Source: Gracilibacteraceae bacterium (GTDB lineage Bacteria; Bacillota; Desulfitobacteriia; Desulfitobacteriales; Syntrophobotulaceae). From it: DNA of 63,357 nucleotides. The position numbers and the translations under genes are program-made. How positions within the stretch are numbered: position 1 is the first letter of the stretch; each line of letters begins with the position of its first letter. Shown one piece after another: positions 1 through 63,357 of this stretch. Under the pieces are notes generated by a model, which saw nothing but the letters and a program-made list of their open reading frames with translations, made no database searches and was not told the DNA's origin. The stretch covers positions 1-63,357 of the forward strand of contig JAISAH010000119.1 in the NCBI GenBank assembly GCA_031266805.1, given 5' to 3'.

Positions 1-218
1 TATTCCGATTTTGCGGTATTACAACAGTTGCAGGCAAATACCAAAATGATGTGCAATTCCTCCCAGAGATTTACAATTCATGCGTTCCCATTTTACCAGC
101 TAAAAATATCTACACCCTCAGGCCGTCAGACCAGAGAACCTTGTCGCGCACCCAATAAAAAAATTAACTCCGCTCGTTTTCTGTTATTTGGTCTAGTTTT
201 TTTGGTCTAGTTTTTTGC

Positions 219-247
219 TTGAATCTGGCTATAGTTCGATGTATAAT
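219..247 (+). promoter_or_regulatory. Sigma-A-type promoter of the antitoxin gene
   Basis: The sequence shows TTGAAT at 219-224, a 17-bp spacer and a perfect TATAAT at 242-247, about 26 bases before the antitoxin start. Just upstream is an imperfect 14-bp tandem repeat (TTTGGTCTAGTTTT at 187-200 and from 201). The 15-mer TAGTTTTTTGCTTGA at 208-222 overlaps the -35 box and recurs exactly at the next promoter (715-729). I see no convincing gene in bases 1-218. Confidence 0.7.
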
Positions 248-273
248 GAACCATGGGCAGGAGGTGCGATGCT

Positions 274-534
274 ATGCGGAACCAAAAAAGGATATTTGAA
301 ATGACCGCAATACATTTTGAAACGGTCGTCGTCGAAAATATGATTCGGATTCCAGATCAATATACAAAGGACATTCCATCTGTAGTCGGAGTAACGTTAA
401 CGCCTGTTTCCGAAGCGAAAATCAAGCATGGAATCAAGGCAAAGGCAGGGATGCTGTCTCCTGAAGATTTTTCTGCTGTGAAAATCGACACAAAGGAATT
501 CCGTTTTGACCGAGAGAAAGCCAATGAGCGTTGA
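274..534 (+). CDS. Small antitoxin-like protein, partner of a PIN toxin remnant
   Basis: Encodes 86 residues if it starts at the ATG at 274, which has the AGGAGG at about 259-264 well placed before it. An in-frame ATG at 253 is possible but lies upstream of that ribosome-binding site. The protein has a short beta-rich start (IHFETVVVENMIRIPDQY) and a charged C-terminal tail, the usual build of a DNA-binding antitoxin whose tail wraps its toxin. I do not recognise the exact family. The antitoxin role is inferred mainly from the overlapping downstream frame, which matches the end of a PIN-domain toxin. Its composition is more A+T rich than the genes that follow, fitting a mobile toxin-antitoxin module. 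Confidence 0.6.
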   Translation: MRNQKRIFEMTAIHFETVVVENMIRIPDQYTKDIPSVVGVTLTPVSEAKIKHGIKAKAGMLSPEDFSAVKIDTKEFRFDREKANER

Positions 535-658
535 AAGGGCTTTTCTCATGATTGCGTCTGCTCTTGAATGCAGTTGCCGGTATCTCATTTCGGAGGATAT
601 GTCCAACGGACAAATTGTTGATGAGACATTGACAATGCGCAATATTTTCTCAGGATGA
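524..658 (+). pseudogene. Remnant of a PIN-domain (VapC-like) toxin, C-terminal end only
   Basis: An ATG at 524 overlaps the end of the antitoxin gene and opens a 44-codon frame. The translation contains MIASALECSCRYLISEDM, then NGQIVDETLTMRNIF. This corresponds to the last strands of PIN-domain nucleases, where a conserved Glu-Asp pair sits in LLSEDL and is followed by a GQ-I-GL-I-NPF ending. A full PIN toxin has about 130-145 residues, so the first two thirds, including the N-terminal catalytic aspartate, are missing. What remains cannot be a nuclease. An internal deletion that kept the start overlap and the C-terminus is the simplest explanation. Confidence 0.7.
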
Positions 659-725
659 AGAGAATAAAAAGATATGTCCTATAATGACCCATGGCCGGTT
701 GACAATTTTTGGGATAGTTTTTTGC

Positions 726-754
726 TTGACAGACGCGGCCCCGCCGTGTAAAAT
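726..754 (+). promoter_or_regulatory. Sigma-A-type promoter of the dual-ATPase cassette
   Basis: TTGACA at 726-731, a 17-bp spacer and TAAAAT at 749-754 make a near-consensus promoter, leaving a leader of about 130 bases before the ATG at 895. The 15-mer TAGTTTTTTGCTTGA at 715-729 overlaps the -35 box and is identical to the one at the antitoxin promoter. Nothing else recognisable lies in 659-894. Confidence 0.75.
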
Positions 755-894
755 TACTCATATGCCGCCGGATCGGGCTTTTGCCGCGCGCGGACAGGAC
801 TTTTCGCGGCGGGATAACGATACATAAGGGCGGCCGGCGGAGACAGGGCTGGTGAGTTTTAGAGCGAGCGCCCATAACTAAAAAGAGGTAAAAG

Positions 895-1683
895 ATGGAT
901 TACGAAAATCTTTACGCATCGTATGCCGAACGAAACGCCGTGATAAAAAGCAGGCTCGCCGTTTTCCAGAACGCCTGGAAGCGTCTGGCGGCCAAAATGG
1001 AAAAAGGCGATCTCAAGAACGCCGGCAAAGATATCGCCGCGATGGAGGAAGCGCATGGGGCGCTGGCTGACGCGACGGCGGCCGCGCGCGAGACCGTGTC
1101 CGCGTTCGACTATGCCGAATATATGGCGTCAGGGGAGTTCACGCGCCAGTTTCTGGCCTGCTGCGAGACGGAAGGGCTGGATGTGCGCGGCGAAAAACAG
1201 ACATACGAGATATTTCCTTACCGAATCCGTATGGACGCCGAAAACTGTGACGTTTTCATTGATCGGCGCAAAGCCGCTTCTTTCCGCCCCAAAAAACTCG
1301 CTTCCGTCGTCAGGAAAAGCAGGGACAAGCTGTTTAGCGCCGCTTTCGACCCCCAGCGCTTCGCTTCCGAGCTGGCGGCCGCTTACGATCTGTGCATTTT
1401 GCGTCACGGCAGTGAAAAAACCGTCGCTGCGGGGGCGGATGTTTTCTTGAGGGATCTGTACGCTTATCTGACGCCGATGCAGCGCTTCCGGCAGGAGTAT
1501 ACGCGGCAGACCTACGCTTTTGATCTGGCGCGCCTGTTCATGGTCCCGGACGCCGTCACCGCTGACGACCGCCGTTACCAGTTCGGGCCGAGCCGCTACA
1601 GCAGCAAATCCATCCGCATTACCGACCGGGAAGGCAACGAGCATTTTCTGGCCACCATACGTTTTTTCGCCAATGAGGAATAA
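895..1683 (+). CDS. Unknown protein, first gene of the dual BrxD-like ATPase cassette
   Basis: A 262-residue soluble protein that I do not recognise. The first 90 or so residues are strongly helical and charged (YASYAERNAVIKSRLAVF onward), likely a helical bundle or coiled coil. The rest is mixed alpha/beta with several Arg-Lys-rich stretches, such as RPKKLASVVRKSRDK near residue 130. No signal peptide, membrane segment or catalytic motif is evident. The ATG at 895 follows AAAGAGG at a good distance. It ends 5 bases before the ATG of the first ATPase and shares its promoter, so it is probably a subunit or adaptor of the same machine. A nucleic-acid-binding or substrate-recognition role is a guess from position and charge. 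Confidence 0.75.
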   Translation: MDYENLYASYAERNAVIKSRLAVFQNAWKRLAAKMEKGDLKNAGKDIAAMEEAHGALADATAAARETVSAFDYAEYMASGEFTRQFLACCETEGLDVRGEKQTYEIFPYRIRMDAENCDVFIDRRKAASFRPKKLASVVRKSRDKLFSAAFDPQRFASELAAAYDLCILRHGSEKTVAAGADVFLRDLYAYLTPMQRFRQEYTRQTYAFDLARLFMVPDAVTADDRRYQFGPSRYSSKSIRITDREGNEHFLATIRFFANEE

Positions 1684-1688
1684 TATTG

Positions 1689-2909
1689 ATGGACGCTGAT
1701 CTGGCCGCCGGTCTGCCGCCGGCGGACGACGCCCTTCTGGCCGAACTGTCGGTCGGCGTCGATTTTATCACCGATTTTTGGTTGGAGCAATACCTCGACC
1801 GTTATATTTTCTTGGGCGGCAGCAAGATAAAATTCATCGTCGGCGACGCGGGCAGCGGCAAATCCCACTGTCTGCGTCTCTTTTTGGCCGGAGCGGCCCA
1901 GCGCCATTATAAGACGGCGCTTCTTTCCGCTAAAACGGTCTGGATCCACGACTTCAAGGAGCTGTACGCCGCGATCTTGCCGGCGGCGGATTTGCCGGGC
2001 AGTTTAGCCGCTTACGCCGATACGGTCATACGGGAAATGGGCTACGCGCCGGAGGATTTCACCCCGGGCGAGACTTTTGCCGATTACCTCTCGCGGAGCG
2101 GACAGTTCACTCCGCTGGCGCGGCGGGAGATTCGCGCTCAAATTGAAAATTTCTTCCTGAAAAATCCCCGGATCGACAATAACTTCGCTCTGGCCTGCAC
2201 CATTTTGACCGGCGGGATCCTCGGCTATCCGATCCTGGAAGCGCAAAACCGTTCTTTGCTGCTGGACTGGCTTGCCGGGGCCAAAGGCGTCCGGGTGGCG
2301 CCGCTCCGCAAACTGGGGCTGTCGCCGAGCCGGATCACCAAATACAACGCTAGGCATATGCTGCGCTCGCTGGTGGAAGTGCTGCGCCTTACCGGCACGC
2401 CCGGACTGGTCGTGGGGATCGACGATCTGGACGTCCTCGCCGGCGCCTCTAGGCTGGAAAGCCTGCATTACACCAAATTGCGGCGCGAGGACGCTTACGA
2501 GAGCATTCGCGAACTGATTGACGATATAGATACCATGTCTCACCTGATGATGGTTTTTTCTTTCGACCGCCGTCTGCTGGACGACGAGCGCGCCGGTCTC
2601 AAATCTTATCAGGCCCTGTGGATGCGGATCCAAAACGAGATAGACAGCGACTGTTTTAACCGTTTTGCCGACATCATCGACATGGATCGGCTGGCGAAGT
2701 TCGTCTACACGCCGGAAACTCTGGCCGAGATCTCGCGCCGTCTGGCCCTTCACGCCGAAGCGGCCGGGCTCGCCTCACACCCGATCGACGCCGCGACCGC
2801 CGCCGCCCTCAAAGTGAGCGATTCCATCGAAGCTTACGCTCTGCCGCGAAAAATCAACCGTCTCACGCTGGGAAAAGAGCAAAGAGCGGAAGGAGAGTCT
2901 AATGGCTGA
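1689..2909 (+). CDS. P-loop ATPase related to BREX BrxD-type ATPases (first of pair)
   Basis: About 406 residues. The Walker A motif GDAGSGKS lies near residues 52-59. A hydrophobic strand ending in acidic residues (GLVVGIDDLD, about residue 240) looks like Walker B. Later, FSFDRRLLDDERAGLKSY followed by ALWMRI resembles the sensor and post-sensor region of BREX-type DUF2791 ATPases. The ATG at 1689 follows GAGGAA at 1675-1680; an in-frame TTG at 1686 is less likely. The gene sits between the unknown 262-residue protein and the second ATPase, overlapping the latter by 8 bases. The two ATPases share architecture but little sequence, so a hetero-oligomeric AAA-like machine is plausible. Its substrate is unknown. 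Confidence 0.75.
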   Translation: MDADLAAGLPPADDALLAELSVGVDFITDFWLEQYLDRYIFLGGSKIKFIVGDAGSGKSHCLRLFLAGAAQRHYKTALLSAKTVWIHDFKELYAAILPAADLPGSLAAYADTVIREMGYAPEDFTPGETFADYLSRSGQFTPLARREIRAQIENFFLKNPRIDNNFALACTILTGGILGYPILEAQNRSLLLDWLAGAKGVRVAPLRKLGLSPSRITKYNARHMLRSLVEVLRLTGTPGLVVGIDDLDVLAGASRLESLHYTKLRREDAYESIRELIDDIDTMSHLMMVFSFDRRLLDDERAGLKSYQALWMRIQNEIDSDCFNRFADIIDMDRLAKFVYTPETLAEISRRLALHAEAAGLASHPIDAATAAALKVSDSIEAYALPRKINRLTLGKEQRAEGESNG

Positions 2910-4101
2910 TTTTAACGCGCGGCGCGTCGTAGAAGCTCTGCGTTCCGGCGTCGCCTCCAGAGAGGCGGGCCGCTGTCTTTCCTCCGCGCGGCCCCGGCTG
3001 CTGCGCTCTTTGGACGAAATGCTGGAACAGGCGGCTGAAACCCGCGGCAGTTCCGGCATGATCATTTCGGGCAAGTACGGCGAGGGGAAAACTCATCTGC
3101 TCAACACGGTCGTCAGTATGGCCGGTGAAAAAAATATGGCGGTCAGCCTTGTCACTCTCAGCAAGGAAACGCCGATGAACAAGTTCCATCTGCTTTATCA
3201 GAAAATCGTGCAGGCCACATATCTGCCCGGCCGCGCCCAGCCCGGTTTCGCGAGCGTTTTGAGCGATTTGACCGCCGGCCGCGCCACTGCCGCCTCTTTG
3301 TCGGAATACGCGCTGACCGCCTTGGAGACGGATAAACTTTATTATTTGCTCAAATCGTATCTCGGCTGCGGCGATGAGGAAGAAAAATTCCTTTTGTTGT
3401 CTGATCTGGAAGGGGATTTCATCACCAACGCCGCTCTGAAAGCCGCTTTTAAACGCATCCACAATGAAACGGCCGCTTTCCGCATCCCGTTTGTCAAAAC
3501 GCAGCACTCGCTTGATTATCTGCGTTTTCTCAGCCGCCTGTTTTTGGAGACGGGCTGCCGGGGGTGGGTGATTTTGTTTGACGAAACCGAACTAATCGGT
3601 CGCATGGGGAAAAAAGCGCGGCTGAACGCTTACGCCAATATGGCGCGTTTTCTGAATCCCGACCGTCTGGAAGCGGTGTGTTCCATTTTCGCTTTTAATT
3701 CCTCCTATATTCCCGATGTGATAGAGGCGAAGCATGAATTCGCCAACCTTGATGAAGCCGACTTGCCGCCGGAAACCCGCGAGGCGGTCGCCGGGGTTTT
3801 GAACGGGATATTGGCGGCGCCCCAGCTCGCGCCGCTGGGACAGAGCGAAATACTGGATATCCTGCGGCAGATCCTGGAATTCCATGGCGCCGCTTATGAG
3901 TGGACTCCGGCGATCACCGCCGAAGAACTGCTGGCCGCCTGCGAAAAACGCGGGTATCTCCTGCGCACCAAGATCCGCGCCGCCATAGAACTGCTGGATC
4001 AGCTGTACCAATACGGCGAGGTTCGGAATATCCATGTCAACGAATTGGGCCGGCTGACTTTTGAGGAAGACCTCCCTTCGCTGGATGAACTGCTTAATTA
4101 G
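2902..4101 (+). CDS. BrxD-family (DUF2791) P-loop ATP-binding protein
   Basis: A 399-residue protein with the layout of BREX system ATP-binding proteins of the DUF2791 family. The N-terminal VVEALRSGVASREA helix is followed by Walker A GKYGEGKT at residues 57-64. Next come the family-typical VSLVTLSKETPMNKFHLLY strand-loop and a Walker B-like WVILFDETELIG near residue 225. In true BREX loci BrxD stands beside brxA/B/C, pglZ and a methylase or helicase, and none of those is present here. The start ATG overlaps the preceding gene and follows AAGGAG. The protein probably couples ATP hydrolysis to remodelling of a partner or DNA. A phage-defence role is possible but not shown. Confidence 0.8.
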   Translation: MADFNARRVVEALRSGVASREAGRCLSSARPRLLRSLDEMLEQAAETRGSSGMIISGKYGEGKTHLLNTVVSMAGEKNMAVSLVTLSKETPMNKFHLLYQKIVQATYLPGRAQPGFASVLSDLTAGRATAASLSEYALTALETDKLYYLLKSYLGCGDEEEKFLLLSDLEGDFITNAALKAAFKRIHNETAAFRIPFVKTQHSLDYLRFLSRLFLETGCRGWVILFDETELIGRMGKKARLNAYANMARFLNPDRLEAVCSIFAFNSSYIPDVIEAKHEFANLDEADLPPETREAVAGVLNGILAAPQLAPLGQSEILDILRQILEFHGAAYEWTPAITAEELLAACEKRGYLLRTKIRAAIELLDQLYQYGEVRNIHVNELGRLTFEEDLPSLDELLN

Positions 4102-4112
4102 CTGGAGGCGGC

Positions 4113-4619
4113 ATGGCTGAATCGATAAGTTCTTTTTTAGCGCAGTACGCCTCTCCTCCCGTGACCGTGTTTCTCATCTCCATGCTTCCGGTTCTGGAAC
4201 TGCGCGGCGGCATGATCGCCGCGGCGCTTTTGGGTCTGCCTTGGGAACAGGCGCTGCTCATATCCCTCTTGGGCAATATGCTGCCCGTGCCGTTCATCAT
4301 TCTGTTTATCCGGCGGATACTTGAGTTGCTCCGCCGGGGCGGGCCGCTCCGTTCTTTGGCCCTGTGGCTGGAAACCAAGGGGACTGCCGGCGGCGCCCGT
4401 TTGCAGGAGCGCTATCCCCGCAGTCTGTGGCTGGGACTCCTTTTGTTTGTGGCCGTGCCGCTGCCGGGCACGGGGGCGTGGACCGGCGCCCTGATTGCCG
4501 CCCTCTTGGGTTTGCGGCCCTATAAAAGCGCTCTCGCGATTTGTCTGGGTGTTACGGGCGCCGCCGGCGTGATGCTGATTTTGACCTACGGGCTGCCGGC
4601 GCTGACGCGTTTGATTTAG
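4113..4619 (+). CDS. Small multidrug export family (PF06695) membrane protein
   Basis: A 168-residue integral membrane protein with about four or five hydrophobic segments. The family signature is clear at the N-terminus: MLPVLELRGGMIAAALLG, then a glycine-proline-rich LLGNMLPVPFII stretch, and later GTGAWTGALIAALLG. Despite the family name, its members have no well-established transport substrate, and the fold resembles SNARE-associated (DedA-like) membrane proteins. It begins 11 bases after the ATPase cassette with a GGAGG site and may be read through from it, but nothing links it functionally to the ATPases. Confidence 0.85.
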   Translation: MAESISSFLAQYASPPVTVFLISMLPVLELRGGMIAAALLGLPWEQALLISLLGNMLPVPFIILFIRRILELLRRGGPLRSLALWLETKGTAGGARLQERYPRSLWLGLLLFVAVPLPGTGAWTGALIAALLGLRPYKSALAICLGVTGAAGVMLILTYGLPALTRLI

Positions 4620-4622
4620 GCG

Positions 4623-4651
4623 TTGGATCAATTTATCGGAACATTGATAAT
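4623..4651 (+). promoter_or_regulatory. Probable sigma-A-type promoter of the CWB2-CAP gene
   Basis: TTGGAT at 4623-4628, a 17-bp spacer and GATAAT at 4646-4651 lie 30 bases before the ATG at 4682, with GGAGG in between. Both boxes deviate by one base or two from consensus. Confidence 0.5.
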
Positions 4652-4681
4652 GGCGGAAATTGATGAAGGAGGTAATCAGCT

Positions 4682-6076
4682 ATGATGAAAAAATGTATGG
4701 CTCTTTTGCTGGTTTTAACGCTCGCGCTGTGGCCGGCGCCCGTTTGGGCAGCCGAAGCGGGAACGGGGGCGGCTTCCGGCCGTCTGGCCGGCAATGACCG
4801 GATAGCGACGGCGCTCGCCATATGCGAGGCCGGCTGGGAAACCGCGCCGGTCGTTATTTTGGCGGCGGCGGATCAGGCCAATCTGGTCGATTCGCTGTCC
4901 GCGGCCGCGCTGGCCGGGCAGGAAAACGCGCCGATCCTGCTGACCTATAAAAACAGTCTCGCCCTTGGCGTCAAAGCCAGGATCCAGGCGCTCGGCGCGC
5001 GGACGGTCTATCTGGTCGGCGCGGTCAGCGACGCGGTGGCGGAGGAATTGCGGGACATCGAGGGTCTACAGACGGAAAAACTGGCCGGCTCCGACCGCTG
5101 GGCGACGGAGAAAGCCGTCAACGCGAAGCTGACCGGCGCGCGCGGCACGTTTGTCGTCGGCTATAACGCTATCCCCGACGCTTTGTCCGTCGCTTCCTAC
5201 GCCGCCGCCCATCGGTTTCAGATCATTCTGGCTGACCGGTACGGCACGGCGGACGCGAGCAGACTGACAGGCACGGTCTATGTCGTGGGCGGCCCGGCGG
5301 TGGTGAAGGATATAGCCGGCGCGACCCGTTTAGGCGGCGCGGACCGTTACGCCACCAATGCCGCCGTCATCGCGGCGCTGGATTTTCAGTTTGACAGTTC
5401 GTTTTTCGCCGGCGGCGCTTCGCCGGTCGACGCGCTGGCCGCTTCTTCATTGGCCGCCCGCACCGGTTCGGCGGTTTTTCTCACCCGGGGCGCGGAAGTG
5501 CCCGCCCTGAGTGACGGCGCGGTCAGAGAAAAAATCCCGGCGGGAATGGGCGTGATCGCGCTGGGCGGCGTCATGGCTCCGGAAGCGATCACGGCGCTCA
5601 TCGCGGCCCCGGCGCAGCCGACTCAACCGCCCCCAACTCAGCCGGCGCAGCCGCAAACCACCACGGCCCCGCCGGAACAGCCGGCCCAGGAGTCGACTTA
5701 TGCCGTCGCCAGAGAGGTTTTTGACCTGACCAACGCGGAACGCGCCCGAAACGGATTGCCGCCTTACGCCTGGGACGACCTTTTATATGAGGCGGCGCAG
5801 ATCCGCGCCGCGGAAGTCGACCAATTCTTTGACCATACGCGCCCGGACGGCTCGTCCTGTTTCACCGCCCTTGACGAATTAGGTCTGGTTTACGCTTCGG
5901 CGGGCGAAAATATCGCCGCCGGTTATCTTGACGCCGCCGGCGTCGTAGCGGGCTGGATGGATTCGCCGGGACACAGGGCTAATATCCTGAAAGACTTTGA
6001 CTATTTGGCCGTGGGCGTGGTAAAAAAAGCGGACTATGGCTATGCTTTTGTTCAGCTGTTTTACTCGGGCAGGTAA
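4682..6076 (+). CDS. Secreted cell-wall protein: CWB2 repeats plus CAP domain
   Basis: 464 residues. A signal peptide (MMKKCMALLLVLTLALW, cleavage near VWA-AEA) is followed by three CWB2 repeats at about residues 35-300, with the typical RLAGNDRIATALAI start and LAGQENAPILL core. A Pro-Gln-Thr-rich linker runs from about 305 to 338. The C-terminal CAP/SCP domain (about 340-464) has NAERARNGL, a histidine in FDHTRPDG and the GENIAAG and SPGHRANIL signatures. CWB2 modules hold proteins non-covalently on the wall through anionic polymers. The exported CAP domain has no agreed enzymatic function in bacteria. It is a paralogue of the large surface protein at the right edge of the window. Confidence 0.9.
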   Translation: MMKKCMALLLVLTLALWPAPVWAAEAGTGAASGRLAGNDRIATALAICEAGWETAPVVILAAADQANLVDSLSAAALAGQENAPILLTYKNSLALGVKARIQALGARTVYLVGAVSDAVAEELRDIEGLQTEKLAGSDRWATEKAVNAKLTGARGTFVVGYNAIPDALSVASYAAAHRFQIILADRYGTADASRLTGTVYVVGGPAVVKDIAGATRLGGADRYATNAAVIAALDFQFDSSFFAGGASPVDALAASSLAARTGSAVFLTRGAEVPALSDGAVREKIPAGMGVIALGGVMAPEAITALIAAPAQPTQPPPTQPAQPQTTTAPPEQPAQESTYAVAREVFDLTNAERARNGLPPYAWDDLLYEAAQIRAAEVDQFFDHTRPDGSSCFTALDELGLVYASAGENIAAGYLDAAGVVAGWMDSPGHRANILKDFDYLAVGVVKKADYGYAFVQLFYSGR

Positions 6077-6092
6077 GGGGGAAGTACTGATC

Positions 6093-6749
6093 ATGAAAAT
6101 ACAGTTTCTCGGCCATTCATGTTTCAGCATCGTTTCCGGCTCCTATACGCTGCTCATCGATCCTTTTCTCAGCGCCAACCCCGTCGCCGCCGCGCGGGCG
6201 GAGGAAGTGAGCGCCACGCATCTTTTTGTCACCCACGGGCATAACGACCATCTGGGCGACGCCCTGGCGATTGCCGCCCGCTGCCGGCCGGTCGTGTACG
6301 CCACCAGTGAAACGGCGCGCCTCTTTCCGGACGACCTGACCGTCGAGCCGGGGCAGATCGGCGGTTTTGTCGCCGCGCCTTTCGGCGGAGTCAAATGGAC
6401 GGCGGCCCTGCACGGCAGCGGCGTTCCCGGTTCGCTGGCCTGCGGCTATCTGATCACGATAGAGGGCAAGAAAATCTATCACGCCGGCGACACCGGCCTT
6501 TCCGCGGAAATGTCTTTGCTGGCGGAAGAAAATGTGGACGCGGCGCTTCTGCCGATCGGGGACCGCTATACGATGGGCCCGGCGGACGCTCTGCGCGCGC
6601 TCAAATTGATTCGCCCCCGTCTCGTCGTCCCCATGCATTACAACGCCTGGCCGCTGATCCGCCAGGACGCGGTCCGTTTTGCCGAGGCCGCCGCAGCCGC
6701 GGGGACGAAGGCTGTTGTTCTCCAGCCGGGCGAGGCGCTTGATTTGTAA
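6093..6749 (+). CDS. UPF0173 metal-dependent hydrolase (metallo-beta-lactamase fold)
   Basis: 218 residues, normal for the YtkL/UPF0173 group. The metal-binding motif THGHNDHLGD is near residue 48, with further ligands in LHGSG, YHAGDTGLS (about residue 130) and the final VVPMHYNAWP. Substrate unknown; the family belongs to the broad MBL-fold hydrolases. I place the start at the ATG at 6093 (MKIQFLGHSCF), which matches the family N-terminus and follows AAGGGGGAAG. An upstream in-frame ATG would add an unrelated leader overlapping the previous gene. It lies 16 bases after the CWB2-CAP gene and 4 bases before the oxidoreductase, so it is probably cotranscribed. Confidence 0.85.
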   Translation: MKIQFLGHSCFSIVSGSYTLLIDPFLSANPVAAARAEEVSATHLFVTHGHNDHLGDALAIAARCRPVVYATSETARLFPDDLTVEPGQIGGFVAAPFGGVKWTAALHGSGVPGSLACGYLITIEGKKIYHAGDTGLSAEMSLLAEENVDAALLPIGDRYTMGPADALRALKLIRPRLVVPMHYNAWPLIRQDAVRFAEAAAAAGTKAVVLQPGEALDL

Positions 6750-6753
6750 AAAA

Positions 6754-8208
6754 ATGGAAAAACGTTTCGATGTGGCCGTCGTCGGCGGCGGGGCCGTGGG
6801 ATGCGCCATAGCGCGGGAATTATGCCGCTATGAACAGTCGGTCGTCCTTTTGGAAAAAGAAAGCGACGTGGCCAGAGGAACGAGCGGCCGGAACAGCGGC
6901 GTAGTCCACGCCGGTTTTAACAATCCTCCCGGCTCGCTGGCGGCGCGGCTCTGCGTCGAGGGCTGCGCCGGCTTTGCCACTGTCTGCCGTGAGTTGGGCG
7001 TGCCCTACAGCAGCACGGGCAAACTGGTGGTGGCGCTCGAACCGGAAGACGCGCCGGCCCTAGAGCGTTTGCTCGCGCAGGGACGGCAGGGCGGCGTGCC
7101 GGAGCTGGAGCTGTGGACGCCGCGGCAAACGCGGGCCCGCGAGCCCGGTATCGCCTCCTGCGGCGCTTTGTGGTCCGGCTCCACGGGGATCACGAATCCG
7201 ATCCTCTACACGGTCGCTCTGGCGGAAAACGCCCAGGCCAACGGGGCGGAGATCATATTGGACTTTGCTGTGGACGCCGTCGACCGCGCGGGGGACGGGT
7301 TTATTCTCCGGGCGGGCGAGCGCGCCCTCGGCGCGGATTTTGTCGTCAACGCCGCCGGACTGTACGCGGACCGGGTAGCGGCCCTGGCGGGGGATGAAAA
7401 TTACCGGATCTATCCCTGCCGCGGCGAATACCTCGTTTTGGACAAACAGGCGGCCGCCTTGCTGCGCACGCCGGTTTATCCCGTGCCCCGCCCGGGTGTC
7501 GGCGGGCTGGGCGTGCATCTGACGCCTACCGTGGACGGCAATATCCTGATCGGGCCGAGCGCCGAGTATATCGACTCCCGCGCGGACACCGGCACGACGG
7601 CGGCGGTCATAGAGCGGTTATGGGAGGAAGCTCTGCGCCTCCTGCCGGCTCTGGCTCAAAGCCGGGTCGTCACGGCCTACGCCGGTCTGCGCAGTAAAAC
7701 CGTTCCGGCCGGCGCTCAGAATTTCGGCGATTTTATCGTGGAACATAGCCGCGCGACGCCGAACCTGATCAATCTCGCGGGGATCGAATCCCCGGGGCTC
7801 ACGGCCTCGCTCCCCCTGGCCCGCCTGGTATGCCGGCTGCTAAGCGAAAAAAAGCCGCTGAAACTCAAAGCGGATTTCCGCCCGGAGCGGCAAAGAGGGG
7901 AAGAGTTCCGCTCGTCGCCGCCGGAGCGGCGCCGGGCCATGGCGGCCGCCGACCCGGCGGCGCGGGAAATCGTCTGCCGCTGCGAAACGGTGACGCGGCG
8001 GGAAATACTGACCGCGCTGGACAATCCGCTGGGCGTGCGGAGTCTCACTGGGATCAAAGTTCGCTCCCGCGCCATGACCGGGCGCTGTCAGGGCGGGTAC
8101 TGCCAGCAGCGCCTGGCGGCGACGCTGCGGGACGAATATGGCGTCCGGCCGGAGGATATTCGGCTGGATGGGCGGGAAGCCTGGGTTTTTACCGGTGAGG
8201 TGAAATGA
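6754..8208 (+). CDS. FAD-dependent GlpA-like dehydrogenase with BFD-type [2Fe-2S] domain
   Basis: 484 residues. The N-terminal dinucleotide motif VAVVGGGAVGCAIARELCRY and the GTSGRNSGVVHAGF segment are typical of the glycerol-3-phosphate dehydrogenase/DAO family. Near residue 410 a BFD-like [2Fe-2S] domain starts, with cysteines in EIVCRCE and CQGGYC. The likely reaction is oxidation of glycerol 3-phosphate or a related 2-hydroxy acid, with electrons passed to the next protein. The ATG at 6754 is chosen because the homologous region starts there; its ribosome-binding site is weak, which suggests coupling to the preceding gene. It is the first gene of a conserved three-gene clostridial operon. 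No glpK or glpF is visible, so the substrate is uncertain. Confidence 0.85.
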   Translation: MEKRFDVAVVGGGAVGCAIARELCRYEQSVVLLEKESDVARGTSGRNSGVVHAGFNNPPGSLAARLCVEGCAGFATVCRELGVPYSSTGKLVVALEPEDAPALERLLAQGRQGGVPELELWTPRQTRAREPGIASCGALWSGSTGITNPILYTVALAENAQANGAEIILDFAVDAVDRAGDGFILRAGERALGADFVVNAAGLYADRVAALAGDENYRIYPCRGEYLVLDKQAAALLRTPVYPVPRPGVGGLGVHLTPTVDGNILIGPSAEYIDSRADTGTTAAVIERLWEEALRLLPALAQSRVVTAYAGLRSKTVPAGAQNFGDFIVEHSRATPNLINLAGIESPGLTASLPLARLVCRLLSEKKPLKLKADFRPERQRGEEFRSSPPERRRAMAAADPAAREIVCRCETVTRREILTALDNPLGVRSLTGIKVRSRAMTGRCQGGYCQQRLAATLRDEYGVRPEDIRLDGREAWVFTGEVK

Positions 8209-9467
8209 GGGGCGAAAAAATTTTCCGGGCGGACGTAGCGGTGATCGGCGGCGGCCCGGCGGGGCTGGCGGCGGCGGCCGCCGCCCGGGCCGCCGGGGCG
8301 GAGCGGGTGCTGGTCCTGGAACGGGAGCCGCTGGCCGGCGGGATATTGAATCAATGTATCCACGACGGGTTCGGGCTCGTCCGCTTCGGGGAAGCGCTGA
8401 CCGGGCCGGAATACGCCGGCCGTTTTCTGCGGGCCGCCGAGGAGCGGGGAGTGGATATTCGGACGCGGACGATGACGCTCGAACTGACGGCGGAGCGGCG
8501 CCTGCGGACGCTGGGGCCGCGGGGATACGAAACGGCGGAGGCGGGCGCCGTCATTTTGGCTATGGGCTGCCGGGAGCGGACCAGAGGCGCGATCCAAATC
8601 CCCGGCGCCCGTCCGGCGGGGGTGTTTACCGCCGGAGTGGCCCAGTATTACCTGAACAGGCAGAATATGATGATCGGCCGCCGCGCGCTCATCGTCGGCT
8701 CCGGCGACGTCGGCCTCATAATGGCGCGGCGGCTCACGCTGGAAGGGGCGCGGGTGCTGGCCGTGGTGGAAAAACTGCCTTATGCCGGCGGTCTGGCCCG
8801 CAACGTCGTTCAGTGCTTGGAAGATTATGACATTCCGCTCTTGTTGAATCATACCGTGACGCGGATCGAAGGCGAGCGGCGAGTGGAACGCGTGACCGTC
8901 GCGCGCGTGGACGAGGCGGGCCGCGCGGTTCCCGGCACGGAGCGCGTCTGGGCCTGTGATACCGTGGTGCTGTCTGTCGGTCTCATCCCGGAAAACGAAC
9001 TGGCGCTGCAAGCCGGAGCGGAGATCAGTCCCCTGACGGGGGGAGCGGTGGTGAATGGCGATCTGCAAACGAGTATCCCCGGTGTTTTCGCTTGCGGCAA
9101 CGCGCTCCATGTCCATGATTTGGTTGATCATGTCTCGGCGGAGGCGGAAACCGCGGGGCAAAGCGCCGCCGCCTTTATTCGGGCCGGGACGGCGGCGCGA
9201 GCGGAAGACCGGCTCATCCCGATCCGCCCCGGCGCCGGCGTGCGTTATGTCGTGCCTTTTTTCCTGCGGCCGGGAGCGCGCTCGCTCATTTCCCTCAGGG
9301 TGAAGGAGCCGATGAGCCGGCGGCGGATCGAGGTCAGGGCGGGAGGGCGCGTGCTGGCGGCGCGGAAATTCCCGCGTCTCACTCCCGCGGAGATGGTGCG
9401 GCTGACGCTGCGGGAGCCGGCGCCGCCGGAAACGGAGACCGTGGAGGTGATGATCAGTGACGACTGA
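8205..9467 (+). CDS. FAD/NAD(P)-binding oxidoreductase, partner of the GlpA-like subunit
   Basis: 420 residues, overlapping the upstream stop by four bases. It has two nucleotide-binding motifs: VAVIGGGPAGLAAAAAAR at the N-terminus for FAD, and ALIVGSGDVGLIMARRL near residue 162 for NAD(P). AGGILNQCIHDGFG and the late GVFACGNALHVHDLVDHV segment are typical of the pyridine-nucleotide disulfide oxidoreductase-like partner in glycerol-3-phosphate dehydrogenase operons. It probably moves electrons between the GlpA-like flavin/Fe-S subunit and a nicotinamide cofactor. The C-terminal 60 or so residues are a separate small domain. The next gene overlaps its end by 11 bases, so the three are translationally coupled. 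Confidence 0.85.
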   Translation: MRGEKIFRADVAVIGGGPAGLAAAAAARAAGAERVLVLEREPLAGGILNQCIHDGFGLVRFGEALTGPEYAGRFLRAAEERGVDIRTRTMTLELTAERRLRTLGPRGYETAEAGAVILAMGCRERTRGAIQIPGARPAGVFTAGVAQYYLNRQNMMIGRRALIVGSGDVGLIMARRLTLEGARVLAVVEKLPYAGGLARNVVQCLEDYDIPLLLNHTVTRIEGERRVERVTVARVDEAGRAVPGTERVWACDTVVLSVGLIPENELALQAGAEISPLTGGAVVNGDLQTSIPGVFACGNALHVHDLVDHVSAEAETAGQSAAAFIRAGTAARAEDRLIPIRPGAGVRYVVPFFLRPGARSLISLRVKEPMSRRRIEVRAGGRVLAARKFPRLTPAEMVRLTLREPAPPETETVEVMISDD

Positions 9468-9840
9468 AAGAGAATTGATCTGCATAATCTGTCCTGTGGG
9501 CTGCGTGATGCGCCTGTTCCCTGACGGAGAGGGCTCCGCGCCGCCGCGGGTGGAAGGAGCGGACTGCGCTAAAGGGCGGGAGTACGCGGAGCGGGAGGCG
9601 ACGGATCCGCGCCGCGCGCTAACCTCCACGGTCAAGGTGCGCGGCGGCTGTTTTCCGCTGGTCAGCGCGCGCAGTTCCGCGCCCCTGCCCAAGCATATGC
9701 TGCTCCCCGCCGCCGCCTCGCTGCGCGGGATATCCCTTCAGGCGCCGGTGGCGGCCGGACAGGTGATCTTACCGGATATCATGGGCACGGGGACGGCTTT
9801 GCTGGCGACGGGAACCGTAGAAAGGAAAAAATTTCACTGA
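9457..9840 (+). CDS. DUF1667 protein, third subunit of the GlpA-like operon
   Basis: 127 residues. The cysteine motifs CIICPVGC and GADCAKGREYA are the DUF1667 hallmark and suggest a small Fe-S or metal site. RALTSTVKVRGG and the later PLPKHML also fit the family. It overlaps the flavoprotein gene by 11 bases. Members almost always follow a GlpA-like/FAD oxidoreductase pair in Clostridia and are presumed electron-transfer or assembly subunits. Its biochemical function has not been firmly established as far as I know. Confidence 0.85.
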   Translation: MTTERELICIICPVGCVMRLFPDGEGSAPPRVEGADCAKGREYAEREATDPRRALTSTVKVRGGCFPLVSARSSAPLPKHMLLPAAASLRGISLQAPVAAGQVILPDIMGTGTALLATGTVERKKFH

Positions 9841-9857
9841 ATTTCCTGAAAAAAGGA

Positions 9858-9886
9858 TTGTGCATATGGACGCTTTTTTGTATAAT
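9858..9886 (+). promoter_or_regulatory. Sigma-A-type promoter upstream of uppP
   Basis: TTGTGC at 9858-9863, a 17-bp spacer and a perfect TATAAT at 9881-9886 lie 27 bases before the GTG start of uppP. Confidence 0.6.
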
Positions 9887-9912
9887 AAGAATCAGAGAAG
9901 AGGGCTTAGGCT

Positions 9913-10692
9913 GTGACTGTATATCAGGCAATCGTTCTGGGCGTGGTGCAGGGGATCGGAGAATTCCTGCCCGTCTCCAGTTCAGGGCATCTTGTTTTAT
10001 TGCCGTGGCTTTTTCGCTGGGACACGCCCGGACTGGATTATGACGTGGCGCTGCACATGGGGACGCTCTTTGCCGTAGTGGTCTACTTTCGGCGCGACTG
10101 GTTCAGATTATTCCGGGCGGTGCTCCGCCGCGGCGACGACGACAATCGCCGGCTGTTCTGGTTTTTGGCGGTCGCCTCTTTGCCGGCGGCGGCGGCGGGA
10201 TTTTTCCTGCAGGACCTCATAGAGAACGCCTTGCGTTCACCGTTGATCGTCGCTTTCAATCTGATATTTTTCGGGATTTTGTTATACGCGGCGGATCGCC
10301 GGCATCAGTGGCGCGAACTGGATAACATGACCCTTTCCGACGCGCTGCTCATCGGATGCGCTCAGGCCGCGGCGCTTATGCCGGGCGTTTCCCGGTCGGG
10401 CGTCACCATGACCGTCGCCCGCGGTTTATCTTTTTCCCGCGGGGAAGCCGCCCGCTTTTCTTTTCTTCTCTCCACCCCCGTCATCTTCGGCGCGGGACTG
10501 TTTCAACTGCGCGATCTCTCGCTTGACTCGCTGAACGCGCCGTTTTGGGCCGGTCTCGCTGTTTCGGCTTTCGTCGGTTTTTTGGCGATTGCGTTTTTAT
10601 TGCGCTTTTTACAGAGAGCCAGTTTCAAACTTTTTGTGGGATACCGGATAGCGCTGGGGATCGTCGTCGCGGTTTTATATTTCAGCCAGTGA
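9913..10692 (+). CDS. uppP: Undecaprenyl-diphosphatase (UppP/BacA family)
   Basis: 259 residues, a polytopic membrane enzyme that dephosphorylates undecaprenyl pyrophosphate so the lipid carrier can be reused in peptidoglycan and wall-polymer synthesis. The signature QGIGEFLPVSSSGHL near the N-terminus supplies the catalytic glutamate and serine region. The second motif, ALMPGVSRSGVTMT near residue 155, contains the conserved arginine. Several hydrophobic helices follow, to FVGYRIALGIVVAVLYF. The start is a GTG at 9913, which gives the family N-terminus (TVYQAIVLGVVQGIGEF); its ribosome-binding site is poor. It heads a probable operon with phoU. Confidence 0.95.
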   Translation: MTVYQAIVLGVVQGIGEFLPVSSSGHLVLLPWLFRWDTPGLDYDVALHMGTLFAVVVYFRRDWFRLFRAVLRRGDDDNRRLFWFLAVASLPAAAAGFFLQDLIENALRSPLIVAFNLIFFGILLYAADRRHQWRELDNMTLSDALLIGCAQAAALMPGVSRSGVTMTVARGLSFSRGEAARFSFLLSTPVIFGAGLFQLRDLSLDSLNAPFWAGLAVSAFVGFLAIAFLLRFLQRASFKLFVGYRIALGIVVAVLYFSQ

Positions 10693-10725
10693 AGCTTTTC
10701 CTGGCGAGGGGCGGAGTGAAGACGT

Positions 10726-11379
10726 ATGAAAAATATTTTCGCCAGACATCTCACGGAAATGAAAAGCAAGGTCATCGCCATGGGCGCCATGGTGGGGAAA
10801 TCGATCGACGACGCGGTGATCAGTTTGCGGGAGCGGGATTTGGCGCTGGCGCGGGCGATTATGGCCAACGACGACGCCGTCGACGCGCTGGAAAAGGAGA
10901 TCGAGCAGCTCTGCACCCATTTGATCGCCACATGCCAGCCTTTTGCCGCGGATCTGCGTCATGTTATCGCCGGATACAAGATCATCACCGCCCTTGAGCG
11001 GATGGGCGATTTGGCGGTCGATATGGCGCAGGTGTCGCTGCGTATCGGGCCGGAAAAGCTGATCAAACCGCTGATCGACATACCGGCGATGGCCAGGGAA
11101 GTGCAGATCGGGATCAAGGAAGTCATCACCGCCTATACCGGCGAAAACCCGGACGGCGCCCGCCGGATAGCGGAAATTGACGACAAAGTAGATATGTATT
11201 ATGGGATGATCGTGACGGAACTGTGCCAGCTGATGGAGCAAAAACCGGCGCTGGTGTCGCAGGGGGTGCAGCTTGTGCTGGTGGCCCGTTTTCTGGAGCG
11301 CATCGGCGACTACGCGACAAATATCGGAGAAGAAATCATATATATGTCACTCGGGGTCAGGGAGAGCCTGAACGAGTGA
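10726..11379 (+). CDS. phoU: Phosphate signalling protein PhoU
   Basis: 217 residues, the usual PhoU length, forming two three-helix bundles. The family pattern is clear: an F--HL-E-K motif at the start (FARHLTEMKSKVIAMG), D-VDALEKEIE near residue 50, DLRHVIAGYKI near 78, and a C-terminal ERIGDYATNIGEE. PhoU binds metal clusters and restrains phosphate uptake and PhoR-type signalling. No pstSCAB or phoPR gene is present in the window, so this copy stands apart from its usual operon and follows uppP by 33 bases. Confidence 0.95.
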   Translation: MKNIFARHLTEMKSKVIAMGAMVGKSIDDAVISLRERDLALARAIMANDDAVDALEKEIEQLCTHLIATCQPFAADLRHVIAGYKIITALERMGDLAVDMAQVSLRIGPEKLIKPLIDIPAMAREVQIGIKEVITAYTGENPDGARRIAEIDDKVDMYYGMIVTELCQLMEQKPALVSQGVQLVLVARFLERIGDYATNIGEEIIYMSLGVRESLNE

Positions 11380-11409
11380 CAAGTCCTTTGTTCAAGGCGG
11401 GTGAATTAT

Positions 11410-12570
11410 ATGAACTGGCAGCAAATCTGCAATGAAAACGAGGAGTTTTTTCTAGGCGGCAATTGGACGGAATGCGGGGAAAAAGACCGCAAAGCCTTAA
11501 AACTCCCGCCAGGGCTTCGCTTTCTCAGCGCGGGCGGCCCGGATCTGAAAATGGGGGCCGTGGTGGCGGAAGGCAAGGCGCGGGAGGACGGTATGCTGAC
11601 CGGCGGTCTCCTATGGGCCGACGGGATCGGCGGCGGCGTTCCCGTGCGCTTGTTTTTCGTGGCGCCTTCCTTTTCGCGCGAATTTTTAAGCAGCCTGGAG
11701 CAGATCGGCGGGCGTCTCTCGCCGGAGGCGGTGATGTGGCGGGAAAAACTTTATCCTTATTTTTTCCCGGTCACGGCCGGCGCTGTTTCGGCGGAACCGG
11801 CGGCATTTTTTTCCGGCCGGCGGCCGGACTGGGATATGTGGAGCGGCAGGTGCAACCCTGTGGCTCGTCAGCATCTGGCCGTGGTGCGCGCTTATTTTGA
11901 CTCTTTGGCCGCCAGACGGGTGCGCGCGGTCTTTCGCCGGAACAGCATAGTTTTCGCCTGGGGCGATACGGATATCGCCGAGGCCGCGTTCACGGGGGAT
12001 AAATTCGATTTGCGCACAAAAAACAAGGGCATGAAAAACGCGCTCCCGACGCGGCCGGGCTGGGTAGACGCAGACAGCCGCCTGGACGAGGGTTTTCGCC
12101 GCGCCGTTCTGGGAGCGCTCGACTGGCTGGAGGAAAAGGAAGCTGACGGCGGTTTGCCGGAATCGAGCGCGCTGTCGTTAAAAATGTGGCATGATCCCGG
12201 TTTTATCGGCGAAACGGGAACTCCTATCCCGTTTCCTTTGCTGAAAAAAGAACCCGGCGGCGCCCAGCCTGGGGATTTCTGGTATTTCATCGGGCCGGAG
12301 CGTCTCAGCGTCTACCGCGCCGTCTTGACGCGGCCGCTGGAATGTCTGGGCGAGATTTTATATTATGACGCCGTGTTGAAGGAAAACGCGCGGGAAATCA
12401 GCCGTTTGACCGTGGACGCGGTTTGGGACGATAAGATCCATATCGTCGCGTCGCAGAGACTGAGCAAAGAACTGGCGCGGCATCAGGAATATTTCAAAGA
12501 GGCGGAGCATTTTCCCCTCAGAATACTGCCGGAAAACTGGCGGCGGAAAGGGGCGGATCTGAACGGATGA
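11410..12570 (+). CDS. Hypothetical protein, family not recognised
   Basis: 386 residues with the ATG at 11410; a GTG at 11401 in the same frame is an alternative, and neither has a strong ribosome-binding site. The protein is soluble-looking with no signal peptide or membrane segment. It is rich in Trp, Arg and Glu and has no motif I can name. A region near 265-300 (MWHDPGFIGETGTPIPFPL) is proline and glycine rich and may be a loop at an active or binding site. It lies between phoU and an acetyltransferase whose start overlaps its stop, so it is probably part of the same operon. The composition matches the neighbours. No function is proposed. Confidence 0.7.
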   Translation: MNWQQICNENEEFFLGGNWTECGEKDRKALKLPPGLRFLSAGGPDLKMGAVVAEGKAREDGMLTGGLLWADGIGGGVPVRLFFVAPSFSREFLSSLEQIGGRLSPEAVMWREKLYPYFFPVTAGAVSAEPAAFFSGRRPDWDMWSGRCNPVARQHLAVVRAYFDSLAARRVRAVFRRNSIVFAWGDTDIAEAAFTGDKFDLRTKNKGMKNALPTRPGWVDADSRLDEGFRRAVLGALDWLEEKEADGGLPESSALSLKMWHDPGFIGETGTPIPFPLLKKEPGGAQPGDFWYFIGPERLSVYRAVLTRPLECLGEILYYDAVLKENAREISRLTVDAVWDDKIHIVASQRLSKELARHQEYFKEAEHFPLRILPENWRRKGADLNG

Positions 12571-13022
12571 TCATGTATCGCAAGGCTCGGCTGGCTGATG
12601 TGGAGGAGATGCTTGATCTGGTTCAGTTTTTCGCCGATAAGGGACTTATGTTGCCGCGTTCGCGCCACGCGCTTTACGAAGGGATCAGAGAATACCGGGT
12701 GGCCCGCGCCGGCGATAAACTGGTGGGGATTGGCGCTTTGCGCGTCTTGTGGCGCGATCTGGCGGAAATACGCACGCTGGCTACGGCGGAGGAATACCAG
12801 AAACAGGGCGTCGGGCGCGAGATAGTCCGGCTCCTTTTGGCTGAGGCGGAGGAAATGGAGTGCGCCTCGGTTTTCACCTTGACCTATCAGGCCCGTTTTT
12901 TTGAGATGATGGGGTTCCGTCGGGTGGAAAAAGATTCGCTGCCGCAGAAAGTGTGGCAGGAATGTATAAACTGCGTCAAATTCCCCAATTGCGACGAGAT
13001 CGCCCTCGTGCGAGAGGTGTAA
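12567..13022 (+). CDS. GNAT acetyltransferase, single-domain N-acetylglutamate synthase type
   Basis: 151 residues forming one GNAT domain. The acetyl-CoA-binding motif is EEYQKQGVGREIVRLLL near residue 73. LMLPRSRHALYEGIREY, LWRDLAEIRTLA and the C-terminal KVWQECINCVKFPNCDEIAL match the stand-alone ArgA-like N-acetylglutamate synthases of Clostridia, including the paired cysteines near the end. The likely reaction is acetylation of glutamate as the first step of arginine synthesis, though other amino acid acceptors are possible. It overlaps the preceding gene by ATGA and no arginine gene is adjacent. A weak inverted repeat (ACAGGGC/GCCCTGT, 13050-13078) follows the stop. Confidence 0.8.
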   Translation: MIMYRKARLADVEEMLDLVQFFADKGLMLPRSRHALYEGIREYRVARAGDKLVGIGALRVLWRDLAEIRTLATAEEYQKQGVGREIVRLLLAEAEEMECASVFTLTYQARFFEMMGFRRVEKDSLPQKVWQECINCVKFPNCDEIALVREV

Positions 13023-13127
13023 GGCGGCGGGGGCGGTTGAGATTTTCAGACAGGGCGGAATTCCGATGTCTGCCCTGTAGCGTCTGATCTTCCACAAAAA
13101 TAATTTCCAAAATATCTCATTTATCCC

Positions 13128-13156
13128 TTGACAAGGAAAATGGTCTCGGATATACT
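13128..13156 (+). promoter_or_regulatory. Strong sigma-A-type promoter of the conjugation gene block
   Basis: A perfect TTGACA at 13128-13133, a 17-bp spacer and TATACT at 13151-13156 lie upstream of AAAGGAGGTG at about 13194-13203. The surrounding bases are A+T rich compared with the flanking genes. Confidence 0.8.
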
Positions 13157-13209
13157 GATACATATGGTTTCCAAATATAGTCAATTGATTGCGAAAGGAG
13201 GTGAACCAC

Positions 13210-14892
13210 TTGGCGCCTGTTGTATTCACAGCTGCGGTCTCCGCATTGTTTTTCTGGGGAAGCAACCGTTTAGCCGCCCTTTGCGCGGGGGATTGGACGG
13301 CGCTGCCGGCCGCCGCGGAAGCGCTCTGGCCCGCTTTGCGCGCCGAGCCTTTCCGGCTGGATCTCGCTCCCGCGTCCCTTATCGCCGGTTTGGCCGCCGC
13401 CGCGCTCTGCTGGGTAGTTTATTTGTATTCCCTGACCGGCGGCGGAAATTTCCGGCGCGGCCAGGAACACGGCTCCGCTGCCTGGGGGCGAGGACGTGAC
13501 ATCGCGCCGCTCGTCGATAAAGACTCCGATTGGAATATCATCTTATCCGCCACGGAGCGAATCACTTTGCGCAAACCGGCTAAATTCTCCGCGGACCGCA
13601 ATAAGAACGTCCTCGTCGTCGGCGGCTCCGGTTCCGGCAAAACATTTTCCGTCATCAAACCCAATCTCATGCAGCTGCATTCGTCTTACGTCGTCACCGA
13701 TCCCAAAGGCGTTCTCCTGCCGGAAACCGGCTATCTGTTCGCGGAAAACGGTTATGAGATCCGCTGCTTCAATACGGTCAATTTCCGCAAATCCTTGCAT
13801 TATAATCCGCTGGCCTACATCCGGCAGGAGAAGGATATCCTGAAGGTCGTGAACGTGCTGATCGAGAACACCAGCGGCGACAAACAGGGCGGCGATAAAT
13901 TCTGGCAGGATTGCGAGCGTTTGCTGTATACCGCGCTCATAGCTTATCTCTGGCAGGAATCGCCCATAGAGCAGCGGAGTATTCCGGGCATGATCGACCT
14001 GCTGGAACTGTGCGGCGTAAAAGAAGACGATGAGAATTACCAAAGCCCGGCCGACTTTCTTTTTGCCGAACTGGAACAAACGAAACCCGATTGCCTGGCG
14101 GTCAAACAGTACAAAAAATTTCGCCTGGCCGCGGGCAAGACCATGAAATCCATCCTTATTTCCTGCGCGGCGCGCCTGGCCCCGTTTGACGTCGCCGAAC
14201 TGCGGGAGATAACGAGCCGCGACGAATTGAAGCTTGACGAGCTCGGAGACCGCAAGACCGCTTTTTTTCTCATCATGAGCGATACGGATTCCACATATTC
14301 CTTCCTGCCGGCTATGATTTTCTACCAGATGTTCAATCTGCTTTGTGACAAGGCCGACGATCACTATGGCGGCAAACTGCCCGTGCATGTGCGCTGCCTG
14401 TTCGATGAATTCGCCAATTGCGGCAAGATACCGGACTTTCACCACCTGATCTCCACTATCCGCAGCCGCGAGATTTCGGCGACCATCATCCTGCAATCCT
14501 TTGCCCAGCTGAATTCCATATATAAGGACGACGCGGAAACCATCACGGATTGCTGCGACACGACCGTGTTTCTGGGCGGCAAGTCGGTGAAAACCACGGA
14601 AAACATCTCAAAGATGATCGGCAAAACCACGATAGATCATCGCAGCGCGAACGAAACCCGCGGCGAACATGGCAGTTTCAGCCTGAACAACCAGATCATC
14701 GGGCGCGACCTCATCGACGCGGCGGAAGTCAGCCGGCTGGAACGACGGCAGTGTCTCGTGCTGATCCAGGGGCTGCCTCCGTTCAAAAGCAATAAATTTG
14801 ACACAGCTAAACACCGCCGCTACGGATTTTTGGCGGACAGCGGGCGAAGGGCCCGTTTCGACACGGCCGCCGCTTTCGCGGCCAAACAATGA
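13210..14892 (+). CDS. virD4: VirD4/TraG-type coupling protein of a conjugative element
   Basis: 560 residues. Two N-terminal hydrophobic segments (about residues 3-20 and 60-80) anchor it in the membrane. The ATPase follows, with Walker A VVGGSGSGKTFSVIKPNL near residue 140 and the YVVTDPKGVLLPETG motif of TraG/VirD4 proteins. Walker B is in VRCLFDEFANCGKIPDF, then SATIILQSFAQL. These hexameric ATPases deliver relaxase-DNA complexes to the type IV secretion channel. I place the start at the TTG at 13210, 7 bases after AAAGGAGGTG; an in-frame TTG at 13189 lies upstream of that site. The gene order VirD4-Maff2-VirB6-PrgI-VirB4 is that of Tn1549-like elements. Confidence 0.9.
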   Translation: MAPVVFTAAVSALFFWGSNRLAALCAGDWTALPAAAEALWPALRAEPFRLDLAPASLIAGLAAAALCWVVYLYSLTGGGNFRRGQEHGSAAWGRGRDIAPLVDKDSDWNIILSATERITLRKPAKFSADRNKNVLVVGGSGSGKTFSVIKPNLMQLHSSYVVTDPKGVLLPETGYLFAENGYEIRCFNTVNFRKSLHYNPLAYIRQEKDILKVVNVLIENTSGDKQGGDKFWQDCERLLYTALIAYLWQESPIEQRSIPGMIDLLELCGVKEDDENYQSPADFLFAELEQTKPDCLAVKQYKKFRLAAGKTMKSILISCAARLAPFDVAELREITSRDELKLDELGDRKTAFFLIMSDTDSTYSFLPAMIFYQMFNLLCDKADDHYGGKLPVHVRCLFDEFANCGKIPDFHHLISTIRSREISATIILQSFAQLNSIYKDDAETITDCCDTTVFLGGKSVKTTENISKMIGKTTIDHRSANETRGEHGSFSLNNQIIGRDLIDAAEVSRLERRQCLVLIQGLPPFKSNKFDTAKHRRYGFLADSGRRARFDTAAAFAAKQ

Positions 14893-14907
14893 AAAGGAGT
14901 TGGAAAT

Positions 14908-15153
14908 ATGGATACTTTGCGCAGCGTCATGGATATGATAGTAAAATTTGTCACTTTTGGCGGCAGTCTCTGGCTGGTTTGGGGCGTCGTTATCCTGGCC
15001 GGCGGTCTCAAAGATAAAAACGGACCCGCCTTGCAGTCCGGTCTGTGGCAGATAGTGGGCGGCGGTCTGATCGTCGCGGCCGCTCAGGTTTTTTCCCGGT
15101 TGCAGCTGCCCGCGGCGGATTGTCTCTGGGCCTTGTTCCATCTGCCTGGCTGA
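14908..15153 (+). CDS. Maff2-family small membrane protein of integrative elements
   Basis: 81 residues with two hydrophobic helices separated by a short charged loop (GGLKDKNGPALQSGLWQ). This matches the Maff2 mobile-element family that sits between VirD4 and the VirB6-like gene in Tn1549-type elements. It may act as a pilin-like or channel-associated subunit, by analogy with VirB2/TrbC, but this is not proven. It is 15 bases after virD4 with GGAG before the start. Confidence 0.8.
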   Translation: MDTLRSVMDMIVKFVTFGGSLWLVWGVVILAGGLKDKNGPALQSGLWQIVGGGLIVAAAQVFSRLQLPAADCLWALFHLPG

Positions 15154-15186
15154 TCGGGGAAGCGAGGATGAAAGGGCTGACGCAAT

Positions 15187-16029
15187 ATGTTTGAGAATAT
15201 TCTGAATAAATGGCTGGACGACATCAGCGCCATGATCGTGAACGCCGGTACTGACGGCAAACTGGTGATGTCACTGGAATCGTTTAACACCACGATGTTC
15301 ACCTTTGTCAAAAGCGTCATGGAAACTGTGATTTTACCGGCCGCCTATGTTATTCTCGCGCTGTTCCTAGTGCTGGAGCTGCACAAGGCCAGCATGAGGG
15401 CGGAAGGGGCCGGCGGCGGCATCCAGCTGAGCGCCGAGATAGTATTCCGCGTCCTGCTGAAGCTCATCCTCTGTAAATTCGCGGTCGACTGCTCTCTGCT
15501 CATCATGGACGCCATGTATGAAACATCTTTGCATCTGACCACCGGGATCAGGGACGCTCTGGCCACCCAGACTTTCGGTTCGCCGGATCCGGACGGCGCC
15601 GATACGGAGACTTACCGCATCCTGATCGAAGATATGAATCTCGGCGAACAGCTGGGGTTTTTCATCGAACTGTTTTTCATCCGCCTTGTCGTCAAATTCG
15701 TGCTGCTGCTGGTCAATGTCATCGTCGTCGGCCGTTTTATCGAAATTTACCTTTACATCGCCGTCGCGCCGATCCCGCTGGCCACTTTTCCTCATGACGA
15801 GCTGAGCGGCATAGGCAAAAATTTCCTGAAAAACTTTGCCGCCATCTGTTTGCAGGGCGCTATGATTTATCTCACTTTGTCTTTCTACCCGCTCCTGTTC
15901 AATAACCCCTCGCAGCTGGGCCCCGGCGACCTCCTTTCCGTGTTCGCCCTTCTCGGCTATCCGATTTTGCTGGCTATTGTCGTTTTCAATTGCAAGGGGC
16001 TGGCGAAATCAATCTGCAACGCCGCGTGA
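15187..16029 (+). CDS. VirB6/TrbL-like polytopic membrane protein of a type IV secretion system
   Basis: 280 residues with about six hydrophobic segments, including ETVILPAAYVILALFLVLEL near 40-60 and a stretch through VVKFVLLLVNVIVVGRFIEIYLYIAVAPIPL. VAPIPLATFPHDE is typical of the VirB6-like protein of Firmicute conjugative elements, an inner channel component. It lies between Maff2 and PrgI, as in Tn1549-like elements. Its length is normal and it appears intact. Confidence 0.85.
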   Translation: MFENILNKWLDDISAMIVNAGTDGKLVMSLESFNTTMFTFVKSVMETVILPAAYVILALFLVLELHKASMRAEGAGGGIQLSAEIVFRVLLKLILCKFAVDCSLLIMDAMYETSLHLTTGIRDALATQTFGSPDPDGADTETYRILIEDMNLGEQLGFFIELFFIRLVVKFVLLLVNVIVVGRFIEIYLYIAVAPIPLATFPHDELSGIGKNFLKNFAAICLQGAMIYLTLSFYPLLFNNPSQLGPGDLLSVFALLGYPILLAIVVFNCKGLAKSICNAA

Positions 16030-16057
16030 TCTTTTGTATTTGGTAAAGAGGTGTTAT

Positions 16058-16627
16058 ATGCACGCGTCTATTCCGAAAGAAATCACGGAATATCATGAAA
16101 AAATCATGTTCGGACTGTCGATCCGTCAATTGCTCTGTTTCGCGGTCGCCATCCTGGGCGGCGCCGCCACCTGGTTTTTCTGCGCCAAACTGCTGCGTCT
16201 GCCTTTCGACCTCATAAGTTATGTCGTCATCGCGGAGGCCGCGCCGCTCATGGCGCTGGGATTTATCCGCAAAGACGGGCAGCCTTTTGAAAAATACGCT
16301 TCTTTGGTGATCCGGCATCGGTTCGGGCGGCTGCGGCTGAATTTCACGGCCGCGCCGCGGGACTCGGACGCCACGGATCCCGCGGTAAAAGCGGCCGCGC
16401 GCCGAGAAAGGAGGAAAAGCCATGTCTGGTTTGCTGAAAAAACTCATCCCCAATATGAATGCCAAAGATTCGAAGTCACAAAAAAAGAGCGCAAGAGAAA
16501 GCGCAAAGCGGCACAACGAAAAATTGCGGCAGCTCGACAAGAGTACCGCGCAGCAAAACGCAGCGCTAAAAAAGCGGCTGCGGCGGCTGGCCGCGCCGAA
16601 AAGCACCTCTCAATGCATCAGGTATAA
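16058..16627 (+). CDS. prgI: PrgI-family membrane protein of a type IV secretion system
   Basis: 189 residues. The start MHASIPKEITEYHEKIMFGL and two hydrophobic helices (about residues 26-42 and 48-65) match the PrgI family. The ATG at 16058 follows AAAGAGGTG. The last 80 or so residues are extremely Lys, Arg and Ala rich (KKERKRKRKAAQRK) with no counterpart in the short PrgI core. This tail is read in a different frame across the first 206 bases of virB4, an unusually long overlap. The tail could be a real basic extension or the result of a lost stop codon. Confidence 0.8.
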   Translation: MHASIPKEITEYHEKIMFGLSIRQLLCFAVAILGGAATWFFCAKLLRLPFDLISYVVIAEAAPLMALGFIRKDGQPFEKYASLVIRHRFGRLRLNFTAAPRDSDATDPAVKAAARRERRKSHVWFAEKTHPQYECQRFEVTKKERKRKRKAAQRKIAAARQEYRAAKRSAKKAAAAAGRAEKHLSMHQV

Positions 16628-18887
16628 GCTGATGTACGAGGACGGCGTCTGTGAACTCGACACGGGCCTTTTCAGCCGCACCTTCAAATTTTCTGACATT
16701 AATTACCAAACGGCGCGGCGTGACGACCAGGAAGATATTTTCCGTCATTACAGCGAATTGCTGAATTACTGCGGCCCCACTCTCCATTTGCAGATCACGG
16801 TCCTGAACCGGCGCGTCGACAAGGAACTCTTTCGGGAACAGATGTTCCTGCGGCAGGCCGGCGACAAACTCGACGCCTACCGGCATGAGATGAACGAAAT
16901 GCTGAACGCGCGGGCGTTGGAGGGACAAAATTCCATTTTGCGCGAAAAATATGTGACGTTTACGACGTCCGCGCCAAGCTATGAGGCGGCTATTCCGGCA
17001 CTCGCGCGCGTTGAGAGCGATTTGGGCGGGCATTTCAAAGCGCTGGGCTGTGAAGTGCGCTCTATGTCCGGAGCGGAACGCCTGGAACTCCTGCATAACC
17101 ATTTCCGGCCGGAAGAAAAATATACGTTCACCTATACGCAACTGGTCGCCAGCGGTTTGCGGACCAAAGACCTCGTCGCGCCGGCCGGTTTTGATTTCCA
17201 GCCCAAAGATCATTACTATTTTGACGATTATATCGGCCAATGCCTCTATATCCGCGAATTGCCGGCCGAACTCTCGGACAAGGTCATTTCGGAGCTGACA
17301 GATCTGCCGGTCGATTTGTCCGTCAATATCCACATCGAGAACGTGGAACAGGGTCAGGCGCTGGAAACGGTCAAACGGCAGATCTCCTATATGGAAATGG
17401 AGGCGACCGGCAAGCAGGACGCCGCCGTGCAAAAGGGGCGCAACACGGAGATCGCCGTGCCGATGGAAACGCGCCGCGCCCATGAGGAAGCCTGCCTCTT
17501 GCTGGACGCGCTGGAAAATCATAATCAGCGCATGTTCAAGGTGACGATTTTGCTCCACACGTTTGCCCGTGATCTGGAAACCTTGCAGGATAACACCTGG
17601 CAAATAATTTCCACGGCGCGCAAGAACAATATCAAAGCGGATAAACTGCTCTACCGGCAAATGGAAGGCATGAACAGCATTTTGCCTCTGGGGCGCAACT
17701 GCGTGGAAATCCAGCGGACGCTGACCACGGCCAGCACGGCGATCTTCATTCCCTTCACGGCGCAGGAACTCTATCAGAGCGGCGGCATGTATTACGGGCT
17801 GAACGCGCTTTCCCGCAATCTGATCTTTTTCGACCGCAAGACGCTGAAAGCGCCGAATGGAGTTATTTTGGGCACGCCGGGCAGCGGCAAGAGTTTTGCC
17901 AGTAAAAGGGAAATGATCAACGTGCTGCTCTCCGATCCCGAGGCGGAAGTGATCATCATCGATCCGGAGCGGGAATACACGCCGCTGGCCCAGGGCTTTG
18001 ACGGGGAAGTGGTGCATATTTCCGCGGGCAGCAAAGCCTGCATCAATCCAATGGACATCACGATGGACTATTCCGACGACGACGACCCGCTGCTCCTGAA
18101 AGCGGAATTCATCCTCTCGCTCTGCGAGCTGCTCGTCGCCAGCAAACAGGGGCTGACGGCCGGGCAGAAAACGGTGATCGACCGGGCCTGCAAGCTGACG
18201 TATCAGCCTTATTTCGCCAATCCCGCGAAAAATCCCGTGCCGACGCTGAAAGAGTTCTATGAGACTTTGCGCGATCAGCCGGAAGCGGAGGCCAAAAGCC
18301 TGGCTCTGTCGCTCGAACTGTATATCACCGGTTCTTTAGCCGTGTTTGCCCGGCATACGAACGTGGATATTCAAAAAAGACTCGTCGTTTTCGACATCAA
18401 GGATTTAGGCAAACAGCTCCGCACCATCGGAATGCTCATCGTTCTGGATCAGATCTGGGTGCGCATCACGCGCAACCGCAAACTGCGCAAACGGACGTGG
18501 ATATACATTGACGAACTGCAGCTCCTGTTCCAGAGCGAATACAACGCCAATTACTTTTTTGAGCTTTGGTCCCGCTCGCGCAAATGGGGCGCGATACCGA
18601 CCGGCATCACGCAAAACGTGGAAACTTTGCTGCTCTCGGATCTGGCGCGGCGGATGCTCTCCAATTCCGACTTTATCATGATGCTCAACCAGGCGGCGAA
18701 TGACCGGGCGGAATTGGCCCGGCTGCTGAATATCAGTGAACGGCAGCTCAGTTTTGTCACGGGGAGCGAAGCCGGGCACGGACTGCTCTTTGCCGGCAAA
18801 AGCATAATCCCGTTTATTGACCAGTTTCCCCGGGATACGTCCCTGTACAGCATGATGACGACTAAATTGGAAGAAGCCGCCGGGTAA
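16422..18887 (+). CDS. virB4: VirB4/TraE-type ATPase of a type IV secretion system
   Basis: 821 residues, full length for a Tn1549-type VirB4. The N-terminal 60 residues are Lys-Gln-Arg rich and low complexity; the conserved region begins near SQCIRYKLMYEDGVCELDTG. Walker A GTPGSGKSFASKREMINVL lies near residue 485, followed by AEVIIIDPEREY, Walker B in RTWIYIDELQLLFQSE and the GAIPTGITQNVETLL motif. VirB4 powers channel assembly and substrate transfer. The ATG at 16422 has GAAAGGAGG before it. Downstream, the peptidoglycan hydrolase, topoisomerase and relaxase genes expected in a complete element are absent. Confidence 0.9.
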   Translation: MSGLLKKLIPNMNAKDSKSQKKSARESAKRHNEKLRQLDKSTAQQNAALKKRLRRLAAPKSTSQCIRYKLMYEDGVCELDTGLFSRTFKFSDINYQTARRDDQEDIFRHYSELLNYCGPTLHLQITVLNRRVDKELFREQMFLRQAGDKLDAYRHEMNEMLNARALEGQNSILREKYVTFTTSAPSYEAAIPALARVESDLGGHFKALGCEVRSMSGAERLELLHNHFRPEEKYTFTYTQLVASGLRTKDLVAPAGFDFQPKDHYYFDDYIGQCLYIRELPAELSDKVISELTDLPVDLSVNIHIENVEQGQALETVKRQISYMEMEATGKQDAAVQKGRNTEIAVPMETRRAHEEACLLLDALENHNQRMFKVTILLHTFARDLETLQDNTWQIISTARKNNIKADKLLYRQMEGMNSILPLGRNCVEIQRTLTTASTAIFIPFTAQELYQSGGMYYGLNALSRNLIFFDRKTLKAPNGVILGTPGSGKSFASKREMINVLLSDPEAEVIIIDPEREYTPLAQGFDGEVVHISAGSKACINPMDITMDYSDDDDPLLLKAEFILSLCELLVASKQGLTAGQKTVIDRACKLTYQPYFANPAKNPVPTLKEFYETLRDQPEAEAKSLALSLELYITGSLAVFARHTNVDIQKRLVVFDIKDLGKQLRTIGMLIVLDQIWVRITRNRKLRKRTWIYIDELQLLFQSEYNANYFFELWSRSRKWGAIPTGITQNVETLLLSDLARRMLSNSDFIMMLNQAANDRAELARLLNISERQLSFVTGSEAGHGLLFAGKSIIPFIDQFPRDTSLYSMMTTKLEEAAG

Positions 18888-18908
18888 ACAGCGGCGCGCG
18901 CAGGCACG

Positions 18909-18948
18909 ACACAGTGAACGGGCGGTTTCAACCGCCCGTTCACTGTGT
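18909..18948 (+). terminator. Perfect 18-bp inverted repeat after virB4, possible terminator
   Basis: ACACAGTGAACGGGCGGT at 18909-18926, loop TTCA, and its exact complement at 18931-18948. No run of T follows on either strand, so it is not a classical intrinsic terminator. It marks the end of the conjugation block and might be a terminator, a recombination scar or a protein site. Confidence 0.5.
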
Positions 18949-18987
18949 GGAAATACGACAAAATTAAATGAGTCTGCCGCGAAATGC

Positions 18988-19015
18988 TTGACGATGCTTT
19001 GTGCCGCTGTATAAT
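18988..19015 (+). promoter_or_regulatory. Sigma-A-type promoter of the RelB/YoeB module
   Basis: TTGACG at 18988-18993, a 16-bp spacer and TATAAT at 19010-19015, 22 bases before the antitoxin start. Confidence 0.75.
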
Positions 19016-19037
19016 ATATGGCAGGGGGGTGATTGAA

Positions 19038-19298
19038 ATGGCACAAGTAAATATTCATATTGACGATACCCTAAAAGCGCAGGGCGACGAACTTTTTAAT
19101 TCGTTAGGGCTAAGTTTCTCTGCGGCTGTAAGTGCCTTTGTCAGTCAAGCAATACGCGAGGGCGGCATGCCCAAACCAGATCCGTTTTACAGCGAGAGCA
19201 ATATGAGAGTGTTGCGGCAGTCCATCCGTGAGGCTGAGGAAGGGAAGTTTATCACCAAAACAATGGATGAACTTTTGGCCATGGAAGATGAAAATTAG
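19038..19298 (+). CDS. RelB/DinJ-family antitoxin
   Basis: 86 residues starting at the ATG at 19038, preceded by AGGGGGGTG. The N-terminal half (AQVNIHIDDTLKAQGDELFNSLG) is the ribbon-helix-helix DNA-binding domain of RelB/DinJ proteins. The C-terminal half is acidic and helical and should wrap the toxin. These proteins neutralise a YoeB/RelE-type mRNA interferase and repress their own promoter. The gene is intact, but its toxin partner, overlapping its 3' end, is frameshifted. It separates the conjugation block from the minus-strand catabolic locus and is A+T rich like the latter. Confidence 0.9.
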   Translation: MAQVNIHIDDTLKAQGDELFNSLGLSFSAAVSAFVSQAIREGGMPKPDPFYSESNMRVLRQSIREAEEGKFITKTMDELLAMEDEN

Positions 19299-19550
19299 CT
19301 TTGCGTAACGGGCTGGACCGACTATCTTTACTGGCAGTCACAGGATAAAAAAACGATCAAAAGGATAAACCAACTGATACAGGGCATTGAACGTAACGGC
19401 CACACCGGAATCGGGAAACCGGAGCCGCTGCGGGGGAATTTATCCGGATGGTGGTCGCGTCGCATTGATGATGCAAACCGTCTTATATATCGCTTGACCG
19501 ATGATAGTGTAGAAATATCTCAATGCCGAGGGCATTACATTGACGTATAA
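19288..19550 (+). pseudogene. YoeB/Txe-type mRNA interferase toxin, broken by a one-base frameshift
   Basis: The ATG at 19288 overlaps the antitoxin stop and reads MKISFA, then hits TAA at 19306-19308. In the next frame, from about 19308, the sequence continues as an almost complete YoeB: TGWTDYLYWQSQDKKTIKRI, GIGKPEPLRGNLSGWWSRRI, then RLIYRL and a terminal CRGHY. The catalytic glutamate, arginine and C-terminal histidine-tyrosine regions are all present. No start codon exists near the beginning of the second frame. Loss of one base near 19306 explains it. The toxin is therefore probably dead, unless this is a sequencing error or a programmed shift. The full-length product would be about 87 residues. 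Confidence 0.85.
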
Positions 19551-19575
19551 ATTTACGCTCAATATCAGAGGATCC

Positions 19576-20622
19576 TCATGAACGCCGATCAATTTTCCTG
19601 ATCATGATTGGCAGAACTATCAGGTATATGAATAGAGTTCTTGACAACTGAAAAATTGTAACTTTTGCCACATCGGCATGTACTTGCAAGGCTGCAATTC
19701 CCATTTCAGAAGTACCCGCCAGACTTGTGCCCAAGAAGGCTGTCAAATAATCGGTTTGGGCTAAAGTCGTGATGTATATGTCAGCCCAGGAAAAAATCGC
19801 GATCAAAACCAGATTTAGTAACAGACTAAAAAACGAGAGTTTTTTAAACGTCCCTAATCTCTCCGCCTGAATGGTGGTCGCGATTTGTACTCCCATGCAA
19901 ATCTGAGCCGCAATCTGAATAAAATCGGGAAGAGGGGGCGCCGGTACGTCTGCGACCACAAGAATAGCGGTTACGATAATTGGCAAAATGGTGGTGTTTC
20001 CCTTTATTCTAAGTTTATAGCCGAGTCTCACCGCCAAATAAATGATCGCGAACAACACTGTCCATCGGAAAAAATCACGATACTCGTATTTATAGCTCTC
20101 TTGAAGAAGTTCAGTGTCATAAGTCACAGCCAAGCCGTGGATCGCGATAAAAGGGACGACCGTGATAAAAGTAATGACCCTGATGGTTTGCATCAAGGAC
20201 ACCGCGGTCATATCAACGCCTTTGACATCCTCGCAGATCACGCTGATTTGTGTTAGCCCGGCTGGCAAGCAACCCATGTAAGCTGATGTTTTATTGATTT
20301 TCAACAGCGCCTGCGTGAGATAAACGGAGACGGCGTAGAGAATGAGCGTGATGAATAGAGCTAAGACCAGTGATGGCCAGATCGCCAGAATACCTTGTAC
20401 AGAGTTCATTGTGAATTTCCGGCCCAACATATAGCCAATAATTAGCATTGACGGGGTGCGTAATCCGCTATACCATAAACTCTTACCTTTCACTACATAT
20501 TTGATGAACAAGAAAGTAAAGAGGGGACCCAGTACCCAAGGCAATGGAAAGTGAATCAAATAAAACATCACGCCGCCGCAAGCCGTCAGCACAAAAGTCT
20601 GGACAGAGTACAACCATCTCAT
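19576..20622 (-). CDS. AbrB-family (PF05145) polytopic membrane protein
   Basis: 348 residues, almost entirely hydrophobic, with about ten predicted transmembrane helices arranged as a duplicated unit. Each half has the PWVLGPLF and PSMLIIGYMLG or PAPPLPDFI type of segment seen in this family. The family is annotated AbrB from an old E. coli regulatory phenotype; its members behave as membrane proteins of unknown substrate and are often found near tricarboxylate transporters. It is the last gene of the catabolic locus and its start overlaps the stop of the aldo/keto reductase gene. It may export or import a pathway intermediate. Confidence 0.8.
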   Translation of the reverse strand: MRWLYSVQTFVLTACGGVMFYLIHFPLPWVLGPLFTFLFIKYVVKGKSLWYSGLRTPSMLIIGYMLGRKFTMNSVQGILAIWPSLVLALFITLILYAVSVYLTQALLKINKTSAYMGCLPAGLTQISVICEDVKGVDMTAVSLMQTIRVITFITVVPFIAIHGLAVTYDTELLQESYKYEYRDFFRWTVLFAIIYLAVRLGYKLRIKGNTTILPIIVTAILVVADVPAPPLPDFIQIAAQICMGVQIATTIQAERLGTFKKLSFFSLLLNLVLIAIFSWADIYITTLAQTDYLTAFLGTSLAGTSEMGIAALQVHADVAKVTIFQLSRTLFIYLIVLPIMIRKIDRRS

Positions 20623-21626
20623 AAAAAGCTCCGATAGTCATCATAGTTTTCTCGCAGCAGCGTCTTTACATCTAAATGATATGGACAATGTTCCTGGCAG
20701 TGGTTGCAGTTGGCGCAATCCAGAATGCGCGCCATTTTTGCGCGGTTCGTATCAGTAAGATGCCGCTGAACAGGAGATCGGCGCAAAAACAGTGACATTC
20801 TTGCCACATATGGAATGTCGATGTCAGCGGCGCAAGGCAAGCAATAGCCGCAGCCGCGGCAAAATTTACCGCTTAGGCTTTGTTTGTCTGCTTCAATAAG
20901 AGCAAGCGCCTTTTGATCCAAAGAGGGAGTATGCTGTAAACATTGCACCAGTTCCAAGACTTCCGCTTCGCTCTGGAATCCCCAGATGGGAATAATTTCC
21001 GGAAATTGCTCAAACCAAGCAAAGGCAGTGGAAAAACTTTTAAGAAGCCCGCCGGATAGGGCTTTCATAGCTACAAAGCCCATGGATTTCTCTTTGCTTA
21101 GTTGTACAAGCTCAATTTCTTTATTCGTGGCAAGGTAGGAGAAAGGATATTGTAACACTTCGTAAAGGCCGCTTTCAATGGTTAATAAGGCGACTTGAAA
21201 TTTATGAGTGCTGAGTCCAATATGGCGTATCAACCCTTGCTTTTTAGCTTCGAGCATAGCTTCGTACAAGCCGGTACCGTCATTTGGGCGGTAAACGACT
21301 GGTGAATTATGAAACATATATATGTCAATATAGCCGGTGCGTAGATTTGTCAGAGAAGTTTTCAGATCTTGCCAAAACGCTGTGGTGTCTTTAGCGTGAG
21401 TTTTTGACGTAATTACGACCTCGTTACGGCATTGGCAGAAAGCTAAACCCAATTTTTCTTCGCTGTTGGTGTAGTTTCTTGCCGTATCGAAAAAATGTAC
21501 TCCGCCCCGAAACGCCAATTGCAGTATTGAAACCGCGTCAACACTTGAACACCGCTGAATTGGCAAACAACCCATTCCGTTTTTCTCTACATAGAGTTTG
21601 GTGGCTCCTAATTGGATATTGCTCAT
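20619..21626 (-). CDS. Aldo/keto reductase with C-terminal 4Fe-4S domain
   Basis: 335 residues, starting at the ATG at 21626 inside the ATGA overlap with the larA-like gene. The N-terminal two thirds are an AKR barrel: FFDTARNYTNSEEKLG has the catalytic aspartate and tyrosine, and the lysine is in VVITSKTHAKD. From about residue 240 come cysteines in CRGCGYCLPCAADI and CANCNHCQEHCPYH, which fit one or two [4Fe-4S] clusters. These iron-sulfur AKRs reduce carbonyls or work with ferredoxin; the substrate here is unknown. In the locus it could interconvert a keto acid and a hydroxy acid, together with the LarA-type enzyme. Confidence 0.85.
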   Translation of the reverse strand: MSNIQLGATKLYVEKNGMGCLPIQRCSSVDAVSILQLAFRGGVHFFDTARNYTNSEEKLGLAFCQCRNEVVITSKTHAKDTTAFWQDLKTSLTNLRTGYIDIYMFHNSPVVYRPNDGTGLYEAMLEAKKQGLIRHIGLSTHKFQVALLTIESGLYEVLQYPFSYLATNKEIELVQLSKEKSMGFVAMKALSGGLLKSFSTAFAWFEQFPEIIPIWGFQSEAEVLELVQCLQHTPSLDQKALALIEADKQSLSGKFCRGCGYCLPCAADIDIPYVARMSLFLRRSPVQRHLTDTNRAKMARILDCANCNHCQEHCPYHLDVKTLLRENYDDYRSFL

Positions 21627-22903
21627 CAACCTGTTCCTTTCGTGCAGCGGTTTTCAGTTAGAACCGGTAAAACGCTTCCCGCTTGCGGCATAATAACGAG
21701 TGAGGCATTTGAGAGCCGTCCGCTCAAGGCTTGATCCACAGCAGCTTGTAAGCAACGAAAAGGATACATGTTAATCTTCTTAACAAGATCGTCGTCAAGA
21801 TCACTCACTAAAAAGATTGAGGCTTTTTGCTGAGCAATGGCAATAGCCGCCGCTTTATGGCCGCCCAGTTCAAAATGCCGCTGAATCTCCTGCAGGCGTT
21901 GTTCCGGCGTCGTGTACATATTAATCCATCTCTCAAAAGTTTCTTCGCCATAGCCTTCGGAACAGGCTGCCGCCAAAATTATCACTCCTCCTTCTTTGAC
22001 GACTGTCTGGGCATTAGCTAAGGCTTTCTGAGCCTGATAAAGGTTGATATCTTTGGGATAGCCACCGGGCGAAGCAATTACCACATCCGCCTGTTCCGGG
22101 ATCTCTATTTTGTTCAGCGAATCCAAAAACCGGCAAGACTCTCTGTGGGCAGCAAAATAGTGCCCGGCTGACGCGTGAATGATCTCCTTTTTCTCATCCA
22201 GAACTACATTAACAATGAAATCGACAGGTAAAAAATCCGCAACTTCGTCAATATCTTCCCGTACCGGATTTGCTTCCAGCCGTCCTATAGCGGCGTTTGG
22301 ATGTACCATGAGCCGATGATTAGCTTGGATTGCCTCTTTGGACGACACTCCTGGCATTATTGCTTTCATGCCGCCGCTATAACCGGCAAAGTAATGATAC
22401 TCGGTATTACCCAAACAAATTCTTCGGTCGGCTTTTACGACCTCAGAAAAAACATCCACGGGAGTTCCATTTTTGCATACTCCAAGTCGCAGACATTTAC
22501 TGACATTAGAATCAATACAGCGATAACGGTTATAGATCTCATCTCCCAGTAGAAATCTATACTCATCCGGTGTGTGCCCGCGATGAATTCCGAGGGCTAA
22601 AACTATAGTAATATCTTCATGCCGAATACCAGCTGCATTGTGCAGTTGTGCCAGCAATGGCGGCAAAATAATTTGGCTGGGTAAAGGCCGCGAAATATCA
22701 CTGGTAACGATCACCGTTTTCTCACCGGGGCGAACGATTGCACCAATCTTTTTTGAGCGGATTGGATTGTTCAAGGCTCTGACGACTTCAGCGCCGCCAG
22801 TAAGCGTAAAGGTGGCTTCTTTGGGTAAAACGACCTTACAAGGGTGTTTTGAATCAAGCGAGAAAGAAATCTCTTTCTTGCCGTATTGCAGTTTGTATTG
22901 CAT
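21626..22903 (-). CDS. larA: LarA-type nickel-pincer racemase/epimerase
   Basis: 425 residues, the normal length of LarA. The enzyme family uses the nickel-pincer nucleotide cofactor to racemise or epimerise 2-hydroxy acids. The residues that bind it in Lactiplantibacillus LarA (His108, His174, Lys184, His200) are matched by His107 (LGIHRGH), His170 (NTEYHYFAGYSGG), Lys180 and His196 (QANHRLMVHP), with identical spacing for the last three. The cofactor makers LarB, LarC and LarE are not in the window. It overlaps the Fe-S aldo/keto reductase gene and lies 15 bases after the sigma-54 activator. A hydroxy acid entering or leaving the pathway is the likely substrate, not necessarily lactate. Confidence 0.85.
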   Translation of the reverse strand: MQYKLQYGKKEISFSLDSKHPCKVVLPKEATFTLTGGAEVVRALNNPIRSKKIGAIVRPGEKTVIVTSDISRPLPSQIILPPLLAQLHNAAGIRHEDITIVLALGIHRGHTPDEYRFLLGDEIYNRYRCIDSNVSKCLRLGVCKNGTPVDVFSEVVKADRRICLGNTEYHYFAGYSGGMKAIMPGVSSKEAIQANHRLMVHPNAAIGRLEANPVREDIDEVADFLPVDFIVNVVLDEKKEIIHASAGHYFAAHRESCRFLDSLNKIEIPEQADVVIASPGGYPKDINLYQAQKALANAQTVVKEGGVIILAAACSEGYGEETFERWINMYTTPEQRLQEIQRHFELGGHKAAAIAIAQQKASIFLVSDLDDDLVKKINMYPFRCLQAAVDQALSGRLSNASLVIMPQAGSVLPVLTENRCTKGTG

Positions 22904-22918
22904 TTGTGCTTCCCTCAG

Positions 22919-24955
22919 CTATTGGATGCCGTATAGTTGCTTTTTCTTTGCCAGTGTTTTACGGGTGATGCCTAACTGCGCCGCTGCGGCTGTAATATTT
23001 CCTGCGTTGTTTTGCAGTGATTTCACAATAACTTCTCTCTCGGCCTGTTCTAATGGGTCAAGATTGGGATAACCGTTTGGATAGGCCAGGAATACCTTAT
23101 TCAATCCATAATATACCGAAACATCTTCGATACCAATCAAAGTGCTGTTACGGCTGTAAGCCTGCACAGCGCTGCGCTCGATGACGTTTTCAAGCTCCCT
23201 GACGTTGCCTGGCCAATCATACCGAAGCAGGATATCAGTGGAAGGTTCATCAAAGGAAAAATCATAATTGATCTTTTCAGATATTTTTTCACGGAAGAAA
23301 TCAATAAGTTCCGGCAGGCTTTCTTTATGATTACGCAAAGAAGGAATTTCAATGGTAATAACATTGATTCGGTAGAACAAATCTTCCCGGAACATTCCTT
23401 TCTTGATCTCCTCCCATAAGTCGCGATTCGAGGCGAAAACAAGTCTCGCTTCCAAACTGATTTCCACATTGCCGCCAACTTTTGTGAATTTACGGTTCTG
23501 TAAAACCCGCAGGAGCTTAACTTGCAAAAAAGCTGGCATAGCTTCAATTTCATCAAAGAACAAGGTTCCGTTTTTTGCGAGCTGGAACTTTCCGGGCTGA
23601 CCCTCGCGTTTGGCGCCGGTGAAAGCTCCCCCTTCATAGCCAAATAACTCACTTTCTATGAGTTCGCGTGGAATAGCCGCGCAGTTAATACCAACAAATG
23701 ATCCGTTGCTGTTACGACTGGCATTGTGGATTGCCTGAGCAAACAATTCTTTGCCGGTTCCGCTTTCGCCGAGCAACAGGATATTTGAAGGCATTACCGC
23801 AGCTTTGCTGGCCAGTTGTATGGCTTGTTGGTATCCGCGGCCATGGATGTCCTCAAAGGTAAAATGAGCGCTGAAACCGGCCAGGTTTTTGACAAATTCA
23901 CCGGCATTTTGAACATTCTTCAAAACAAGCAGCGAGCCTATCCGCTCGTTTTTGTTGTTTAAGATTGATTTCAGGCTGCAGACAATGGTCTTCGCTCTTT
24001 TGTTTGCGCCGGTAATGGTTATTTCTTTGTTGACAAAATTATCTTCTTTGACAATATACTCGTAGATTCTTGAATTGGTTGCGAAAATTTCATCAATTGA
24101 TTTTTGTACGCTGTTTTCGGTTGTTACATTTAATATTTTCCCCGCTACGCTGTTCATGAAGCTTATTCGATGGTCCTTATCAATGGCCAAGATACCGTCG
24201 GATATACTGCCGATGATGCTGGTCAAAAAATTATTGGAAAGTTCTTTTTCTCTATAAATCTTTTTTTGGATCCAGCTATACTGGATCGCCCTTGCCAGCG
24301 CCTTAATCATCGCAAAGGTGTTGCTCTTGATCTTATCCAGAGCGGACGAAACGTTGACGATGCCGATTAATTCATCATTGTCGTCAAAAATGGGACAAGC
24401 CGAACAAATCCAATCATGTAGGAGAGAACAATAGTGTTCCGACCCAATCAATTGCATCGGGCGTCTCAACAACCCGCACAAATTGATTGCGGTCGCCCCG
24501 ACATAACTTTCGGCCCGGCATGCGCCGGGCGCTATTTCTTGTTCATGACTCCAAGACAAGACATCTTCTGTTCCGTATTGGTACAAAATATATAGATCAC
24601 GATCGACGAGATCTACGCGAAATCCGTTGCGCAGATTGAAAACAAATTCTTCCAGAATAGGGGCGGCAATGTCAATCAAATCTTTATTCATTGCCCGTCT
24701 CACAGCCAGTTCTTCTGATGAAAGAACTACTTCAAACACTTTATGAGGACTCAGCCCGCTCTTATACGAGCGCAGCCAGGAACTCAAAATCTCCGGACGA
24801 ATATTTGCTGCATGCTGTGAATCACCGGAATTGACAAAACGCTCCCAGTCTTCATGAATAGATTTGAGAATACTAAACTGCTCAACGACTTCAGAAATAT
24901 AGGTCTCCCCATGCTTCTTGTAAGGCTTGATACTATCTAAAAAGCACTCATTCAT
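22919..24955 (-). CDS. Sigma-54-dependent transcriptional activator (AcoR/PrpR-like)
   Basis: 678 residues. An N-terminal GAF-like sensor lies at about 75-215, a PAS domain at about 245-360, and the AAA+ sigma-54 interaction domain at about 370-610, with Walker A GESGTGKE and the GAFTGA loop that contacts sigma-54. A Fis-type helix-turn-helix ends the protein (NAGNITAAAAQLGITRKTL). It should bind upstream of a -24/-12 promoter and open it when the sensor binds an effector, probably the imported acid. Such a promoter with perfect consensus is at 42271-42286, upstream of the whole locus, so the activator may amplify its own synthesis. Its GGAGG site lies in an inverted repeat. Confidence 0.95.
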   Translation of the reverse strand: MNECFLDSIKPYKKHGETYISEVVEQFSILKSIHEDWERFVNSGDSQHAANIRPEILSSWLRSYKSGLSPHKVFEVVLSSEELAVRRAMNKDLIDIAAPILEEFVFNLRNGFRVDLVDRDLYILYQYGTEDVLSWSHEQEIAPGACRAESYVGATAINLCGLLRRPMQLIGSEHYCSLLHDWICSACPIFDDNDELIGIVNVSSALDKIKSNTFAMIKALARAIQYSWIQKKIYREKELSNNFLTSIIGSISDGILAIDKDHRISFMNSVAGKILNVTTENSVQKSIDEIFATNSRIYEYIVKEDNFVNKEITITGANKRAKTIVCSLKSILNNKNERIGSLLVLKNVQNAGEFVKNLAGFSAHFTFEDIHGRGYQQAIQLASKAAVMPSNILLLGESGTGKELFAQAIHNASRNSNGSFVGINCAAIPRELIESELFGYEGGAFTGAKREGQPGKFQLAKNGTLFFDEIEAMPAFLQVKLLRVLQNRKFTKVGGNVEISLEARLVFASNRDLWEEIKKGMFREDLFYRINVITIEIPSLRNHKESLPELIDFFREKISEKINYDFSFDEPSTDILLRYDWPGNVRELENVIERSAVQAYSRNSTLIGIEDVSVYYGLNKVFLAYPNGYPNLDPLEQAEREVIVKSLQNNAGNITAAAAQLGITRKTLAKKKQLYGIQ

Positions 24956-24961
24956 TAATTA

Positions 24962-24993
24962 CTACCTCCAAAAGCTAAATGTCACTGAGGTAG
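24962..24993 (-). promoter_or_regulatory. Inverted repeat that would sequester the activator's ribosome-binding site
   Basis: On the minus strand CTACCTC (24993-24987) can pair exactly with GAGGTAG (24968-24962), which contains the Shine-Dalgarno sequence of the sigma-54 activator. The loop is 18 bases. Such a hairpin could lower translation of the regulator unless ribosomes or a factor open it. Confidence 0.4.
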
Positions 24994-24997
24994 CTTC

Positions 24998-25018
24998 ATT
25001 ATTTAAAAATTAAATAAT
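24998..25018. repeat. A+T palindrome between the leuD-like gene and the activator gene
   Basis: ATTATTTAA, AAA, TTAAATAAT: a perfect 9-3-9 inverted repeat in a 68-bp gap. It could be an operator or an inefficient terminator separating the structural genes from the regulator. It is too A+T rich to terminate strongly. Confidence 0.4.
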
Positions 25019-25023
25019 AGCTA

Positions 25024-25509
25024 TTAATTCTGATTCTTTTGCAACTGGGCGACAATGCCGCCCGCTTGAATAAGCTCCATGAGAAAATCCGGCGGCGCCC
25101 GCAACTCAAAGATCATTTCGCCAGACGCTACGCTAAGTCTCTTATAATCCGGAGAAAGAACAACCAACTCGCCGGTAGTGACAGCTTTATCTGTCTCCAT
25201 CCTGATCTCCAGAACCAAAAGTCCGATATTAATAGCGTTGCGATAAAAAATTCTGGCAAATGATTTAGCAATCACACAACTGATCCCCAGCCCTTTCAAG
25301 GCTGCTGGAGCCTGTTCGCGGCTGGAACCGCAGCCAAAGTTCATGCCGCCTATGATTACGTCTCTTGGTTGAATAGCGCTTGCCCATTGAGGATTCCAGC
25401 CTTCTAACGCATGTTTTGCCAAGTCCTCTGGCCTGATCAGGGAAATATATCGCCCTGGCAAGATAATATCTGTGTTAATGGCATCCGGTAATACCCACGC
25501 CGTCGCCAT
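25024..25509 (-). CDS. LeuD-type small subunit of an aconitase-family hydro-lyase
   Basis: 161 residues forming the swivel domain of 3-isopropylmalate dehydratase/homoaconitase-type enzymes. The substrate loop [12 protein letters not shown] near residue 12 and [15 protein letters not shown] near residue 53 are diagnostic. The matching large subunit is the LeuC-type gene at 32071-33333, separated from it by five genes. That separation is unusual, since leuC and leuD normally adjoin. Together they should shift a hydroxyl group between adjacent carbons of a substituted malate. The YLRT-type specificity loop of true IPM dehydratase is not obvious, so leucine synthesis is not implied. It overlaps the PrpD-type gene by one base. 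Confidence 0.85.
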
Positions 25510-26945
25510 TATCTTCCTCCTTTCTTTGGAACAGACAGCATCCTCATAAATTCGGTTAAAGAATCCAGGTTTTCCAGCCGGTCAATTGTTTCTACTGCTT
25601 TCTTTGCCTGCTCTCTTTCAAGAACAGATTCTGTCAGCGACATGAAGCGCTGTTCCAGTTGCGTGTAGCTGAATTTCTCCGCACCGATCGATTGATCGCC
25701 GCGATGGGCTTGACGAAAATGCTTGTATATCTTTCCGTCATAAGTTGTCAACTCAACTTTTGCTCCGTAAAACTCCGGGAACATAGCGTTAAGTTCAAGG
25801 TCAGCCGTGCAAGTGATTCTCGCCGCCAAGTCAAGAATGCCCTGATCCTTTATCATTTCTTCTGTAAACTGAGCCAGAAAAGTGGTCATTGTTTCCCGGC
25901 GTTCACGAGAAAGAATCGCCGCAGCTACTGCGTAATAGATACTAAATTGCGCGTCGACAGTCGTTTGCGGGCGATAACGTCTTTCGGCGGGCGACGCTAC
26001 AATGGGCAGCGCCTCCTGATGAAGAAATATTTGTATGCTCTTGATACTGGTTGGTTCAATCTCATTTGCTTCAATCACATCCAAGGTAACATCAATGCCG
26101 GGGTGAGTGTCGCGGCAGCAGGCATAGGGCTTATAACTGGTTTTTTCAATCTCGTATAGTCCGGAAAAAAACGCTCGTTCCAGCAACTGGGGATCGTAAT
26201 TTCCTCGTTTGGCAAAGGCGTGAAGGAAACCAAATCTGCCTTCCAGCACAGATGCCGGGCCGGTTAGCCCGCCTTTGGCAAGAATCGCCGCTAAAACACC
26301 GTTGTGCGCCGACCATCCGCCGTGCAGCCTCTTGGTCCAGGTGCCATCCGTCTGGTACTCGAATAGACCGGAAGTTTGAGAACCGGCAATCCCCAAAGCA
26401 CATACGATTTGATCTGTATCAAGGTTGAGAGCCTTTGCCGCTCCGAGGGCGGCGCCAAAGGTTCCGCAGATCCCAGTGGGGTGCCAGCCTTGGTCGTGCA
26501 GCGTACCAGAAGTTATGGCCTGTCCCAGAGAACAGGTAAGCTGATAAGCCAAAACCACACTCACAATATACTCACGACCAGACGTTCCCGCTTTTTCCGC
26601 GGCTGCCAGACAGGCTGGGATTGCAGTTACACCAGGGTGTCCTACAAGTTGATTGTGATCGTCGTCTATCTCCAGGCAATGCCCCATGGTTCCGTTGACC
26701 AACGCCGCAGTTGCCGCCGGCACGCGTGTTTTATGCAATAATATACTTGCGTCAGCGTTACCTTCGATTTTCAAGGCATAACTAATAAGGATTTGCGCCG
26801 GTTTTTCACGCCAAGCCGGCAGAGAAACCCCGATTAAGTCCAGAGTACGATTTTTTACCTCTTGGACGACACTTTCCGGTAAGTGGACATAACGTAAAGC
26901 GGCGGCATATTGCCCGATTTTTTTTGCCAAGGCTAAGGACGTCAC
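25509..26945 (-). CDS. MmgE/PrpD-family dehydratase (copy 1)
   Basis: 478 residues. The MmgE/PrpD fold is shown by the all-helical N-terminal domain with LVNGTMGHCLEIDDDHN near residue 85, HPGVTAIPACLAAAEK, HPTGICGTFGAALGAAKAL near 150, and YKPYACCRDTHPGIDVTLD near 265. The family includes 2-methylcitrate dehydratase, cis-aconitate decarboxylase and iminodisuccinate epimerase, all acting on tricarboxylates or similar acids. The paralogue just upstream in the operon is closely similar along its whole length. The second histidine-rich helix and paired cysteines (ACC) are conserved in both. I infer a dehydratase or isomerase acting on the imported acid, substrate unknown. Confidence 0.9.
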   Translation of the reverse strand: MTSLALAKKIGQYAAALRYVHLPESVVQEVKNRTLDLIGVSLPAWREKPAQILISYALKIEGNADASILLHKTRVPAATAALVNGTMGHCLEIDDDHNQLVGHPGVTAIPACLAAAEKAGTSGREYIVSVVLAYQLTCSLGQAITSGTLHDQGWHPTGICGTFGAALGAAKALNLDTDQIVCALGIAGSQTSGLFEYQTDGTWTKRLHGGWSAHNGVLAAILAKGGLTGPASVLEGRFGFLHAFAKRGNYDPQLLERAFFSGLYEIEKTSYKPYACCRDTHPGIDVTLDVIEANEIEPTSIKSIQIFLHQEALPIVASPAERRYRPQTTVDAQFSIYYAVAAAILSRERRETMTTFLAQFTEEMIKDQGILDLAARITCTADLELNAMFPEFYGAKVELTTYDGKIYKHFRQAHRGDQSIGAEKFSYTQLEQRFMSLTESVLEREQAKKAVETIDRLENLDSLTEFMRMLSVPKKGGR

Positions 26946-26959
26946 ATTTTCACCTTCAA

Positions 26960-28369
26960 CTAAACTTTAAGCATATTGGTTATGCCAGTGAGAGTGCTGA
27001 TGTTTTCCAAATCCAAAACCGTGTTTATGATCGTCTCCCGCCGAGCAGAATTCAAAAAGCCGGCCGTCAGCTTATGGAACCGCTTCACCAGTTCCTGCTC
27101 TGACCACCTTTTGCCTGCGACCTGCTCGCCGCGGTGCCCCTTTTCTAATTTGTAAAAAGTTTTGCCGTCTTTCGTTGTAATAAGCGCTGAGGCGGCATAG
27201 TAAGCGGGAAAGAGAACATTAACCTCCGGATGATCAGAGCAAGTTACTCTGGCGGCTAAAGCCAGAATGGCAGGATCTTTGATTTTTTCCGCCGTGAATT
27301 GATCAATGAAGGTCGTCATGGTATCACGTTGCTCCGGAGAAAGCAGTGTGGCTGCAATGGAGTAGTAAATACTGAACTGAGAATCCACCGTAGTTTCTGG
27401 ATGAAGTTTTCGCTCCGGCGGCTGGACTATGATCGGTATTGCTTCCGTTGGCAGTCTGACTTCTATCCGCTCAATATTGTCGATAGCAATACCATTTTCC
27501 TCGACCAAATCCAGTACCACGTCAATGGCTGTGTGGTTATGGCGGCAACAGGCGTAAGGTTTGTAACTTGTTCGATCAATTTCATAGACATTGATTGGAA
27601 AACTGTTTTCCATAACCGACCAATCATAATTACCTTCGCCGGCATAGGCATGCAGCCAGCCCATTCTGCCCTCAAAAACGGATTTAGGTCCGGTATAACC
27701 GCCGGCGGCAAAAGTCGCGGCCAACAAGCCGCTGTGCGCCGACCAGCCTCCGTGGAATCTCTTGGTCCAGGAGCCATCCGCTACAAACTCAAATAGTCCG
27801 GCGGACTGAGAACCGGCGATACCCAATGCACACGCCGTTTGCTCAGGAGACAAGCCCATGATTTTGGCGGAGCCCAAGGCCGCGCCAAAAATACCGCAGA
27901 CCCCAGTGGGGTGATAACCCCAGTCGTGTAAGACGCCGGAATGTACGGACATACCCAGCGAACAACTCAGTTGGTAAGCAACGACCAGTCCTGTAATATA
28001 ATCTTGGCCAGAGGCTCCTGTTTTTTCCGCCATCGCCAGACACGCAGGCACTGCCGTTACTCCAGGGTGTCCGAGCAGTTCGTTGTGATCGTCGTCTATT
28101 TCCAGGCAATGCGCGGCAGTTCCGTTGACCAATGCCGCCAGAGCGGCGGGAACACGCTTTTCATACATGAAAATGCCGGCTTCTTCGCGGCCGCCAGCCG
28201 TCAAAGCATAATCCGCCAGAATACGGGCAGGGGCTTCTTCATAAGCCGCCACCGTTACGGCGATATTGTCCAAAGTTTTATACTTTGCTTCTTGGACAAT
28301 ATTCAGCGGCAAGTCAGTATAGTTTAGCTGATTCGTATATTCACCAATTGTTAAGGCAAAAGGCTTCAC
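26960..28369 (-). CDS. MmgE/PrpD-family dehydratase (copy 2)
   Basis: 469 residues, paralogous to the gene 15 bases downstream. It has the same landmarks: ALVNGTAAHCLEIDDDHNE, HPGVTAVPACLAMAEK, HPTGVCGIFGAALGSAKIM and SYKPYACCRHNHTAIDVVLD. Differences cluster in the middle segment (GGYTGPKSVFEGRMGWLHAY versus GGLTGPASVLEGRFGFLHAF) and in the C-terminal domain, so the two probably act on different stereoisomers or on successive intermediates, or form a hetero-oligomer. Both have good ribosome-binding sites and intact frames. The duplication is retained without obvious decay, arguing that both copies are useful. Confidence 0.9.
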   Translation of the reverse strand: MKPFALTIGEYTNQLNYTDLPLNIVQEAKYKTLDNIAVTVAAYEEAPARILADYALTAGGREEAGIFMYEKRVPAALAALVNGTAAHCLEIDDDHNELLGHPGVTAVPACLAMAEKTGASGQDYITGLVVAYQLSCSLGMSVHSGVLHDWGYHPTGVCGIFGAALGSAKIMGLSPEQTACALGIAGSQSAGLFEFVADGSWTKRFHGGWSAHSGLLAATFAAGGYTGPKSVFEGRMGWLHAYAGEGNYDWSVMENSFPINVYEIDRTSYKPYACCRHNHTAIDVVLDLVEENGIAIDNIERIEVRLPTEAIPIIVQPPERKLHPETTVDSQFSIYYSIAATLLSPEQRDTMTTFIDQFTAEKIKDPAILALAARVTCSDHPEVNVLFPAYYAASALITTKDGKTFYKLEKGHRGEQVAGKRWSEQELVKRFHKLTAGFLNSARRETIINTVLDLENISTLTGITNMLKV

Positions 28370-28393
28370 AGTTTGTCCTCCTTTTCTCCCGGC

Positions 28394-30361
28394 TCAGATG
28401 GCTCTGGCAGTAACAGCGCCGTCCTTGATGGCGTCTAACGCGGTGCGCGCCTCTATGGCGTCGCCGATAACATAAACTTCAGAGTGCTTACCTTTAATTG
28501 CTTGGTATAAATTGTCATCCGCCTTAAATCCGATAGCCTGCACGATGGTATCCGCTTCAATAAAGAGCAGGGCTTTATTCTCAACTATATATAAACCATC
28601 GTTACGGATTTCCCGCACCGACGTGTGCTGGAAAATTGGCACCCGTAGTTTGAGAAGTCTTTTGCGCAGCGTCCGGTAAATAGATCCGACCATGCCCCGT
28701 CCCTGTTTGTCTTTTCCCAGTTCCAAGTCTGTAACAATTGAGACTTCCTTGCCTTCTTCCGCCAATGTTAAAGCGATTTCCAGACCGATACTGCGACCGC
28801 CGACCACCACGACACGGTCGCCGACTTGCGCTTTGCCTTCGATAACATCAACGGCTTGAACCAGACAATCTTTTTCACAGCCGGGGAGACGCAGGCTCAG
28901 AGGGACGCCGCCGGTGGCAATGATAACCACTTCCGGACACGCCTGCTCAATTGCCTGAGGCGTCGCTTCTCTGCCCGTGGTGACAGCTACGCCGGCTTTT
29001 TGTAATTGAATTGACAGATATCGCAGCAGCGACTTGAAATCCTTTTTGAAGGGTTCGCGGCAAACAGTATTCCACCTCCCGCCTAGCCGTTCCGCTCGTT
29101 CCCAGAGTCTGACTCTGTGCCCGCGCTTTGCCGCGTCCACCGCCGCCTGCATACCGGCCAGACCGCCGCCTATGACCAGTACGTCCTTGGGCGCCGCTGC
29201 CTTTTCCAAGCGCATTTCTTCTTCTTCCAAAACCTCGGGGTTTACGGTACAGCGCAGGAGAGGCGCGCCGTATTCATCGGAAAGATAGCCGGTACAGTTA
29301 CTGCAATAGAGGCATTGGCGCACATCTTCCGGTCTGCTTTCTTTGTATTTCTCCGGCAGCCCCGGATCAGCCAGCAAAGGACGACCGAGAGCAATAAAAT
29401 CCGCCCGACCCGCTCGCAGGATGCTCTCTGCCATTTCTGCTCCGCTTATCTTACCGGCTGTGATTACGGGGATCTTGACTGCTTTCTTAATATTGTCCGC
29501 CAGATGGACATTTATACCGTCTGCGAAAAGGAAATTGGGGTAAACATATTCGTTGCTCTCAATCGCGCCGGCAGACACGTGGATCGCGTCAACTCCCGCT
29601 TCTTCGAACAACAGGGCCTGAGCTGCGGATTCTTCGGGAGAAATCCCGCCAGGCAGGTAACTGTCGCCGCTGATCCGAATAGTAACCGGGAAATCAGAAC
29701 CCACCTGAGAGCGCACCGCGGCGATAATTTCACAAACAAGTCGGGCCCGTTTCTCAACGCTGCCGCCATAGCCGTCAGCGCGCCGATTGGTGTAAGGATT
29801 AAGGAAGGAACCCAATAAATAACCATGACAGGCATGGATATCCACTGCGTCGAATCCGGCCGCTTTCACTCGGCGCGCGCCTTCCCGGAAGGCGGTAACC
29901 AGTTCTCGAATATCGTCTGGCGTAATAACTCGAGGCATATAACCATTCTCGAAATACGGAACAGGTGAAGGCGCAATGATATCAATTTCTTTAGCTTTTT
30001 CCGGATCTTGAAAATGATTGCGAGTCACACAAAGGTACATTCCGTGGTGGTGAATTTCCCCCGCTATTTTGGCGCCATACTCATGGACGGTCTCGGTGAG
30101 CCGTTTAAGACCCGTAATGAAACTGTCGTCATAGATACAAGGAAAGCGCGGACTGCGGCCTTGCTTCAAAACAAACATCGAAGAAGATATAATAAGGCCC
30201 ACTCCGCCTTGGGCTCTGGCGGCATAATAACGCAACTCCCGCTCTGAAATCGTATGATCCTCATTTGAAGCGCGAAAACCCATGGGCGCCATAACCAAAC
30301 GGTTCTTGAGCACTAAATTGCCAATATTTCCCGGTTCGAACAGTTTTTCATATGCCGCCAC
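28394..30361 (-). CDS. 2-enoate/2,4-dienoyl-CoA reductase-type flavoenzyme (FMN, 4Fe-4S, FAD)
   Basis: 655 residues, typical of the Old Yellow Enzyme subgroup with Fe-S and FAD domains. The FMN TIM barrel covers about 1-370 (LVMAPMGFRAS, then GARRVKAAGFDAVDIHACHG with the catalytic histidines). The cluster cysteines follow in QCLYCSNCTGY and LLRCTVNP. The FAD/NAD domain (about 380-655) opens with DVLVIGGGLAGMQAAVDAA and has a second Rossmann motif at VVVVGGRSIGLEIALTL. Such enzymes reduce C=C bonds of 2-enoates using NADH. Here it could reduce an unsaturated di- or tricarboxylate as an electron sink. Its start overlaps the end of the aconitase X small-subunit gene by 14 bases. Confidence 0.9.
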   Translation of the reverse strand: MAAYEKLFEPGNIGNLVLKNRLVMAPMGFRASNEDHTISERELRYYAARAQGGVGLIISSSMFVLKQGRSPRFPCIYDDSFITGLKRLTETVHEYGAKIAGEIHHHGMYLCVTRNHFQDPEKAKEIDIIAPSPVPYFENGYMPRVITPDDIRELVTAFREGARRVKAAGFDAVDIHACHGYLLGSFLNPYTNRRADGYGGSVEKRARLVCEIIAAVRSQVGSDFPVTIRISGDSYLPGGISPEESAAQALLFEEAGVDAIHVSAGAIESNEYVYPNFLFADGINVHLADNIKKAVKIPVITAGKISGAEMAESILRAGRADFIALGRPLLADPGLPEKYKESRPEDVRQCLYCSNCTGYLSDEYGAPLLRCTVNPEVLEEEEMRLEKAAAPKDVLVIGGGLAGMQAAVDAAKRGHRVRLWERAERLGGRWNTVCREPFKKDFKSLLRYLSIQLQKAGVAVTTGREATPQAIEQACPEVVIIATGGVPLSLRLPGCEKDCLVQAVDVIEGKAQVGDRVVVVGGRSIGLEIALTLAEEGKEVSIVTDLELGKDKQGRGMVGSIYRTLRKRLLKLRVPIFQHTSVREIRNDGLYIVENKALLFIEADTIVQAIGFKADDNLYQAIKGKHSEVYVIGDAIEARTALDAIKDGAVTARAI

Positions 30362-30779
30362 TACTCCACCCCCTTTCCGGCAAAATAGTTATAGTTCCAT
30401 CATTTCCATTCACTCTGACGATTTGACCGCTAAACAGCTTTCCCGAACATTGGGGACACTCCAAGGCTGTGATTTCGCCCATAACAACCCCGCCAATGAA
30501 TATGGCATCCGCCTTTTCTACAACCAAAGCTTTCGGTTTTTGGCCATGTGTTGTGAGCCGGCTGATAATCCACATCGCCGCCGCCGAACCTTTCAGCGAC
30601 TGAAAAACAAGGATTCTATCTTTCAATTTTTGACCCAACAGATCGTGGCCTTTTTCGGTAATGACTCCCTTTACCGGGTCCACGCCACCCATAAATGAGA
30701 GCATTTGCTGAGTGACTATGGTTTCACCTTCAGTGACTCCGCCGTAAATCCCTCGGCCTTGCAGTACAGTTATGCTCAT
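30348..30779 (-). CDS. Aconitase X small subunit (DUF126)
   Basis: 143 residues with the swivel-domain features of the aconitase X small subunit: a GRGIYGGVTEGETIVT start near residue 8, SFMGGVDPVKGVI, and the SLKGSAAAMWIISRL segment near 65, the family's substrate loop. ADAIFIGGVVMGEITALE follows. It pairs with the large subunit encoded immediately upstream in the operon (4-base gap). In archaea this two-subunit form is phosphomevalonate dehydratase. In bacteria characterised aconitase X enzymes dehydrate cis-3-hydroxyproline. A new substrate among the branched acids of this locus is likely. Confidence 0.9.
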   Translation of the reverse strand: MSITVLQGRGIYGGVTEGETIVTQQMLSFMGGVDPVKGVITEKGHDLLGQKLKDRILVFQSLKGSAAAMWIISRLTTHGQKPKALVVEKADAIFIGGVVMGEITALECPQCSGKLFSGQIVRVNGNDGTITILPERGWSSGGI

Positions 30780-30783
30780 TTGT

Positions 30784-32013
30784 TTAACTCCAGTATCCCC
30801 TGATTGCGGCCTCTATGCACTCTTTCGTTGTGCCGTATTCCACTCCCAGATTATTGGCGGCCAAATAATACGCCGCCTTGGCGGAATCAGTCGCTGTTTT
30901 CTTGTAAGTATCTGTAGCGTAATTACAAATACACATACAGGTATCAGCGACTACATGAGCCCCCGACGATTCTATCGTTTCAACCTCACCTGTTCTTTCC
31001 AGCATCAGTTTTGTATTCTGCGACATACAAACCCATACCGTAATATTTGGGCGGATCTGCTTTCCTTCCAGCAAGGAAGCGACATAGCGAACCTTTTCCG
31101 GCGAATAGTGAGGGCAGCCCAGCGCCACAAAGTCCAATTCTGCTCCATTGTCCCAGAGAAGTTCTTCTTTAGCCAATGTTAATTCATTGCGGCCAAAAAT
31201 AATTTCTTCCGTAACATGCTGTTTGCCGTATCGAAGCGGGTCGGTTGTGACCTCTGGGGTGACGCCGAAAAAATGATAAAGCGGAATTGGCGCCGCCGTC
31301 GCCAAAGCAGCGCCCATGTGTACCAAATTCTCGATGGACGGTTTGATTTTTTGATCGGCAAAGACCGGTATGCGGGCGCCTATTCTTTTGCCGACATAGT
31401 TTCCCAGCGCGCCATAATCAGCAATGTCGGACAGATCGGCTCTTATGGTCACCAACACCTGACCGGGCCGGTTTGCTTCCAAATGCATCCCGTAACAAGG
31501 CGTACGTCCGCAAAGGGCGGAAGCTAAGGCGGCAACGTCGACATTGCGGTTCGTGCGAGCGCCGAAATAAGAGTTGGCAAAAATTACGGCGGAGGTTTCA
31601 ACCCAAGCCAAATGATCGCCGCGACAGTGAAGAAATCCTGAATAATAGGGTGTGCAGGTGAAACTGGGGAAGGCGCGTAATTTTTTCAGTGCAGCCACGG
31701 ATTTCATCTGCCAGGTAGCGTAATCGAAAGCGATGCCTAATTCGTCGTACTTTTCCAAATCTATAGAAACCGGGTTTGTTGTGGTCATCGCCCTGAAAGT
31801 CAGACCTGATTCCGCTAAACGAGTGATGAAGTCCATGCCGCCCTGACCGGAAATAGCCAGTATCTGAGTGCTGGCCAGATGAACATTGCTTACGGTCACT
31901 AAATCTTCGGCGCCCTCAAATTCACCGATTTTTAGCATTATCTGCATTAGTTTGGCTGCTTCCGGCCCGCAATCCCCACCAAGCAATTGTTTTTCATAGT
32001 CTGTCAGATGCAC
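30784..32013 (-). CDS. Aconitase X large subunit (DUF521)
   Basis: 409 residues starting with a GTG at 32013 preceded by AAAGGAG. The family's N-terminal LTDYEKQLLGGDCGPEAAKLM and VSNVHLASTQI are present. The Fe-S cysteines are probably those in FTCTPYYSGFLHCRGDHLAW and the C-terminal ADTCMCIC, followed by TDSAKAAYYLAANNLG, which is typical of aconitase X. With the DUF126 subunit it should catalyse a dehydration. A LeuC/LeuD enzyme in the same locus makes two different aconitase-superfamily enzymes in one pathway, so at least two dehydration/hydration steps are expected. Confidence 0.9.
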   Translation of the reverse strand: MHLTDYEKQLLGGDCGPEAAKLMQIMLKIGEFEGAEDLVTVSNVHLASTQILAISGQGGMDFITRLAESGLTFRAMTTTNPVSIDLEKYDELGIAFDYATWQMKSVAALKKLRAFPSFTCTPYYSGFLHCRGDHLAWVETSAVIFANSYFGARTNRNVDVAALASALCGRTPCYGMHLEANRPGQVLVTIRADLSDIADYGALGNYVGKRIGARIPVFADQKIKPSIENLVHMGAALATAAPIPLYHFFGVTPEVTTDPLRYGKQHVTEEIIFGRNELTLAKEELLWDNGAELDFVALGCPHYSPEKVRYVASLLEGKQIRPNITVWVCMSQNTKLMLERTGEVETIESSGAHVVADTCMCICNYATDTYKKTATDSAKAAYYLAANNLGVEYGTTKECIEAAIRGYWS

Positions 32014-32070
32014 AGGCGTACTCCTTTGAGTCGAAGTATTGATGATTCCCGTTTTCCATTTTGTGTTAGA

Positions 32071-33333
32071 TTAGAGCAGAGTGCGCGGATCTGTTATAAC
32101 CCCAGTGAGCGCCGCCGCCGCGACACTGAGAGGAGAGGCCAGATAAACTTCGGCTTCCTTGCCCATTCGACCGCGAAAGTTACGATTTGAACTGGAGAGG
32201 CAACGTTCGCCACTGGCCAAAAGCCCCTGATGAAACCCTGGGCAGGGACCGCAGCCCGGATTGCAAATCACAGCCCCGGAAGCGGATAAAGTCTCTAAAG
32301 TGCCATCTTGCAAAGCCTCGCGATAGATTTCCGCCGAAGCGGGAATAACCAGAAAACGGACTTGAGGATGCACTTTTTTCCCTTTAAGAATCAGGGCAGC
32401 TTGATGTAAATCTTCAATACGGCCGTTTGTACAAGAACCCAAAAAAGCCTGATCAATCTTTAAGCCGGCGATCATCTGGATACTTGTGACATTATCGACT
32501 GTGAAAGGGCAAGCTATCTGCGGCTCAAAAGCCGAGACATCTATTGTGATTGTCTCTGAATAAACCGCGTCCAAATCAGCTTTTATGACTTGGCCAATGC
32601 TCTCGAAGCGAGGGGCTCTCCTGTGCAGATAAGCTAGAACTTCTTCATTTGGTTCAATGACAGAACTCTTAGCTCCCATTTCAATCGCCATATTGCAGAT
32701 AGTCATGCGTTCTGAGATACTCAGGGCCTCAATCAGAGACCCCGAGTATTCCAAAGCTTTATATGACGCGCCTTCTGCTGTCATTCGACCACAAAGAAAA
32801 AGAATCAAATCTTTAGCGGTCACGCCGTTCGGAAAACTGCCAGATACTTCAATCTTTATGGTTTCGGGTACTTTGAACCAGAGCGAACCTTGCACAAATA
32901 CAGCCGCCATCTCTGAAGAACCGATCCCTGTGGCAAAGGCGCCAAAAGCTCCATGTGTGCAAGTGTGCGAATCTGTGCCCAAGACGACGGCGCCAGGATA
33001 GACCCAACCTTTCTCCGGCATTACCTGATGGCAGATGCCTTCATTATAGCCATAAAACCTAAGCCCTTGTTCTATGGCGAATTCTCGCACCATTTTTTGT
33101 ACTTCGGCGCTGCTTTCCGAAGGCGCGGGAACCGCGTGCTCAAAGAGAACCATAATTTTTTCGGGATCCCAGACCCGATCCCGGCCAATAGCGCGAAAAG
33201 CCTGAACGGTGGAGCCGCCGGTCAGATCGTGGATCATAGCGGTATCCACCTCAGCCCGCACGATGTCTCCGGGTTTGACCGAAGATTGCCGGGCGGCTCG
33301 CGCCAAGATCTTTTCTACTATTGTGAAACCCAT
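32071..33333 (-). CDS. LeuC-type large subunit of an aconitase-family hydro-lyase
   Basis: 420 residues, the size of 3-isopropylmalate dehydratase/homoaconitase large subunits of the small (prokaryotic-archaeal) type. The [4Fe-4S] ligands are in FLGSCTNGRIEDL and CNPGCGPCPGFHQG, and the family motif SSNRNFRGRMG follows. VLGTDSHTCTHGAFGAFATG near residue 113 is also characteristic. The partner small subunit is at 25024-25509, a remote position within the same operon. Likely reaction: reversible dehydration and rehydration of a 2- or 3-substituted malate such as citramalate, methylmalate or homocitrate; the sequence alone does not settle which. Confidence 0.9.
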   Translation of the reverse strand: MGFTIVEKILARAARQSSVKPGDIVRAEVDTAMIHDLTGGSTVQAFRAIGRDRVWDPEKIMVLFEHAVPAPSESSAEVQKMVREFAIEQGLRFYGYNEGICHQVMPEKGWVYPGAVVLGTDSHTCTHGAFGAFATGIGSSEMAAVFVQGSLWFKVPETIKIEVSGSFPNGVTAKDLILFLCGRMTAEGASYKALEYSGSLIEALSISERMTICNMAIEMGAKSSVIEPNEEVLAYLHRRAPRFESIGQVIKADLDAVYSETITIDVSAFEPQIACPFTVDNVTSIQMIAGLKIDQAFLGSCTNGRIEDLHQAALILKGKKVHPQVRFLVIPASAEIYREALQDGTLETLSASGAVICNPGCGPCPGFHQGLLASGERCLSSSNRNFRGRMGKEAEVYLASPLSVAAAALTGVITDPRTLL

Positions 33334-33352
33334 TATTGTTTCACCTCATTGT

Positions 33353-34117
33353 TTAAACCTTAACCGCAGCCCTTAGTTCGGCCTGGTTTTTTTCTATACC
33401 GGTCCTAATCAACCCGGCCACGCCGGTGATTACAAACTGAACGCCTTTACCGGTCCATTTGGCCACATCGTCGGGGCTAACCGCATAAATGCCGCAGAGT
33501 TTGTTTCTGGCCTGAGCAGCAAGCAAGGCGCTTTCGATTTTCGCCTGAACTGCAGGCGCCCCCATCTGTCCCGGATACCCCATAGAGACGGAGAGATCAT
33601 TGGGGCCGACAAATAGCATGTCGATACCATCCACCGCTGCGATATCGCCGGCGGAATCCACCGCTCCCGGCGTCTCCGCCTGCACAATCAGCAAGGTGTT
33701 TTTGTTCGCCGTTTCTATGGCTTCTCGCAAAGGAATCCTGCCATACTGCGCGGCCCGGACCACCCCCGCTGATCCGCGATCTCCCATCGGCGGATACTTG
33801 GCAAACTGCACCAAGGCTTTCGCGTCGTCAACGGTGTCTACTCTTGGCGCCATAATTCCGTCCGCGCCCATATCCAATACTCGCAAAACATACTGCCTCG
33901 TTATTGACATGATCCGGACGATGGGGTAAACACCGCTGCCCTTGATGACTCTGATCAGCAGATCAATATCAGACCAGTCATAGGCGCAGTGTTCAGCGTC
34001 AATGACGATGTAGTCAAAGCCCGCCCGGCACATCATTTCCGCCACTTCCAAAGATCGAATCGTAATAAACGAGCCCAGCAGCTTTTCGCCATTCAACAGG
34101 CGCTCCTTAATCGTCAT
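33353..34117 (-). CDS. HpcH/HpaI-family class II aldolase
   Basis: 254 residues. The metal-dependent pyruvate aldolase signature is complete: the general base histidine in VIDAEHCAYDW (about residue 44), arginine in PIVRIMS, the metal-binding glutamate in IVQAETPGAVDSAG (about 146) and aspartate in FVGPNDLSVSMGYPG (about 172). Such enzymes cleave 4-hydroxy-2-oxo acids, or substituted malates, to pyruvate (or oxaloacetate) and an aldehyde. Here it is the most plausible carbon-carbon cleaving enzyme. An aldehyde product would be a substrate for the GAPDH-like protein encoded upstream in the same operon. It lies 20 bases upstream of leuC in transcription order and follows the HMGL gene by 27 bases. 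Confidence 0.9.
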   Translation of the reverse strand: MTIKERLLNGEKLLGSFITIRSLEVAEMMCRAGFDYIVIDAEHCAYDWSDIDLLIRVIKGSGVYPIVRIMSITRQYVLRVLDMGADGIMAPRVDTVDDAKALVQFAKYPPMGDRGSAGVVRAAQYGRIPLREAIETANKNTLLIVQAETPGAVDSAGDIAAVDGIDMLFVGPNDLSVSMGYPGQMGAPAVQAKIESALLAAQARNKLCGIYAVSPDDVAKWTGKGVQFVITGVAGLIRTGIEKNQAELRAAVKV

Positions 34118-34144
34118 GCCAGTCCTCCTCTATCAGCAGACATC

Positions 34145-35341
34145 CTATTGCGCGTATTTCCGAATCAGATCTTCGACTTCTTGTTGGGTGGCATAGACCC
34201 TATCGCTGACGATCTGCAGGACCTCTCGCAAAGCATCTTCAATTTTGGCTTCAGAGATGGCCACATTAATACTGCGGGCTAACATATCAATGGAAGACCT
34301 GGAAGTTGTGGAACCGAAATAGACCTGGCGCGCCTGACCAACTACCGAAGGGTGATAGGGTTCAAAAGTCTGCCAATTGCCGCTGAGTATTCCTTGGACA
34401 TGCATATCGGCTTCGTGAATAAAGCAGTTTTCACCGACTACCGGCTTGTTGCGCGGCACTTTGATGCCGGCCGTTTCCACCAGTTTGGAAAGCCTGATCA
34501 ATTGGCTCAGATCAATACCGGTATCCACGTTATAGAGCGCTTCCAAAGCCAATACAGTTTCTTCAAAAGAGGTGTTGCCGGCCCGATCCCCCAGACCGTT
34601 GACTACCAGATCAATGGCGGAGGCGCCGCCTTCAACGGCGGCACAGGTGTTGGCTGTTCCCATACCAAAATCATCATGGGTATGGTATTGGATCGGGATG
34701 CTGATTGTTTTCACCAGTTCGCTGACCCACCAGCGAGTGGCGGCCGGGTTCAGCACTCCTAACGTATCATAAACCCTTACGCGGCTTGCGCCGGCTTGTT
34801 CAGCAATCTTCAGCAGCGCTTTTAAATAGTTTAATTCCGTACGCGTTGTATCATAGGGACCATAAGTGACTTCAAAACCATACTGCTTGGCTTTGTAAAT
34901 CGCTTCCGGCGTGACGTCCATGATCAAACCCTTAGAAAGGCCTTTGATTTTGAACTGGTAATCAGAGGAAGGAATGTTAATGTCCACTTTGTCAATTCCG
35001 GATTCTTTAGCTACATCCAGAAGTTTTTCAATGTCGGCTGTGCCGTGAGCCCGGATATACCCAGTGAGGATAAGCTTGGGGCAAGCTTTTTTCACCGCCT
35101 TAGCCGCTGCGGCATGTTCTTCGATATAGCCCATATAACCCATGTTGACTTCCCGAACCCCCATCTCTTCCAAGACGCGAGCGATCTCGACCTTCAGGTC
35201 CGTCGACATGTTCATGCCGGGAGTTTCTTCGCCCTCCCTTAAGGTTTCATCGAAGACAATGACTTTCCTTGGAAGATTCATTTGCGAACGCACCTCGGGG
35301 ACGAAATTCGCTTCCCCGACATTCCAGAGTTTCTCGGCCAT
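34145..35341 (-). CDS. HMGL-like enzyme (isopropylmalate/citramalate/homocitrate synthase family)
   Basis: 398 residues from the ATG at 35341, which has AAAGGAG before it; an upstream in-frame start would add a non-homologous leader. The DRE-TIM barrel is clear: VIFDETLREGEETPGMNM near residue 25 (metal and substrate loop), and the metal histidines in IPIQYHTHDDFGMGTAN near 205. The C-terminal part is short, so the leucine-type regulatory domain is missing. These enzymes condense acetyl-CoA or a homologue with a 2-oxo acid, or run as lyases. In a catabolic operon the enzyme could either prime the pathway or cleave a hydroxy-acyl-CoA. The motif differs from canonical LeuA (RDGEQ). Confidence 0.85.
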   Translation of the reverse strand: MAEKLWNVGEANFVPEVRSQMNLPRKVIVFDETLREGEETPGMNMSTDLKVEIARVLEEMGVREVNMGYMGYIEEHAAAAKAVKKACPKLILTGYIRAHGTADIEKLLDVAKESGIDKVDINIPSSDYQFKIKGLSKGLIMDVTPEAIYKAKQYGFEVTYGPYDTTRTELNYLKALLKIAEQAGASRVRVYDTLGVLNPAATRWWVSELVKTISIPIQYHTHDDFGMGTANTCAAVEGGASAIDLVVNGLGDRAGNTSFEETVLALEALYNVDTGIDLSQLIRLSKLVETAGIKVPRNKPVVGENCFIHEADMHVQGILSGNWQTFEPYHPSVVGQARQVYFGSTTSRSSIDMLARSINVAISEAKIEDALREVLQIVSDRVYATQQEVEDLIRKYAQ

Positions 35342-35408
35342 TTTTTCTACTCCTTTCAAATGGGTGAAATAATTTATCTCTGCGGTTCGTTGTGAACCGG
35401 TGAGATCA

Positions 35409-36572
35409 TCAGGAAACATTCAAGACATCTTTCTTGATATACGCGGTTCCTTCCATCAGAAGCCGCGCGGTTCGGGCTATTTCAGCCTGGCGGATAACAA
35501 GCTGCCCGTTTATGTCGTCAACGGCGGATTTCACGCTGATCACGCCGCCTGGATGACCGATCCGCAAAAGCGGCTTAAGTCGCGCTTCCGGAGACAGCAA
35601 ATCATAGAGAATCGTACCGGAAATACGGGCCGCAACACCTGTACAGACTGTGCCAGTGCCGGCATAAGTCTTATGGACGCGCTGCATAAAGAGTAAACGA
35701 GCCGCCACATCAATATCATCCGCCTCGACACGCACATTATTCAGGCCGACATAACCAGATGATTTGGCAATTATTACCACTTGCGGCGTGAGCGGATTTT
35801 GCTCTGTGGCGTCCACCGGTTTCTTAACCAGTCCGGATCGGTAAGCGACCTCACAGCGGATCTGTTCGAGCAAAGCCATGATATGAGTATTGCTTTCGAT
35901 CTCAGTGGGTGATTCATTACCTCTCAAGCCCAGATCTTCAGCACGGATGAAGAAATCTAAAGTGCCGGCGTCAACGACGGAGACTTGAAAGTCGCGTCCC
36001 GGCATGTGAATGATATCCGCCGCTTGTCCTGTGGGCAGAAGCTTGCCGGTGATCGCTCCAGCCAGGTCAGAGAAATCCAAATCAATTCTGGCTCCGGTTC
36101 CGGGTACGCCGTCAATTCGAAAATCTCCTGTTACAGCCGCTTTCCCACCTGTAACAGGTACGGAGGCTTTGATTATTTTCTGCGTATTGGTCTGGTGGAT
36201 CCTTACTGTGGTGACAGGATACTCAAGGGGGACAAAACCCCAGTCAACAGCCAGCGGACCAACCATAGCGGAGATATTGCCGCAGTTACCGATGTAGTCC
36301 ACAAACTCTCGGAAGATATCCACTTGGGCGAAGGTGTAGTCAATATCAGCATCCGGTCTGGTGGGCGGGCCGATGATGCCCAATTTACTGGTCAGCATGT
36401 CCGCTCCGCCTAGCCCGTCAATTTGGCGGGCGTCCGGACTGCCGAATATGGCTCTGATAACAGCGTCTCGCTGCTTGGGTTCTGACGGCAGTTCATTCGT
36501 GCGAATAAAAATCCCCTTGCTGGTGCCGCCTCGGGCAATGGCTGCCTGATAAGGAATCATCTGCGGATGCAT
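35409..36572 (-). CDS. PrpF-family isomerase/tautomerase
   Basis: 387 residues of the PrpF family, a diaminopimelate-epimerase-like fold. RGGTSKGIFIRTNELP near residue 14, the SKLGIIGPPTRPDADIDYTF strand-loop, and DYIGNCGNISAMVGPLAVD with the conserved cysteine near residue 106 are typical. Known members isomerise methylaconitate (PrpF) or tautomerise oxalomesaconate (GalD). It fits a locus for unsaturated tricarboxylates, where it could convert cis/trans or double-bond isomers so that the aconitase-type enzymes can act. It overlaps nothing; the PGK-like gene follows upstream on the same strand after 6 bases. Confidence 0.9.
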   Translation of the reverse strand: MHPQMIPYQAAIARGGTSKGIFIRTNELPSEPKQRDAVIRAIFGSPDARQIDGLGGADMLTSKLGIIGPPTRPDADIDYTFAQVDIFREFVDYIGNCGNISAMVGPLAVDWGFVPLEYPVTTVRIHQTNTQKIIKASVPVTGGKAAVTGDFRIDGVPGTGARIDLDFSDLAGAITGKLLPTGQAADIIHMPGRDFQVSVVDAGTLDFFIRAEDLGLRGNESPTEIESNTHIMALLEQIRCEVAYRSGLVKKPVDATEQNPLTPQVVIIAKSSGYVGLNNVRVEADDIDVAARLLFMQRVHKTYAGTGTVCTGVAARISGTILYDLLSPEARLKPLLRIGHPGGVISVKSAVDDINGQLVIRQAEIARTARLLMEGTAYIKKDVLNVS

Positions 36573-36578
36573 ACTCTC

Positions 36579-37838
36579 TCACCTTCCCTGCCCATATTTT
36601 TCAGCCGATAGTCTCAGCGCTTTGATTACCGGTAATTCTTCACCGCTGAGAAAACGAACCAGACTGCCGCCGGCCGAACTGACGTAGGAAAAACACTCAT
36701 AAAGACCAAACTTGTTAACCGCCGTAATGCTGTCGCCGCCGCCCAAGATAGAAAAAGCGCCGCTTTTCGCAATCGCTTGCCAAAGAGACTTTGTGCCCAG
36801 TTCAGTGGCGGCTTGCTCGAACACGCCCGCCGGACCGTTTATGAAGATGGTGCCGCTATCCTCAATGATTTTTTCATAAACCGCAATGGTTTGCGAGCCG
36901 ATATCGCCAATCAGTTTGTCTTGAGGCGCCGCTTTCAGTTCCCCTTCCATCCTGACACCATCCTGCTCCCAGGCTATATCTTGAGGCAGCAGTATCTTAG
37001 CGCCATATTCACATAAAAGTTCCTTTGCGGTCTGAATATATTCTCCAAGACTGTTTTTATAAATAAAGCTCTCCGAAGCGGCGCCTAAACGAATGTCTTT
37101 AGCCATCAGCATAATATGTCCCACTAATCCGCAAGTAAGAACCAAATCAGCCGCGCCGCTTTGCAAAACAGCGGGAAGGATCAAAAAGGCGTCTTGGATC
37201 TTAGCGCCGCCGAAAACGTAAGTGCAAGGCCGTTTTGGTTCTTGCAGAATCCCGCTCAAAATGGAGTATTCTTCTTCGAACAGACGGCCCATCTGAGAAG
37301 GCAATACCAAAGGGAAACCTGCGAGTGATGGTTGTGAGCGGTGGGCCGCGGCAAACGCGTCACAGACAAAGTAATCAGCCAGAGGCGCTAAAACGCGCAC
37401 TAAGAGGGTTTTGGCCTGATCTTCGAAATTCAGGTTAAGTTTTGTCTCAAATAGGGTGAGTTCTTCCGCCAGAAAACGGACATTGTCCAAAAGCAGGATG
37501 TCTCCGTCTCGCAAAGAACTGATGCTGTCACGAGCGGCGGGACCGCAGATATCGTCAATATAGGTCACCGGTTTCTGCAAAAGCTCACTGAAAATCCGGG
37601 AATGCGGCTCTGTTGAACGATAGTTCTTGTATTCCAGATCCCCGCCCTGATGAGTCAATAGCACCGTTTTAGCGCCGGTCTCTGATAGTTCTCTGATCGT
37701 AGGCAGAGATCTCCGGATCCGCGTGTCGTCAGCCAGTTCTCCCTGCGGCTGCTTGAGCGGCGAATTCAGATCGACTCGGCAGAGTACGGTCTTGCCCTCA
37801 TAATCTATGTCGTCCATGGTGTTGATCCCGTATTTCAT
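36579..37838 (-). CDS. Archaeal-type phosphoglycerate kinase homologue
   Basis: 419 residues, resembling archaeal PGK more than bacterial PGK. It has RVDLNSPL (Asp23, Asn25), DDTRIRRSLPTI (Arg40), LLLDNVRFLAEE, the archaeal AFAAAHRSQPSLAGF motif, FINGPAGVFE and the nucleotide loop LGGGDSITAVNKFG. So ATP and most carboxylate and phosphate contacts are kept. In place of the usual HxGRP motif it has HQGGD at residues 63-67: the arginine that binds the 3-phosphate of 3-phosphoglycerate is glycine. The enzyme may therefore use another acyl phosphate. It lies 15 bases after the archaeal-type GAPDH gene, consistent with a coupled pair making ATP. Confidence 0.85.
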   Translation of the reverse strand: MKYGINTMDDIDYEGKTVLCRVDLNSPLKQPQGELADDTRIRRSLPTIRELSETGAKTVLLTHQGGDLEYKNYRSTEPHSRIFSELLQKPVTYIDDICGPAARDSISSLRDGDILLLDNVRFLAEELTLFETKLNLNFEDQAKTLLVRVLAPLADYFVCDAFAAAHRSQPSLAGFPLVLPSQMGRLFEEEYSILSGILQEPKRPCTYVFGGAKIQDAFLILPAVLQSGAADLVLTCGLVGHIMLMAKDIRLGAASESFIYKNSLGEYIQTAKELLCEYGAKILLPQDIAWEQDGVRMEGELKAAPQDKLIGDIGSQTIAVYEKIIEDSGTIFINGPAGVFEQAATELGTKSLWQAIAKSGAFSILGGGDSITAVNKFGLYECFSYVSSAGGSLVRFLSGEELPVIKALRLSAEKYGQGR

Positions 37839-37853
37839 TACGACTTCACCTGT

Positions 37854-38870
37854 TTACTTTAATCCAAGATAAGCGTCGGTGCGGTTCATGGCTTCTTCTC
37901 GGTTGGTTTGCATTTCCAGGCTGGCTCTGACGCCGTCCATGGTTTCCGGAGTGACTACCGCTTCCTGGGGGATATTAATGGCAAATATTATTTCTCTGCC
38001 GCTGAACACAAGCGTCTCCTCAAACAAGGCAATGTCATACATATCGCCGCGCTTGTGCCCCAGATCACGCGCGTAACGGAAAAGCGCGGCATTGGAATTG
38101 AATCCGTCAGCGATTTTCACAACTCGAATTCGGGGATGAGCCTGAAAGCGCTCCAGAACGGTATCTTTGCTGACGGTTTTTTTCAAAGTCGCTATGACGC
38201 TGATAATATGACCATGAGTGATGGGAAGATGGACTAAGAGACCGGTGGCCTCAATATGAGGCATGATATGCATTAGATCAAGGGCTTGATGGTTAGGCGC
38301 CGGCTCGACCAAAGCCACGTCTGTCAAGCCGCGATGAGAATCTCCGGGATCGGCGACACGGCGCATGATCGTGATGATAACTCTTTCCACCCCCACTAAA
38401 CGGTCCAAGCAGTCAATTGCTCTAATCAATCCTGTGGTATTGCAAGAAGTCAGTTTGAGAAAATTTTTGCCAAGCCCAGAGTCATAATTGGCGCAGCCAT
38501 GAAAAAACACATCCGCGACGTCGCTTTTTTCACCGCCCTGAAAAATCGCTTTTAAATTGTGAGCTTGATAAATTTCTTTATTCCTGAGACCGACTCCGGC
38601 ACTGGTTGAATCAAGAATAATGTCGCATTCGGCCAAAAGATCTTCCAAACTGCCGCTGACGGGGATGCCGGCGTTTTCCAGCGCGGATACGCCACTGGTA
38701 ATCGGACAATAGAGTTTATAAGGCGCGTCTTGCTCAACCAGCGCCCGTAAAGCGAGGGTCGGAGCGATATCCGCCACACCGATCAATTCCATGTCCTTCT
38801 GCCGCGATACCCCGTCTGCCAGTCGCTGACCAATCACGCCATACCCAACGACGCCAACCCTTGCTTTCAC
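37854..38870 (-). CDS. Archaeal-type (type II) glyceraldehyde-3-phosphate dehydrogenase homologue
   Basis: 338 residues from the GTG at 38870, which follows GAGGAGG; the longer upstream frame lacks homology. NAD(P) binding: VGVVGYGVIGQRLADGV. The catalytic cysteine is Cys143 in KLTSCNTTGLIR, and the likely catalytic histidine is in LPITHGHIIS. RRVADPGDSHRG, ARDLGHKRGDMYDIALFEE and the final VVTPETMDGVRA are archaeal GAPDH features. The family's usual SHHGPD stretch is replaced by NHQALD, which may alter substrate binding. Normal role: oxidise glyceraldehyde 3-phosphate to 1,3-bisphosphoglycerate. Beside a transporter and acid-processing enzymes, another aldehyde is likely. Confidence 0.85.
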   Translation of the reverse strand: MKARVGVVGYGVIGQRLADGVSRQKDMELIGVADIAPTLALRALVEQDAPYKLYCPITSGVSALENAGIPVSGSLEDLLAECDIILDSTSAGVGLRNKEIYQAHNLKAIFQGGEKSDVADVFFHGCANYDSGLGKNFLKLTSCNTTGLIRAIDCLDRLVGVERVIITIMRRVADPGDSHRGLTDVALVEPAPNHQALDLMHIMPHIEATGLLVHLPITHGHIISVIATLKKTVSKDTVLERFQAHPRIRVVKIADGFNSNAALFRYARDLGHKRGDMYDIALFEETLVFSGREIIFAINIPQEAVVTPETMDGVRASLEMQTNREEAMNRTDAYLGLK

Positions 38871-39011
38871 TGTAAAAACCTCCTCAGTGCCATATTTTTG
38901 AGCTAAAACCATGACGCGAGCGAAACGGCGAAGCAATCCCCGCGAGTAATCTGTAAACATGAAAGAGATTGCTTCGTTTGTTCGCCGCCGCCGTGATTGA
39001 GTGCTATTTAC

Positions 39012-40052
39012 TTACTTAAATTTGTCCTGATACTGGGCGTATAAATCAGAAATAGCTTTAAATTCTTTATCCGCCTCATCCCCGATCTTCGGGGTCAAAA
39101 TAGTGTCGCCGCCGATAGCTTTCAAAGCTTCAATATGAGCGGGGTTATTGACCGCTTTAATAAATGTGTCCTCAAGTATCTTGAGTCTGTCTGGGTATTG
39201 TTCCGCAAAGGCTTTTGTAACGCCATAGCCGCGCACACTGGACAAAGTCGGAAACTCAACTCCATATTTTTCTTTAACCTGATCGTTGACGGGCAGGCCT
39301 TCGGGAAAAAGAGACTGGGCTTCATCACCGAACAAACCGATAACTTTTATGCTGTCCTTGATGCCATACATGGAAAACTCGCCGGACAGGTAGCCGTCGA
39401 TGTGGCCGCCCAGCAGAGCAGTACGGGCAGGGCCGCCGCCGTCAAAAAGCACCAAATTGAACTCAATCCCCAGTTCATCCATCATAATATAGGCGGAAAG
39501 CTCCGAGTCGCTGCGTCCGACCGCGCCCAAGGAATACTGATTGGGACGGGCTTTCATATCTTCGATCATGTCCTCCATACTGTTCCACGGGCTTGTTTTC
39601 AGCACGTCAACTGCGTTGACGTCTTCGTGGAGCAAACCGAAGATGTAGAAATCATCCCAGGAATAAGGCGCGTTCTGTAAAAGCATGGTAAAGGTGACAT
39701 GTGGCTGGACGAAAGAAGCAATGGTGTAGCCATCGGGATCCGCGTCTCTCAGCATGGTCCACGAGATCTGACCGCCGGCTCCGGTATGATTGTCAACAAT
39801 CATCTGAGTGCCAAGTTCTTCTTCCCAAAAAGGCTGCAGAGCGCGCGTCGCCGTATCCGTAATTCCGCCGACGCCGTGAGGATGCAAAACAACGATGGGT
39901 TTAGCGGGATACTTTTCAGCGGGAGAAGTGGATGCCGGCCCGCCTGTGCCGTTGGCGGGAGCAGCGGTCGGCGAAGTGCCGCAGGCGCTCAGAATCATCA
40001 ACGCGAGTGATAGCGCAGCCAGCAGACATCCGATTTTCGTCTTTGTCCTCAT
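39012..40052 (-). CDS. tctC: TctC-type solute-binding lipoprotein
   Basis: 346 residues. A lipoprotein signal peptide (MRTKTKIGCLL, hydrophobic core, lipobox LSAC near residue 24) is followed by a Pro-Thr-Ser-rich linker. The tripartite tricarboxylate transporter (TTT) binding protein begins at YPAKPIVVLHPHGVGGITDT. The VDNHTGAGGQISW and VQPHVTFTM segments fit the family, which binds carboxylates such as citrate, tartrate or aromatic acids. It delivers the substrate to TctA/TctB encoded next to it. A good GGAGGTG site precedes the start. A gap of 141 bases lies between it and the GAPDH gene, with nothing obvious in it. Confidence 0.9.
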   Translation of the reverse strand: MRTKTKIGCLLAALSLALMILSACGTSPTAAPANGTGGPASTSPAEKYPAKPIVVLHPHGVGGITDTATRALQPFWEEELGTQMIVDNHTGAGGQISWTMLRDADPDGYTIASFVQPHVTFTMLLQNAPYSWDDFYIFGLLHEDVNAVDVLKTSPWNSMEDMIEDMKARPNQYSLGAVGRSDSELSAYIMMDELGIEFNLVLFDGGGPARTALLGGHIDGYLSGEFSMYGIKDSIKVIGLFGDEAQSLFPEGLPVNDQVKEKYGVEFPTLSSVRGYGVTKAFAEQYPDRLKILEDTFIKAVNNPAHIEALKAIGGDTILTPKIGDEADKEFKAISDLYAQYQDKFK

Positions 40053-40169
40053 TTTGACACCTCCTAAATAATGGTCTGGAAAGAATCCTGCGGGTAAAGG
40101 GATTCGGCTTCAAGTTGCTGTATGACTTCTCCTCCTTTCCGTCCGCAAGGACAGCTTCGTACATGGCGG

Positions 40170-41705
40170 CTAATCGTCAATCTTCAGCTGCGAAATTGTC
40201 TTGTTCCTGGCCAAGACGAGGGGAACGACCACTGAACAAAGAGCAAGCAGCAGCAGGAAGATGCAGATGGGAGATGTGAACAGGACTGAAAAGTTACCGT
40301 TGTAAGTCATAGCTGTGCGAATCAGGTTGCCGTCGGCGATCGGCCCCAGGATCATGCCCAGGACGATAGCGATGGAGGGGTACCCGTTTCGCTTGAAAAG
40401 CACCCCAAGCACGCCAAAGCAAATCATAATAATGACGTCGTAAAGCGTCGCCCCAATGGAGTATGAACCAATTACACAAAACAGCGTAATGATTGGCACT
40501 AAATACATGGTGCGGATTTTCATGGTCAAAGAGAATAGATAAGCGAAGAAACTGCCCTCGCAGAGCATAACTATATTGCCGATGATCACGCACAGAGTCA
40601 GGCCGTATACCATGGGCATGTGTTCGTTGAAAAGACGGGGACCTGGATTGAGTCCATGCATCATCAGCGCCGCCAGTAGAATCGCCGTGGTGGCGCTGCC
40701 GGGAATGCCAATGGTGAAAGAAGTCATCATAGCGCCGCCGGTACTGGCGTTATTCGCGCTTTCGCTGGCGACCACTCCCTCGGGGTGACCAGTACCAAAC
40801 TCTTTGCCGTTCTTGGAGTATTGCTTAGACTGGGTATAGGAAATCAGAGAGGCGACGCTGGAACCGGCCGCAGGCAAAGCGCCCACAAGAGTCCCGATAA
40901 GCCATCCTCTGATCAAAGTGGCGCGGTAAGAGAAGGTCTGAAGCATCCCCTTAAACACTCGTTTAACAGTAAATTTATTCTGCGCCAAAACAGAGCCGCT
41001 CTCGCCTTGATGATCATCTTCCATAACGTATTCACGAGTTATCAGGTCGAATAGTTCAGTAAAGGCAAAAAGTCCAATGAGAGCGGAAACAAAGGGGATT
41101 CCGTCCATTAAGTAAGGTATGCCGAATGTTCCGCGAAGCGAGCCGGTGGGCGCGATTCCCAACGTCCCCAGCAATAAGCCGAAGAGGGCCATCAGAACAC
41201 CTTTGAAAATGCTGTCAGAACCGATGGAGGCGACCACCGCCATGCCAAACATCGCCAGCATAAACATTTCCGGGGCGCCGAACCGAAGAGCAAAATCCGC
41301 TATAGGTTTCATAAAGAGCAGCATGACGACATAACTGGCCCAACCGCCGAGAGCGGAAGCGCTAAGCGACAGCCCCTGGGCTTCATTAGCCAATCCTTTC
41401 TTTGCCATCGGATAACCGTCGAAAGCCGTACACGCTGAAGAAGGATCGCCCGGGCAATTATAGAGTATAGCGGTGATTGAGCCGGCATAGACGCTGCCTA
41501 CATAACAAGCGGTAAGCATGATCATGGCGTTCATCGTTTCAAAAGAAAAAGTGACCGGCAAGAGTATAATAGTCGCCATCGTGCCGGTCATACCCGGAAT
41601 CGCTCCGGCGACGATGCCCCAAGCCATGCCCAGCAGCAGACAGAGTATGCCCTCCAGCGTAAAAATAAGGAAGAAGCCTTCAACTAATGATTGAACATCA
41701 ATCAT
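40170..41705 (-). CDS. tctA: TctA large membrane subunit of tripartite tricarboxylate transporter
   Basis: 511 residues with about 11-12 hydrophobic segments. TctA hallmarks are GIVAGAIPGMTGTMATIILLP near residue 30, YNCPGDPSSACTAFDGYPMAKKG near 85, and the repeat GIPGSATTAILLAALMMHGL near 335, the duplicated substrate/ion-translocating motifs. It uses the sodium or proton gradient to import the acid handed over by TctC. Its neighbours are TctB (16 bases upstream on the same strand) and TctC (117-base gap), a normal TTT order. Confidence 0.95.
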   Translation of the reverse strand: MIDVQSLVEGFFLIFTLEGILCLLLGMAWGIVAGAIPGMTGTMATIILLPVTFSFETMNAMIMLTACYVGSVYAGSITAILYNCPGDPSSACTAFDGYPMAKKGLANEAQGLSLSASALGGWASYVVMLLFMKPIADFALRFGAPEMFMLAMFGMAVVASIGSDSIFKGVLMALFGLLLGTLGIAPTGSLRGTFGIPYLMDGIPFVSALIGLFAFTELFDLITREYVMEDDHQGESGSVLAQNKFTVKRVFKGMLQTFSYRATLIRGWLIGTLVGALPAAGSSVASLISYTQSKQYSKNGKEFGTGHPEGVVASESANNASTGGAMMTSFTIGIPGSATTAILLAALMMHGLNPGPRLFNEHMPMVYGLTLCVIIGNIVMLCEGSFFAYLFSLTMKIRTMYLVPIITLFCVIGSYSIGATLYDVIIMICFGVLGVLFKRNGYPSIAIVLGMILGPIADGNLIRTAMTYNGNFSVLFTSPICIFLLLLALCSVVVPLVLARNKTISQLKIDD

Positions 41706-41721
41706 AATCTGTCTCTCCTTT

Positions 41722-42186
41722 TTAATAAAGATAAAACTCCAAAGGTTTTAAAAGGCCCCAAGGCAAAGTGACGTAGAAAAAGCGCACGAAGATGATGAAA
41801 ACGGTTATTGATAATCCCCATGAGATAAGCAGTGAGCGAGGCCAGGATCCGCCTAATATCTTCATAAAAACTGTAAAAACAATACCGGAAACGATAACAA
41901 AACCCAAAGTTTGGAAGAACAGCAGATACACAACCATGAGGCCTAAGAAAATCAGCGGTCTTTTCAAAGGACTGAATTTGAAACCTTGGCGCTCAGCAGG
42001 AGGAATCAGACGGTGCTCCCGGATGATTTTGAAGATCAGAAAAACCGAAACAATGACCATGCCGACAGCCACAAATTTAACGAAAAGATATGTTTGAGCG
42101 GGATTGCGCAGATTCACCGTACCCAGAAAATATACCGGCACTAACAACAGACAAAAAATGGGAAATAAAAGTTTTTCAAATAACAT
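41722..42186 (-). CDS. tctB: TctB small membrane subunit of tripartite tricarboxylate transporter
   Basis: 154 residues with four hydrophobic segments, the standard size and layout of TctB: an N-terminal helix (LFPIFCLLLVPVYFLGTVN), a second at VAVGMVIVSVFLIFKII, then the pair at PLIFLGLMVVYLLFF and WGLSITVFIIFVRFFYV. It is the first gene of the catabolic locus and lies 84 bases downstream of the sigma-54 promoter. Sequence similarity within this family is low, so the call rests on size, topology and its position next to TctA. Confidence 0.85.
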   Translation of the reverse strand: MLFEKLLFPIFCLLLVPVYFLGTVNLRNPAQTYLFVKFVAVGMVIVSVFLIFKIIREHRLIPPAERQGFKFSPLKRPLIFLGLMVVYLLFFQTLGFVIVSGIVFTVFMKILGGSWPRSLLISWGLSITVFIIFVRFFYVTLPWGLLKPLEFYLY

Positions 42187-42270
42187 GCTGACCCTCCTGA
42201 CTGCTTGTTTATCAAATGTTGGAATACGGCTGACGCGAGGACGACTTGATAAGAACTGAATACATCAAAG

Positions 42271-42286
42271 TGCAAGAAGTGTGCCA
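42271..42286 (-). promoter_or_regulatory. Sigma-54 (-24/-12) promoter of the catabolic locus
   Basis: On the minus strand the sequence reads TGGCACACTTCTTGCA, a full match to the consensus TGGCAC-N5-TTGC with the correct GG-GC spacing. It points toward tctB, giving a leader of about 70 bases. The locus encodes its own sigma-54 activator at 22919-24955, which supports function. No comparable sigma-A promoter is apparent in front of tctB. Confidence 0.85.
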
Positions 42287-42335
42287 GGCGATAGATCCTT
42301 GAAAATATGGGTTTTCAAAATAATCACAAGCTTTT

Positions 42336-42363
42336 AATGAGTAAAAAATACTCCGCACTCATT
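42336..42363. promoter_or_regulatory. Inverted repeats upstream of the sigma-54 promoter, candidate activator site
   Basis: AATGAGT (42336-42342) and ACTCATT (42357-42363) form an inverted repeat, and inside it GAGTA/TACTC (42339-42353) forms another. They lie 50-75 bases upstream of the -24 box as read on the minus strand, where an enhancer for the sigma-54 activator would be expected. There is no direct proof. Confidence 0.35.
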
Positions 42364-42489
42364 GCCTTGCGGGTACAAATTACTCGTCAAAGCATGGGTG
42401 CGTGCCCTCGTAATGACGGCAGGAGATCTTCGTCTCCGAACAGTGGACGCCCGTTTGAAAAAGGCGTAAAAATTTTTCATTTTAGCGTT

Positions 42490-42516
42490 TTTTCCGGCGT
42501 GATTTAATGGTATACT
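42490..42516 (+). promoter_or_regulatory. Possible extended -10 promoter of the glycogen operon
   Basis: TGG then TATACT at 42511-42516 is an extended -10, with a weak T-rich -35 region at about 42490-42495. It is 56 bases before the glgP start. The stretch 42187-42571 otherwise holds only the divergent sigma-54 promoter region. Confidence 0.45.
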
Positions 42517-42571
42517 TATCATGATTCCCTAATAAGACTAAACTTACACAACTGAAACAGGGGGCGGGAAA

Positions 42572-45001
42572 ATGTTTGCCGACAAGGAAGCGTTCAAGAA
42601 AGAATATTTGGCGCAATGCGAGGAAGCAGGCGCCGATTTCGCGGAAACAGGGCCGCACGAGCGTTATACGGTCTTGGTCGAATTGCTGCGCGAGCGTCTG
42701 GGCAGATCTTGGGCGGGCGCGAATAAATCTTATACCGGCCCCGACAACAAGCAGATATACTATTTTTCCCTGGAGTTCCTGATCGGCAAACTGCTCAGTT
42801 ATTATCTGCTGAATCTCGGTATCCGCGACTTGGTGCGCGAGGGACTGAGCGACCTGGGCGTGGATCTGGACGCCCTCTGCGAGCTGGAGACGGACGCCGG
42901 TCTAGGCAACGGCGGGCTCGGCCGTCTGGCGGCCTGTTTTCTTGACTCGATGGCTTTCCTCGGAATCCCGGGGCATGGGAACGGTATTCGTTATCGCTAC
43001 GGCTTATTCCAGCAAAAAATCGTGGACGGGTTTCAGGTGGAACTGCCGGACAACTGGCTGCGGCACGGCTACCCCTGGGAGACGCGCAAACCGGACAAAT
43101 CAGTCGTCGTGCGCTTCAAAGGCGAGGTGGTCACGCGCTGGGACGACGACGGCAAAATGATTTTCGGGCGGGAAAACTGCGAAAGCGTGCTCGCCGTGCC
43201 TTATGACATACCGGTGATCAGTTACGGGCCGGACGCTCAGGTCAACACGCTCCGGCTCTGGAGCGCGGAAGCGGTGGCGGACGATTTTGATCTCGCTTCC
43301 TTTAACCGGGGCGATTACAGCAAGGCCAACCGCGCGCGCTCGGAAGCGGAAGCCATCTCTTATATCCTCTATCCGGAGGACAGCAGCGAGGCCGGCCGCG
43401 AATTGCGGCTCAAACAGGAATATTTTTTTGTGGCGGCGGGGCTGGCGTCCATCGTGCGCCGCTACCGCAAGTTTTACGGCCCGAACTGGCAGGATTTTAC
43501 GACCCATGTCGCCGTGCATATCAACGACACTCATCCGGCGCTGTGCGTGCCGGAACTGATGCGCATTTTTCTGGACGAGGAAAACCTGAATTGGGACGAC
43601 GCTTGGAACATCACGGTCAACACGATTTCCTACACCAATCACACCGTGCTGCCGGAGGCGCTGGAAAAATGGCCGGTGGAAATGTTTCGCACTTTGCTGC
43701 CGCGCATTTACATGATCGTGCAGGAGATAGACCGGCGGCACCGCCTAGAGGTGGAGATCCGTTTTCCTGGGCTGCCGGCCGAAGCCGTAATCCAGGACGG
43801 GTATCTCCTGATGGCAAATCTGGCCGTGATCGGCAGCCATTCCGTCAACGGCGTCGCGCGTCTGCATACGGAGATCTTGCGCAAGAGCGTGCTAAAAGGG
43901 CTTCACGTTATTTTCCCCTTCAAGTTTTCCAATAAAACGAACGGGGTCAGCCACCGCCGCTTCCTGCTGGAGGCGAATCCGGCGCTGGCCGGCCTGATCA
44001 CGAAGGCGATCGGCAATAAATGGATCACCGACCCGGGCGAACTCACCCGCCTAGAGGAGAGGGAAAACGACTCCGCTTTTCTGGCCGAACTGACCGAGGT
44101 CAAATACCAGAACAAACGCCGTCTGGCGGATTTCATCCGGGCGGCTTCCGGGTTCACGGCGGATCCGCGCTCGCTGTTCGACATCCATGTCAAACGCATC
44201 CACGCCTACAAAAGGCAATTGCTGAATATCCTCAAGATCATGCATTTGTACAATCGCCTGAAAAACAACCCGAACATGGATTTGAGCCCGCACACCTTTC
44301 TTTTCGCCGGCAAGGCGGCGCCCGGCTATTATTACGCCAAACAGGTCATAAAGCTCCTCAACACGGTGGCGGAAAAAATAAACGCGGACAGCGCCGTCAA
44401 AGGCCGCATCCGCATCGTTTTCCTGGAAAATTTTTCCGTATCGAACGCCCAGATCATCTATCCGGCCGCCGACGTGAGCGAGCAGATATCCACCGCCGGC
44501 AAGGAAGCCTCCGGCACCGGCAACATGAAGTTTATGATGAACGGCGCTCTGACCCTCGGCACGCTGGACGGCGCCAACGTGGAGATCCGGGACGCGGCCG
44601 GGGCGGCGAACACTTTTATTTTTGGCCTTAACGCCAGCCAGGTAATGGATTTTTATACCAAAGGCGGCTATTCCGCCTGGGAAATTTACCACAGCCAGAC
44701 CCAGACCAAGAGAGTGACGGATCAGTTGATCGACGGGACTTATTATGACGAGGGCGCGGATTTTCGGATCATTTACGACAGCTTGCTGCGTGACAACGAC
44801 GAGTATTTCGTGCTGAAAGATTTTGCGCCTTATGTGGAAGCCGCCCGGACTCTCAGCCGGCTGTTCCGCGACACCGGCGCCTGGTCCCGGATCGCTTTGC
44901 GCAATATCGCGCGTTCCGGCGTTTTTTCCAGCGACCGGACTATCCGGGAATACGCGGAAGACGTCTGGCGCATACCGGTTCCGCCTGCGGGCGAAAGCTG
45001 A
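42572..45001 (+). CDS. glgP: Glycogen/starch phosphorylase
   Basis: 809 residues, full length for GT35 phosphorylases. It phosphorolyses alpha-1,4-glucan to glucose 1-phosphate. The N-terminal region has YFSLEFLIGKLLSYYLLNLG and ELETDAGLGNGGLGRLAACF, the glucan and active-site segments. The PLP lysine is in ASGTGNMKFMMNGAL near residue 655, and the phosphate-binding RIHAYKRQLLN is near 540. It heads a six-gene operon for making and recycling glycogen. The start is preceded by GGGGGCGGG, a weak site. Composition changes sharply to G+C rich at this gene compared with the catabolic locus before it. Confidence 0.95.
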   Translation: MFADKEAFKKEYLAQCEEAGADFAETGPHERYTVLVELLRERLGRSWAGANKSYTGPDNKQIYYFSLEFLIGKLLSYYLLNLGIRDLVREGLSDLGVDLDALCELETDAGLGNGGLGRLAACFLDSMAFLGIPGHGNGIRYRYGLFQQKIVDGFQVELPDNWLRHGYPWETRKPDKSVVVRFKGEVVTRWDDDGKMIFGRENCESVLAVPYDIPVISYGPDAQVNTLRLWSAEAVADDFDLASFNRGDYSKANRARSEAEAISYILYPEDSSEAGRELRLKQEYFFVAAGLASIVRRYRKFYGPNWQDFTTHVAVHINDTHPALCVPELMRIFLDEENLNWDDAWNITVNTISYTNHTVLPEALEKWPVEMFRTLLPRIYMIVQEIDRRHRLEVEIRFPGLPAEAVIQDGYLLMANLAVIGSHSVNGVARLHTEILRKSVLKGLHVIFPFKFSNKTNGVSHRRFLLEANPALAGLITKAIGNKWITDPGELTRLEERENDSAFLAELTEVKYQNKRRLADFIRAASGFTADPRSLFDIHVKRIHAYKRQLLNILKIMHLYNRLKNNPNMDLSPHTFLFAGKAAPGYYYAKQVIKLLNTVAEKINADSAVKGRIRIVFLENFSVSNAQIIYPAADVSEQISTAGKEASGTGNMKFMMNGALTLGTLDGANVEIRDAAGAANTFIFGLNASQVMDFYTKGGYSAWEIYHSQTQTKRVTDQLIDGTYYDEGADFRIIYDSLLRDNDEYFVLKDFAPYVEAARTLSRLFRDTGAWSRIALRNIARSGVFSSDRTIREYAEDVWRIPVPPAGES

Positions 45002-45055
45002 CGCGGGCCGGTTTTAATTATAGATTGATAGACAGACAGGCAGAGGAGGTGCGGC

Positions 45056-46261
45056 ATGAAAAAGAAAGAATGGGTAGCTATGCTTCTGGCGGGAGGCCAG
45101 GGCAGCCGTTTGGGCGCGCTGACGCGATATATTGCCAAACCGGCCGTTGTTTTCGGCGGCAAATACAGGATCATCGACTTCAGTTTGAGTAATTGCGTCA
45201 ATTCCGGCATAGACACCGTGGGCGTACTGACTCAGTATAAACCTATGCTCTTAAATTCATATATCGGCACAGGCATGGCCTGGGATCTGAATGAGCCGGA
45301 CGGAGGCGTGCATGTGCTGCCGCCTTTCGTGGGCGAGGACGGGGGACGCTGGTACAAAGGCACCGCCAACGCTATTTACCAAAATTTGGATTTTATTAAC
45401 CGTTATGCTCCGGAATACGTGCTGGTCCTTTCCGGCGATCATATATATCAGATGGACTACACGCGGATGCTGGCCGCTCATAAAAAAAACGGCGCGGATG
45501 TTTCGGTTTCCGTCATGGAAGTGCCGCCGGAGGAGGCCTGCCGTTTTGGCGTCGTGAGCGTGGACGCGGGAGGGCGGATCGTCTCGTTCGCCGAAAAACC
45601 CGCCGAGCCGGAATCCAACCTCGTTTCCATGGGGATATACATTTTCAACACCCGTTTGCTGCAAAACGCGCTGGTGGCGGACGAGCAGGATAAAACCTCC
45701 GACAACGATTTCGGCAAAAACGTGATCCCGCGCCTGCTGGCTCAGGGCCGGCGTATGTGGGCTTTCCCTTACCGCGGGTATTGGCGGGATGTGGGCACAA
45801 TCGAAAGCTATTATACCGCCAACATGGAACTGCTGAGTAACGGCTCGCTTTTCGATCTGGAGGACAGCGATATCCGGATCATGACCAACAGCAATATTTT
45901 TCCGCCGCATTATATCGGCCCGGCGGCCAAAGTGCGCGGCAGCATTGTCTGCAACGGCAGCACCGTGCTGGGGGAGACGACCGGCTCCATTCTCAGCACG
46001 GAAGTGTTCGTGGACGAGGGGGCCGTCGTGCTGGATTCCATTCTCCTGCCGGGCGCGCGGGTGGAGCGGGGGGCCTGGGTGAAAAAAAGCATCATCGGCG
46101 AGCGCTCCGTCGTGGAGGCCGGCTGTTCGCTGGGCGTGCCGCGGCGCTTGGAAAACAGCGCTCAGGACAGTAATATCATCGTCATCGCGGAGCAGAACAT
46201 CGTGCCCGCCAATTCCGTCATCGAGGAAGGGCGCACGGTTTTCTACCACCTGGCGGTTTGA
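45056..46261 (+). CDS. glgC: Glucose-1-phosphate adenylyltransferase, catalytic subunit
   Basis: 401 residues. [15 protein letters not shown] gives the nucleotide-binding loop, [20 protein letters not shown] the conserved lysine region, and [15 protein letters not shown] the catalytic aspartate segment. VVSFAEKP and [12 protein letters not shown] also match. The C-terminal left-handed beta helix is present. It makes ADP-glucose from glucose 1-phosphate and ATP, the committed step of glycogen synthesis. The start has a strong AGGAGGTG site, and glgD follows after 15 bases, as in Bacillus and Clostridium. Confidence 0.95.
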
Positions 46262-46276
46262 AGAAGGTGAAAAAAT

Positions 46277-47398
46277 ATGCCACAGGCCATGGGTCTTATC
46301 ACGACCAATCAAATCATCAATCTCGGCAAACTGACGGCTGACCGCCCTGTCGCCGCGGTGCCTTTCGCCGCGCGCTACCGCCTGCTGGATTTTGCGCTTT
46401 CCAATCTCGTAAATTCCGACGTGCGCACGGTCGGCGTCATAACGCCTTACCATTACCGCTCCATCATGGATCATCTCGGCGCCGGGCGGGAGTGGTTTCT
46501 CGACCGCAAGGTGGGCGGACTCTTTATCCTGCCCGGTTCCAATTACGGCATGAAAAGCATGAACGCCAAATTTCTGCTGAAAGATCTGTTGAAAAACGTC
46601 GCCTATCTCAAGCACGGGCGGGAAAGAGACGTTATCGTCAGCAGCGCGAATCAGGTGTTCACTCTCAATTACCGCGGCGCGCTGGAAGCGCACGAAGAAA
46701 ACGAATCCGACCTCACGATGTTCTATCGGGAGGAAGAACGCGCGCTGCGCGGGCGGCGGGACAACAGTTTTTTCATCCGTCTGGGGGAAGGGGACCGGGT
46801 CCAGGCCCTCGTGCCGGCCGCCGCTCTGACCGCTCGGGAGGCGCGCCGCCTTTTCCTCGATACGTTCATCATTCGCCGGCAGCTCCTGCTGGATATACTC
46901 GAGTGGTATAAGACGATGGAATACAGCGATCTGCAGGATATCATCGCCGAAAACGCCAACAGCTGGCAGATGCGGGCCGTGCCTTTCCGCGGTTATTTGA
47001 AACGGGTGGAGACTATTGAGGATTATTTCAGCGGCAGCATGGATTTTTTGCGCGCCGATGTGCGGCGGGAACTGTTCGGGAAAGAAAACAGGATCCACAC
47101 AAAAGTAAAAGATAATATGCCGGCTTATTACGGCGTCCATTCCAGCGTCACGAACTCGCTCGTGGCGAGCGGCTGCCGGATAGAAGGCACGGTGGAAAAC
47201 AGTATTTTGTTTCGCAAGGTGAACGTGGCCAAAGGGGCTATCGTTCGCGGCAGCGTCATAATGCAGGGCTGCGTTATTGACCGGGATTGTCTGGTGGAGC
47301 ATGTGGTTTGCGACAAATTCGCGCGCGTCGAGCGGGGCGCCTTGCTGAAAGGCCGCCTGAGCGCCCCTTCCATCGTGGGAAAAGAGTGCGTCGTATGA
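46277..47398 (+). CDS. glgD: GlgD, regulatory paralogue of ADP-glucose pyrophosphorylase
   Basis: 373 residues, homologous to GlgC but with the catalytic loop lost: the N-terminus reads AMGLITTNQIINLGKLT in place of GGxGSRLGxLT, and the catalytic DHIY-D segment is replaced by SSANQVFTLNY. GlgD associates with GlgC in Firmicutes and raises its activity. The rest of the fold, including AAVPFAARYRLLDFALSN and the C-terminal beta-helix repeats, is kept. It lies between glgC and glgA. Confidence 0.9.
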   Translation: MPQAMGLITTNQIINLGKLTADRPVAAVPFAARYRLLDFALSNLVNSDVRTVGVITPYHYRSIMDHLGAGREWFLDRKVGGLFILPGSNYGMKSMNAKFLLKDLLKNVAYLKHGRERDVIVSSANQVFTLNYRGALEAHEENESDLTMFYREEERALRGRRDNSFFIRLGEGDRVQALVPAAALTAREARRLFLDTFIIRRQLLLDILEWYKTMEYSDLQDIIAENANSWQMRAVPFRGYLKRVETIEDYFSGSMDFLRADVRRELFGKENRIHTKVKDNMPAYYGVHSSVTNSLVASGCRIEGTVENSILFRKVNVAKGAIVRGSVIMQGCVIDRDCLVEHVVCDKFARVERGALLKGRLSAPSIVGKECVV

Positions 47399-47439
47399 CC
47401 GGAAAGAAGATCAGGAGACCAAAGAAAGGGGTGTCAGCG

Positions 47440-48885
47440 ATGAAGGTGCTGTTCGCTATTTTTGAAGCGGAACCGTTCGCCAAAAGCGGCGGCTTAGGCG
47501 ACGTGGGCGGGGCGCTGCCGGGCTATCTGCAGGAAGCCGGCTGCCAGACGCGGGTCATCATGCCGAAATACGCGGGAATTCCGCAGGTTTATCAGGATAA
47601 AATGCGCAGCGTAGCGCGCTGCAAGGTGGATGTGGGTTGGCGCCGGCAGTATTGCGGGTTGGAAGAACTGGAACTCGACGGGGTCCGCTATTATTTTATT
47701 GATAATGAATATTATTTTAAACGGGACGGTTTTTACGGGTATTATGACGACGGGGAACGGATGGCGTTTTTTGCCCGCGCCGTGCTGGAGTGCATCCGCT
47801 TCATGCATAATTTCAAACCGGACGTTATCCACGCCAACGACTGGCATACGGCGCTCATTCCGGTGCTGCTGCGGGAGATCTGCGGCAGTCAGCCGTTTTA
47901 CTACGAGATAAAATCGGTGTTCACGATCCACAACCTGAAATACCAAGGGGTTTACAATCTGTCCGTCATGGACAATCTTCTGGGGCTGGCCGGACATTCG
48001 GCGCCTTATGAAAAAATGGGTTTTGACGGCGGGGTGAATTTCCTCAAGGGGGCGCTGCTCTACAGTGACGCCGTGACCACGGTCAGCCCGACTTACGCGC
48101 AGGAGATCCAGCACGCCTATTACGGCGAGGGTCTGGACGCCGTTCTGCGGGCCCGTTCCGGCAGTTTGCGCGGGATTTTGAACGGGCTGGACTACGACCT
48201 GTATGACCCGGAAACCGACCGGGCTTTATTCGCCAATTACAGCAGCGCGAACTGGACCAATAAAAAAGTGAATAAGCGGCGCCTGCAGGAAATGCTGGAG
48301 CTGCCCGCGCGCGGCGACGTACCGCTCGTGACCATGGTGACGCGCCTGACCGAGCAGAAAGGCATGGACCTGTTTTTCCATATCGCCGACGAACTGCTGT
48401 CGACCGAAGACGTGCAGCTCGTGGTGGTAGGCGCCGGCGAATGGGAGTACGAGCAGAATTTGCGCGCGCTGGCCTCGCGCTATCCGGGCCGGGTCGCCGC
48501 CTGCGTCACTTTTGACAACGATTTGGCGATGAAGGTTTACGCGGCGGGCGATATGCTGCTCATGCCCTCCCGCTTCGAGCCCTGCGGCGTGACGCAGATG
48601 ATCGCCATGCGCTACGGCAACGTACCGGTGGTGCGCGAGACCGGCGGGCTGAAAGACACGGTGCAGCCGTTTGACGAACACAGCAAGACGGGCACGGGCT
48701 TCGGGTTTGCCAATTACAACGCGCATGAACTGCTGTTCACGGTGAAAAACGCTTTGCGGCTTTACCGGGAGGACGGGCAGACCTGGGAAAAACTCCGGCG
48801 TCGCGTCGCGGAGCAGAGGTTCAGCTGGCGGGAAGCGGCGCAGAATTACGCCAGACTTTATGAAAAAATCGGAGCGAGAGTATGA
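47440..48885 (+). CDS. glgA: Glycogen synthase (GT5)
   Basis: 481 residues from the ATG at 47440, which begins with the family MKVLFAIFEAEPFAKSGGLGDV containing the KxGGLGDV ADP-glucose-binding motif. A longer in-frame start overlapping glgD has no homology. DVIHANDWHTALIPVLLR, TIHNLKYQGVY and the C-terminal PSRFEPCGVTQMIAMRYG with the catalytic glutamate are all present. It transfers glucose from ADP-glucose to the growing alpha-1,4 chain. It ends with an ATGA overlap with the GH13-GH77 gene. No branching enzyme glgB is seen in the window. Confidence 0.95.
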   Translation: MKVLFAIFEAEPFAKSGGLGDVGGALPGYLQEAGCQTRVIMPKYAGIPQVYQDKMRSVARCKVDVGWRRQYCGLEELELDGVRYYFIDNEYYFKRDGFYGYYDDGERMAFFARAVLECIRFMHNFKPDVIHANDWHTALIPVLLREICGSQPFYYEIKSVFTIHNLKYQGVYNLSVMDNLLGLAGHSAPYEKMGFDGGVNFLKGALLYSDAVTTVSPTYAQEIQHAYYGEGLDAVLRARSGSLRGILNGLDYDLYDPETDRALFANYSSANWTNKKVNKRRLQEMLELPARGDVPLVTMVTRLTEQKGMDLFFHIADELLSTEDVQLVVVGAGEWEYEQNLRALASRYPGRVAACVTFDNDLAMKVYAAGDMLLMPSRFEPCGVTQMIAMRYGNVPVVRETGGLKDTVQPFDEHSKTGTGFGFANYNAHELLFTVKNALRLYREDGQTWEKLRRRVAEQRFSWREAAQNYARLYEKIGARV

Positions 48886-51800
48886 GTGAAGGATTGCGCC
48901 TCTATCACAATTCCCATCTGGCGGAATGGCGCGAGCCCCACGGAGCGCTGCCCTGCGGCGCCCCGTTCCGGCTGGCGCTGGATATCCGCGGCGCGCTGGG
49001 TCTGGAATTGAAAGGGGTGCTGCGGCTTTGGCGGGACGGCAGCGGCGAAACGCTGATCAATTTGACTGAGGAGGAAGGCCCGCCGGGCGTGCGGCGTTTG
49101 GTGGCGGAAAGCGCGGCGCCGGCCGAGCCGTGTCTCCTGTGGTATTATTTTTGGCTGCAGGGGCTGGGCGGCCGCATAATTTACGGCTGCCCGGCCGACC
49201 GTCTCGGCGGCGAGGGCAGGGTGTGGGCCGCGGATCCGCCGTCCTGGCAGATCACCGTTTACCGGCCGGCGCCGGCGCCGGCCTGGTGGAAAAACGGCGT
49301 CGCCTATCAGATTTTTGTGGACCGGTTTTACCGCGGCGCGAACTGGGGAGAGCGGGAGGAGGCGGCGCTCCGCCGCCGGCCGGAGCGCCGGGGGCCGCGG
49401 CGGCTTTTGCATTTGGACTGGAACGACACGCCTTTTTACCCGCGCGACCCGCAGGGGCGAATCACGCGCTGGCCTTTTTTCGGCGGCACCTTAGCGGGCG
49501 TGCGGGAGAAACTGCCCTACCTGAAAGAACTCGGCGTGAACGTGCTGTATCTGAATCCGATTTTTTTGGGCGCGAGCAATCATAAATATGATACGGCGGA
49601 CTATTATAAGATCGACCCCGGTTTTGGCGGGGAGGAAGCCTTCGCGCAGCTGCTGGCGGCCGCGGAGCGCGAAGGCGTGGCGGTCATCCTCGACGGCGTT
49701 TTCAATCACACGGGCCGGGACAGCGTCTATTTTGACGGGTACGGTAATTATGGCTCCCAGGGAGCGGCGGCGGCGGATTCGCCTTATCACGACTGGTTTC
49801 GCTGGAAAGAGGACGGCGGCTATGAGTGCTGGTGGGGGATCGACGACCTGCCCAATGTAGATGAAATGCGCCCGGAATTTCAGGATTTCGTCTGGCGCGG
49901 TCAGGATAGCGTGGTGCGCCACTGGATGCGGACCGGGGTCCGCGGTTTTCGCCTCGATGTGGCGGATGAGCTGCCGGATGATTTTATCAAAGGGATCCGT
50001 CAGGCGGTAAAAGAGACTGACCCGGAGGGCGTGGTCGTCGGCGAGGTATGGGAAGACGCTTCCAACAAGGTGAGTTACGGCGCGCGGCGCGCGTATTTTG
50101 CCGGGGACGAGCTGGACGCGACGATGAATTACCCGTTCCGCGAGCTGTTTCTTGGGTACGTTCTGGGCGCCGTCACGGCGGAACTGCTGCACCGGCGGAT
50201 CCTCAGCCTGTATGAAAATTATCCGCGGGAGAATTTCTACGCGGCGATGAATTTGTTCGGCAGCCACGACCGGGAGCGGCTGCTGACTATTTTGGGAGGC
50301 GCGGATACGGACGCGCTGGCCGCCGAGGAAAAAGAATTTTTCCGGCTGGACGGCCAGCGGCGGGAACTCGCCCTGCGCCGGCTGCGTCTGCTCGTGCCCG
50401 TGCAGATGACTTTTCCCGGCGTGCCCTGCGTTTACTACGGGGACGAGGCGGGAATGGAGGGGCTGGACGACCCCTATAACCGCGGCCCGTTTCCCTGGGG
50501 GCGGGAAGAAGCGGGACTTGGCGAGTTTTACCGGCGCCTGATCAGCTGGCGGCGGGAATATGACGTGCTGGTGGAGGGCGATTTCTGCCCGCGTGTTTGG
50601 CCGAACGGCGTTTACGGCTATTCGCGCGGCGATGAGAGCGGCCGGATCTATGTGGCGCTCAACCCGGACGCGCAAAACTTTAAGTCCGTAGATCTGTGGG
50701 AAGACGAGCGGGAGGGCTGCTATCCGGAGCTGATGAGCGGAGAGCTGCAGCCGCTGACCGCTTCCCCCGGTCAGGCTCCGGTTATGATTTGCCCGCTGGA
50801 GCCGCTGACGGCAAAAGTATATTACCGGCCGGCGGCGGGACCGCTGCCGGAACCCGCGGCCGGCCCCCGGCAGGCCGGCGTGCTCTGTCATATCACCTCG
50901 CTCCCTTCCCCGTGGGGCGTGGGCGATCTGGGGGCCGGGGCCAGGGAATTCGTTGATTTTCTTGCCGCCGGCGGGCAGAGCATCTGGCAAATTTTACCAA
51001 TAAATCCGCCGGGGCGGGGAGATTCGCCGTATATGCCGCTATCCGCTTTCGCCGGCCACGAATTGCTCCTGGATTTGGAGCAGTTGGCTGACCAGGGACT
51101 ATTGGGCCCGGAATACGCAGAGGTGAAAAAAGGGCTGGGGGAACTCGATCAGTCTTCGCGGGCGGAATTTGCGCGGGCGGCTTTGCGCAAACAGCATTTT
51201 TACCGGGAGGCTTTTGCGCGATTTGACCGGACGGCGCCTGATTTTACGGCTTTTTGCCGGGCGGAGGACGCTTGGCTGGCGGACTACTGCCTGTTTTGCG
51301 CTTTGCGGGACCATATGGAGGAAACGGACTGGCGGCTGTGGCCGGCGCCCTTGCGGGAGCGGGACGCGGAGGCGCTGGAGGCGGCGCGCGCCCAGCTGGC
51401 CGAAGAGACGAAGTATTACGCTTTTTTGCAGTATGAGTTCGCGCGGCAGTGGGAGTCGCTGAGGCGGTACGCCCGGAAACGCGGCGTGGCTGTGTGGGGC
51501 GACATGCCGATGTATGTGGCGGCGGAGAGCTGTGACGTCTGGCGGCGGCGGGAACTTTTCCGCTTGGATGAGGAAGCCGGGGTGCCGGCGGATGATTACG
51601 CCTCAGACGGCCAGAACTGGGAGATGCCGGTTTATGACTGGGACGCGGCGGCCGCGGAGGATTATGCCTGGTGGATCGCCCGGTTGCGGCACAGTCTGCG
51701 CCAGGCGGATAAACTGCGGCTCGACCATTTTCGCGGCTTTGAGGCCTATTGGAGCAAGAAAAAAGGCGCGGCGAAAGGCTATTGGCATAAAGGGCCGGGC

Positions 51801-52328
51801 CGCCGGTTTTTTGAAGCCGTGCGGCGGGAACTGGGCGCCATGCCGTTTTTCGCGGAGGATCTCGGCTATATCACGCCGGAAGTGCGCGCCCTGAAAGCTC
51901 TTTTCGGGTTGCCCGGCGTCAAGGTGCTGCAGTTTTCGGCTTGGGAAACTTTGCAGAAAGATATGGCGGCGGCGGACGCCTATAATGTTTTCTATACGGG
52001 AACGCATGATAACCAAACCCTTGTCAGCTGGTGCGCGGCGGAAGCGGCGGCGCTGGGCGAGCTAGGCGGGGATGAGGAAGAACGGCTGCGGTTCTGTTTT
52101 CGCGTCGTCGCGCGCCTGTATGCCGGAGGCGCTCGCTGGGTGATCTTGCCCCTGCAGGATGTTCTCGGGCTGGACGACGCCTGCCGCATGAACACGCCGG
52201 GCGGGGCGGAAGGCCATTGGAACTGGCGGGCGGAAGCGCAGCAACTGTCGGAAGAGGCGGCGCTCTGGCTGCGGGAGTTGGCCGCGCGGCACGGCCGTCT
52301 CTCGGTTGAGGAAGGGATAATGACATGA
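48882..52328 (+). CDS. Fused GH13 neopullulanase-type amylase and GH77 4-alpha-glucanotransferase
   Basis: 1148 residues carrying two enzymes. An N-terminal starch-binding-like domain (about 1-130) is followed by a GH13 barrel (135-650): YDTADYYKIDPGFG, VILDGVFNHTGRD, the nucleophile in GFRLDVADELP, the acid/base in GEVWEDAS and the third acid in FGSHDRERLL. From about 663 the GH77 (MalQ) domain begins (ITSLPSPWGVGDLG, LPINPPGRGDSPYMPLSAF), with DHFRGFEAYW and FFAEDLGYITPEV supplying catalytic acids. It probably hydrolyses or debranches glycogen-derived oligosaccharides and re-lengthens them for GlgP. The two activities are normally separate proteins. It overlaps glgA and pgi by four bases each. 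Confidence 0.9.
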   Translation: MSEGLRLYHNSHLAEWREPHGALPCGAPFRLALDIRGALGLELKGVLRLWRDGSGETLINLTEEEGPPGVRRLVAESAAPAEPCLLWYYFWLQGLGGRIIYGCPADRLGGEGRVWAADPPSWQITVYRPAPAPAWWKNGVAYQIFVDRFYRGANWGEREEAALRRRPERRGPRRLLHLDWNDTPFYPRDPQGRITRWPFFGGTLAGVREKLPYLKELGVNVLYLNPIFLGASNHKYDTADYYKIDPGFGGEEAFAQLLAAAEREGVAVILDGVFNHTGRDSVYFDGYGNYGSQGAAAADSPYHDWFRWKEDGGYECWWGIDDLPNVDEMRPEFQDFVWRGQDSVVRHWMRTGVRGFRLDVADELPDDFIKGIRQAVKETDPEGVVVGEVWEDASNKVSYGARRAYFAGDELDATMNYPFRELFLGYVLGAVTAELLHRRILSLYENYPRENFYAAMNLFGSHDRERLLTILGGADTDALAAEEKEFFRLDGQRRELALRRLRLLVPVQMTFPGVPCVYYGDEAGMEGLDDPYNRGPFPWGREEAGLGEFYRRLISWRREYDVLVEGDFCPRVWPNGVYGYSRGDESGRIYVALNPDAQNFKSVDLWEDEREGCYPELMSGELQPLTASPGQAPVMICPLEPLTAKVYYRPAAGPLPEPAAGPRQAGVLCHITSLPSPWGVGDLGAGAREFVDFLAAGGQSIWQILPINPPGRGDSPYMPLSAFAGHELLLDLEQLADQGLLGPEYAEVKKGLGELDQSSRAEFARAALRKQHFYREAFARFDRTAPDFTAFCRAEDAWLADYCLFCALRDHMEETDWRLWPAPLRERDAEALEAARAQLAEETKYYAFLQYEFARQWESLRRYARKRGVAVWGDMPMYVAAESCDVWRRRELFRLDEEAGVPADDYASDGQNWEMPVYDWDAAAAEDYAWWIARLRHSLRQADKLRLDHFRGFEAYWSKKKGAAKGYWHKGPGRRFFEAVRRELGAMPFFAEDLGYITPEVRALKALFGLPGVKVLQFSAWETLQKDMAAADAYNVFYTGTHDNQTLVSWCAAEAAALGELGGDEEERLRFCFRVVARLYAGGARWVILPLQDVLGLDDACRMNTPGGAEGHWNWRAEAQQLSEEAALWLRELAARHGRLSVEEGIMT

Positions 52329-53893
52329 GCTGGGAAAAATACAGCCGCCTATTGTTTTATGACGCGGCGACCGGGCTGGCGCTGGATCCGAGTTTAGCCG
52401 CCTGGCCGGAGGAGATCCTCCGGCCGGACCGGCCGGAAACCAGGCGCGCCTGGGAAGAAATGATGGATTTGGAAAAAGGCGCCATAGCCAATCCTTCCGA
52501 AGGGCGGATGGTGGGGCATTACTGGCTCCGCACTCCGGAACTGGCGCCGACCGCGGAATTGACCGCGGAGATCCGCGAGACCACAGGCCGCGTCGCCCGC
52601 TTTGCCGCGGCGGTGCATACCGGCGCCGTGCGCGGCGAACGCGGCGGCCTGTTTCGCCAGGCGGTCGTCGTCGGCGTCGGCGGGTCGAGCCTCGGCCCTT
52701 GTTTTGTGTCCCAGGCCCTGACTGCGGCGGCGGATAAAATGCGCCTGTATTTTATCGACAATACGGATCCGGACGGTATGGACCGGGTGTGGGAGTCCCT
52801 CCGGCCGTCTCTGGCCGAGACTTTGGTCGTCGTGATCTCTAAAAGCGGCGGCACGGTCGAAACCCGCAACGGCATGGAGGAGGCGCGGGCGCGTTATGAG
52901 GCGGAGGGCCTTGATTTTGCCCGGCACGCCGTGCGCGTCACCCAGCGCGGCAGCAAACTCGACGCGGCGGCGGCCGATTGGCTGGAATTTTTTCCCATGT
53001 GGGATTGGGTGGGCGGCCGCACTTCGGTGCTTTCGGCGGTGGGACTGTTGCCCTTGGCGCTGCAGGGCGTCGATACGGACGGACTGCTGCGCGGAGCCGC
53101 CGCGGTGGATGCGCTGACCCGCCGCCCGGCGCCGGCGGAAAACCCCGCCCTGCTGATGGCCCTGATCTGGCAGGCCTTGACCGGCGGACAAGGCGGCGCC
53201 CAAATGGTGATTTTACCATATAAAGACAGGCTGGAACTGCTCGCCAAATATATGCAGCAGCTGGTGATGGAATCCCTCGGCAAGGCGGAAGACCGCGACG
53301 GCCGTCTCGTGCGGCAGGGGCTCGCCGTTTTCGGCAATAAAGGATCTTCGGATCAACATTCTTACGTGCAGCAGCTGCTGGCCGGCCCGGATAATTTTTT
53401 TGCCGTTTTGATCGAAGTGCTGCGCGACCGGGAAGGAGATTCGCCCGTCGTCGGGGAAAACAGCACGAGCGGCGATTATCTGCAGGCGTTTTTGCTCGGC
53501 ACGCGCCGCGCCCTGCGCGATCAGGGCCGCAACAGCATCACCATTTCCGTGCCGGCGGTGGACGCCCCGACAGTCGGCGGTCTTATCGCCCTGTGGGAAC
53601 GCGCGGTCGGCTATTACGCCTCGCTGATCCGCGTCAACGCCTACGATCAGCCGGCCGTGGAAATGGGGAAGAAAAGCGCCGCCGAGATCATCGGTCTGAA
53701 AAACGAGGTCTTAGCCGCTTTGGCCCGGCGGCCGGAGCGGAGTTTTACGGCGGCGGCCCTCGCCGAAGATATCGGCTGCCCGGAGGAAACGGAGACCGTA
53801 TTTCAGCTGCTGCGGCATCTGGCCGCCAACGGCCGGATAAAAGGGGAGGGGAGCGGTACGCTCGGAACATTCAAAGGAGGTTGCGATGAGTAA
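52325..53893 (+). CDS. pgi: Glucose-6-phosphate isomerase
   Basis: 522 residues. Interconverts glucose 6-phosphate and fructose 6-phosphate and here connects glycogen turnover to glycolysis. Diagnostic motifs are VVVGVGGSSLGPCFVSQAL near residue 120, VVISKSGGTVETRNGM near 165 (the phosphate-binding SIS segment), FPMWDWVGGRTSVLSAVG and the catalytic glutamate/histidine region FGNKGSSDQHSYVQQLL near 340. The C-terminal 60 residues after KKSAAEIIGLKNE are slightly longer than in short Pgi forms and resemble a small winged-helix-like tail. It overlaps the amylase gene by ATGA and the next gene by eight bases. Confidence 0.9.
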   Translation: MSWEKYSRLLFYDAATGLALDPSLAAWPEEILRPDRPETRRAWEEMMDLEKGAIANPSEGRMVGHYWLRTPELAPTAELTAEIRETTGRVARFAAAVHTGAVRGERGGLFRQAVVVGVGGSSLGPCFVSQALTAAADKMRLYFIDNTDPDGMDRVWESLRPSLAETLVVVISKSGGTVETRNGMEEARARYEAEGLDFARHAVRVTQRGSKLDAAAADWLEFFPMWDWVGGRTSVLSAVGLLPLALQGVDTDGLLRGAAAVDALTRRPAPAENPALLMALIWQALTGGQGGAQMVILPYKDRLELLAKYMQQLVMESLGKAEDRDGRLVRQGLAVFGNKGSSDQHSYVQQLLAGPDNFFAVLIEVLRDREGDSPVVGENSTSGDYLQAFLLGTRRALRDQGRNSITISVPAVDAPTVGGLIALWERAVGYYASLIRVNAYDQPAVEMGKKSAAEIIGLKNEVLAALARRPERSFTAAALAEDIGCPEETETVFQLLRHLAANGRIKGEGSGTLGTFKGGCDE

Positions 53894-54329
53894 GAAAAAA
53901 AACGGTAATTTATGGGGATATGTCCTGGTCGCCGGAGTGACGGCGATTTCCACGGCGGGCCTGTGCTTAAAGCCGAGCCGCGATTTCCTGCTCGCCATGG
54001 TGAAAAAAGCGGCGCTTTTATATGTAAGATCCCGCCGCAGCGTCACCAGCAAATTGTCGGGCGATTGGCGCGGCGAGACGGTGGACGTTTACTACGGCTT
54101 CAATAACGGGATCCTCTATGTGACGGATCAGAAGGGATTTGAGAACAAAGACTGGAAAACGGGAACTTATGACCTGTACCGCGATACGGACGATCCGGCC
54201 GGCGCCTACACGATAGTCATGCGTTATGACGCCCAGACGACGGAATACGGCTTGGAGCGCCTCGATGATGAAACCGCCGTTTTCACCCGCGGCGGCGAAA
54301 GATTTTTGTTTAAAAGCGTCCGGTATTAG
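53886..54329 (+). CDS. Small membrane-anchored protein, family not recognised
   Basis: 147 residues with one hydrophobic N-terminal segment (GYVLVAGVTAISTAGLCL, about residues 10-28), a short basic stretch, then a soluble domain rich in beta strands and aromatic residues (SGDWRGETVDVYYGFNNGI, YTIVMRYDAQTTEYGLERL). The lipocalin-like pattern of a GxWxG-type start and evenly spaced strands suggests a small beta barrel, but this is only a visual impression. It overlaps the pgi stop and precedes the C-S lyase by 10 bases. Confidence 0.7.
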   Translation: MSKKKNGNLWGYVLVAGVTAISTAGLCLKPSRDFLLAMVKKAALLYVRSRRSVTSKLSGDWRGETVDVYYGFNNGILYVTDQKGFENKDWKTGTYDLYRDTDDPAGAYTIVMRYDAQTTEYGLERLDDETAVFTRGGERFLFKSVRY

Positions 54330-54339
54330 GAGGCGGCTA

Positions 54340-55506
54340 ATGACTTTTGATTTCGATTCCGTTTTGGATCGCCGCGGCAGCATGAGCCTGAAATACGACA
54401 GCGCGGTCAAGCGCGGCAAACCGGAAAACATTCTGCCTCTCTGGGTAGCCGATATGGATTTTTCCACCGCGGACTGCGTCAAGGCGGCTCTGACTCGGGC
54501 CGTCCAACTCGGCGCCCTCGGTTATTCCGAGCCGGACGAGTCTTTTCACGCCGCCCTGCGCGCCTGGTTCGCGCGCCGGCATGATTACGCCGTCGAAACG
54601 GAATGGCTGGTGCAGACGCCGGGGGTGGTGAGCGCGCTCTATACCGCGGTCAAGGCCCTGACGGCCCCCGGCGACGCCGTACTCATCCAGTCTCCCGTGT
54701 ATCGTCCTTTTAGCGCCGCCATTCTCGACACGGGGCGGCGGGTGGTGGCCAGCGAACTCATCCTCAGCGGCGGCCGTTACCGGATCGACTTTGACGATCT
54801 GACCGCGAAGATCCGGCGGGAAAAAGTAAAACTGTTCATCCTCTGCAGCCCCCACAACCCCGTGGGCCGCGTCTGGCAGCGCGCCGAGCTGGAACGGCTC
54901 GCGGAGATATGTCTGCGGCACGGCGTGGTGGTGGTGGCGGACGAGATCCATCAGGATTTCATCCTTGCCCAGCGGCGGCACACCGTGTTTGCCAAGCTGG
55001 GGCGGGAAACGGAGAATATCACCGTCACCTGTACCTCGCCCAGCAAGACCTTCAATCTGGCTGGGCTGCAATTATCGAATGTTTTTATCGCCAATAGGGC
55101 TCTGCGCAAAGCTTTCCGCGCCGAAGCCGCGCTCAGCGGCGGCAGTCAGTCCTCTCTCATGGGGCTGGTCGCCTGCCGGGCGGCGTACTCGAAAGAAGGC
55201 GAGGCTTGGCTGGAGGCCCTTCTCGCTTATTTGCGCGGCAATATGGCGCTTATCCGCGAATGGGCGGCCGCCTGGCCGAAGATCCGTTTCATCGAGCCGG
55301 AAGGAACTTACCTCGCTTGGCTTGATTGCCGGGGACTGGGGCTCAGTCCCGACGCCCTGACGGAGACCATCGAGCGCAAAGCCGGACTCTGGCTGGAAGA
55401 CGGGCGCATATTTGGCGGCGGCGGCGAAGGGTTTCAGCGGCTGAACACCGCCTGCCCCCGCTCTGTGCTGGCCGAAGCGCTGAAACGGTGGCGAAGCGCT
55501 TTTTAA
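54340..55506 (+). CDS. PatB/MalY-type PLP-dependent C-S lyase
   Basis: 388 residues from the ATG at 54340, which follows TTAGGAGGCGG; an upstream in-frame start lies inside the previous gene. It is a fold-type I aminotransferase relative: LPLWVADMDFSTADCVKAAL near residue 29, QTPGVVSALYTAVKALT, LCSPHNPVGRVW near 170, VVADEIHQDFIL, and the PLP lysine in TCTSPSKTFNLAGLQLSN near 235. Such cystathionine beta-lyase-like enzymes release sulfide or thiols from cystathionine or cysteine. The serine acetyltransferase gene 20 bases downstream supports a role in cysteine/methionine metabolism. E. coli MalY also represses maltose genes, so a link to the glycogen operon is possible but speculative. Confidence 0.9.
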   Translation: MTFDFDSVLDRRGSMSLKYDSAVKRGKPENILPLWVADMDFSTADCVKAALTRAVQLGALGYSEPDESFHAALRAWFARRHDYAVETEWLVQTPGVVSALYTAVKALTAPGDAVLIQSPVYRPFSAAILDTGRRVVASELILSGGRYRIDFDDLTAKIRREKVKLFILCSPHNPVGRVWQRAELERLAEICLRHGVVVVADEIHQDFILAQRRHTVFAKLGRETENITVTCTSPSKTFNLAGLQLSNVFIANRALRKAFRAEAALSGGSQSSLMGLVACRAAYSKEGEAWLEALLAYLRGNMALIREWAAAWPKIRFIEPEGTYLAWLDCRGLGLSPDALTETIERKAGLWLEDGRIFGGGGEGFQRLNTACPRSVLAEALKRWRSAF

Positions 55507-55525
55507 GACGGAAAGGAAAACTCAT

Positions 55526-56431
55526 ATGCAAAAGCAAATCACGGCTGATTTGCCGGAATTAGTGAGCGCGATGGCGGAAAGCTACCGCGCTCACGGTGAT
55601 ATCATCAATATTGAGGCAGTTAGCCAAATAAATAAAGACACCATCATCGAGATGATCAACACCTTCCAGATCCTCATGTTTCCGGGCTTTTTCGGCAAAA
55701 AACGCTTCAAAAGGGACGCGGCGGAATATTATATCGGCGAGTTGCTGGAAGATATTTCCTATAACCTGAAAAAACAGATCACCCGCGCCCGCCAGAGCGG
55801 CGTTCCGGAAGAAACCGCGCGCCGGGAAGCGGAGACGGTGACCAACGAATTTCTCCTGCGCCTGCCTGCGATCCGCGCGCTGCTGGCCACGGACGTGGAC
55901 GCTTCTTTTGACGGCGATCCCGCCGCCTCCAGCAAGGAGGAGATCATTCTTTCCTACCCCAGCATTTACACTATCATGGTCAACCGCCTGGCCCACGAGC
56001 TGTATTTACTGAAAACGCCGCTCATCCCGCGCATGATGACGGAACACGCCCACAGCCTGACCGGCATCGACATGCACCCCGGCGCGACCCTCGGCCATCA
56101 TTTTTTCATCGACCACGGCACGGGCATCGTGGTCGGCGAGACCACAGTCATCGGCAACAATGTAAAAATATACCAGGGAGTAACCCTCGGCGCCCTCTCC
56201 ACCCGCGGCGGCCAGGCCCTGCGCCACGTCAAACGCCACCCGACGATCGAAGACAATGTGACGATCTACTCCGGCGCCTCCATTTTCGGCGGGGAAACCG
56301 TTATCGGCGAAGGCTCGGTGATAGGCTCCAACGCCTTTATCACGCGCAGCGTCCCGCCCTGCACCAAGGTGAGCATCGTCAACCCGGAACATCGTTTCAT
56401 CAGCGAAGCGGACTGCGGCGCTGATTTTTGA
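55526..56431 (+). CDS. epsC: Serine O-acetyltransferase (EpsC/SatA type)
   Basis: 301 residues. An N-terminal helical domain (about 1-170) is followed by a left-handed beta helix of hexapeptide repeats: GIDMHPGATLGHHFFIDHGTG with the catalytic histidines, VVGETTVIGNNVKIYQGVTLGAL, then HPTIEDNVTIYSGASIFGG. It acetylates serine to O-acetylserine, the acceptor for sulfide in cysteine synthesis. It is longer than E. coli CysE because of the extended N-terminus typical of this Firmicute form. It pairs with the C-S lyase gene upstream, and a promoter for a small transcript begins 15 bases after its stop. Confidence 0.9.
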   Translation: MQKQITADLPELVSAMAESYRAHGDIINIEAVSQINKDTIIEMINTFQILMFPGFFGKKRFKRDAAEYYIGELLEDISYNLKKQITRARQSGVPEETARREAETVTNEFLLRLPAIRALLATDVDASFDGDPAASSKEEIILSYPSIYTIMVNRLAHELYLLKTPLIPRMMTEHAHSLTGIDMHPGATLGHHFFIDHGTGIVVGETTVIGNNVKIYQGVTLGALSTRGGQALRHVKRHPTIEDNVTIYSGASIFGGETVIGEGSVIGSNAFITRSVPPCTKVSIVNPEHRFISEADCGADF

Positions 56432-56446
56432 CTGCGGTTATTTTTC

Positions 56447-56475
56447 TTGACAGCGGTTTGCGGCGGTGGTAAACT
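56447..56475 (+). promoter_or_regulatory. Strong sigma-A-type promoter of a small RNA
   Basis: A perfect TTGACA at 56447-56452, a 17-bp spacer and TAAACT at 56470-56475. No coding frame follows; the transcript would meet an intrinsic terminator after about 86 bases. Confidence 0.7.
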
Positions 56476-56481
56476 GTATGT

Positions 56482-56567
56482 AGTGGAATCCGCCGCCTTT
56501 TCCGGGGCGGCTCGGTCCTAAGTGTGGACCAATACACCGCCTTCATGGGGCGGTGTTTGGTTTTTTT
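56482..56567 (+). ncRNA. Candidate 86-nt structured small RNA
   Basis: Bounded by the promoter at 56447-56475 and the terminator at 56534-56567. It can fold into three consecutive hairpins: GCCGCC/GGCGGC (56492-56511), GGTCC/GGACC (56514-56530) and the terminator stem. Nearly the whole transcript is paired and no ribosome-binding site with an open frame is present. I do not recognise it as a known riboswitch, T-box or housekeeping RNA. Exact ends are inferred: the start from the -10 box, the end from the T run. Confidence 0.55.
56534..56567 (+). terminator. Intrinsic terminator
   Basis: ACACCGCC (56534-56541), a 7-base loop, then GGCGGTGT (56549-56556) and TTGGTTTTTTT. This is a textbook rho-independent terminator for the small RNA and for read-through from the serine acetyltransferase gene. 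Confidence 0.85.
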
Positions 56568-56691
56568 AGTGACATATATGGAGTGCTTGCGCAAGAATTT
56601 TTTCCTATACCTGGAAAATATAATCATGGTATCATGTTATGTTACTCACCAAGACCATAGGCGCGCCTGCGGCGCAAGGCGCTCTGCGATC

Positions 56692-56830
56692 TCGACTATG
56701 CCGCTAAAGCGGCAGTCTCGTGCTTGGCTTCCGGGCCGTCCAGGAAGCCATCTTCTGAGCGTCATCCCGGGATGAAATTGGCGTCATTCTGGGCTAAAAA
56801 ATTAGCGTCATTCTGGGCTTGTCCCAGAAT
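56692..56830. repeat. Cluster of intergenic palindromes and a 15-bp direct repeat (REP-like)
   Basis: Within 140 bases: TGGCTTCC/GGAAGCCA (56725-56750), the 14-bp palindrome TCATCCCGGGATGA (56762-56775), the direct repeat GCGTCATTCTGGGCT at 56781-56795 and 56805-56819 (24-base period), and TTCTGGG/CCCAGAA (56811-56829). No coding sense on either strand. It resembles repetitive extragenic palindromic elements. The 56570-56690 stretch before it holds nothing recognisable. Confidence 0.6.
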
Positions 56831-56862
56831 CCATTTTCCCTTGGGGACAAAACCCAACCTTC

Positions 56863-57189
56863 CTACCGCAGCACCCGCGAAAAAACCAGCGCCGCGATCA
56901 AAGCCGCGACGAACAAAAAAGCGACGACCTTCCCGAACTTCCCCCGGGGCTTTCCTTCCGCCACTGCCGCTTTATTCAAGGCGTCAACCAAGCCTCGCGC
57001 CGCCGCGCCCCGCCAGCCGCCTTTTGGTTTTGAAAACTTTATCGGTCTGACCTTGGCGCGGAGTTTAGGCAGAGCGTCCACTTCGTTTTCGCGTTTAAAA
57101 AATTCCTCGTCATAGATGAGCCGTTCCCCGCAGCCGGCGCAGTATTCCGCGCCGGCCGCGTTTTCTGTATAACAGTTCTCACATCGCAT
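56863..57189 (-). CDS. Zinc-ribbon protein with C-terminal membrane anchor
   Basis: 108 residues. The N-terminal zinc ribbon has four cysteines in CENCYTENAAGAEYCAGC. A basic middle section (KLRAKVRPIKFSKPKGGWRG) follows, and a C-terminal hydrophobic helix (VVAFLFVAALIAALVF) with a short basic end. So it is probably a tail-anchored protein with the ribbon in the cytoplasm. Function unknown; such small zinc-ribbon membrane proteins are common in Firmicutes. A GAGAGGA ribosome-binding site precedes the ATG. It is G+C rich, unlike the ATP-grasp genes next to it. Confidence 0.8.
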   Translation of the reverse strand: MRCENCYTENAAGAEYCAGCGERLIYDEEFFKRENEVDALPKLRAKVRPIKFSKPKGGWRGAAARGLVDALNKAAVAEGKPRGKFGKVVAFLFVAALIAALVFSRVLR

Positions 57190-57254
57190 GGTAAGTCCTC
57201 TCGCGCGGGAATCGCGTACACAGTTCTATGTTGTTACGCTGGTTTTTCGATGAT

Positions 57255-58328
57255 TTATTGTGCCGGTTTCAGTACATCTCTTTGACGTACTTGATCATTT
57301 GGATAATATTTTTCATAAAGATACCGATAGTATTCAAATTGCGTCACGGCATCTTTTATAATTATGCCGGGACAGAAAGCTGGGTATGCGTTGACCTCAA
57401 ACAGCCGAAACCGGAATCCGTTTTTCGCAATTCTTTCAATGCCAATGTCAAGTCCCACAAAAGAAGTGGTTTGGTCAAAAAAGCTTTGATAATATTCTGG
57501 GAAGGTATCGCCAATCTCACTCAGACCCGCTTGGATCTCTTTCGCCGTCTCTCCCCATTCTAATTTTAAGAATATGTCTATGGGAAGGGTATATCCGCCT
57601 GAGTGCATATTGGAAACGATTCCCGCCGGATTTCCGATGCGCGGTGCGTAATCCACAATGAAGTTCCCGCCTTTTCCGCGTCGCGCGTGAATACGTATAT
57701 CGAAAGGCGCGCCGGATTTTGTGCGGGATTGAATATAGGGTTGCACTATATATCGTTTTTTTTGGAACAATGCGTTGCTGCACGCAATCCATTCATTTTT
57801 GGACAACACTGTCAGCTCGTTTTCAGATATAATATGATACTTGTTGTTCTTCTTGGAAATTTTCATTACGCCAATCCCTCCGGAACCTTTCTCAGGTTTC
57901 ATGACAATCTGGCGATTAAACTCCCGCAGATATTTTTCCAACAATTCCGGTCCGTCAAGCAAGAAATGTGGGATGAGTAGTTCGTTGAATCGCTTGTTTT
58001 CAAGTAGTAGTTGAAATGTTTGCATTTTTGACGGTTTAACAAAGGGTTGCACCAAAATCGTACCTGCTTTTGTGAAAGCCTCGCGCGTTGATTCTCTGCC
58101 AATCGCCTGAGAATTGTCCAAAAGATGTGGAAAGAGAGTGGTATTTCGCATCGAAATACCATATTCTATAAACAATGCGTCAATTGTCTTGGATTTAAAA
58201 TTTATGTCATTGCCCGAAAAAAGAAATAAACGAATGCCAAAATGATTTGCCATATACATCATTGCACTTAGAAGACTATTTATGTTCCTCTGATACTGTC
58301 GCAGGACTAATCTTCCGACCGTAATCAT
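57255..58328 (-). CDS. YheC/YheD-family ATP-grasp protein (copy 1 of 3)
   Basis: 357 residues. The N-terminal domain starts MITVGRLVLRQYQRNIN. The ATP-grasp domain follows, with a lysine/glycine loop VMKPEKGSGGIGVMKI near residue 140, PYIQSRTKSGAPFDIRIHARRG near 205, and metal-binding acid residues in RFRLFEVNAYPAF near the end. In Bacillus the YheC and YheD proteins are associated with the spore coat, but the ligase substrates are unknown. It is the last of three tandem paralogues (start overlapping the stop of the second by four bases) and is clearly A+T richer than the genes around. It is not a D-Ala-D-Ala ligase: the family motifs differ. Confidence 0.85.
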   Translation of the reverse strand: MITVGRLVLRQYQRNINSLLSAMMYMANHFGIRLFLFSGNDINFKSKTIDALFIEYGISMRNTTLFPHLLDNSQAIGRESTREAFTKAGTILVQPFVKPSKMQTFQLLLENKRFNELLIPHFLLDGPELLEKYLREFNRQIVMKPEKGSGGIGVMKISKKNNKYHIISENELTVLSKNEWIACSNALFQKKRYIVQPYIQSRTKSGAPFDIRIHARRGKGGNFIVDYAPRIGNPAGIVSNMHSGGYTLPIDIFLKLEWGETAKEIQAGLSEIGDTFPEYYQSFFDQTTSFVGLDIGIERIAKNGFRFRLFEVNAYPAFCPGIIIKDAVTQFEYYRYLYEKYYPNDQVRQRDVLKPAQ

Positions 58329-59410
58329 CCTATATTCCTCTCCATCGCAAAATTGTCATAAAGATGATGGTAATATTCGAGAAGCGCTTGGATTATACGA
58401 AATGCCTGTATATGAGGGAACACCATACCGCAATGCGAATTGATCTCAAAGATATGAAAAGATCCCCCCTTTAATGTCTTTTGTATTCCTACATCTATGC
58501 CGATATTTGCTGTAGTGACCGGAATGAGACTTTGCCAATATTCTGGAAAACCAATCGCTATTTCTTCCAGTTTCGCATAAATTCCACGCCAAGATTTGCC
58601 AAATTCATTTCGCAAAAAACCTTCTGCGGGCATGAGATATCCTCCTCCGGCCAAATTTGAGACGATTCCTTCCGGATGCCCTATTCGGACGAAAGAAGTA
58701 TGTGTGAAAGCGCCGCCTGCACCTCGTTGTACGTGGATGCGCACATCGCACGCTTCTCCCGTTAATCTCTCAGAATTTATAACCGGCTGCGCTAAATACC
58801 GCGCGTAACGATTTCCGGGCAAAGGGGCGATATTTTGATGAAAATAAGAAGGGAAATCTTCTGATGAGAAGGTCGTTTTTTTTCTCTTTGCGTGGAGTTT
58901 GTATTGTCCTCGCGTTATTTCAATCATAAAAGCACCTCTGCCGCCACTTCCGTTTCGTGGTTTCATAAACAGTCTGCCGTCGTATTGCCCCAATAGAGAT
59001 TCCAAATCTTCAATTGTTTTCACTGGTGCGGTCGGTATCAGCAATTCTTTGAATCTGTCACCTTCTCTCAAAAGTTGATATGTCTTCATCTTTGAATAGC
59101 CCGCAAAAGGTTGCACCAAAATTGTATATCTTTTCAATTTTTGAGCAATTTCCCTACATAGCTTATTATTAGCAAAGTCGGCAGAATCATCAACAATAGC
59201 GGGGATGCGAACTTTTCTGCGGACTTGCCGGCTGCGTTCAAGAAAAAGAGCGTCAATCGTCATATTTTCAATATCAACATCTTCTGGCGAAAAGAAAAAC
59301 AGATCTATGTCAAAATGATTCGCCATATGACAAATGGCTGTGTACGTATCATAAAATTTATGACCTTCGTGCATTTTGCGCACGTTCCAAAGCTTGCCGA
59401 CTGTAATCAT
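58325..59410 (-). CDS. YheC/YheD-family ATP-grasp protein (copy 2 of 3)
   Basis: 361 residues, paralogous to both neighbours. MITVGKLWNVRKMHEGHKFY opens it; the central FMKPRNGSGGRGAFMIEI loop, PVINSERLTGEACDVRIHVQRG, and SFHIFEINSHCGM near the C-terminus carry the ATP-grasp residues. IDALFLERSRQVRRKVRIP in the N-terminal domain corresponds to IDALFIEYGISMRNTTLFP in copy 1, so the whole length is homologous. Copies differ most in the acceptor-side loops, hinting at different substrates or a sequential ligation. It is separated from copy 3 by no intergenic bases. Confidence 0.85.
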   Translation of the reverse strand: MITVGKLWNVRKMHEGHKFYDTYTAICHMANHFDIDLFFFSPEDVDIENMTIDALFLERSRQVRRKVRIPAIVDDSADFANNKLCREIAQKLKRYTILVQPFAGYSKMKTYQLLREGDRFKELLIPTAPVKTIEDLESLLGQYDGRLFMKPRNGSGGRGAFMIEITRGQYKLHAKRKKTTFSSEDFPSYFHQNIAPLPGNRYARYLAQPVINSERLTGEACDVRIHVQRGAGGAFTHTSFVRIGHPEGIVSNLAGGGYLMPAEGFLRNEFGKSWRGIYAKLEEIAIGFPEYWQSLIPVTTANIGIDVGIQKTLKGGSFHIFEINSHCGMVFPHIQAFRIIQALLEYYHHLYDNFAMERNIG

Positions 59411-60475
59411 CTATATACTACTCCCTGCGATAAAGCAATCATAAAGGTAATGATAGTATTCAAAAGTCGCGATAATAGTGCCGATCCCTGTTCTTTCCCC
59501 GAGATTACCGGACGCACCCGGAAAAGCGTTTATCTCAAATAAGCAAAGTTGAAAACTCATATCTTCACGCTTTTCTATACCCACATCCAAGCCAAGATCA
59601 AAAAACGGCTCATCTAAAAATTTCTGGAAATAAGTTGGGAATTCCGTGCCAAGACGCTCCAGCTCCGTATAAACCTTCTGCCAGACTTGACCGTATTCCC
59701 ATTCTAAAAATGTTTTTATCGGAAAAGAATAGCCGCCGGTATGGATGTTCGAGGTTACGTTGCCTTTGCTACCGATTCGCGGATACATGTCAAAATAATG
59801 TTCATTACCATTGCGTCGCTGCACCCTTATCCGTATGTCAAAGGGTTCCCCTCTTAGAGTGCGGCTGTTGGCGACGGTTTGCGCTATGTGATTTTTGAGA
59901 GGGAATTGCCGAAAGAAATCTCGAAGCCCTAATTCATCCATGTCTGATAAATATTTGTTGGAAGATATGGTATATCCTATTTGCGATTTTGCGATTTTCA
60001 CAATCCCTTTCCCCTGAATGCCGTAATAGCTTTTAACAATAATTTCATTTGTGCCGAATACTTCAAACACGCGGATAATATCAGAACAACACTTTACTAT
60101 CTGCGTAGGAATCATTAAATATGAAAATTTATTTTCAGAGGTGATTTTCCGGTATTGCCCCAATTTGTTCAACCCTAATCTGTGACGAGGTATGTGCGTA
60201 TGTTTTTCCAATTTTCTGTAGTATTCAATGATTTTAGGTTCCAAAGGAGGAATATGATTGTCAATTAACGGCGGAATTTCTGTAAGCTTCCTAATTGTTT
60301 TCCCACCTTCAAAGAAAAGACCATTGATGGATTCGTTTTGAAAATCTGTATCTTCCGGAGTAAAGAAAAACAATTCTATATTGTGAGATTGTGCCATATA
60401 AAGCAGAGAATAGTATACACCTTTTTTGTTTTGCGGCATACTTTCAAATAACATTCCAACAGTTATCATGTACAT
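59411..60475 (-). CDS. YheC/YheD-family ATP-grasp protein (copy 3 of 3)
   Basis: 354 residues, first gene of the trio in transcription order. The start at 60475 gives MYMITVGMLFESMPQ, with AAAGG five bases before; the ATG at 60469 would match the MITVG start of the other copies and is a fair alternative. ATP-grasp features are IIVKSYYGIQGKGIVKI, TLRGEPFDIRIRVQRR and CLFEINAFPGASG. It is the most divergent copy: the conserved ILVQPF segment of the other two is replaced by HIPRHRLGLNKLGQYRK. No clear sigma-A promoter is visible in the 139 bases before it. Confidence 0.85.
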   Translation of the reverse strand: MYMITVGMLFESMPQNKKGVYYSLLYMAQSHNIELFFFTPEDTDFQNESINGLFFEGGKTIRKLTEIPPLIDNHIPPLEPKIIEYYRKLEKHTHIPRHRLGLNKLGQYRKITSENKFSYLMIPTQIVKCCSDIIRVFEVFGTNEIIVKSYYGIQGKGIVKIAKSQIGYTISSNKYLSDMDELGLRDFFRQFPLKNHIAQTVANSRTLRGEPFDIRIRVQRRNGNEHYFDMYPRIGSKGNVTSNIHTGGYSFPIKTFLEWEYGQVWQKVYTELERLGTEFPTYFQKFLDEPFFDLGLDVGIEKREDMSFQLCLFEINAFPGASGNLGERTGIGTIIATFEYYHYLYDCFIAGSSI

Positions 60476-60536
60476 GAACCTTTCGACTTTTCCCTTTTCC
60501 GGATCTCTGCGAGGTTAATTAATTAAATAACGGAGG

Positions 60537-60564
60537 GAAGAAAGCGGTGTTGACCGCTTTCTTC
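60537..60564 (-). terminator. Inverted repeat between the surface-protein gene and the ATP-grasp trio
   Basis: GAAGAAAGCGGT (60537-60548), loop GTTG, and its exact complement (60553-60564). In the minus-strand direction the stem ends in CTTTCTTC and no long T run follows, so it may be a weak terminator that lets some transcription into the ATP-grasp genes. Confidence 0.55.
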
Positions 60565-60614
60565 TTTCAGGTTCCAATAAAGTAGGTTGATAGGATAAAT
60601 AAAAATCGTTCGTC

Positions 60615-63357
60615 TTACTTGGCGCCGCCGAAAGCGTATACCGTGGTCTCTTGGGTAATACCACCAAAGTCAACGCCTGTGGGATCGTTCCCCGGCGTGA
60701 GAACTATGGCGGATCTGGTCTGGGCGGCAAGAGCCGAGCCGGTCAGGGCGTCCACCAGCGTGTTGCCGTCCGCCGTGTAAATATTCGTGTAATCGAAGGT
60801 CAAAGCATCGCGAACAGCCTGATTCGTCTCGTAGCGCGTCGCGCCGTAGAGCCTTGTGGCCCCGGCTATATCACTCACGAGAGAAGGACCGCCCAGGATA
60901 TAGGTCTGGCCCACAGGCGCGCCGCTCAAACTGCCGTCCGGGTTGGCGATCTGGATAGCGTAGCCGTTGGCAGCCGCATAGGCGGCTGCGCTCACCGCGT
61001 CGGCAGTAGCGTTATAGCCGACGACGAACGTACCTTGTCTGCCCGTCAGCCTGGAATTGACCAGAGCCGCTGTTTCAAGGCGGTTGGCGCCTGTCAGCGT
61101 TTCGATAGTGACATTAGGCAGCGCTCTTTTCAGCGCGTCGACTACCGCCGGATCCAAAGCGCCGACGACATAGATCTTCTTCGCGCCCAAACGCTGGATC
61201 TCCGCGATCACAGCGGGGTCGATACTGCCCATGCTGAGAAGGATCGGCGCGTTTTCCTGTCCGGCCAGCGGAGCCACGGCTAGGGCGTCGATTAGGTTAT
61301 TTTGTCCGCCGGGAGCGATGATCACCGTGTCCGCGCTCGTCCAGCCTCTACGGGAGATGGCCAGCGAGGTTTCCACACGGTTTTGGCCGCTGATATAGGA
61401 GAGAGAGGCTTTGCTGACAATGATGCCGGGACCTGCCGCCTCAGGCTCAAGATCTTCAGGAATCTGCACGGCTGCGCCGCCGCCACTGCCGCCGTTAGGC
61501 GTGGATGTGACCGGGCTGTAACCGATCATAAACGTGGAAAGATGATCAGTAGTGAAAAGCACCTCGTGCGAGAGGGCGTCATACATTGCTGACATTTTGT
61601 GGATATTGCCAAACTCATCCAGGTAGTAAACTGCCACGCCGTTCGCCTTTTGACCGGGTTTCAGATCGTACGGCAGTCTGATAGAGAGCAGCCCGTTAAA
61701 TGACGTCGTGATATTAGCCCCATTGGCTGTGATGGATATATCAAAGACCGGAGCGTCGCCTACCGCGGCTTGCTGGAGCAGATTCAAATCCGTCGCCGGA
61801 TCAACCTGCTGAATACCCAGAGATATATCACCGTTGCCGCCCACCGCCGCTATTTGCTCCGCGAGTTCAGCGGTGAGGGTAAGCGAGCCTTGAGGCAGTT
61901 TGATCTCTACGGTCACGTCCGCATCCGCGAATTCGGCCAACGCCGTAGCTGGCAGCGTGGCGGTCACAACCGATTGGGCTTCCGAGACATCAATGCTCAC
62001 TACTGCTTGGCTCGAATTCGCGCTGTTCGCTTCGGCAATCAATTCAGCTACCGTATTCGGAGGCAGTTCTACTGTAGCCTCGCCGTTCGTGACATGGTAT
62101 TCCACCTCCACGTCGCCGACAGGAACGGTATAGTTGCCGTCATCTTCGCCATCACCGTCTGCATCAGCATCCGCATCGGCATCGGCGTCCGCATCGGCAT
62201 CAGCATCCGCATCAGCATCCGCATCGGCGTCCGCATCGGCATCAGCATCCGCATCGGCGTCAGCATCGGCATCGGCATCAGCGTCAGCATCGGCGTCCGC
62301 GTCAGCATCAGCGTCGGCGTCAGCATCCGCGTCCGCATCCGCATCGGCGTCGGCATCAGCATCAGCATCTGCATCTGCATCCGCGTCAGCATCGGCGTCA
62401 GCATCCGCATCAGCATCGGCATCAGCGTCTGCATCGGCGTCGGCGTCGGCGTCCGCGTCTGCGTCCGCATCAGCGTCAGCATCCGCATCGGCGTCAGCGT
62501 CCGCATCGGCATCAGCATCTGCATCAGCGTCAGCATCCGCGTCAGCATCGGCATCAGCGTCAGCATCAGCATCAGCGTCGGCGTCGGCGTCAGCATCCGC
62601 GTCTGCGTCAGCATCGGCGTCGGCGTCTGCATCGGCGTCCGCATCGGCGTCAGCATCGGCATCGGCATCCGCGTCAGCATCGGCATCGGCATCCGCGTCA
62701 GCATCGGCGTCAGCGTCCGCATCAGCATCGGCATCCGCGTCAGCATCGGCATCAGCGTCTGCATCTGCGTCCGCATCAGCATCTGCGTCGGCATCAGCAT
62801 CGGCATCAGCGTCGGCGTCTGCATCAGCATCAGCATCAGCGTCCGCATCTGCGTCGGCATCAGCGTCGGCATCCGCATCGGCATCCGCATCGGCGTCAGC
62901 ATCAGCATCTGCGTCGGCATCAGCATCCGCGTCGGCATCAGCGTCAGCATCGGCGTCAGCGTCCGCATCAGCATCGGCATCGGCGTCAGCATCGGCCTCA
63001 GGGGATGCCTCTGCGTCCGCATCAGCATCGGCGTCGGCATCAGCATCGGCATCAGCGTCGGCGTCCGCATCAGCATCTGCGTCAGCGTCCGCATCAGCGT
63101 CTGCATCGGCGTCAGCATCTGCATCGGCTTCAGCATCGGCATCTGCATCAGCTTCTGCATCAGCATCAGCGTCCGCATCTGCATCAGCGTCAGCGTCCGC
63201 ATCCGCATCGGCATCCGCTTCCGCTTCAGCATCAGCATCTGCTTCGGCATCAGCTTCCGCGTCGGCATCAGCGTCAGCATCGGCGTCAGCGTCCGCATCA
63301 GCATCGGCATCGGCGAGAGCGGCAGAGCGTCGGGGAGGGACAGAGTGTACGGCTTCG
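60615..63357 (-). CDS. Large surface protein: Asp-Ala repeat stalk, beta domain, CWB2 repeats (5' end outside window)
   Basis: The frame is open without stop from the right edge to 60615, at least 913 residues. Order from the N-terminal side: EAVHSVPPRRSAALAD, then about 190 Asp-Ala dipeptides with a few Glu-Ala and one SPEA interruption (63316-62160). Next comes a domain with VEYHVTNGEATVELPPNTV and later FTTDHLSTFMIGYSP, as seen in surface-layer-associated proteins. Three CWB2 repeats end the protein (SGQNRVETSLAISRRGW, LAGQENAPILLSMG). A GTG at 62111 is open but lies inside this frame and is not the real start. The acidic stalk probably projects or spaces the protein at the cell surface. 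It is a paralogue of the CWB2-CAP protein at 4.7 kb. Confidence 0.85.
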   Translation of the reverse strand, partial: EAVHSVPPRRSAALADADADADADADADADADAEADAEADADAEAEADADADADADADADADADADAEADADADAEADADADADADADADADADADADADADADADADADADADAEASPEADADADADADADADADADADADADADADADADADADADADADADADADADADADADADADADADADADADADADADADADADADADADADADADADADADADADADADADADADADADADADADADADADADADADADADADADADADADADADADADADADADADADADADADADADADADADADADADADADADADADADADADADADADADADADADADADADADADADADADADADADADADADADADADADADADADADADADADADADADADADGDGEDDGNYTVPVGDVEVEYHVTNGEATVELPPNTVAELIAEANSANSSQAVVSIDVSEAQSVVTATLPATALAEFADADVTVEIKLPQGSLTLTAELAEQIAAVGGNGDISLGIQQVDPATDLNLLQQAAVGDAPVFDISITANGANITTSFNGLLSIRLPYDLKPGQKANGVAVYYLDEFGNIHKMSAMYDALSHEVLFTTDHLSTFMIGYSPVTSTPNGGSGGGAAVQIPEDLEPEAAGPGIIVSKASLSYISGQNRVETSLAISRRGWTSADTVIIAPGGQNNLIDALAVAPLAGQENAPILLSMGSIDPAVIAEIQRLGAKKIYVVGALDPAVVDALKRALPNVTIETLTGANRLETAALVNSRLTGRQGTFVVGYNATADAVSAAAYAAANGYAIQIANPDGSLSGAPVGQTYILGGPSLVSDIAGATRLYGATRYETNQAVRDALTFDYTNIYTADGNTLVDALTGSALAAQTRSAIVLTPGNDPTGVDFGGITQETTVYAFGGAK
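62160..63316 (-). repeat. About 1.16 kb hexanucleotide-type repeat coding for (Asp-Ala)n
   Basis: Read on the minus strand the sequence is GAY GCN repeated about 190 times. The third codon positions vary freely (GAT/GAC, GCA/GCG/GCC/GCT) while the amino acids stay fixed, so the tract is kept at protein level and is not a young slippage product. Read in the other frames it yields meaningless Met-Pro-Leu-Arg-Thr-rich peptides. Confidence 0.9.

Follow-up and report, generated by a model that had tools for sequence, protein, structure and literature searches.

A three-gene cassette with two BrxD-type ATPases in a Gracilibacteraceae bacterium appears to be a split copy of a four-gene system with an SF2 helicase

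The window analysed here is the whole of contig C50 (63,357 nucleotides) from a draft genome of a Gracilibacteraceae bacterium (152 contigs, 95% complete). Its positions 895 to 4101 carry three genes, called U, A and B below, which appear to represent a split copy of a four-gene system, namely the U-A-B core with its helicase separated; judging from the related loci compared, the usual unit is U, A, B and an SF2 helicase. We give roughly even odds (about 0.5) to the reading that an ORC/Cdc6-like pair of A and B, together with U, would load the SF2 helicase on foreign DNA, with the window holding the three-gene core of that machinery, a reading which draws on sequence comparisons and on analogy with known loaders.

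Layout of the cassette in the window

As originally predicted, three conserved ORFs are present on the forward strand, at 895..1683 (U, 262 aa), 1689..2909 (A, 406 aa from its ATG, a TTG at 1686 being a possible alternative start) and 2902..4101 (B, 399 aa). They are taken to be real genes because they are conserved, with 68-73% identity to, and a dN/dS of about 0.2 against, the closest cassette relative, locus L014 from a Gracilibacteraceae MAG (B 73% identical). A and B overlap by 8 bases and the tight spacing fits transcription of U, A and B as a single operon. This may extend to the gene at 4113..4619 on the same strand, which starts 12 bases past the end of B and encodes a small multidrug-export-like membrane protein (PF06695, Pfam E 1.2e-35). 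This exporter gene lies outside the conserved core; a PF06695 gene is also found 3' of B in L014 (at 4491-4997 of that locus), the two copies sharing 80% identity.

The single promoter that had been proposed for the cassette found partial backing, as one good site lies upstream on the forward strand (TTGACA-17-TAAAAT at 726..754, 11 of 12 matches in a consensus scan) and the spacing is tight, but promoter-like sites across the region were not above shuffled sequence (4 compared to 2.7 in shuffles). The decayed toxin-antitoxin pair proposed beside it was not borne out, as the ORF at 253-534 and the 44-aa ORF from 524 gave no meaningful Pfam match.

A helicase is the usual fourth gene in relatives

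Relatives were fetched with B as the query, and the 80 named loci are the best 80 of 142 confirmed. Clustering of the loci showed U, A and B to share their place with a fourth family, an SF2 helicase of ~530 aa. By the final count, made with tblastn on the 80 loci, U, A and B were all present in 74; the remaining six comprise four that run into the end of their contig, and L048 and L060, both of which lack U. U-A-B kept a fixed order, with tight spacing in most loci, and the helicase adjoined the cassette in 67 of the 74 (52 upstream and divergent, 14 upstream in the same direction and 1 downstream; the tblastn count includes L026, where the helicase gene adjoins a run of unknown bases), which goes against the minimal three-gene machine that had been proposed. 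Carriers of the complete four-gene set include the cultured Candidatus Formimonas warabiya DCMF (L037) and Blautia schinkii DSM 10518 (L054). In one of the seven loci with no adjacent helicase, L065, the contig runs for just 3 more bases there, and the other six (L014, L059, L077, L079, L082 and L092) have sequence at the expected place. The L092 genome carries a helicase without inner stops on a different contig, and the 9 kb read there held none of U, A and B, showing that the helicase can be unlinked, so that separation need not equal loss.

Pfam searches with two of the helicases found only helicase-type and ATPase domains (ResIII and Helicase_C). For the four helicases scanned with PADLOC, PbeA was the best match (E 1e-56 to 1e-60) by virtue of its helicase part, the ~530-aa proteins aligning to PbeA from position ~250 onward, and SngC was not among the best 25 of 29 to 32 matches.

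Searching plasmids with B gave one match. The Desulfomonile tiedjei plasmid pDESTI.01 carries consecutive genes for a protein of 279 aa, a pair of BREX-type ATPases and a DEAD helicase of 701 aa. The 279-aa protein matched the profile of U with a probability of 91.9% (E 7e-7, calculated for this single pair), the ATPases matched A and B in order, and the helicase matched BrxHI (4e-87) and SngC (8e-74). As the order is kept with a different helicase, U-A-B would seem to be a portable core that outlasts its helicase partner, and as that helicase is of the BrxHI/SngC type, U-A-B may pair with interchangeable SF2 helicases.

The helicase is separated from the window copy

Positions 1..894 of the window are where, by comparison with relatives, the divergent SF2 helicase would stand, and here tblastn and hmmsearch with helicase queries found nothing meaningful, neither a helicase nor a remnant. 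The neighbourhood survey suggested with the original prediction therefore turned up a linked helicase in relatives and none at the window, and the outcome that had been named as counting against a self-sufficient cassette, that of a larger system reduced here, is largely what was found. The sole helicase homologue in the source genome lies unlinked on contig C76 in two reading frames; the break removes ~5 residues in a stretch that holds the family-invariant D387, E388 and G389, and this frameshift could reflect either decay or a fault in the assembly. Of the sequences compared with the C76 homologue, the one in the same-genus genome G067 came closest (58%). No helicase was found adjacent to the L014 cassette or elsewhere in the L014 genome, nor in the same-genus genome G066.

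Between the window and L014, dN and dS were 0.21 and 0.97 for U, 0.19 and 0.95 for A and 0.17 and 1.00 for B; this dN/dS of about 0.2 shows that all three are still under purifying selection. The U-A-B genes here would thus be either recently orphaned or served by another helicase.

Two divergent BrxD-type ATPases

Both A and B are P-loop ATPases of the BrxC/BrxD type, as had been proposed (PF10923, E 1.3e-23 and 1.4e-23 respectively), with distinct Walker A motifs, GDAGSGKS in A (1842-1865, forward strand) and GKYGEGKT in B (3070-3093, forward strand). In PADLOC, A matched BrxD at 6.9e-17 and SngB at 1.2e-10, and B matched them at 7.2e-16 and 1.4e-10, while against the NCBI BrxD equivalog model they reached 62.0 and 56.8 bits, far short of its cut-off of 350. 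No convincing relative of A or B came out of sequence searches of the PDB.

Walker A was near invariant across 58 A and 81 B proteins (the A set being the 58 matches that cover 90% of the query, with the remainder left out). The Walker B motif ended in D-D or D-N in 57 of the 58 A proteins, that of the window ending D-D rather than D-E, whereas all 81 B proteins had the canonical D-E (ILFDE in the window). Both families thus hold the Walker A and Walker B motifs of ORC/Cdc6-type AAA+ proteins, Walker B being D-D/D-N in A. The Walker B asymmetry was considered as a general rule and rejected, being broken by the Desulfomonile pair, in which both ATPases have D-E. In the available text of PMC12839542, BrxD is described as an ORC-Cdc6 AAA+ ATPase without added DNA-binding domains, having an insert after strand 2 and an arginine finger, and is proposed as the loader of BrxHI.

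The original suggestion that the two ATPases form a hetero-complex to which the third protein gives specificity is a reasonable one, in that A, B and U are a fixed set in 74 of the 80 loci, the Walker B motifs differ and U has a predicted winged helix; as a machine of three proteins only, it was not supported.

The U protein has a predicted winged-helix-like C-terminal part

U, which had been called unrecognised, matched no family in Pfam, NCBIfam, PADLOC (none at E <= 1) or PHROGs, and in sequence searches no PDB entry was convincingly related to it. Its family alignment has 73 rows and 15 invariant columns, and Pfam across these 73 proteins gave scattered matches only, each in one or two members. 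An AF2 model of full-length U (pLDDT 89.7) showed a helical hairpin and a C-terminal part, the predicted regions being the hairpin at residues 3-69, an alpha/beta middle at 72-149 and a winged-helix-like domain at 150-261 (1342..1677 of the window, forward strand), in which helices at 153-172, 185-192 and 204-215 are followed by strands.

Helical hairpins swamped the fold searches with the whole model, and a separate model of the C-terminal part was therefore made (pLDDT 85.3). By VIA-align, the winged-helix part weakly resembled human OCCM chain 8s0e_A (ORC1; Z 7.0, rmsd 3.2, 78 aligned), condensin core chain 7qen_C (Z 6.5, rmsd 3.5, 87 aligned) and Cdt1 2zxx_F (Z 5.2, rmsd 3.3, 79 aligned), all under Z 8 and short of what the tool treats as safe, and the first half of the separately modelled part weakly resembled frataxin (Z 5.8). 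Foldseek with the C-terminal part found nothing below E 0.78, and the fold-search rows listed for U held no TerB fold, which excludes nothing. The structure search that had been suggested thus returned weak winged-helix matches, but these are worth noting because all agree on one family type, and they weakly suggest that the C-terminal domain of U is a winged helix like those of ORC1 and Cdt1.

Distribution and neighbourhood of relatives

In a survey of the class (82 genomes, of which 54 were the best), 11 genomes held B, among them 4 of the 54 best; U turned up in 9 genomes and the helicase in 12. Two of the 11 hold only fragments that contain stops: in G040 the helicase and B pieces are left and the inside is missing, and in G012 only the end of B is left. 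All nine genomes with a full-length B carry U, and in seven of these the helicase lies beside U on the same contig. This patchy distribution suggests the behaviour of accessory genes rather than of ordinary housekeeping genes.

In a tree of 82 B rows, mostly from MAGs so that mis-binning is possible, the window grouped with L014, one Synergistota and one Actinomycetota MAG row were nested in Bacillota with starred support, and eight Spirochaetota rows formed one clade. A second pair, A'-B', is present in the source genome on contig C129, which is cut inside A'; it is probably a separate acquisition or a stray contig, because it groups with the Peptococcaceae MAG L016 and not with the window. 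No relatives were found in phage records with A as the query, or in viral contigs with the B and U alignments.

Constant housekeeping neighbours, which would have spoken against a defence role, were not seen, as beyond the four core families the next clusters were common to only 15 and 12 of the loci clustered, and the 15-locus cluster consists at least partly of opposite-strand ORFs of the core genes. When 143 of 219 eligible neighbour proteins (130 to 899 aa in length, at most the two nearest on each side) were scanned with PADLOC at E <= 1e-15, 71 families were matched, including JetA and JetD (Wadjet), AbiLi, AbiEii and PtuB, compared to 6 families for 99 control proteins, a small set made up of parts of three other genomes of the same order and the window from 6 kb on (the counts are of families, not of proteins). 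Pfam on the neighbour proteins showed mixed metabolism. The surroundings of the relatives are therefore suggestively, but not conclusively, rich in defence genes.

Comparison with known systems

One close parallel is with the BrxD-BrxHI dyad of Type-2 BREX, in which a BrxD-type ATPase is also tightly linked to an SF2 helicase, and for which helicase loading is proposed in the available text of PMC12839542; the Desulfomonile version even has a helicase of the BrxHI/SngC type. The set described here differs in having not one BrxD-type ATPase but two, which diverge from each other and both fall far short of the NCBI cut-off, in the additional U protein, and in its usual helicase, which is ResIII/PbeA-like. 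Among the genes read around the cassette there is, as originally noted, no further BREX gene, PglZ included, but the genome does hold a PglZ, the only one found, on contig C47 near the contig end, as well as the second A'-B' pair on C129.

Shango, a set of a TerB-like protein, an ATPase and a helicase, is antiphage in Pseudomonas according to the available text of PMC10250203, and shares the SngB-like ATPases (E 1e-10), a helicase and a layout of few genes. Membership of Shango was considered from the SngB matches and set aside, as there are two distinct SngB/BrxD-like ATPases here compared to a single SngB, U has no SngA match (PADLOC, E <= 1) and the usual helicase is nearest to PbeA in the four loci scanned. 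The SngA search also found no match in the source genome, or in any of the control genomes. With the PbeABCD and CxC ABC-ATPase systems the likeness lies in the ~530-aa helicase, which matches PbeA over the helicase portion of that protein; the HKD nuclease part that PbeA carries (PMC10853773, available text) is missing here, and the ATPases are instead BrxD-type.

ORC/Cdc6/Cdt1 loading offers a likeness of parts, with heteromeric AAA+ ATPases, a winged helix and a separate helicase, from which a likeness of working may be inferred, but here the winged helix is in a separate protein, the helicase is SF2 and not MCM, and the fold similarity is weak. No account of a U-A-B-helicase set was found in the literature searched, and the available part of a preprint on YprA-family helicases yielded nothing on BrxHI or BrxD. 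By the features tested, U-A-B-helicase would be a new variant of the BrxD-ATPase/SF2-helicase kind which is neither BREX nor Shango.

Proposed working and alternatives

In the working that we propose, A and B would assemble into a ring, complete or partial, of mixed ATPase subunits in the manner of ORC/Cdc6. In it B would hydrolyse ATP, and A, whose Walker B is short of the customary glutamate, would mainly bind it or hydrolyse it slowly. U would use its winged helix to link the ATPase complex with DNA, and its helical hairpin to dimerise or dock; a role as the DNA contact fits with BrxD itself being without added DNA-binding domains (PMC12839542, available text). The complex would then place or activate the helicase on invading DNA, which would be unwound or blocked, probably by remodelling or by host nucleases afterwards, as there is no nuclease-like gene among the four. 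The patchy, decaying and defence-gene-rich loci fit such a loader.

A housekeeping or repair machine, in which U-A-B and the helicase act in fork restart or in remodelling of cellular DNA and have no part in defence, could be argued from the resemblance of the parts to replication factors (the ORC1/Cdt1-like winged helix), from the C76 helicase fragment lying directly before a putative priA ORF, and from the window neighbours looked up in Pfam, a transporter-like and a cell-wall-binding protein. We consider it unlikely, since B is in so few genomes of the class, the fragments in G012 and G040 contain stops, and past the four genes there is no constant neighbour but there are defence genes nearby. 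It is similarly improbable that, as originally predicted, U-A-B is complete as three genes and needs no helicase of its own, acting through a host helicase or by blocking DNA directly: the large majority of loci keep the helicase, the L092 genome has one free of inner stops on another contig, and most of the genomes are draft MAGs in which it may be missed, even though six loci lack it where sequence is available and two helicase-less copies, those of the window and L014, show a dN/dS of about 0.2.

A relic, the window copy having lost its helicase with the cassette on its way out, would account for the state of the C76 helicase, in two frames and short of ~5 residues that include invariant motif positions, and has parallels in the remnants with internal losses in G040 and G012. 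We hold this to be somewhat less likely still, because U, A and B all keep their full length and their conserved motifs and dN lies well below dS against L014, and because the C76 frameshift is possibly an assembly error and a helicase may sit in a gap between the 152 contigs.

Returning to the helicase-loading reading, a more specific and tentative form of it, which we regard as rather doubtful, is that U-A-B is a bacterial 'mini-ORC' in which an active and a regulatory ATPase, with a winged helix supplied in trans by U, load interchangeable SF2 helicases onto invading DNA. If true, the mini-ORC would be a defence built on the logic of replication-origin licensing, without a nuclease of its own. 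BrxD-type ATPases are found in BREX and Shango, and U-A-B-helicase would offer a simple, repeated system in which an obligate pair of them is separated from methylation and PglZ and tied to one DNA-binding-like protein and to one helicase that is exchanged between lineages, a four-protein set which makes the proposal of helicase loading by BrxD testable.

The only homologue of the cassette-associated SF2 helicase in the Gracilibacteraceae genome lies unlinked to the U-A-B cassette, on contig C76 (L098:7247-8778), where it is split over two frames and lacks invariant motif residues; it is flanked on one side by a transposase ORF, weakly IS200-like (Y1), and on the other by an ORF which we take to be priA. 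Apparently decaying copies were found in relatives. In L131 (6144-7171) pieces of B directly adjoin the helicase C-terminus, with U, A and the remainder gone, and L048 (88-4126) retains the helicase, a shortened A and B without U, and is apparently a further copy in decay.

The genome of the window carries a second ATPase pair, A'-B' (~59% identical), on a 3.7-kb contig (C129, L099) which ends within A'; because this pair clusters with that of a Peptococcaceae MAG, C129 is possibly a stray contig in the assembly. Contig C47 encodes, close to one end, a PglZ protein of 863 aa (L129:9131-11722), which suggests that this genome has a separate BREX-like locus, cut off by the contig end.

Beside the window cassette, the toxin-antitoxin remnant originally predicted at 253-658 was not upheld, as neither the 93-aa ORF nor the 44-aa ORF overlapping it was backed by Pfam. 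A small multidrug-export-like gene closely follows B in both the window (4113-4619) and its closest relative, L014 (4491-4997), and may be co-transcribed with B. In translations of L014, a fragment of this gene is apparently repeated beyond a 559-aa gene (4742-5101 and 6944-7168), suggestive of duplication or rearrangement.

The U-A-B order is kept, with a BrxHI/SngC-type helicase, on a Desulfomonile tiedjei plasmid (L106:1-9170), where ParA and AbiEi-type genes lie nearby.

Follow-up and report, generated by a model that had tools for sequence, protein, structure and literature searches.

The window (the whole 63,357-nucleotide stretch of a Gracilibacteraceae contig analyzed here) carries two adjacent, full-length genes on its minus strand that encode archaeal-family homologues of glycolytic enzymes. 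The first codes for a type II (archaeal-family) GAPDH homologue (37854..38870), which scores 376 bits against the NCBIfam type II GAPDH family NF003251 (cut-off 185) and 288 bits against TIGR01546 (cut-off 233), and contains the catalytic Cys motif SCNTTGL; a GGAGG ribosome site precedes its GTG start (38870) by 8 nt, and this start agrees with that of its relatives. The second, after an intergenic gap of 15 bp, codes for a PGK homologue (36579..37838; PF00162, 355 bits) with the motif HRSQPSLAGF, whose closest solved structure is the Pyrococcus horikoshii PGK (2cun). As argued below, we propose that these are a phosphorylating D-malate-semialdehyde dehydrogenase and a D-malate kinase working towards ATP, respectively.

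From tctB (42186) to an AbrB-type gene (19576), every gene is on the minus strand, with short gaps. Upstream of the pair are genes for the tripartite tricarboxylate transporter components TctB (41722..42186; PF07331) and TctA (40170..41705; PF01970) and the solute-binding protein TctC (39012..40052; PF03401). Downstream are genes for a PrpF-family double-bond isomerase (35409..36572; PF04303), whose best NCBIfam match is 4-oxalomesaconate tautomerase (316 bits, under the cut-off of 440), an HMGL-like/homocitrate-synthase-like enzyme (34145..35419; PF00682, PF22617) with no equivalog match above cut-off, and an HpcH/HpaI class II pyruvate aldolase (33353..34117; PF03328), a candidate aldehyde source whose nearest solved relative is the 2-keto-3-deoxy sugar aldolase YfaU. 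These are followed by an aconitase/homoaconitase-family large subunit (32071..33333; NF001614, 575 bits, cut-off 385), the large (30784..32013; PF04412, 403 bits) and swivel (30348..30779; PF01989) parts of aconitase X, an OYE-family Fe-S flavin reductase (28394..30361; PF00724, PF07992), two MmgE/PrpD-family dehydratases (26960..28369 and 25509..26945; each PF03972, PF19305), and a LeuD/HacB-type small subunit (25024..25509; TIGR02087, 160 bits, cut-off 109). The run is completed by a sigma-54-dependent activator with PAS, AAA+, and Fis-type HTH domains (22919..24955; PF00158, PF00989, PF02954), a LarA-family nickel-dependent malate racemase (21626..22903; NF052593, 540.9 bits, cut-off 500), an aldo/keto reductase with a ferredoxin-type Fe-S domain (20619..21629; PF00248, PF13534), and the AbrB-family membrane protein (19576..20622; PF05145).

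A sigma-54 -24/-12 promoter with the exact sequence TGGCACACTTCTTGCA lies on the minus strand at 42271..42286, 84 bp upstream of tctB; it is the sole exact match in the window, across which 0.06 would be expected. Terminator-like sites occur at near shuffle frequency (26, compared with 21.4 in shuffles, sd 4.4), and the run is likely to be a single transcript. It includes neither a transketolase nor a malic enzyme, and larA is 15 kb from the GAPDH/PGK pair. The minus-strand segment at 24955-36572, with its HMGL-like, HpcH, aconitase-type, aconitase X, two PrpD, and OYE genes, constitutes a rare polycarboxylate module: in 399 genomes of the phylum the HMGL-like protein has no relative at E 1e-110 besides itself, and the aconitase X relatives found are all at ≤41% identity, with no close kin of the window's feed module. 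On the plus strand, a divergent glycogen cluster (42572-52328) encodes a phosphorylase, two ADP-glucose pyrophosphorylase-like proteins, glycogen synthase, and an alpha-amylase/4-alpha-glucanotransferase fusion.

The host genome (3.38 Mb, 95% complete) contains one other pgk (contig C63, 535 bits) and one other gap (contig C38, 221 bits), and these separate, ordinary genes therefore make the window pair a second set, supporting the view that it is a specialized copy. The first-pass annotation had described the archaeal signatures (SCNTTGL and HRSQPSLAGF), the 15-base spacing, and an HpcH/HpaI aldolase in the same gene run (33353-34117), all of which we confirmed. It had also expected ordinary glycolytic enzymes elsewhere, and had made its idea of a specialized pair depend on there being another GAPDH and PGK in the genome; both are present, and the idea stands.

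The nearest relatives found for the GAPDH homologue are bacterial, with 58-73% identity and from several phyla, and archaeal sequences are at ∼38%; we thus rejected a recent transfer from an archaeon. By sequence, the two proteins are archaeal in family yet form an established bacterial clade. GAPDH homologues at this level of identity are sporadic: counting the host genome each time, they occur in 4 of 83 class genomes and in 9 of the 399 genomes sampled across the phylum, and others are in Flexilinea and Deltaproteobacteria.

Residues of this clade suggest retained chemistry and an altered substrate. In GAPDH, the catalytic Cys and one His of MHxH are kept and the other His is replaced by Ile, while H192, L215, M216, H219, and H297 (2czc numbers) are all substituted without exception. 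The pocket motifs GPIN, SHHGPD, and TLMHxH become RGL[TV][DN], [SN]HQA, and THGHII, such that the conserved pocket of glyceraldehyde 3-phosphate-type enzymes is found neither in the window GAPDH nor in its clade. The K34 position is Asp in 18/22 sequences and Asn in 4/22, and the change to Asp would favor NAD over NADP. In the PGKs (n = 21), D23, N25, R38, H62, R122, and R170 are conserved along with the lysine of GGAK or GGLK, and the window protein, with its PGK family score and catalytic residues, also retains the nucleotide-site GGGDS. The Arg65 position (SHLGRP), which contributes to binding the phosphate of 3-phosphoglycerate, is however lost in all 21 clade members, and reads HQGGD, HQGSD, HQGDT, or HQGDS; in the window protein it is HQGGD, with no positively charged residue. 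The loss is suggestive of a changed substrate, but is not decisive alone because Pyrococcus PGK also departs from Arg at this position, having Lys.

Gene clustering was compared over 21 loci, the window included, some of which are close kin (L007/L019; L053/L054), so there are fewer independent cases than loci counted. The most frequent partner is LarA (16/21); others are malic enzyme, IolD with IolB, and IolE (seven loci each), IolG as identified by clustering (five), an E1/E2/E3 complex (four), and IolN (two). A split transketolase is present in nine loci, one of which, from a spirochaete, we set aside for want of the catalytic Cys in its GAPDH homologue; in this locus (L014:8166-12287) the split transketolase accompanies GAPDH and PGK homologues, SCNTTG is changed to QPSLVG, and the PGK shares the HQGDT motif. 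Several other arrangements are seen. In L030:1-9196, L031:1323-10652, L053, and L054:5803-15341, the pair occurs with LarA, malic enzyme, and an E1/E2/E3 complex that resembles pyruvate or acetoin dehydrogenase, and which may convert a ketose to malate semialdehyde and acyl-CoA. In L009:1827-9845, L010, L016, and L017, a D-2-hydroxyacid dehydrogenase gene adjoins GAPDH and could take the place of LarA as the D-malate consumer; L009 and L010 also carry an FGGY kinase and a GPH symporter adjoining GAPDH. In the IolN-type clusters L048:7682-14388 and L052:5046-11000, the pair is accompanied by a split transketolase and by LarA of a separate group, and L052 has IolO-like and Zn-ADH genes as well; for these clusters, a route via 5-keto-L-gluconate to tartrate semialdehyde is possible.

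We rejected LarA as a chance neighbor, as it recurs in 16/21 loci, and the LarA proteins tested in these loci are all above the malate-racemase cut-off except those of L006 (disrupted) and L011 (470 of 500). Window LarA scores 375 bits against the solved malate racemase Mar2 (6d6z), with the next at 219, and keeps the His-Lys pair, GGHKAA aligning to GAHKAA of Mar2 at the W358/T359 positions of LarA; a His/Gln-Lys pair at these positions is the rule for LarAH6 (PMC11770544). In a tree it clusters with malic-enzyme-linked racemases and not with the LarA of IolN loci. Elsewhere in the host genome are a malic enzyme and LarC (C151, 443 bits), the one protein taken as the marker of NPN cofactor synthesis.

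The inositol loci offer a plausible view of where the pair's substrate comes from. Seven genomes carry IolD (G466, G467, G468, G469, G053, G131, and G311, the last 75% complete), and in none of them is there an IolC or an IolA above cut-off, the best matches being an IolC-like protein in G131 (233 of 300 bits) and an IolA score of 249 of 448.5 bits; the IolN-type genome G352 has a full-score IolA-family enzyme. The IolB-like protein of the inositol loci scores under its cut-off, and a split transketolase is encoded in 6 of the 7 IolD/IolB loci. The phosphate-orienting His of transketolase (ATHAG in Carboxydothermus) gives way to Asp in IolD-type enzymes and to Tyr in IolN-type ones, and the identical His-to-Asp change is reported for the sulfofructose transketolase (PMC11659671). 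In two loci (L029 and L051) a phosphofructokinase gene adjoins larA, as expected if a C2 unit enters the pentose phosphate pool, and L029 has an FBA-family gene beside the phosphofructokinase. Several species seem to use a route based on the pair in place of the textbook final part of inositol breakdown.

D-malate semialdehyde (OHC-CHOH-CH2-COO-) has the structure of D-glyceraldehyde 3-phosphate, except that CH2COO- stands where the latter has CH2OPO3. We think it probable that the pair is a neofunctionalized version of the ATP-yielding step of glycolysis acting on this carboxylate analogue. The GAPDH homologue would convert D-malate semialdehyde, NAD, and phosphate to 1-malyl phosphate, and the PGK homologue would transfer the phosphate to ADP to give D-malate and ATP; LarA would then racemize D-malate to L-malate, a substrate that malic enzyme can convert to pyruvate by decarboxylation. 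In the inositol loci, IolG, IolE, IolD, and the IolB-like protein would take myo-inositol to the ketose 2-deoxy-5-keto-D-gluconate, from which the split transketolase would remove the C5-C6 ketol unit, leaving malate semialdehyde; together, transketolase and pair would replace IolC, IolJ, and IolA. The malate semialdehyde so formed would have the configuration of D-glyceraldehyde 3-phosphate in Fischer projection, and its oxidation would therefore give D-malate. In the window, the aldehyde would most likely come from the HpcH aldolase acting downstream of a polycarboxylate imported by TctABC, in which case the aldolase substrate would be 4,5-dihydroxy-2-oxoheptanedioate or a carboxylated relative. 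This reading draws on gene content, conserved clustering, family membership, residue changes, and the lack of above-cut-off IolC and IolA, and from these we infer all of the activities, the stereochemistry, the direction of flux, and the window's feed pathway. Several observations count against it: the window run is without transketolase and malic enzyme genes and has larA far from the pair, the window GAPDH clusters with IolN-type loci, Pyrococcus PGK also lacks Arg65, and G131 and G352 have the IolC-like and IolA-family proteins noted above. At the level of the family, context and residues make a good case for malate; for the window pair, there is a good case for a four-carbon hydroxy-dicarboxylate, most likely malate.

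The first alternative keeps the mechanism but has another four-carbon substrate: the pair in the window would convert tartrate semialdehyde (2,3-dihydroxy-4-oxobutanoate) to tartrate, which LarA would epimerize. In a tree, the window GAPDH clusters with IolN-type loci (support 0.93, with its position within the group weak) and, like theirs, its sequence has Asp in place of Asn (RGLTN to RGLTD/RGVVD). We reason that the IolN product would be 5-keto-L-gluconate and that transketolase acting on it would leave behind tartrate semialdehyde. LarAH6-type racemases have a tartrate side activity (PMC11770544). Nonetheless, we regard tartrate as unlikely, since window LarA groups with the malic-enzyme-linked racemases rather than those of IolN loci, and we identified no tartrate dehydratase family in the operon.

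It is improbable that this is an ordinary glyceraldehyde 3-phosphate/3-phosphoglycerate pair, acquired as an archaeal-type auxiliary set for glycolysis or gluconeogenesis. Both proteins do score above the type II GAPDH and PGK cut-offs with catalytic residues kept, but ordinary copies exist elsewhere in the genome, no relative retains Arg65, the GAPDH pocket is altered throughout the clade, and the pair keeps company with malate racemase, malic enzyme, and inositol genes; we rejected a glycolytic role on this context, the duplicate copies, and the Arg65 loss. The PGK and GAPDH reactions are reversible and the window has aldolase- and synthase-type genes, raising the question as to whether the pair runs backward, with PGK activating D-malate or a related acid at the expense of ATP and GAPDH reducing the acyl phosphate to an aldehyde for a biosynthetic condensation. 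However, the genes around the pair are for import, inositol catabolism, and malic enzyme, and the K34-to-Asp change favors NAD over NADP, so reverse flux seems more improbable still. Least probable of all is that the HpcH aldolase supplies the pair with glyoxylate or with the semialdehyde of succinate, malonate, or tartronate. HpcH/HpaI aldolases do release pyruvate and aldehydes of that kind, but a malate racemase would not be required for any of their products, and a 2-hydroxyaldehyde group, as in the normal GAPDH substrate, is missing from glyoxylate and from the succinate and malonate semialdehydes.

Those four aldehydes were the candidates of the first-pass annotation, and the recurring malate racemase and malic enzyme point instead to D-malate semialdehyde. 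Its broader proposal of substrate-level phosphorylation from an aldehyde fares better, with context and residues pointing to one other than glyceraldehyde 3-phosphate: the annotation was right about a specialized pair and probably right about ATP production from an unusual aldehyde, but probably mistaken as to the identity of that aldehyde. The aldolase that it favored as the aldehyde source is a candidate in the window but is specific to it, and relatives seem to use the split transketolase or the E1/E2/E3 complex. With somewhat less assurance than for the malate chemistry itself, we favor a portable energy-conserving module, a D-malate-semialdehyde dehydrogenase with an ATP-forming D-malate kinase, that finishes the breakdown of inositol, other polyols, and polycarboxylates in anaerobes of several phyla, and for which transketolase, E1/E2/E3 complex, or aldolase would be interchangeable aldehyde sources. 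To our knowledge, just a handful of soluble substrate-level phosphorylation reactions are known. If correct, the proposal would add one more, in which GAPDH and PGK have exchanged a phosphate ester for a carboxylate that matches it in shape. Inositol would then have a kinase-free path to malate, malate racemases with no physiological role so far would gain one, and the automatic glycolytic annotation of such genes would be corrected.

In the open-licence literature we found no description of malyl-phosphate substrate-level phosphorylation or of a transketolase branch of inositol breakdown, and nothing on IolM/IolN/Thermotoga. The IolD loci have the steps to 2-deoxy-5-keto-D-gluconate (IolG, IolE, IolD, and the IolB-like step) in common with the canonical iol pathway, but instead of an above-cut-off IolC or IolA they have the split transketolase, GAPDH, PGK, and LarA. 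In a synthetic malyl-phosphate pathway to 2,4-dihydroxybutyrate, it is reportedly the C4 carboxyl group that reacts, and not the one proposed here. Malate, malyl phosphate, and malate semialdehyde are intermediates common to that pathway and the one proposed here, although the former is man-made and biosynthetic (PMC12104201). In the sulfofructose transketolase pathway, a split transketolase with the shared His-to-Asp change likewise shifts a C2 unit from an unphosphorylated acidic ketose, but the acid is a sulfonate rather than a carboxylate and there is no GAPDH/PGK step (PMC11659671). Malate racemases LarAH5 and LarAH6 are known, and the LarA of the module belongs to the same group as LarAH6/MAR2; the main texts of these reports make no mention of inositol, transketolase, phosphoglycerate, or glyceraldehyde, and do not tie the racemase to GAPDH or PGK (PMC7583248, PMC11770544). 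In Acinetobacter carnitine breakdown, a malic semialdehyde dehydrogenase makes D-malate with no gain of ATP; the aldehyde and product are those proposed here, but the enzyme is of the aldehyde-dehydrogenase family (Cys290/Glu256) and forms no acyl phosphate, and D-malate proceeds to pyruvate by D-malate dehydrogenase, not racemization (PMC11353897). The known counterparts of the pair are the archaeal type II GAPDH and PGK (Pyrococcus 2czc and 2cun; Methanothermus 1cf2), with the same fold, catalytic Cys and His, and PGK catalytic residues, and, as proposed here, the same type of reaction, in which an aldehyde, phosphate, and NAD give an acyl phosphate and then ATP. The bacterial clade differs from them in a pocket changed throughout, in the lost Arg65 position of PGK, and in having malate and inositol genes as its neighbors.
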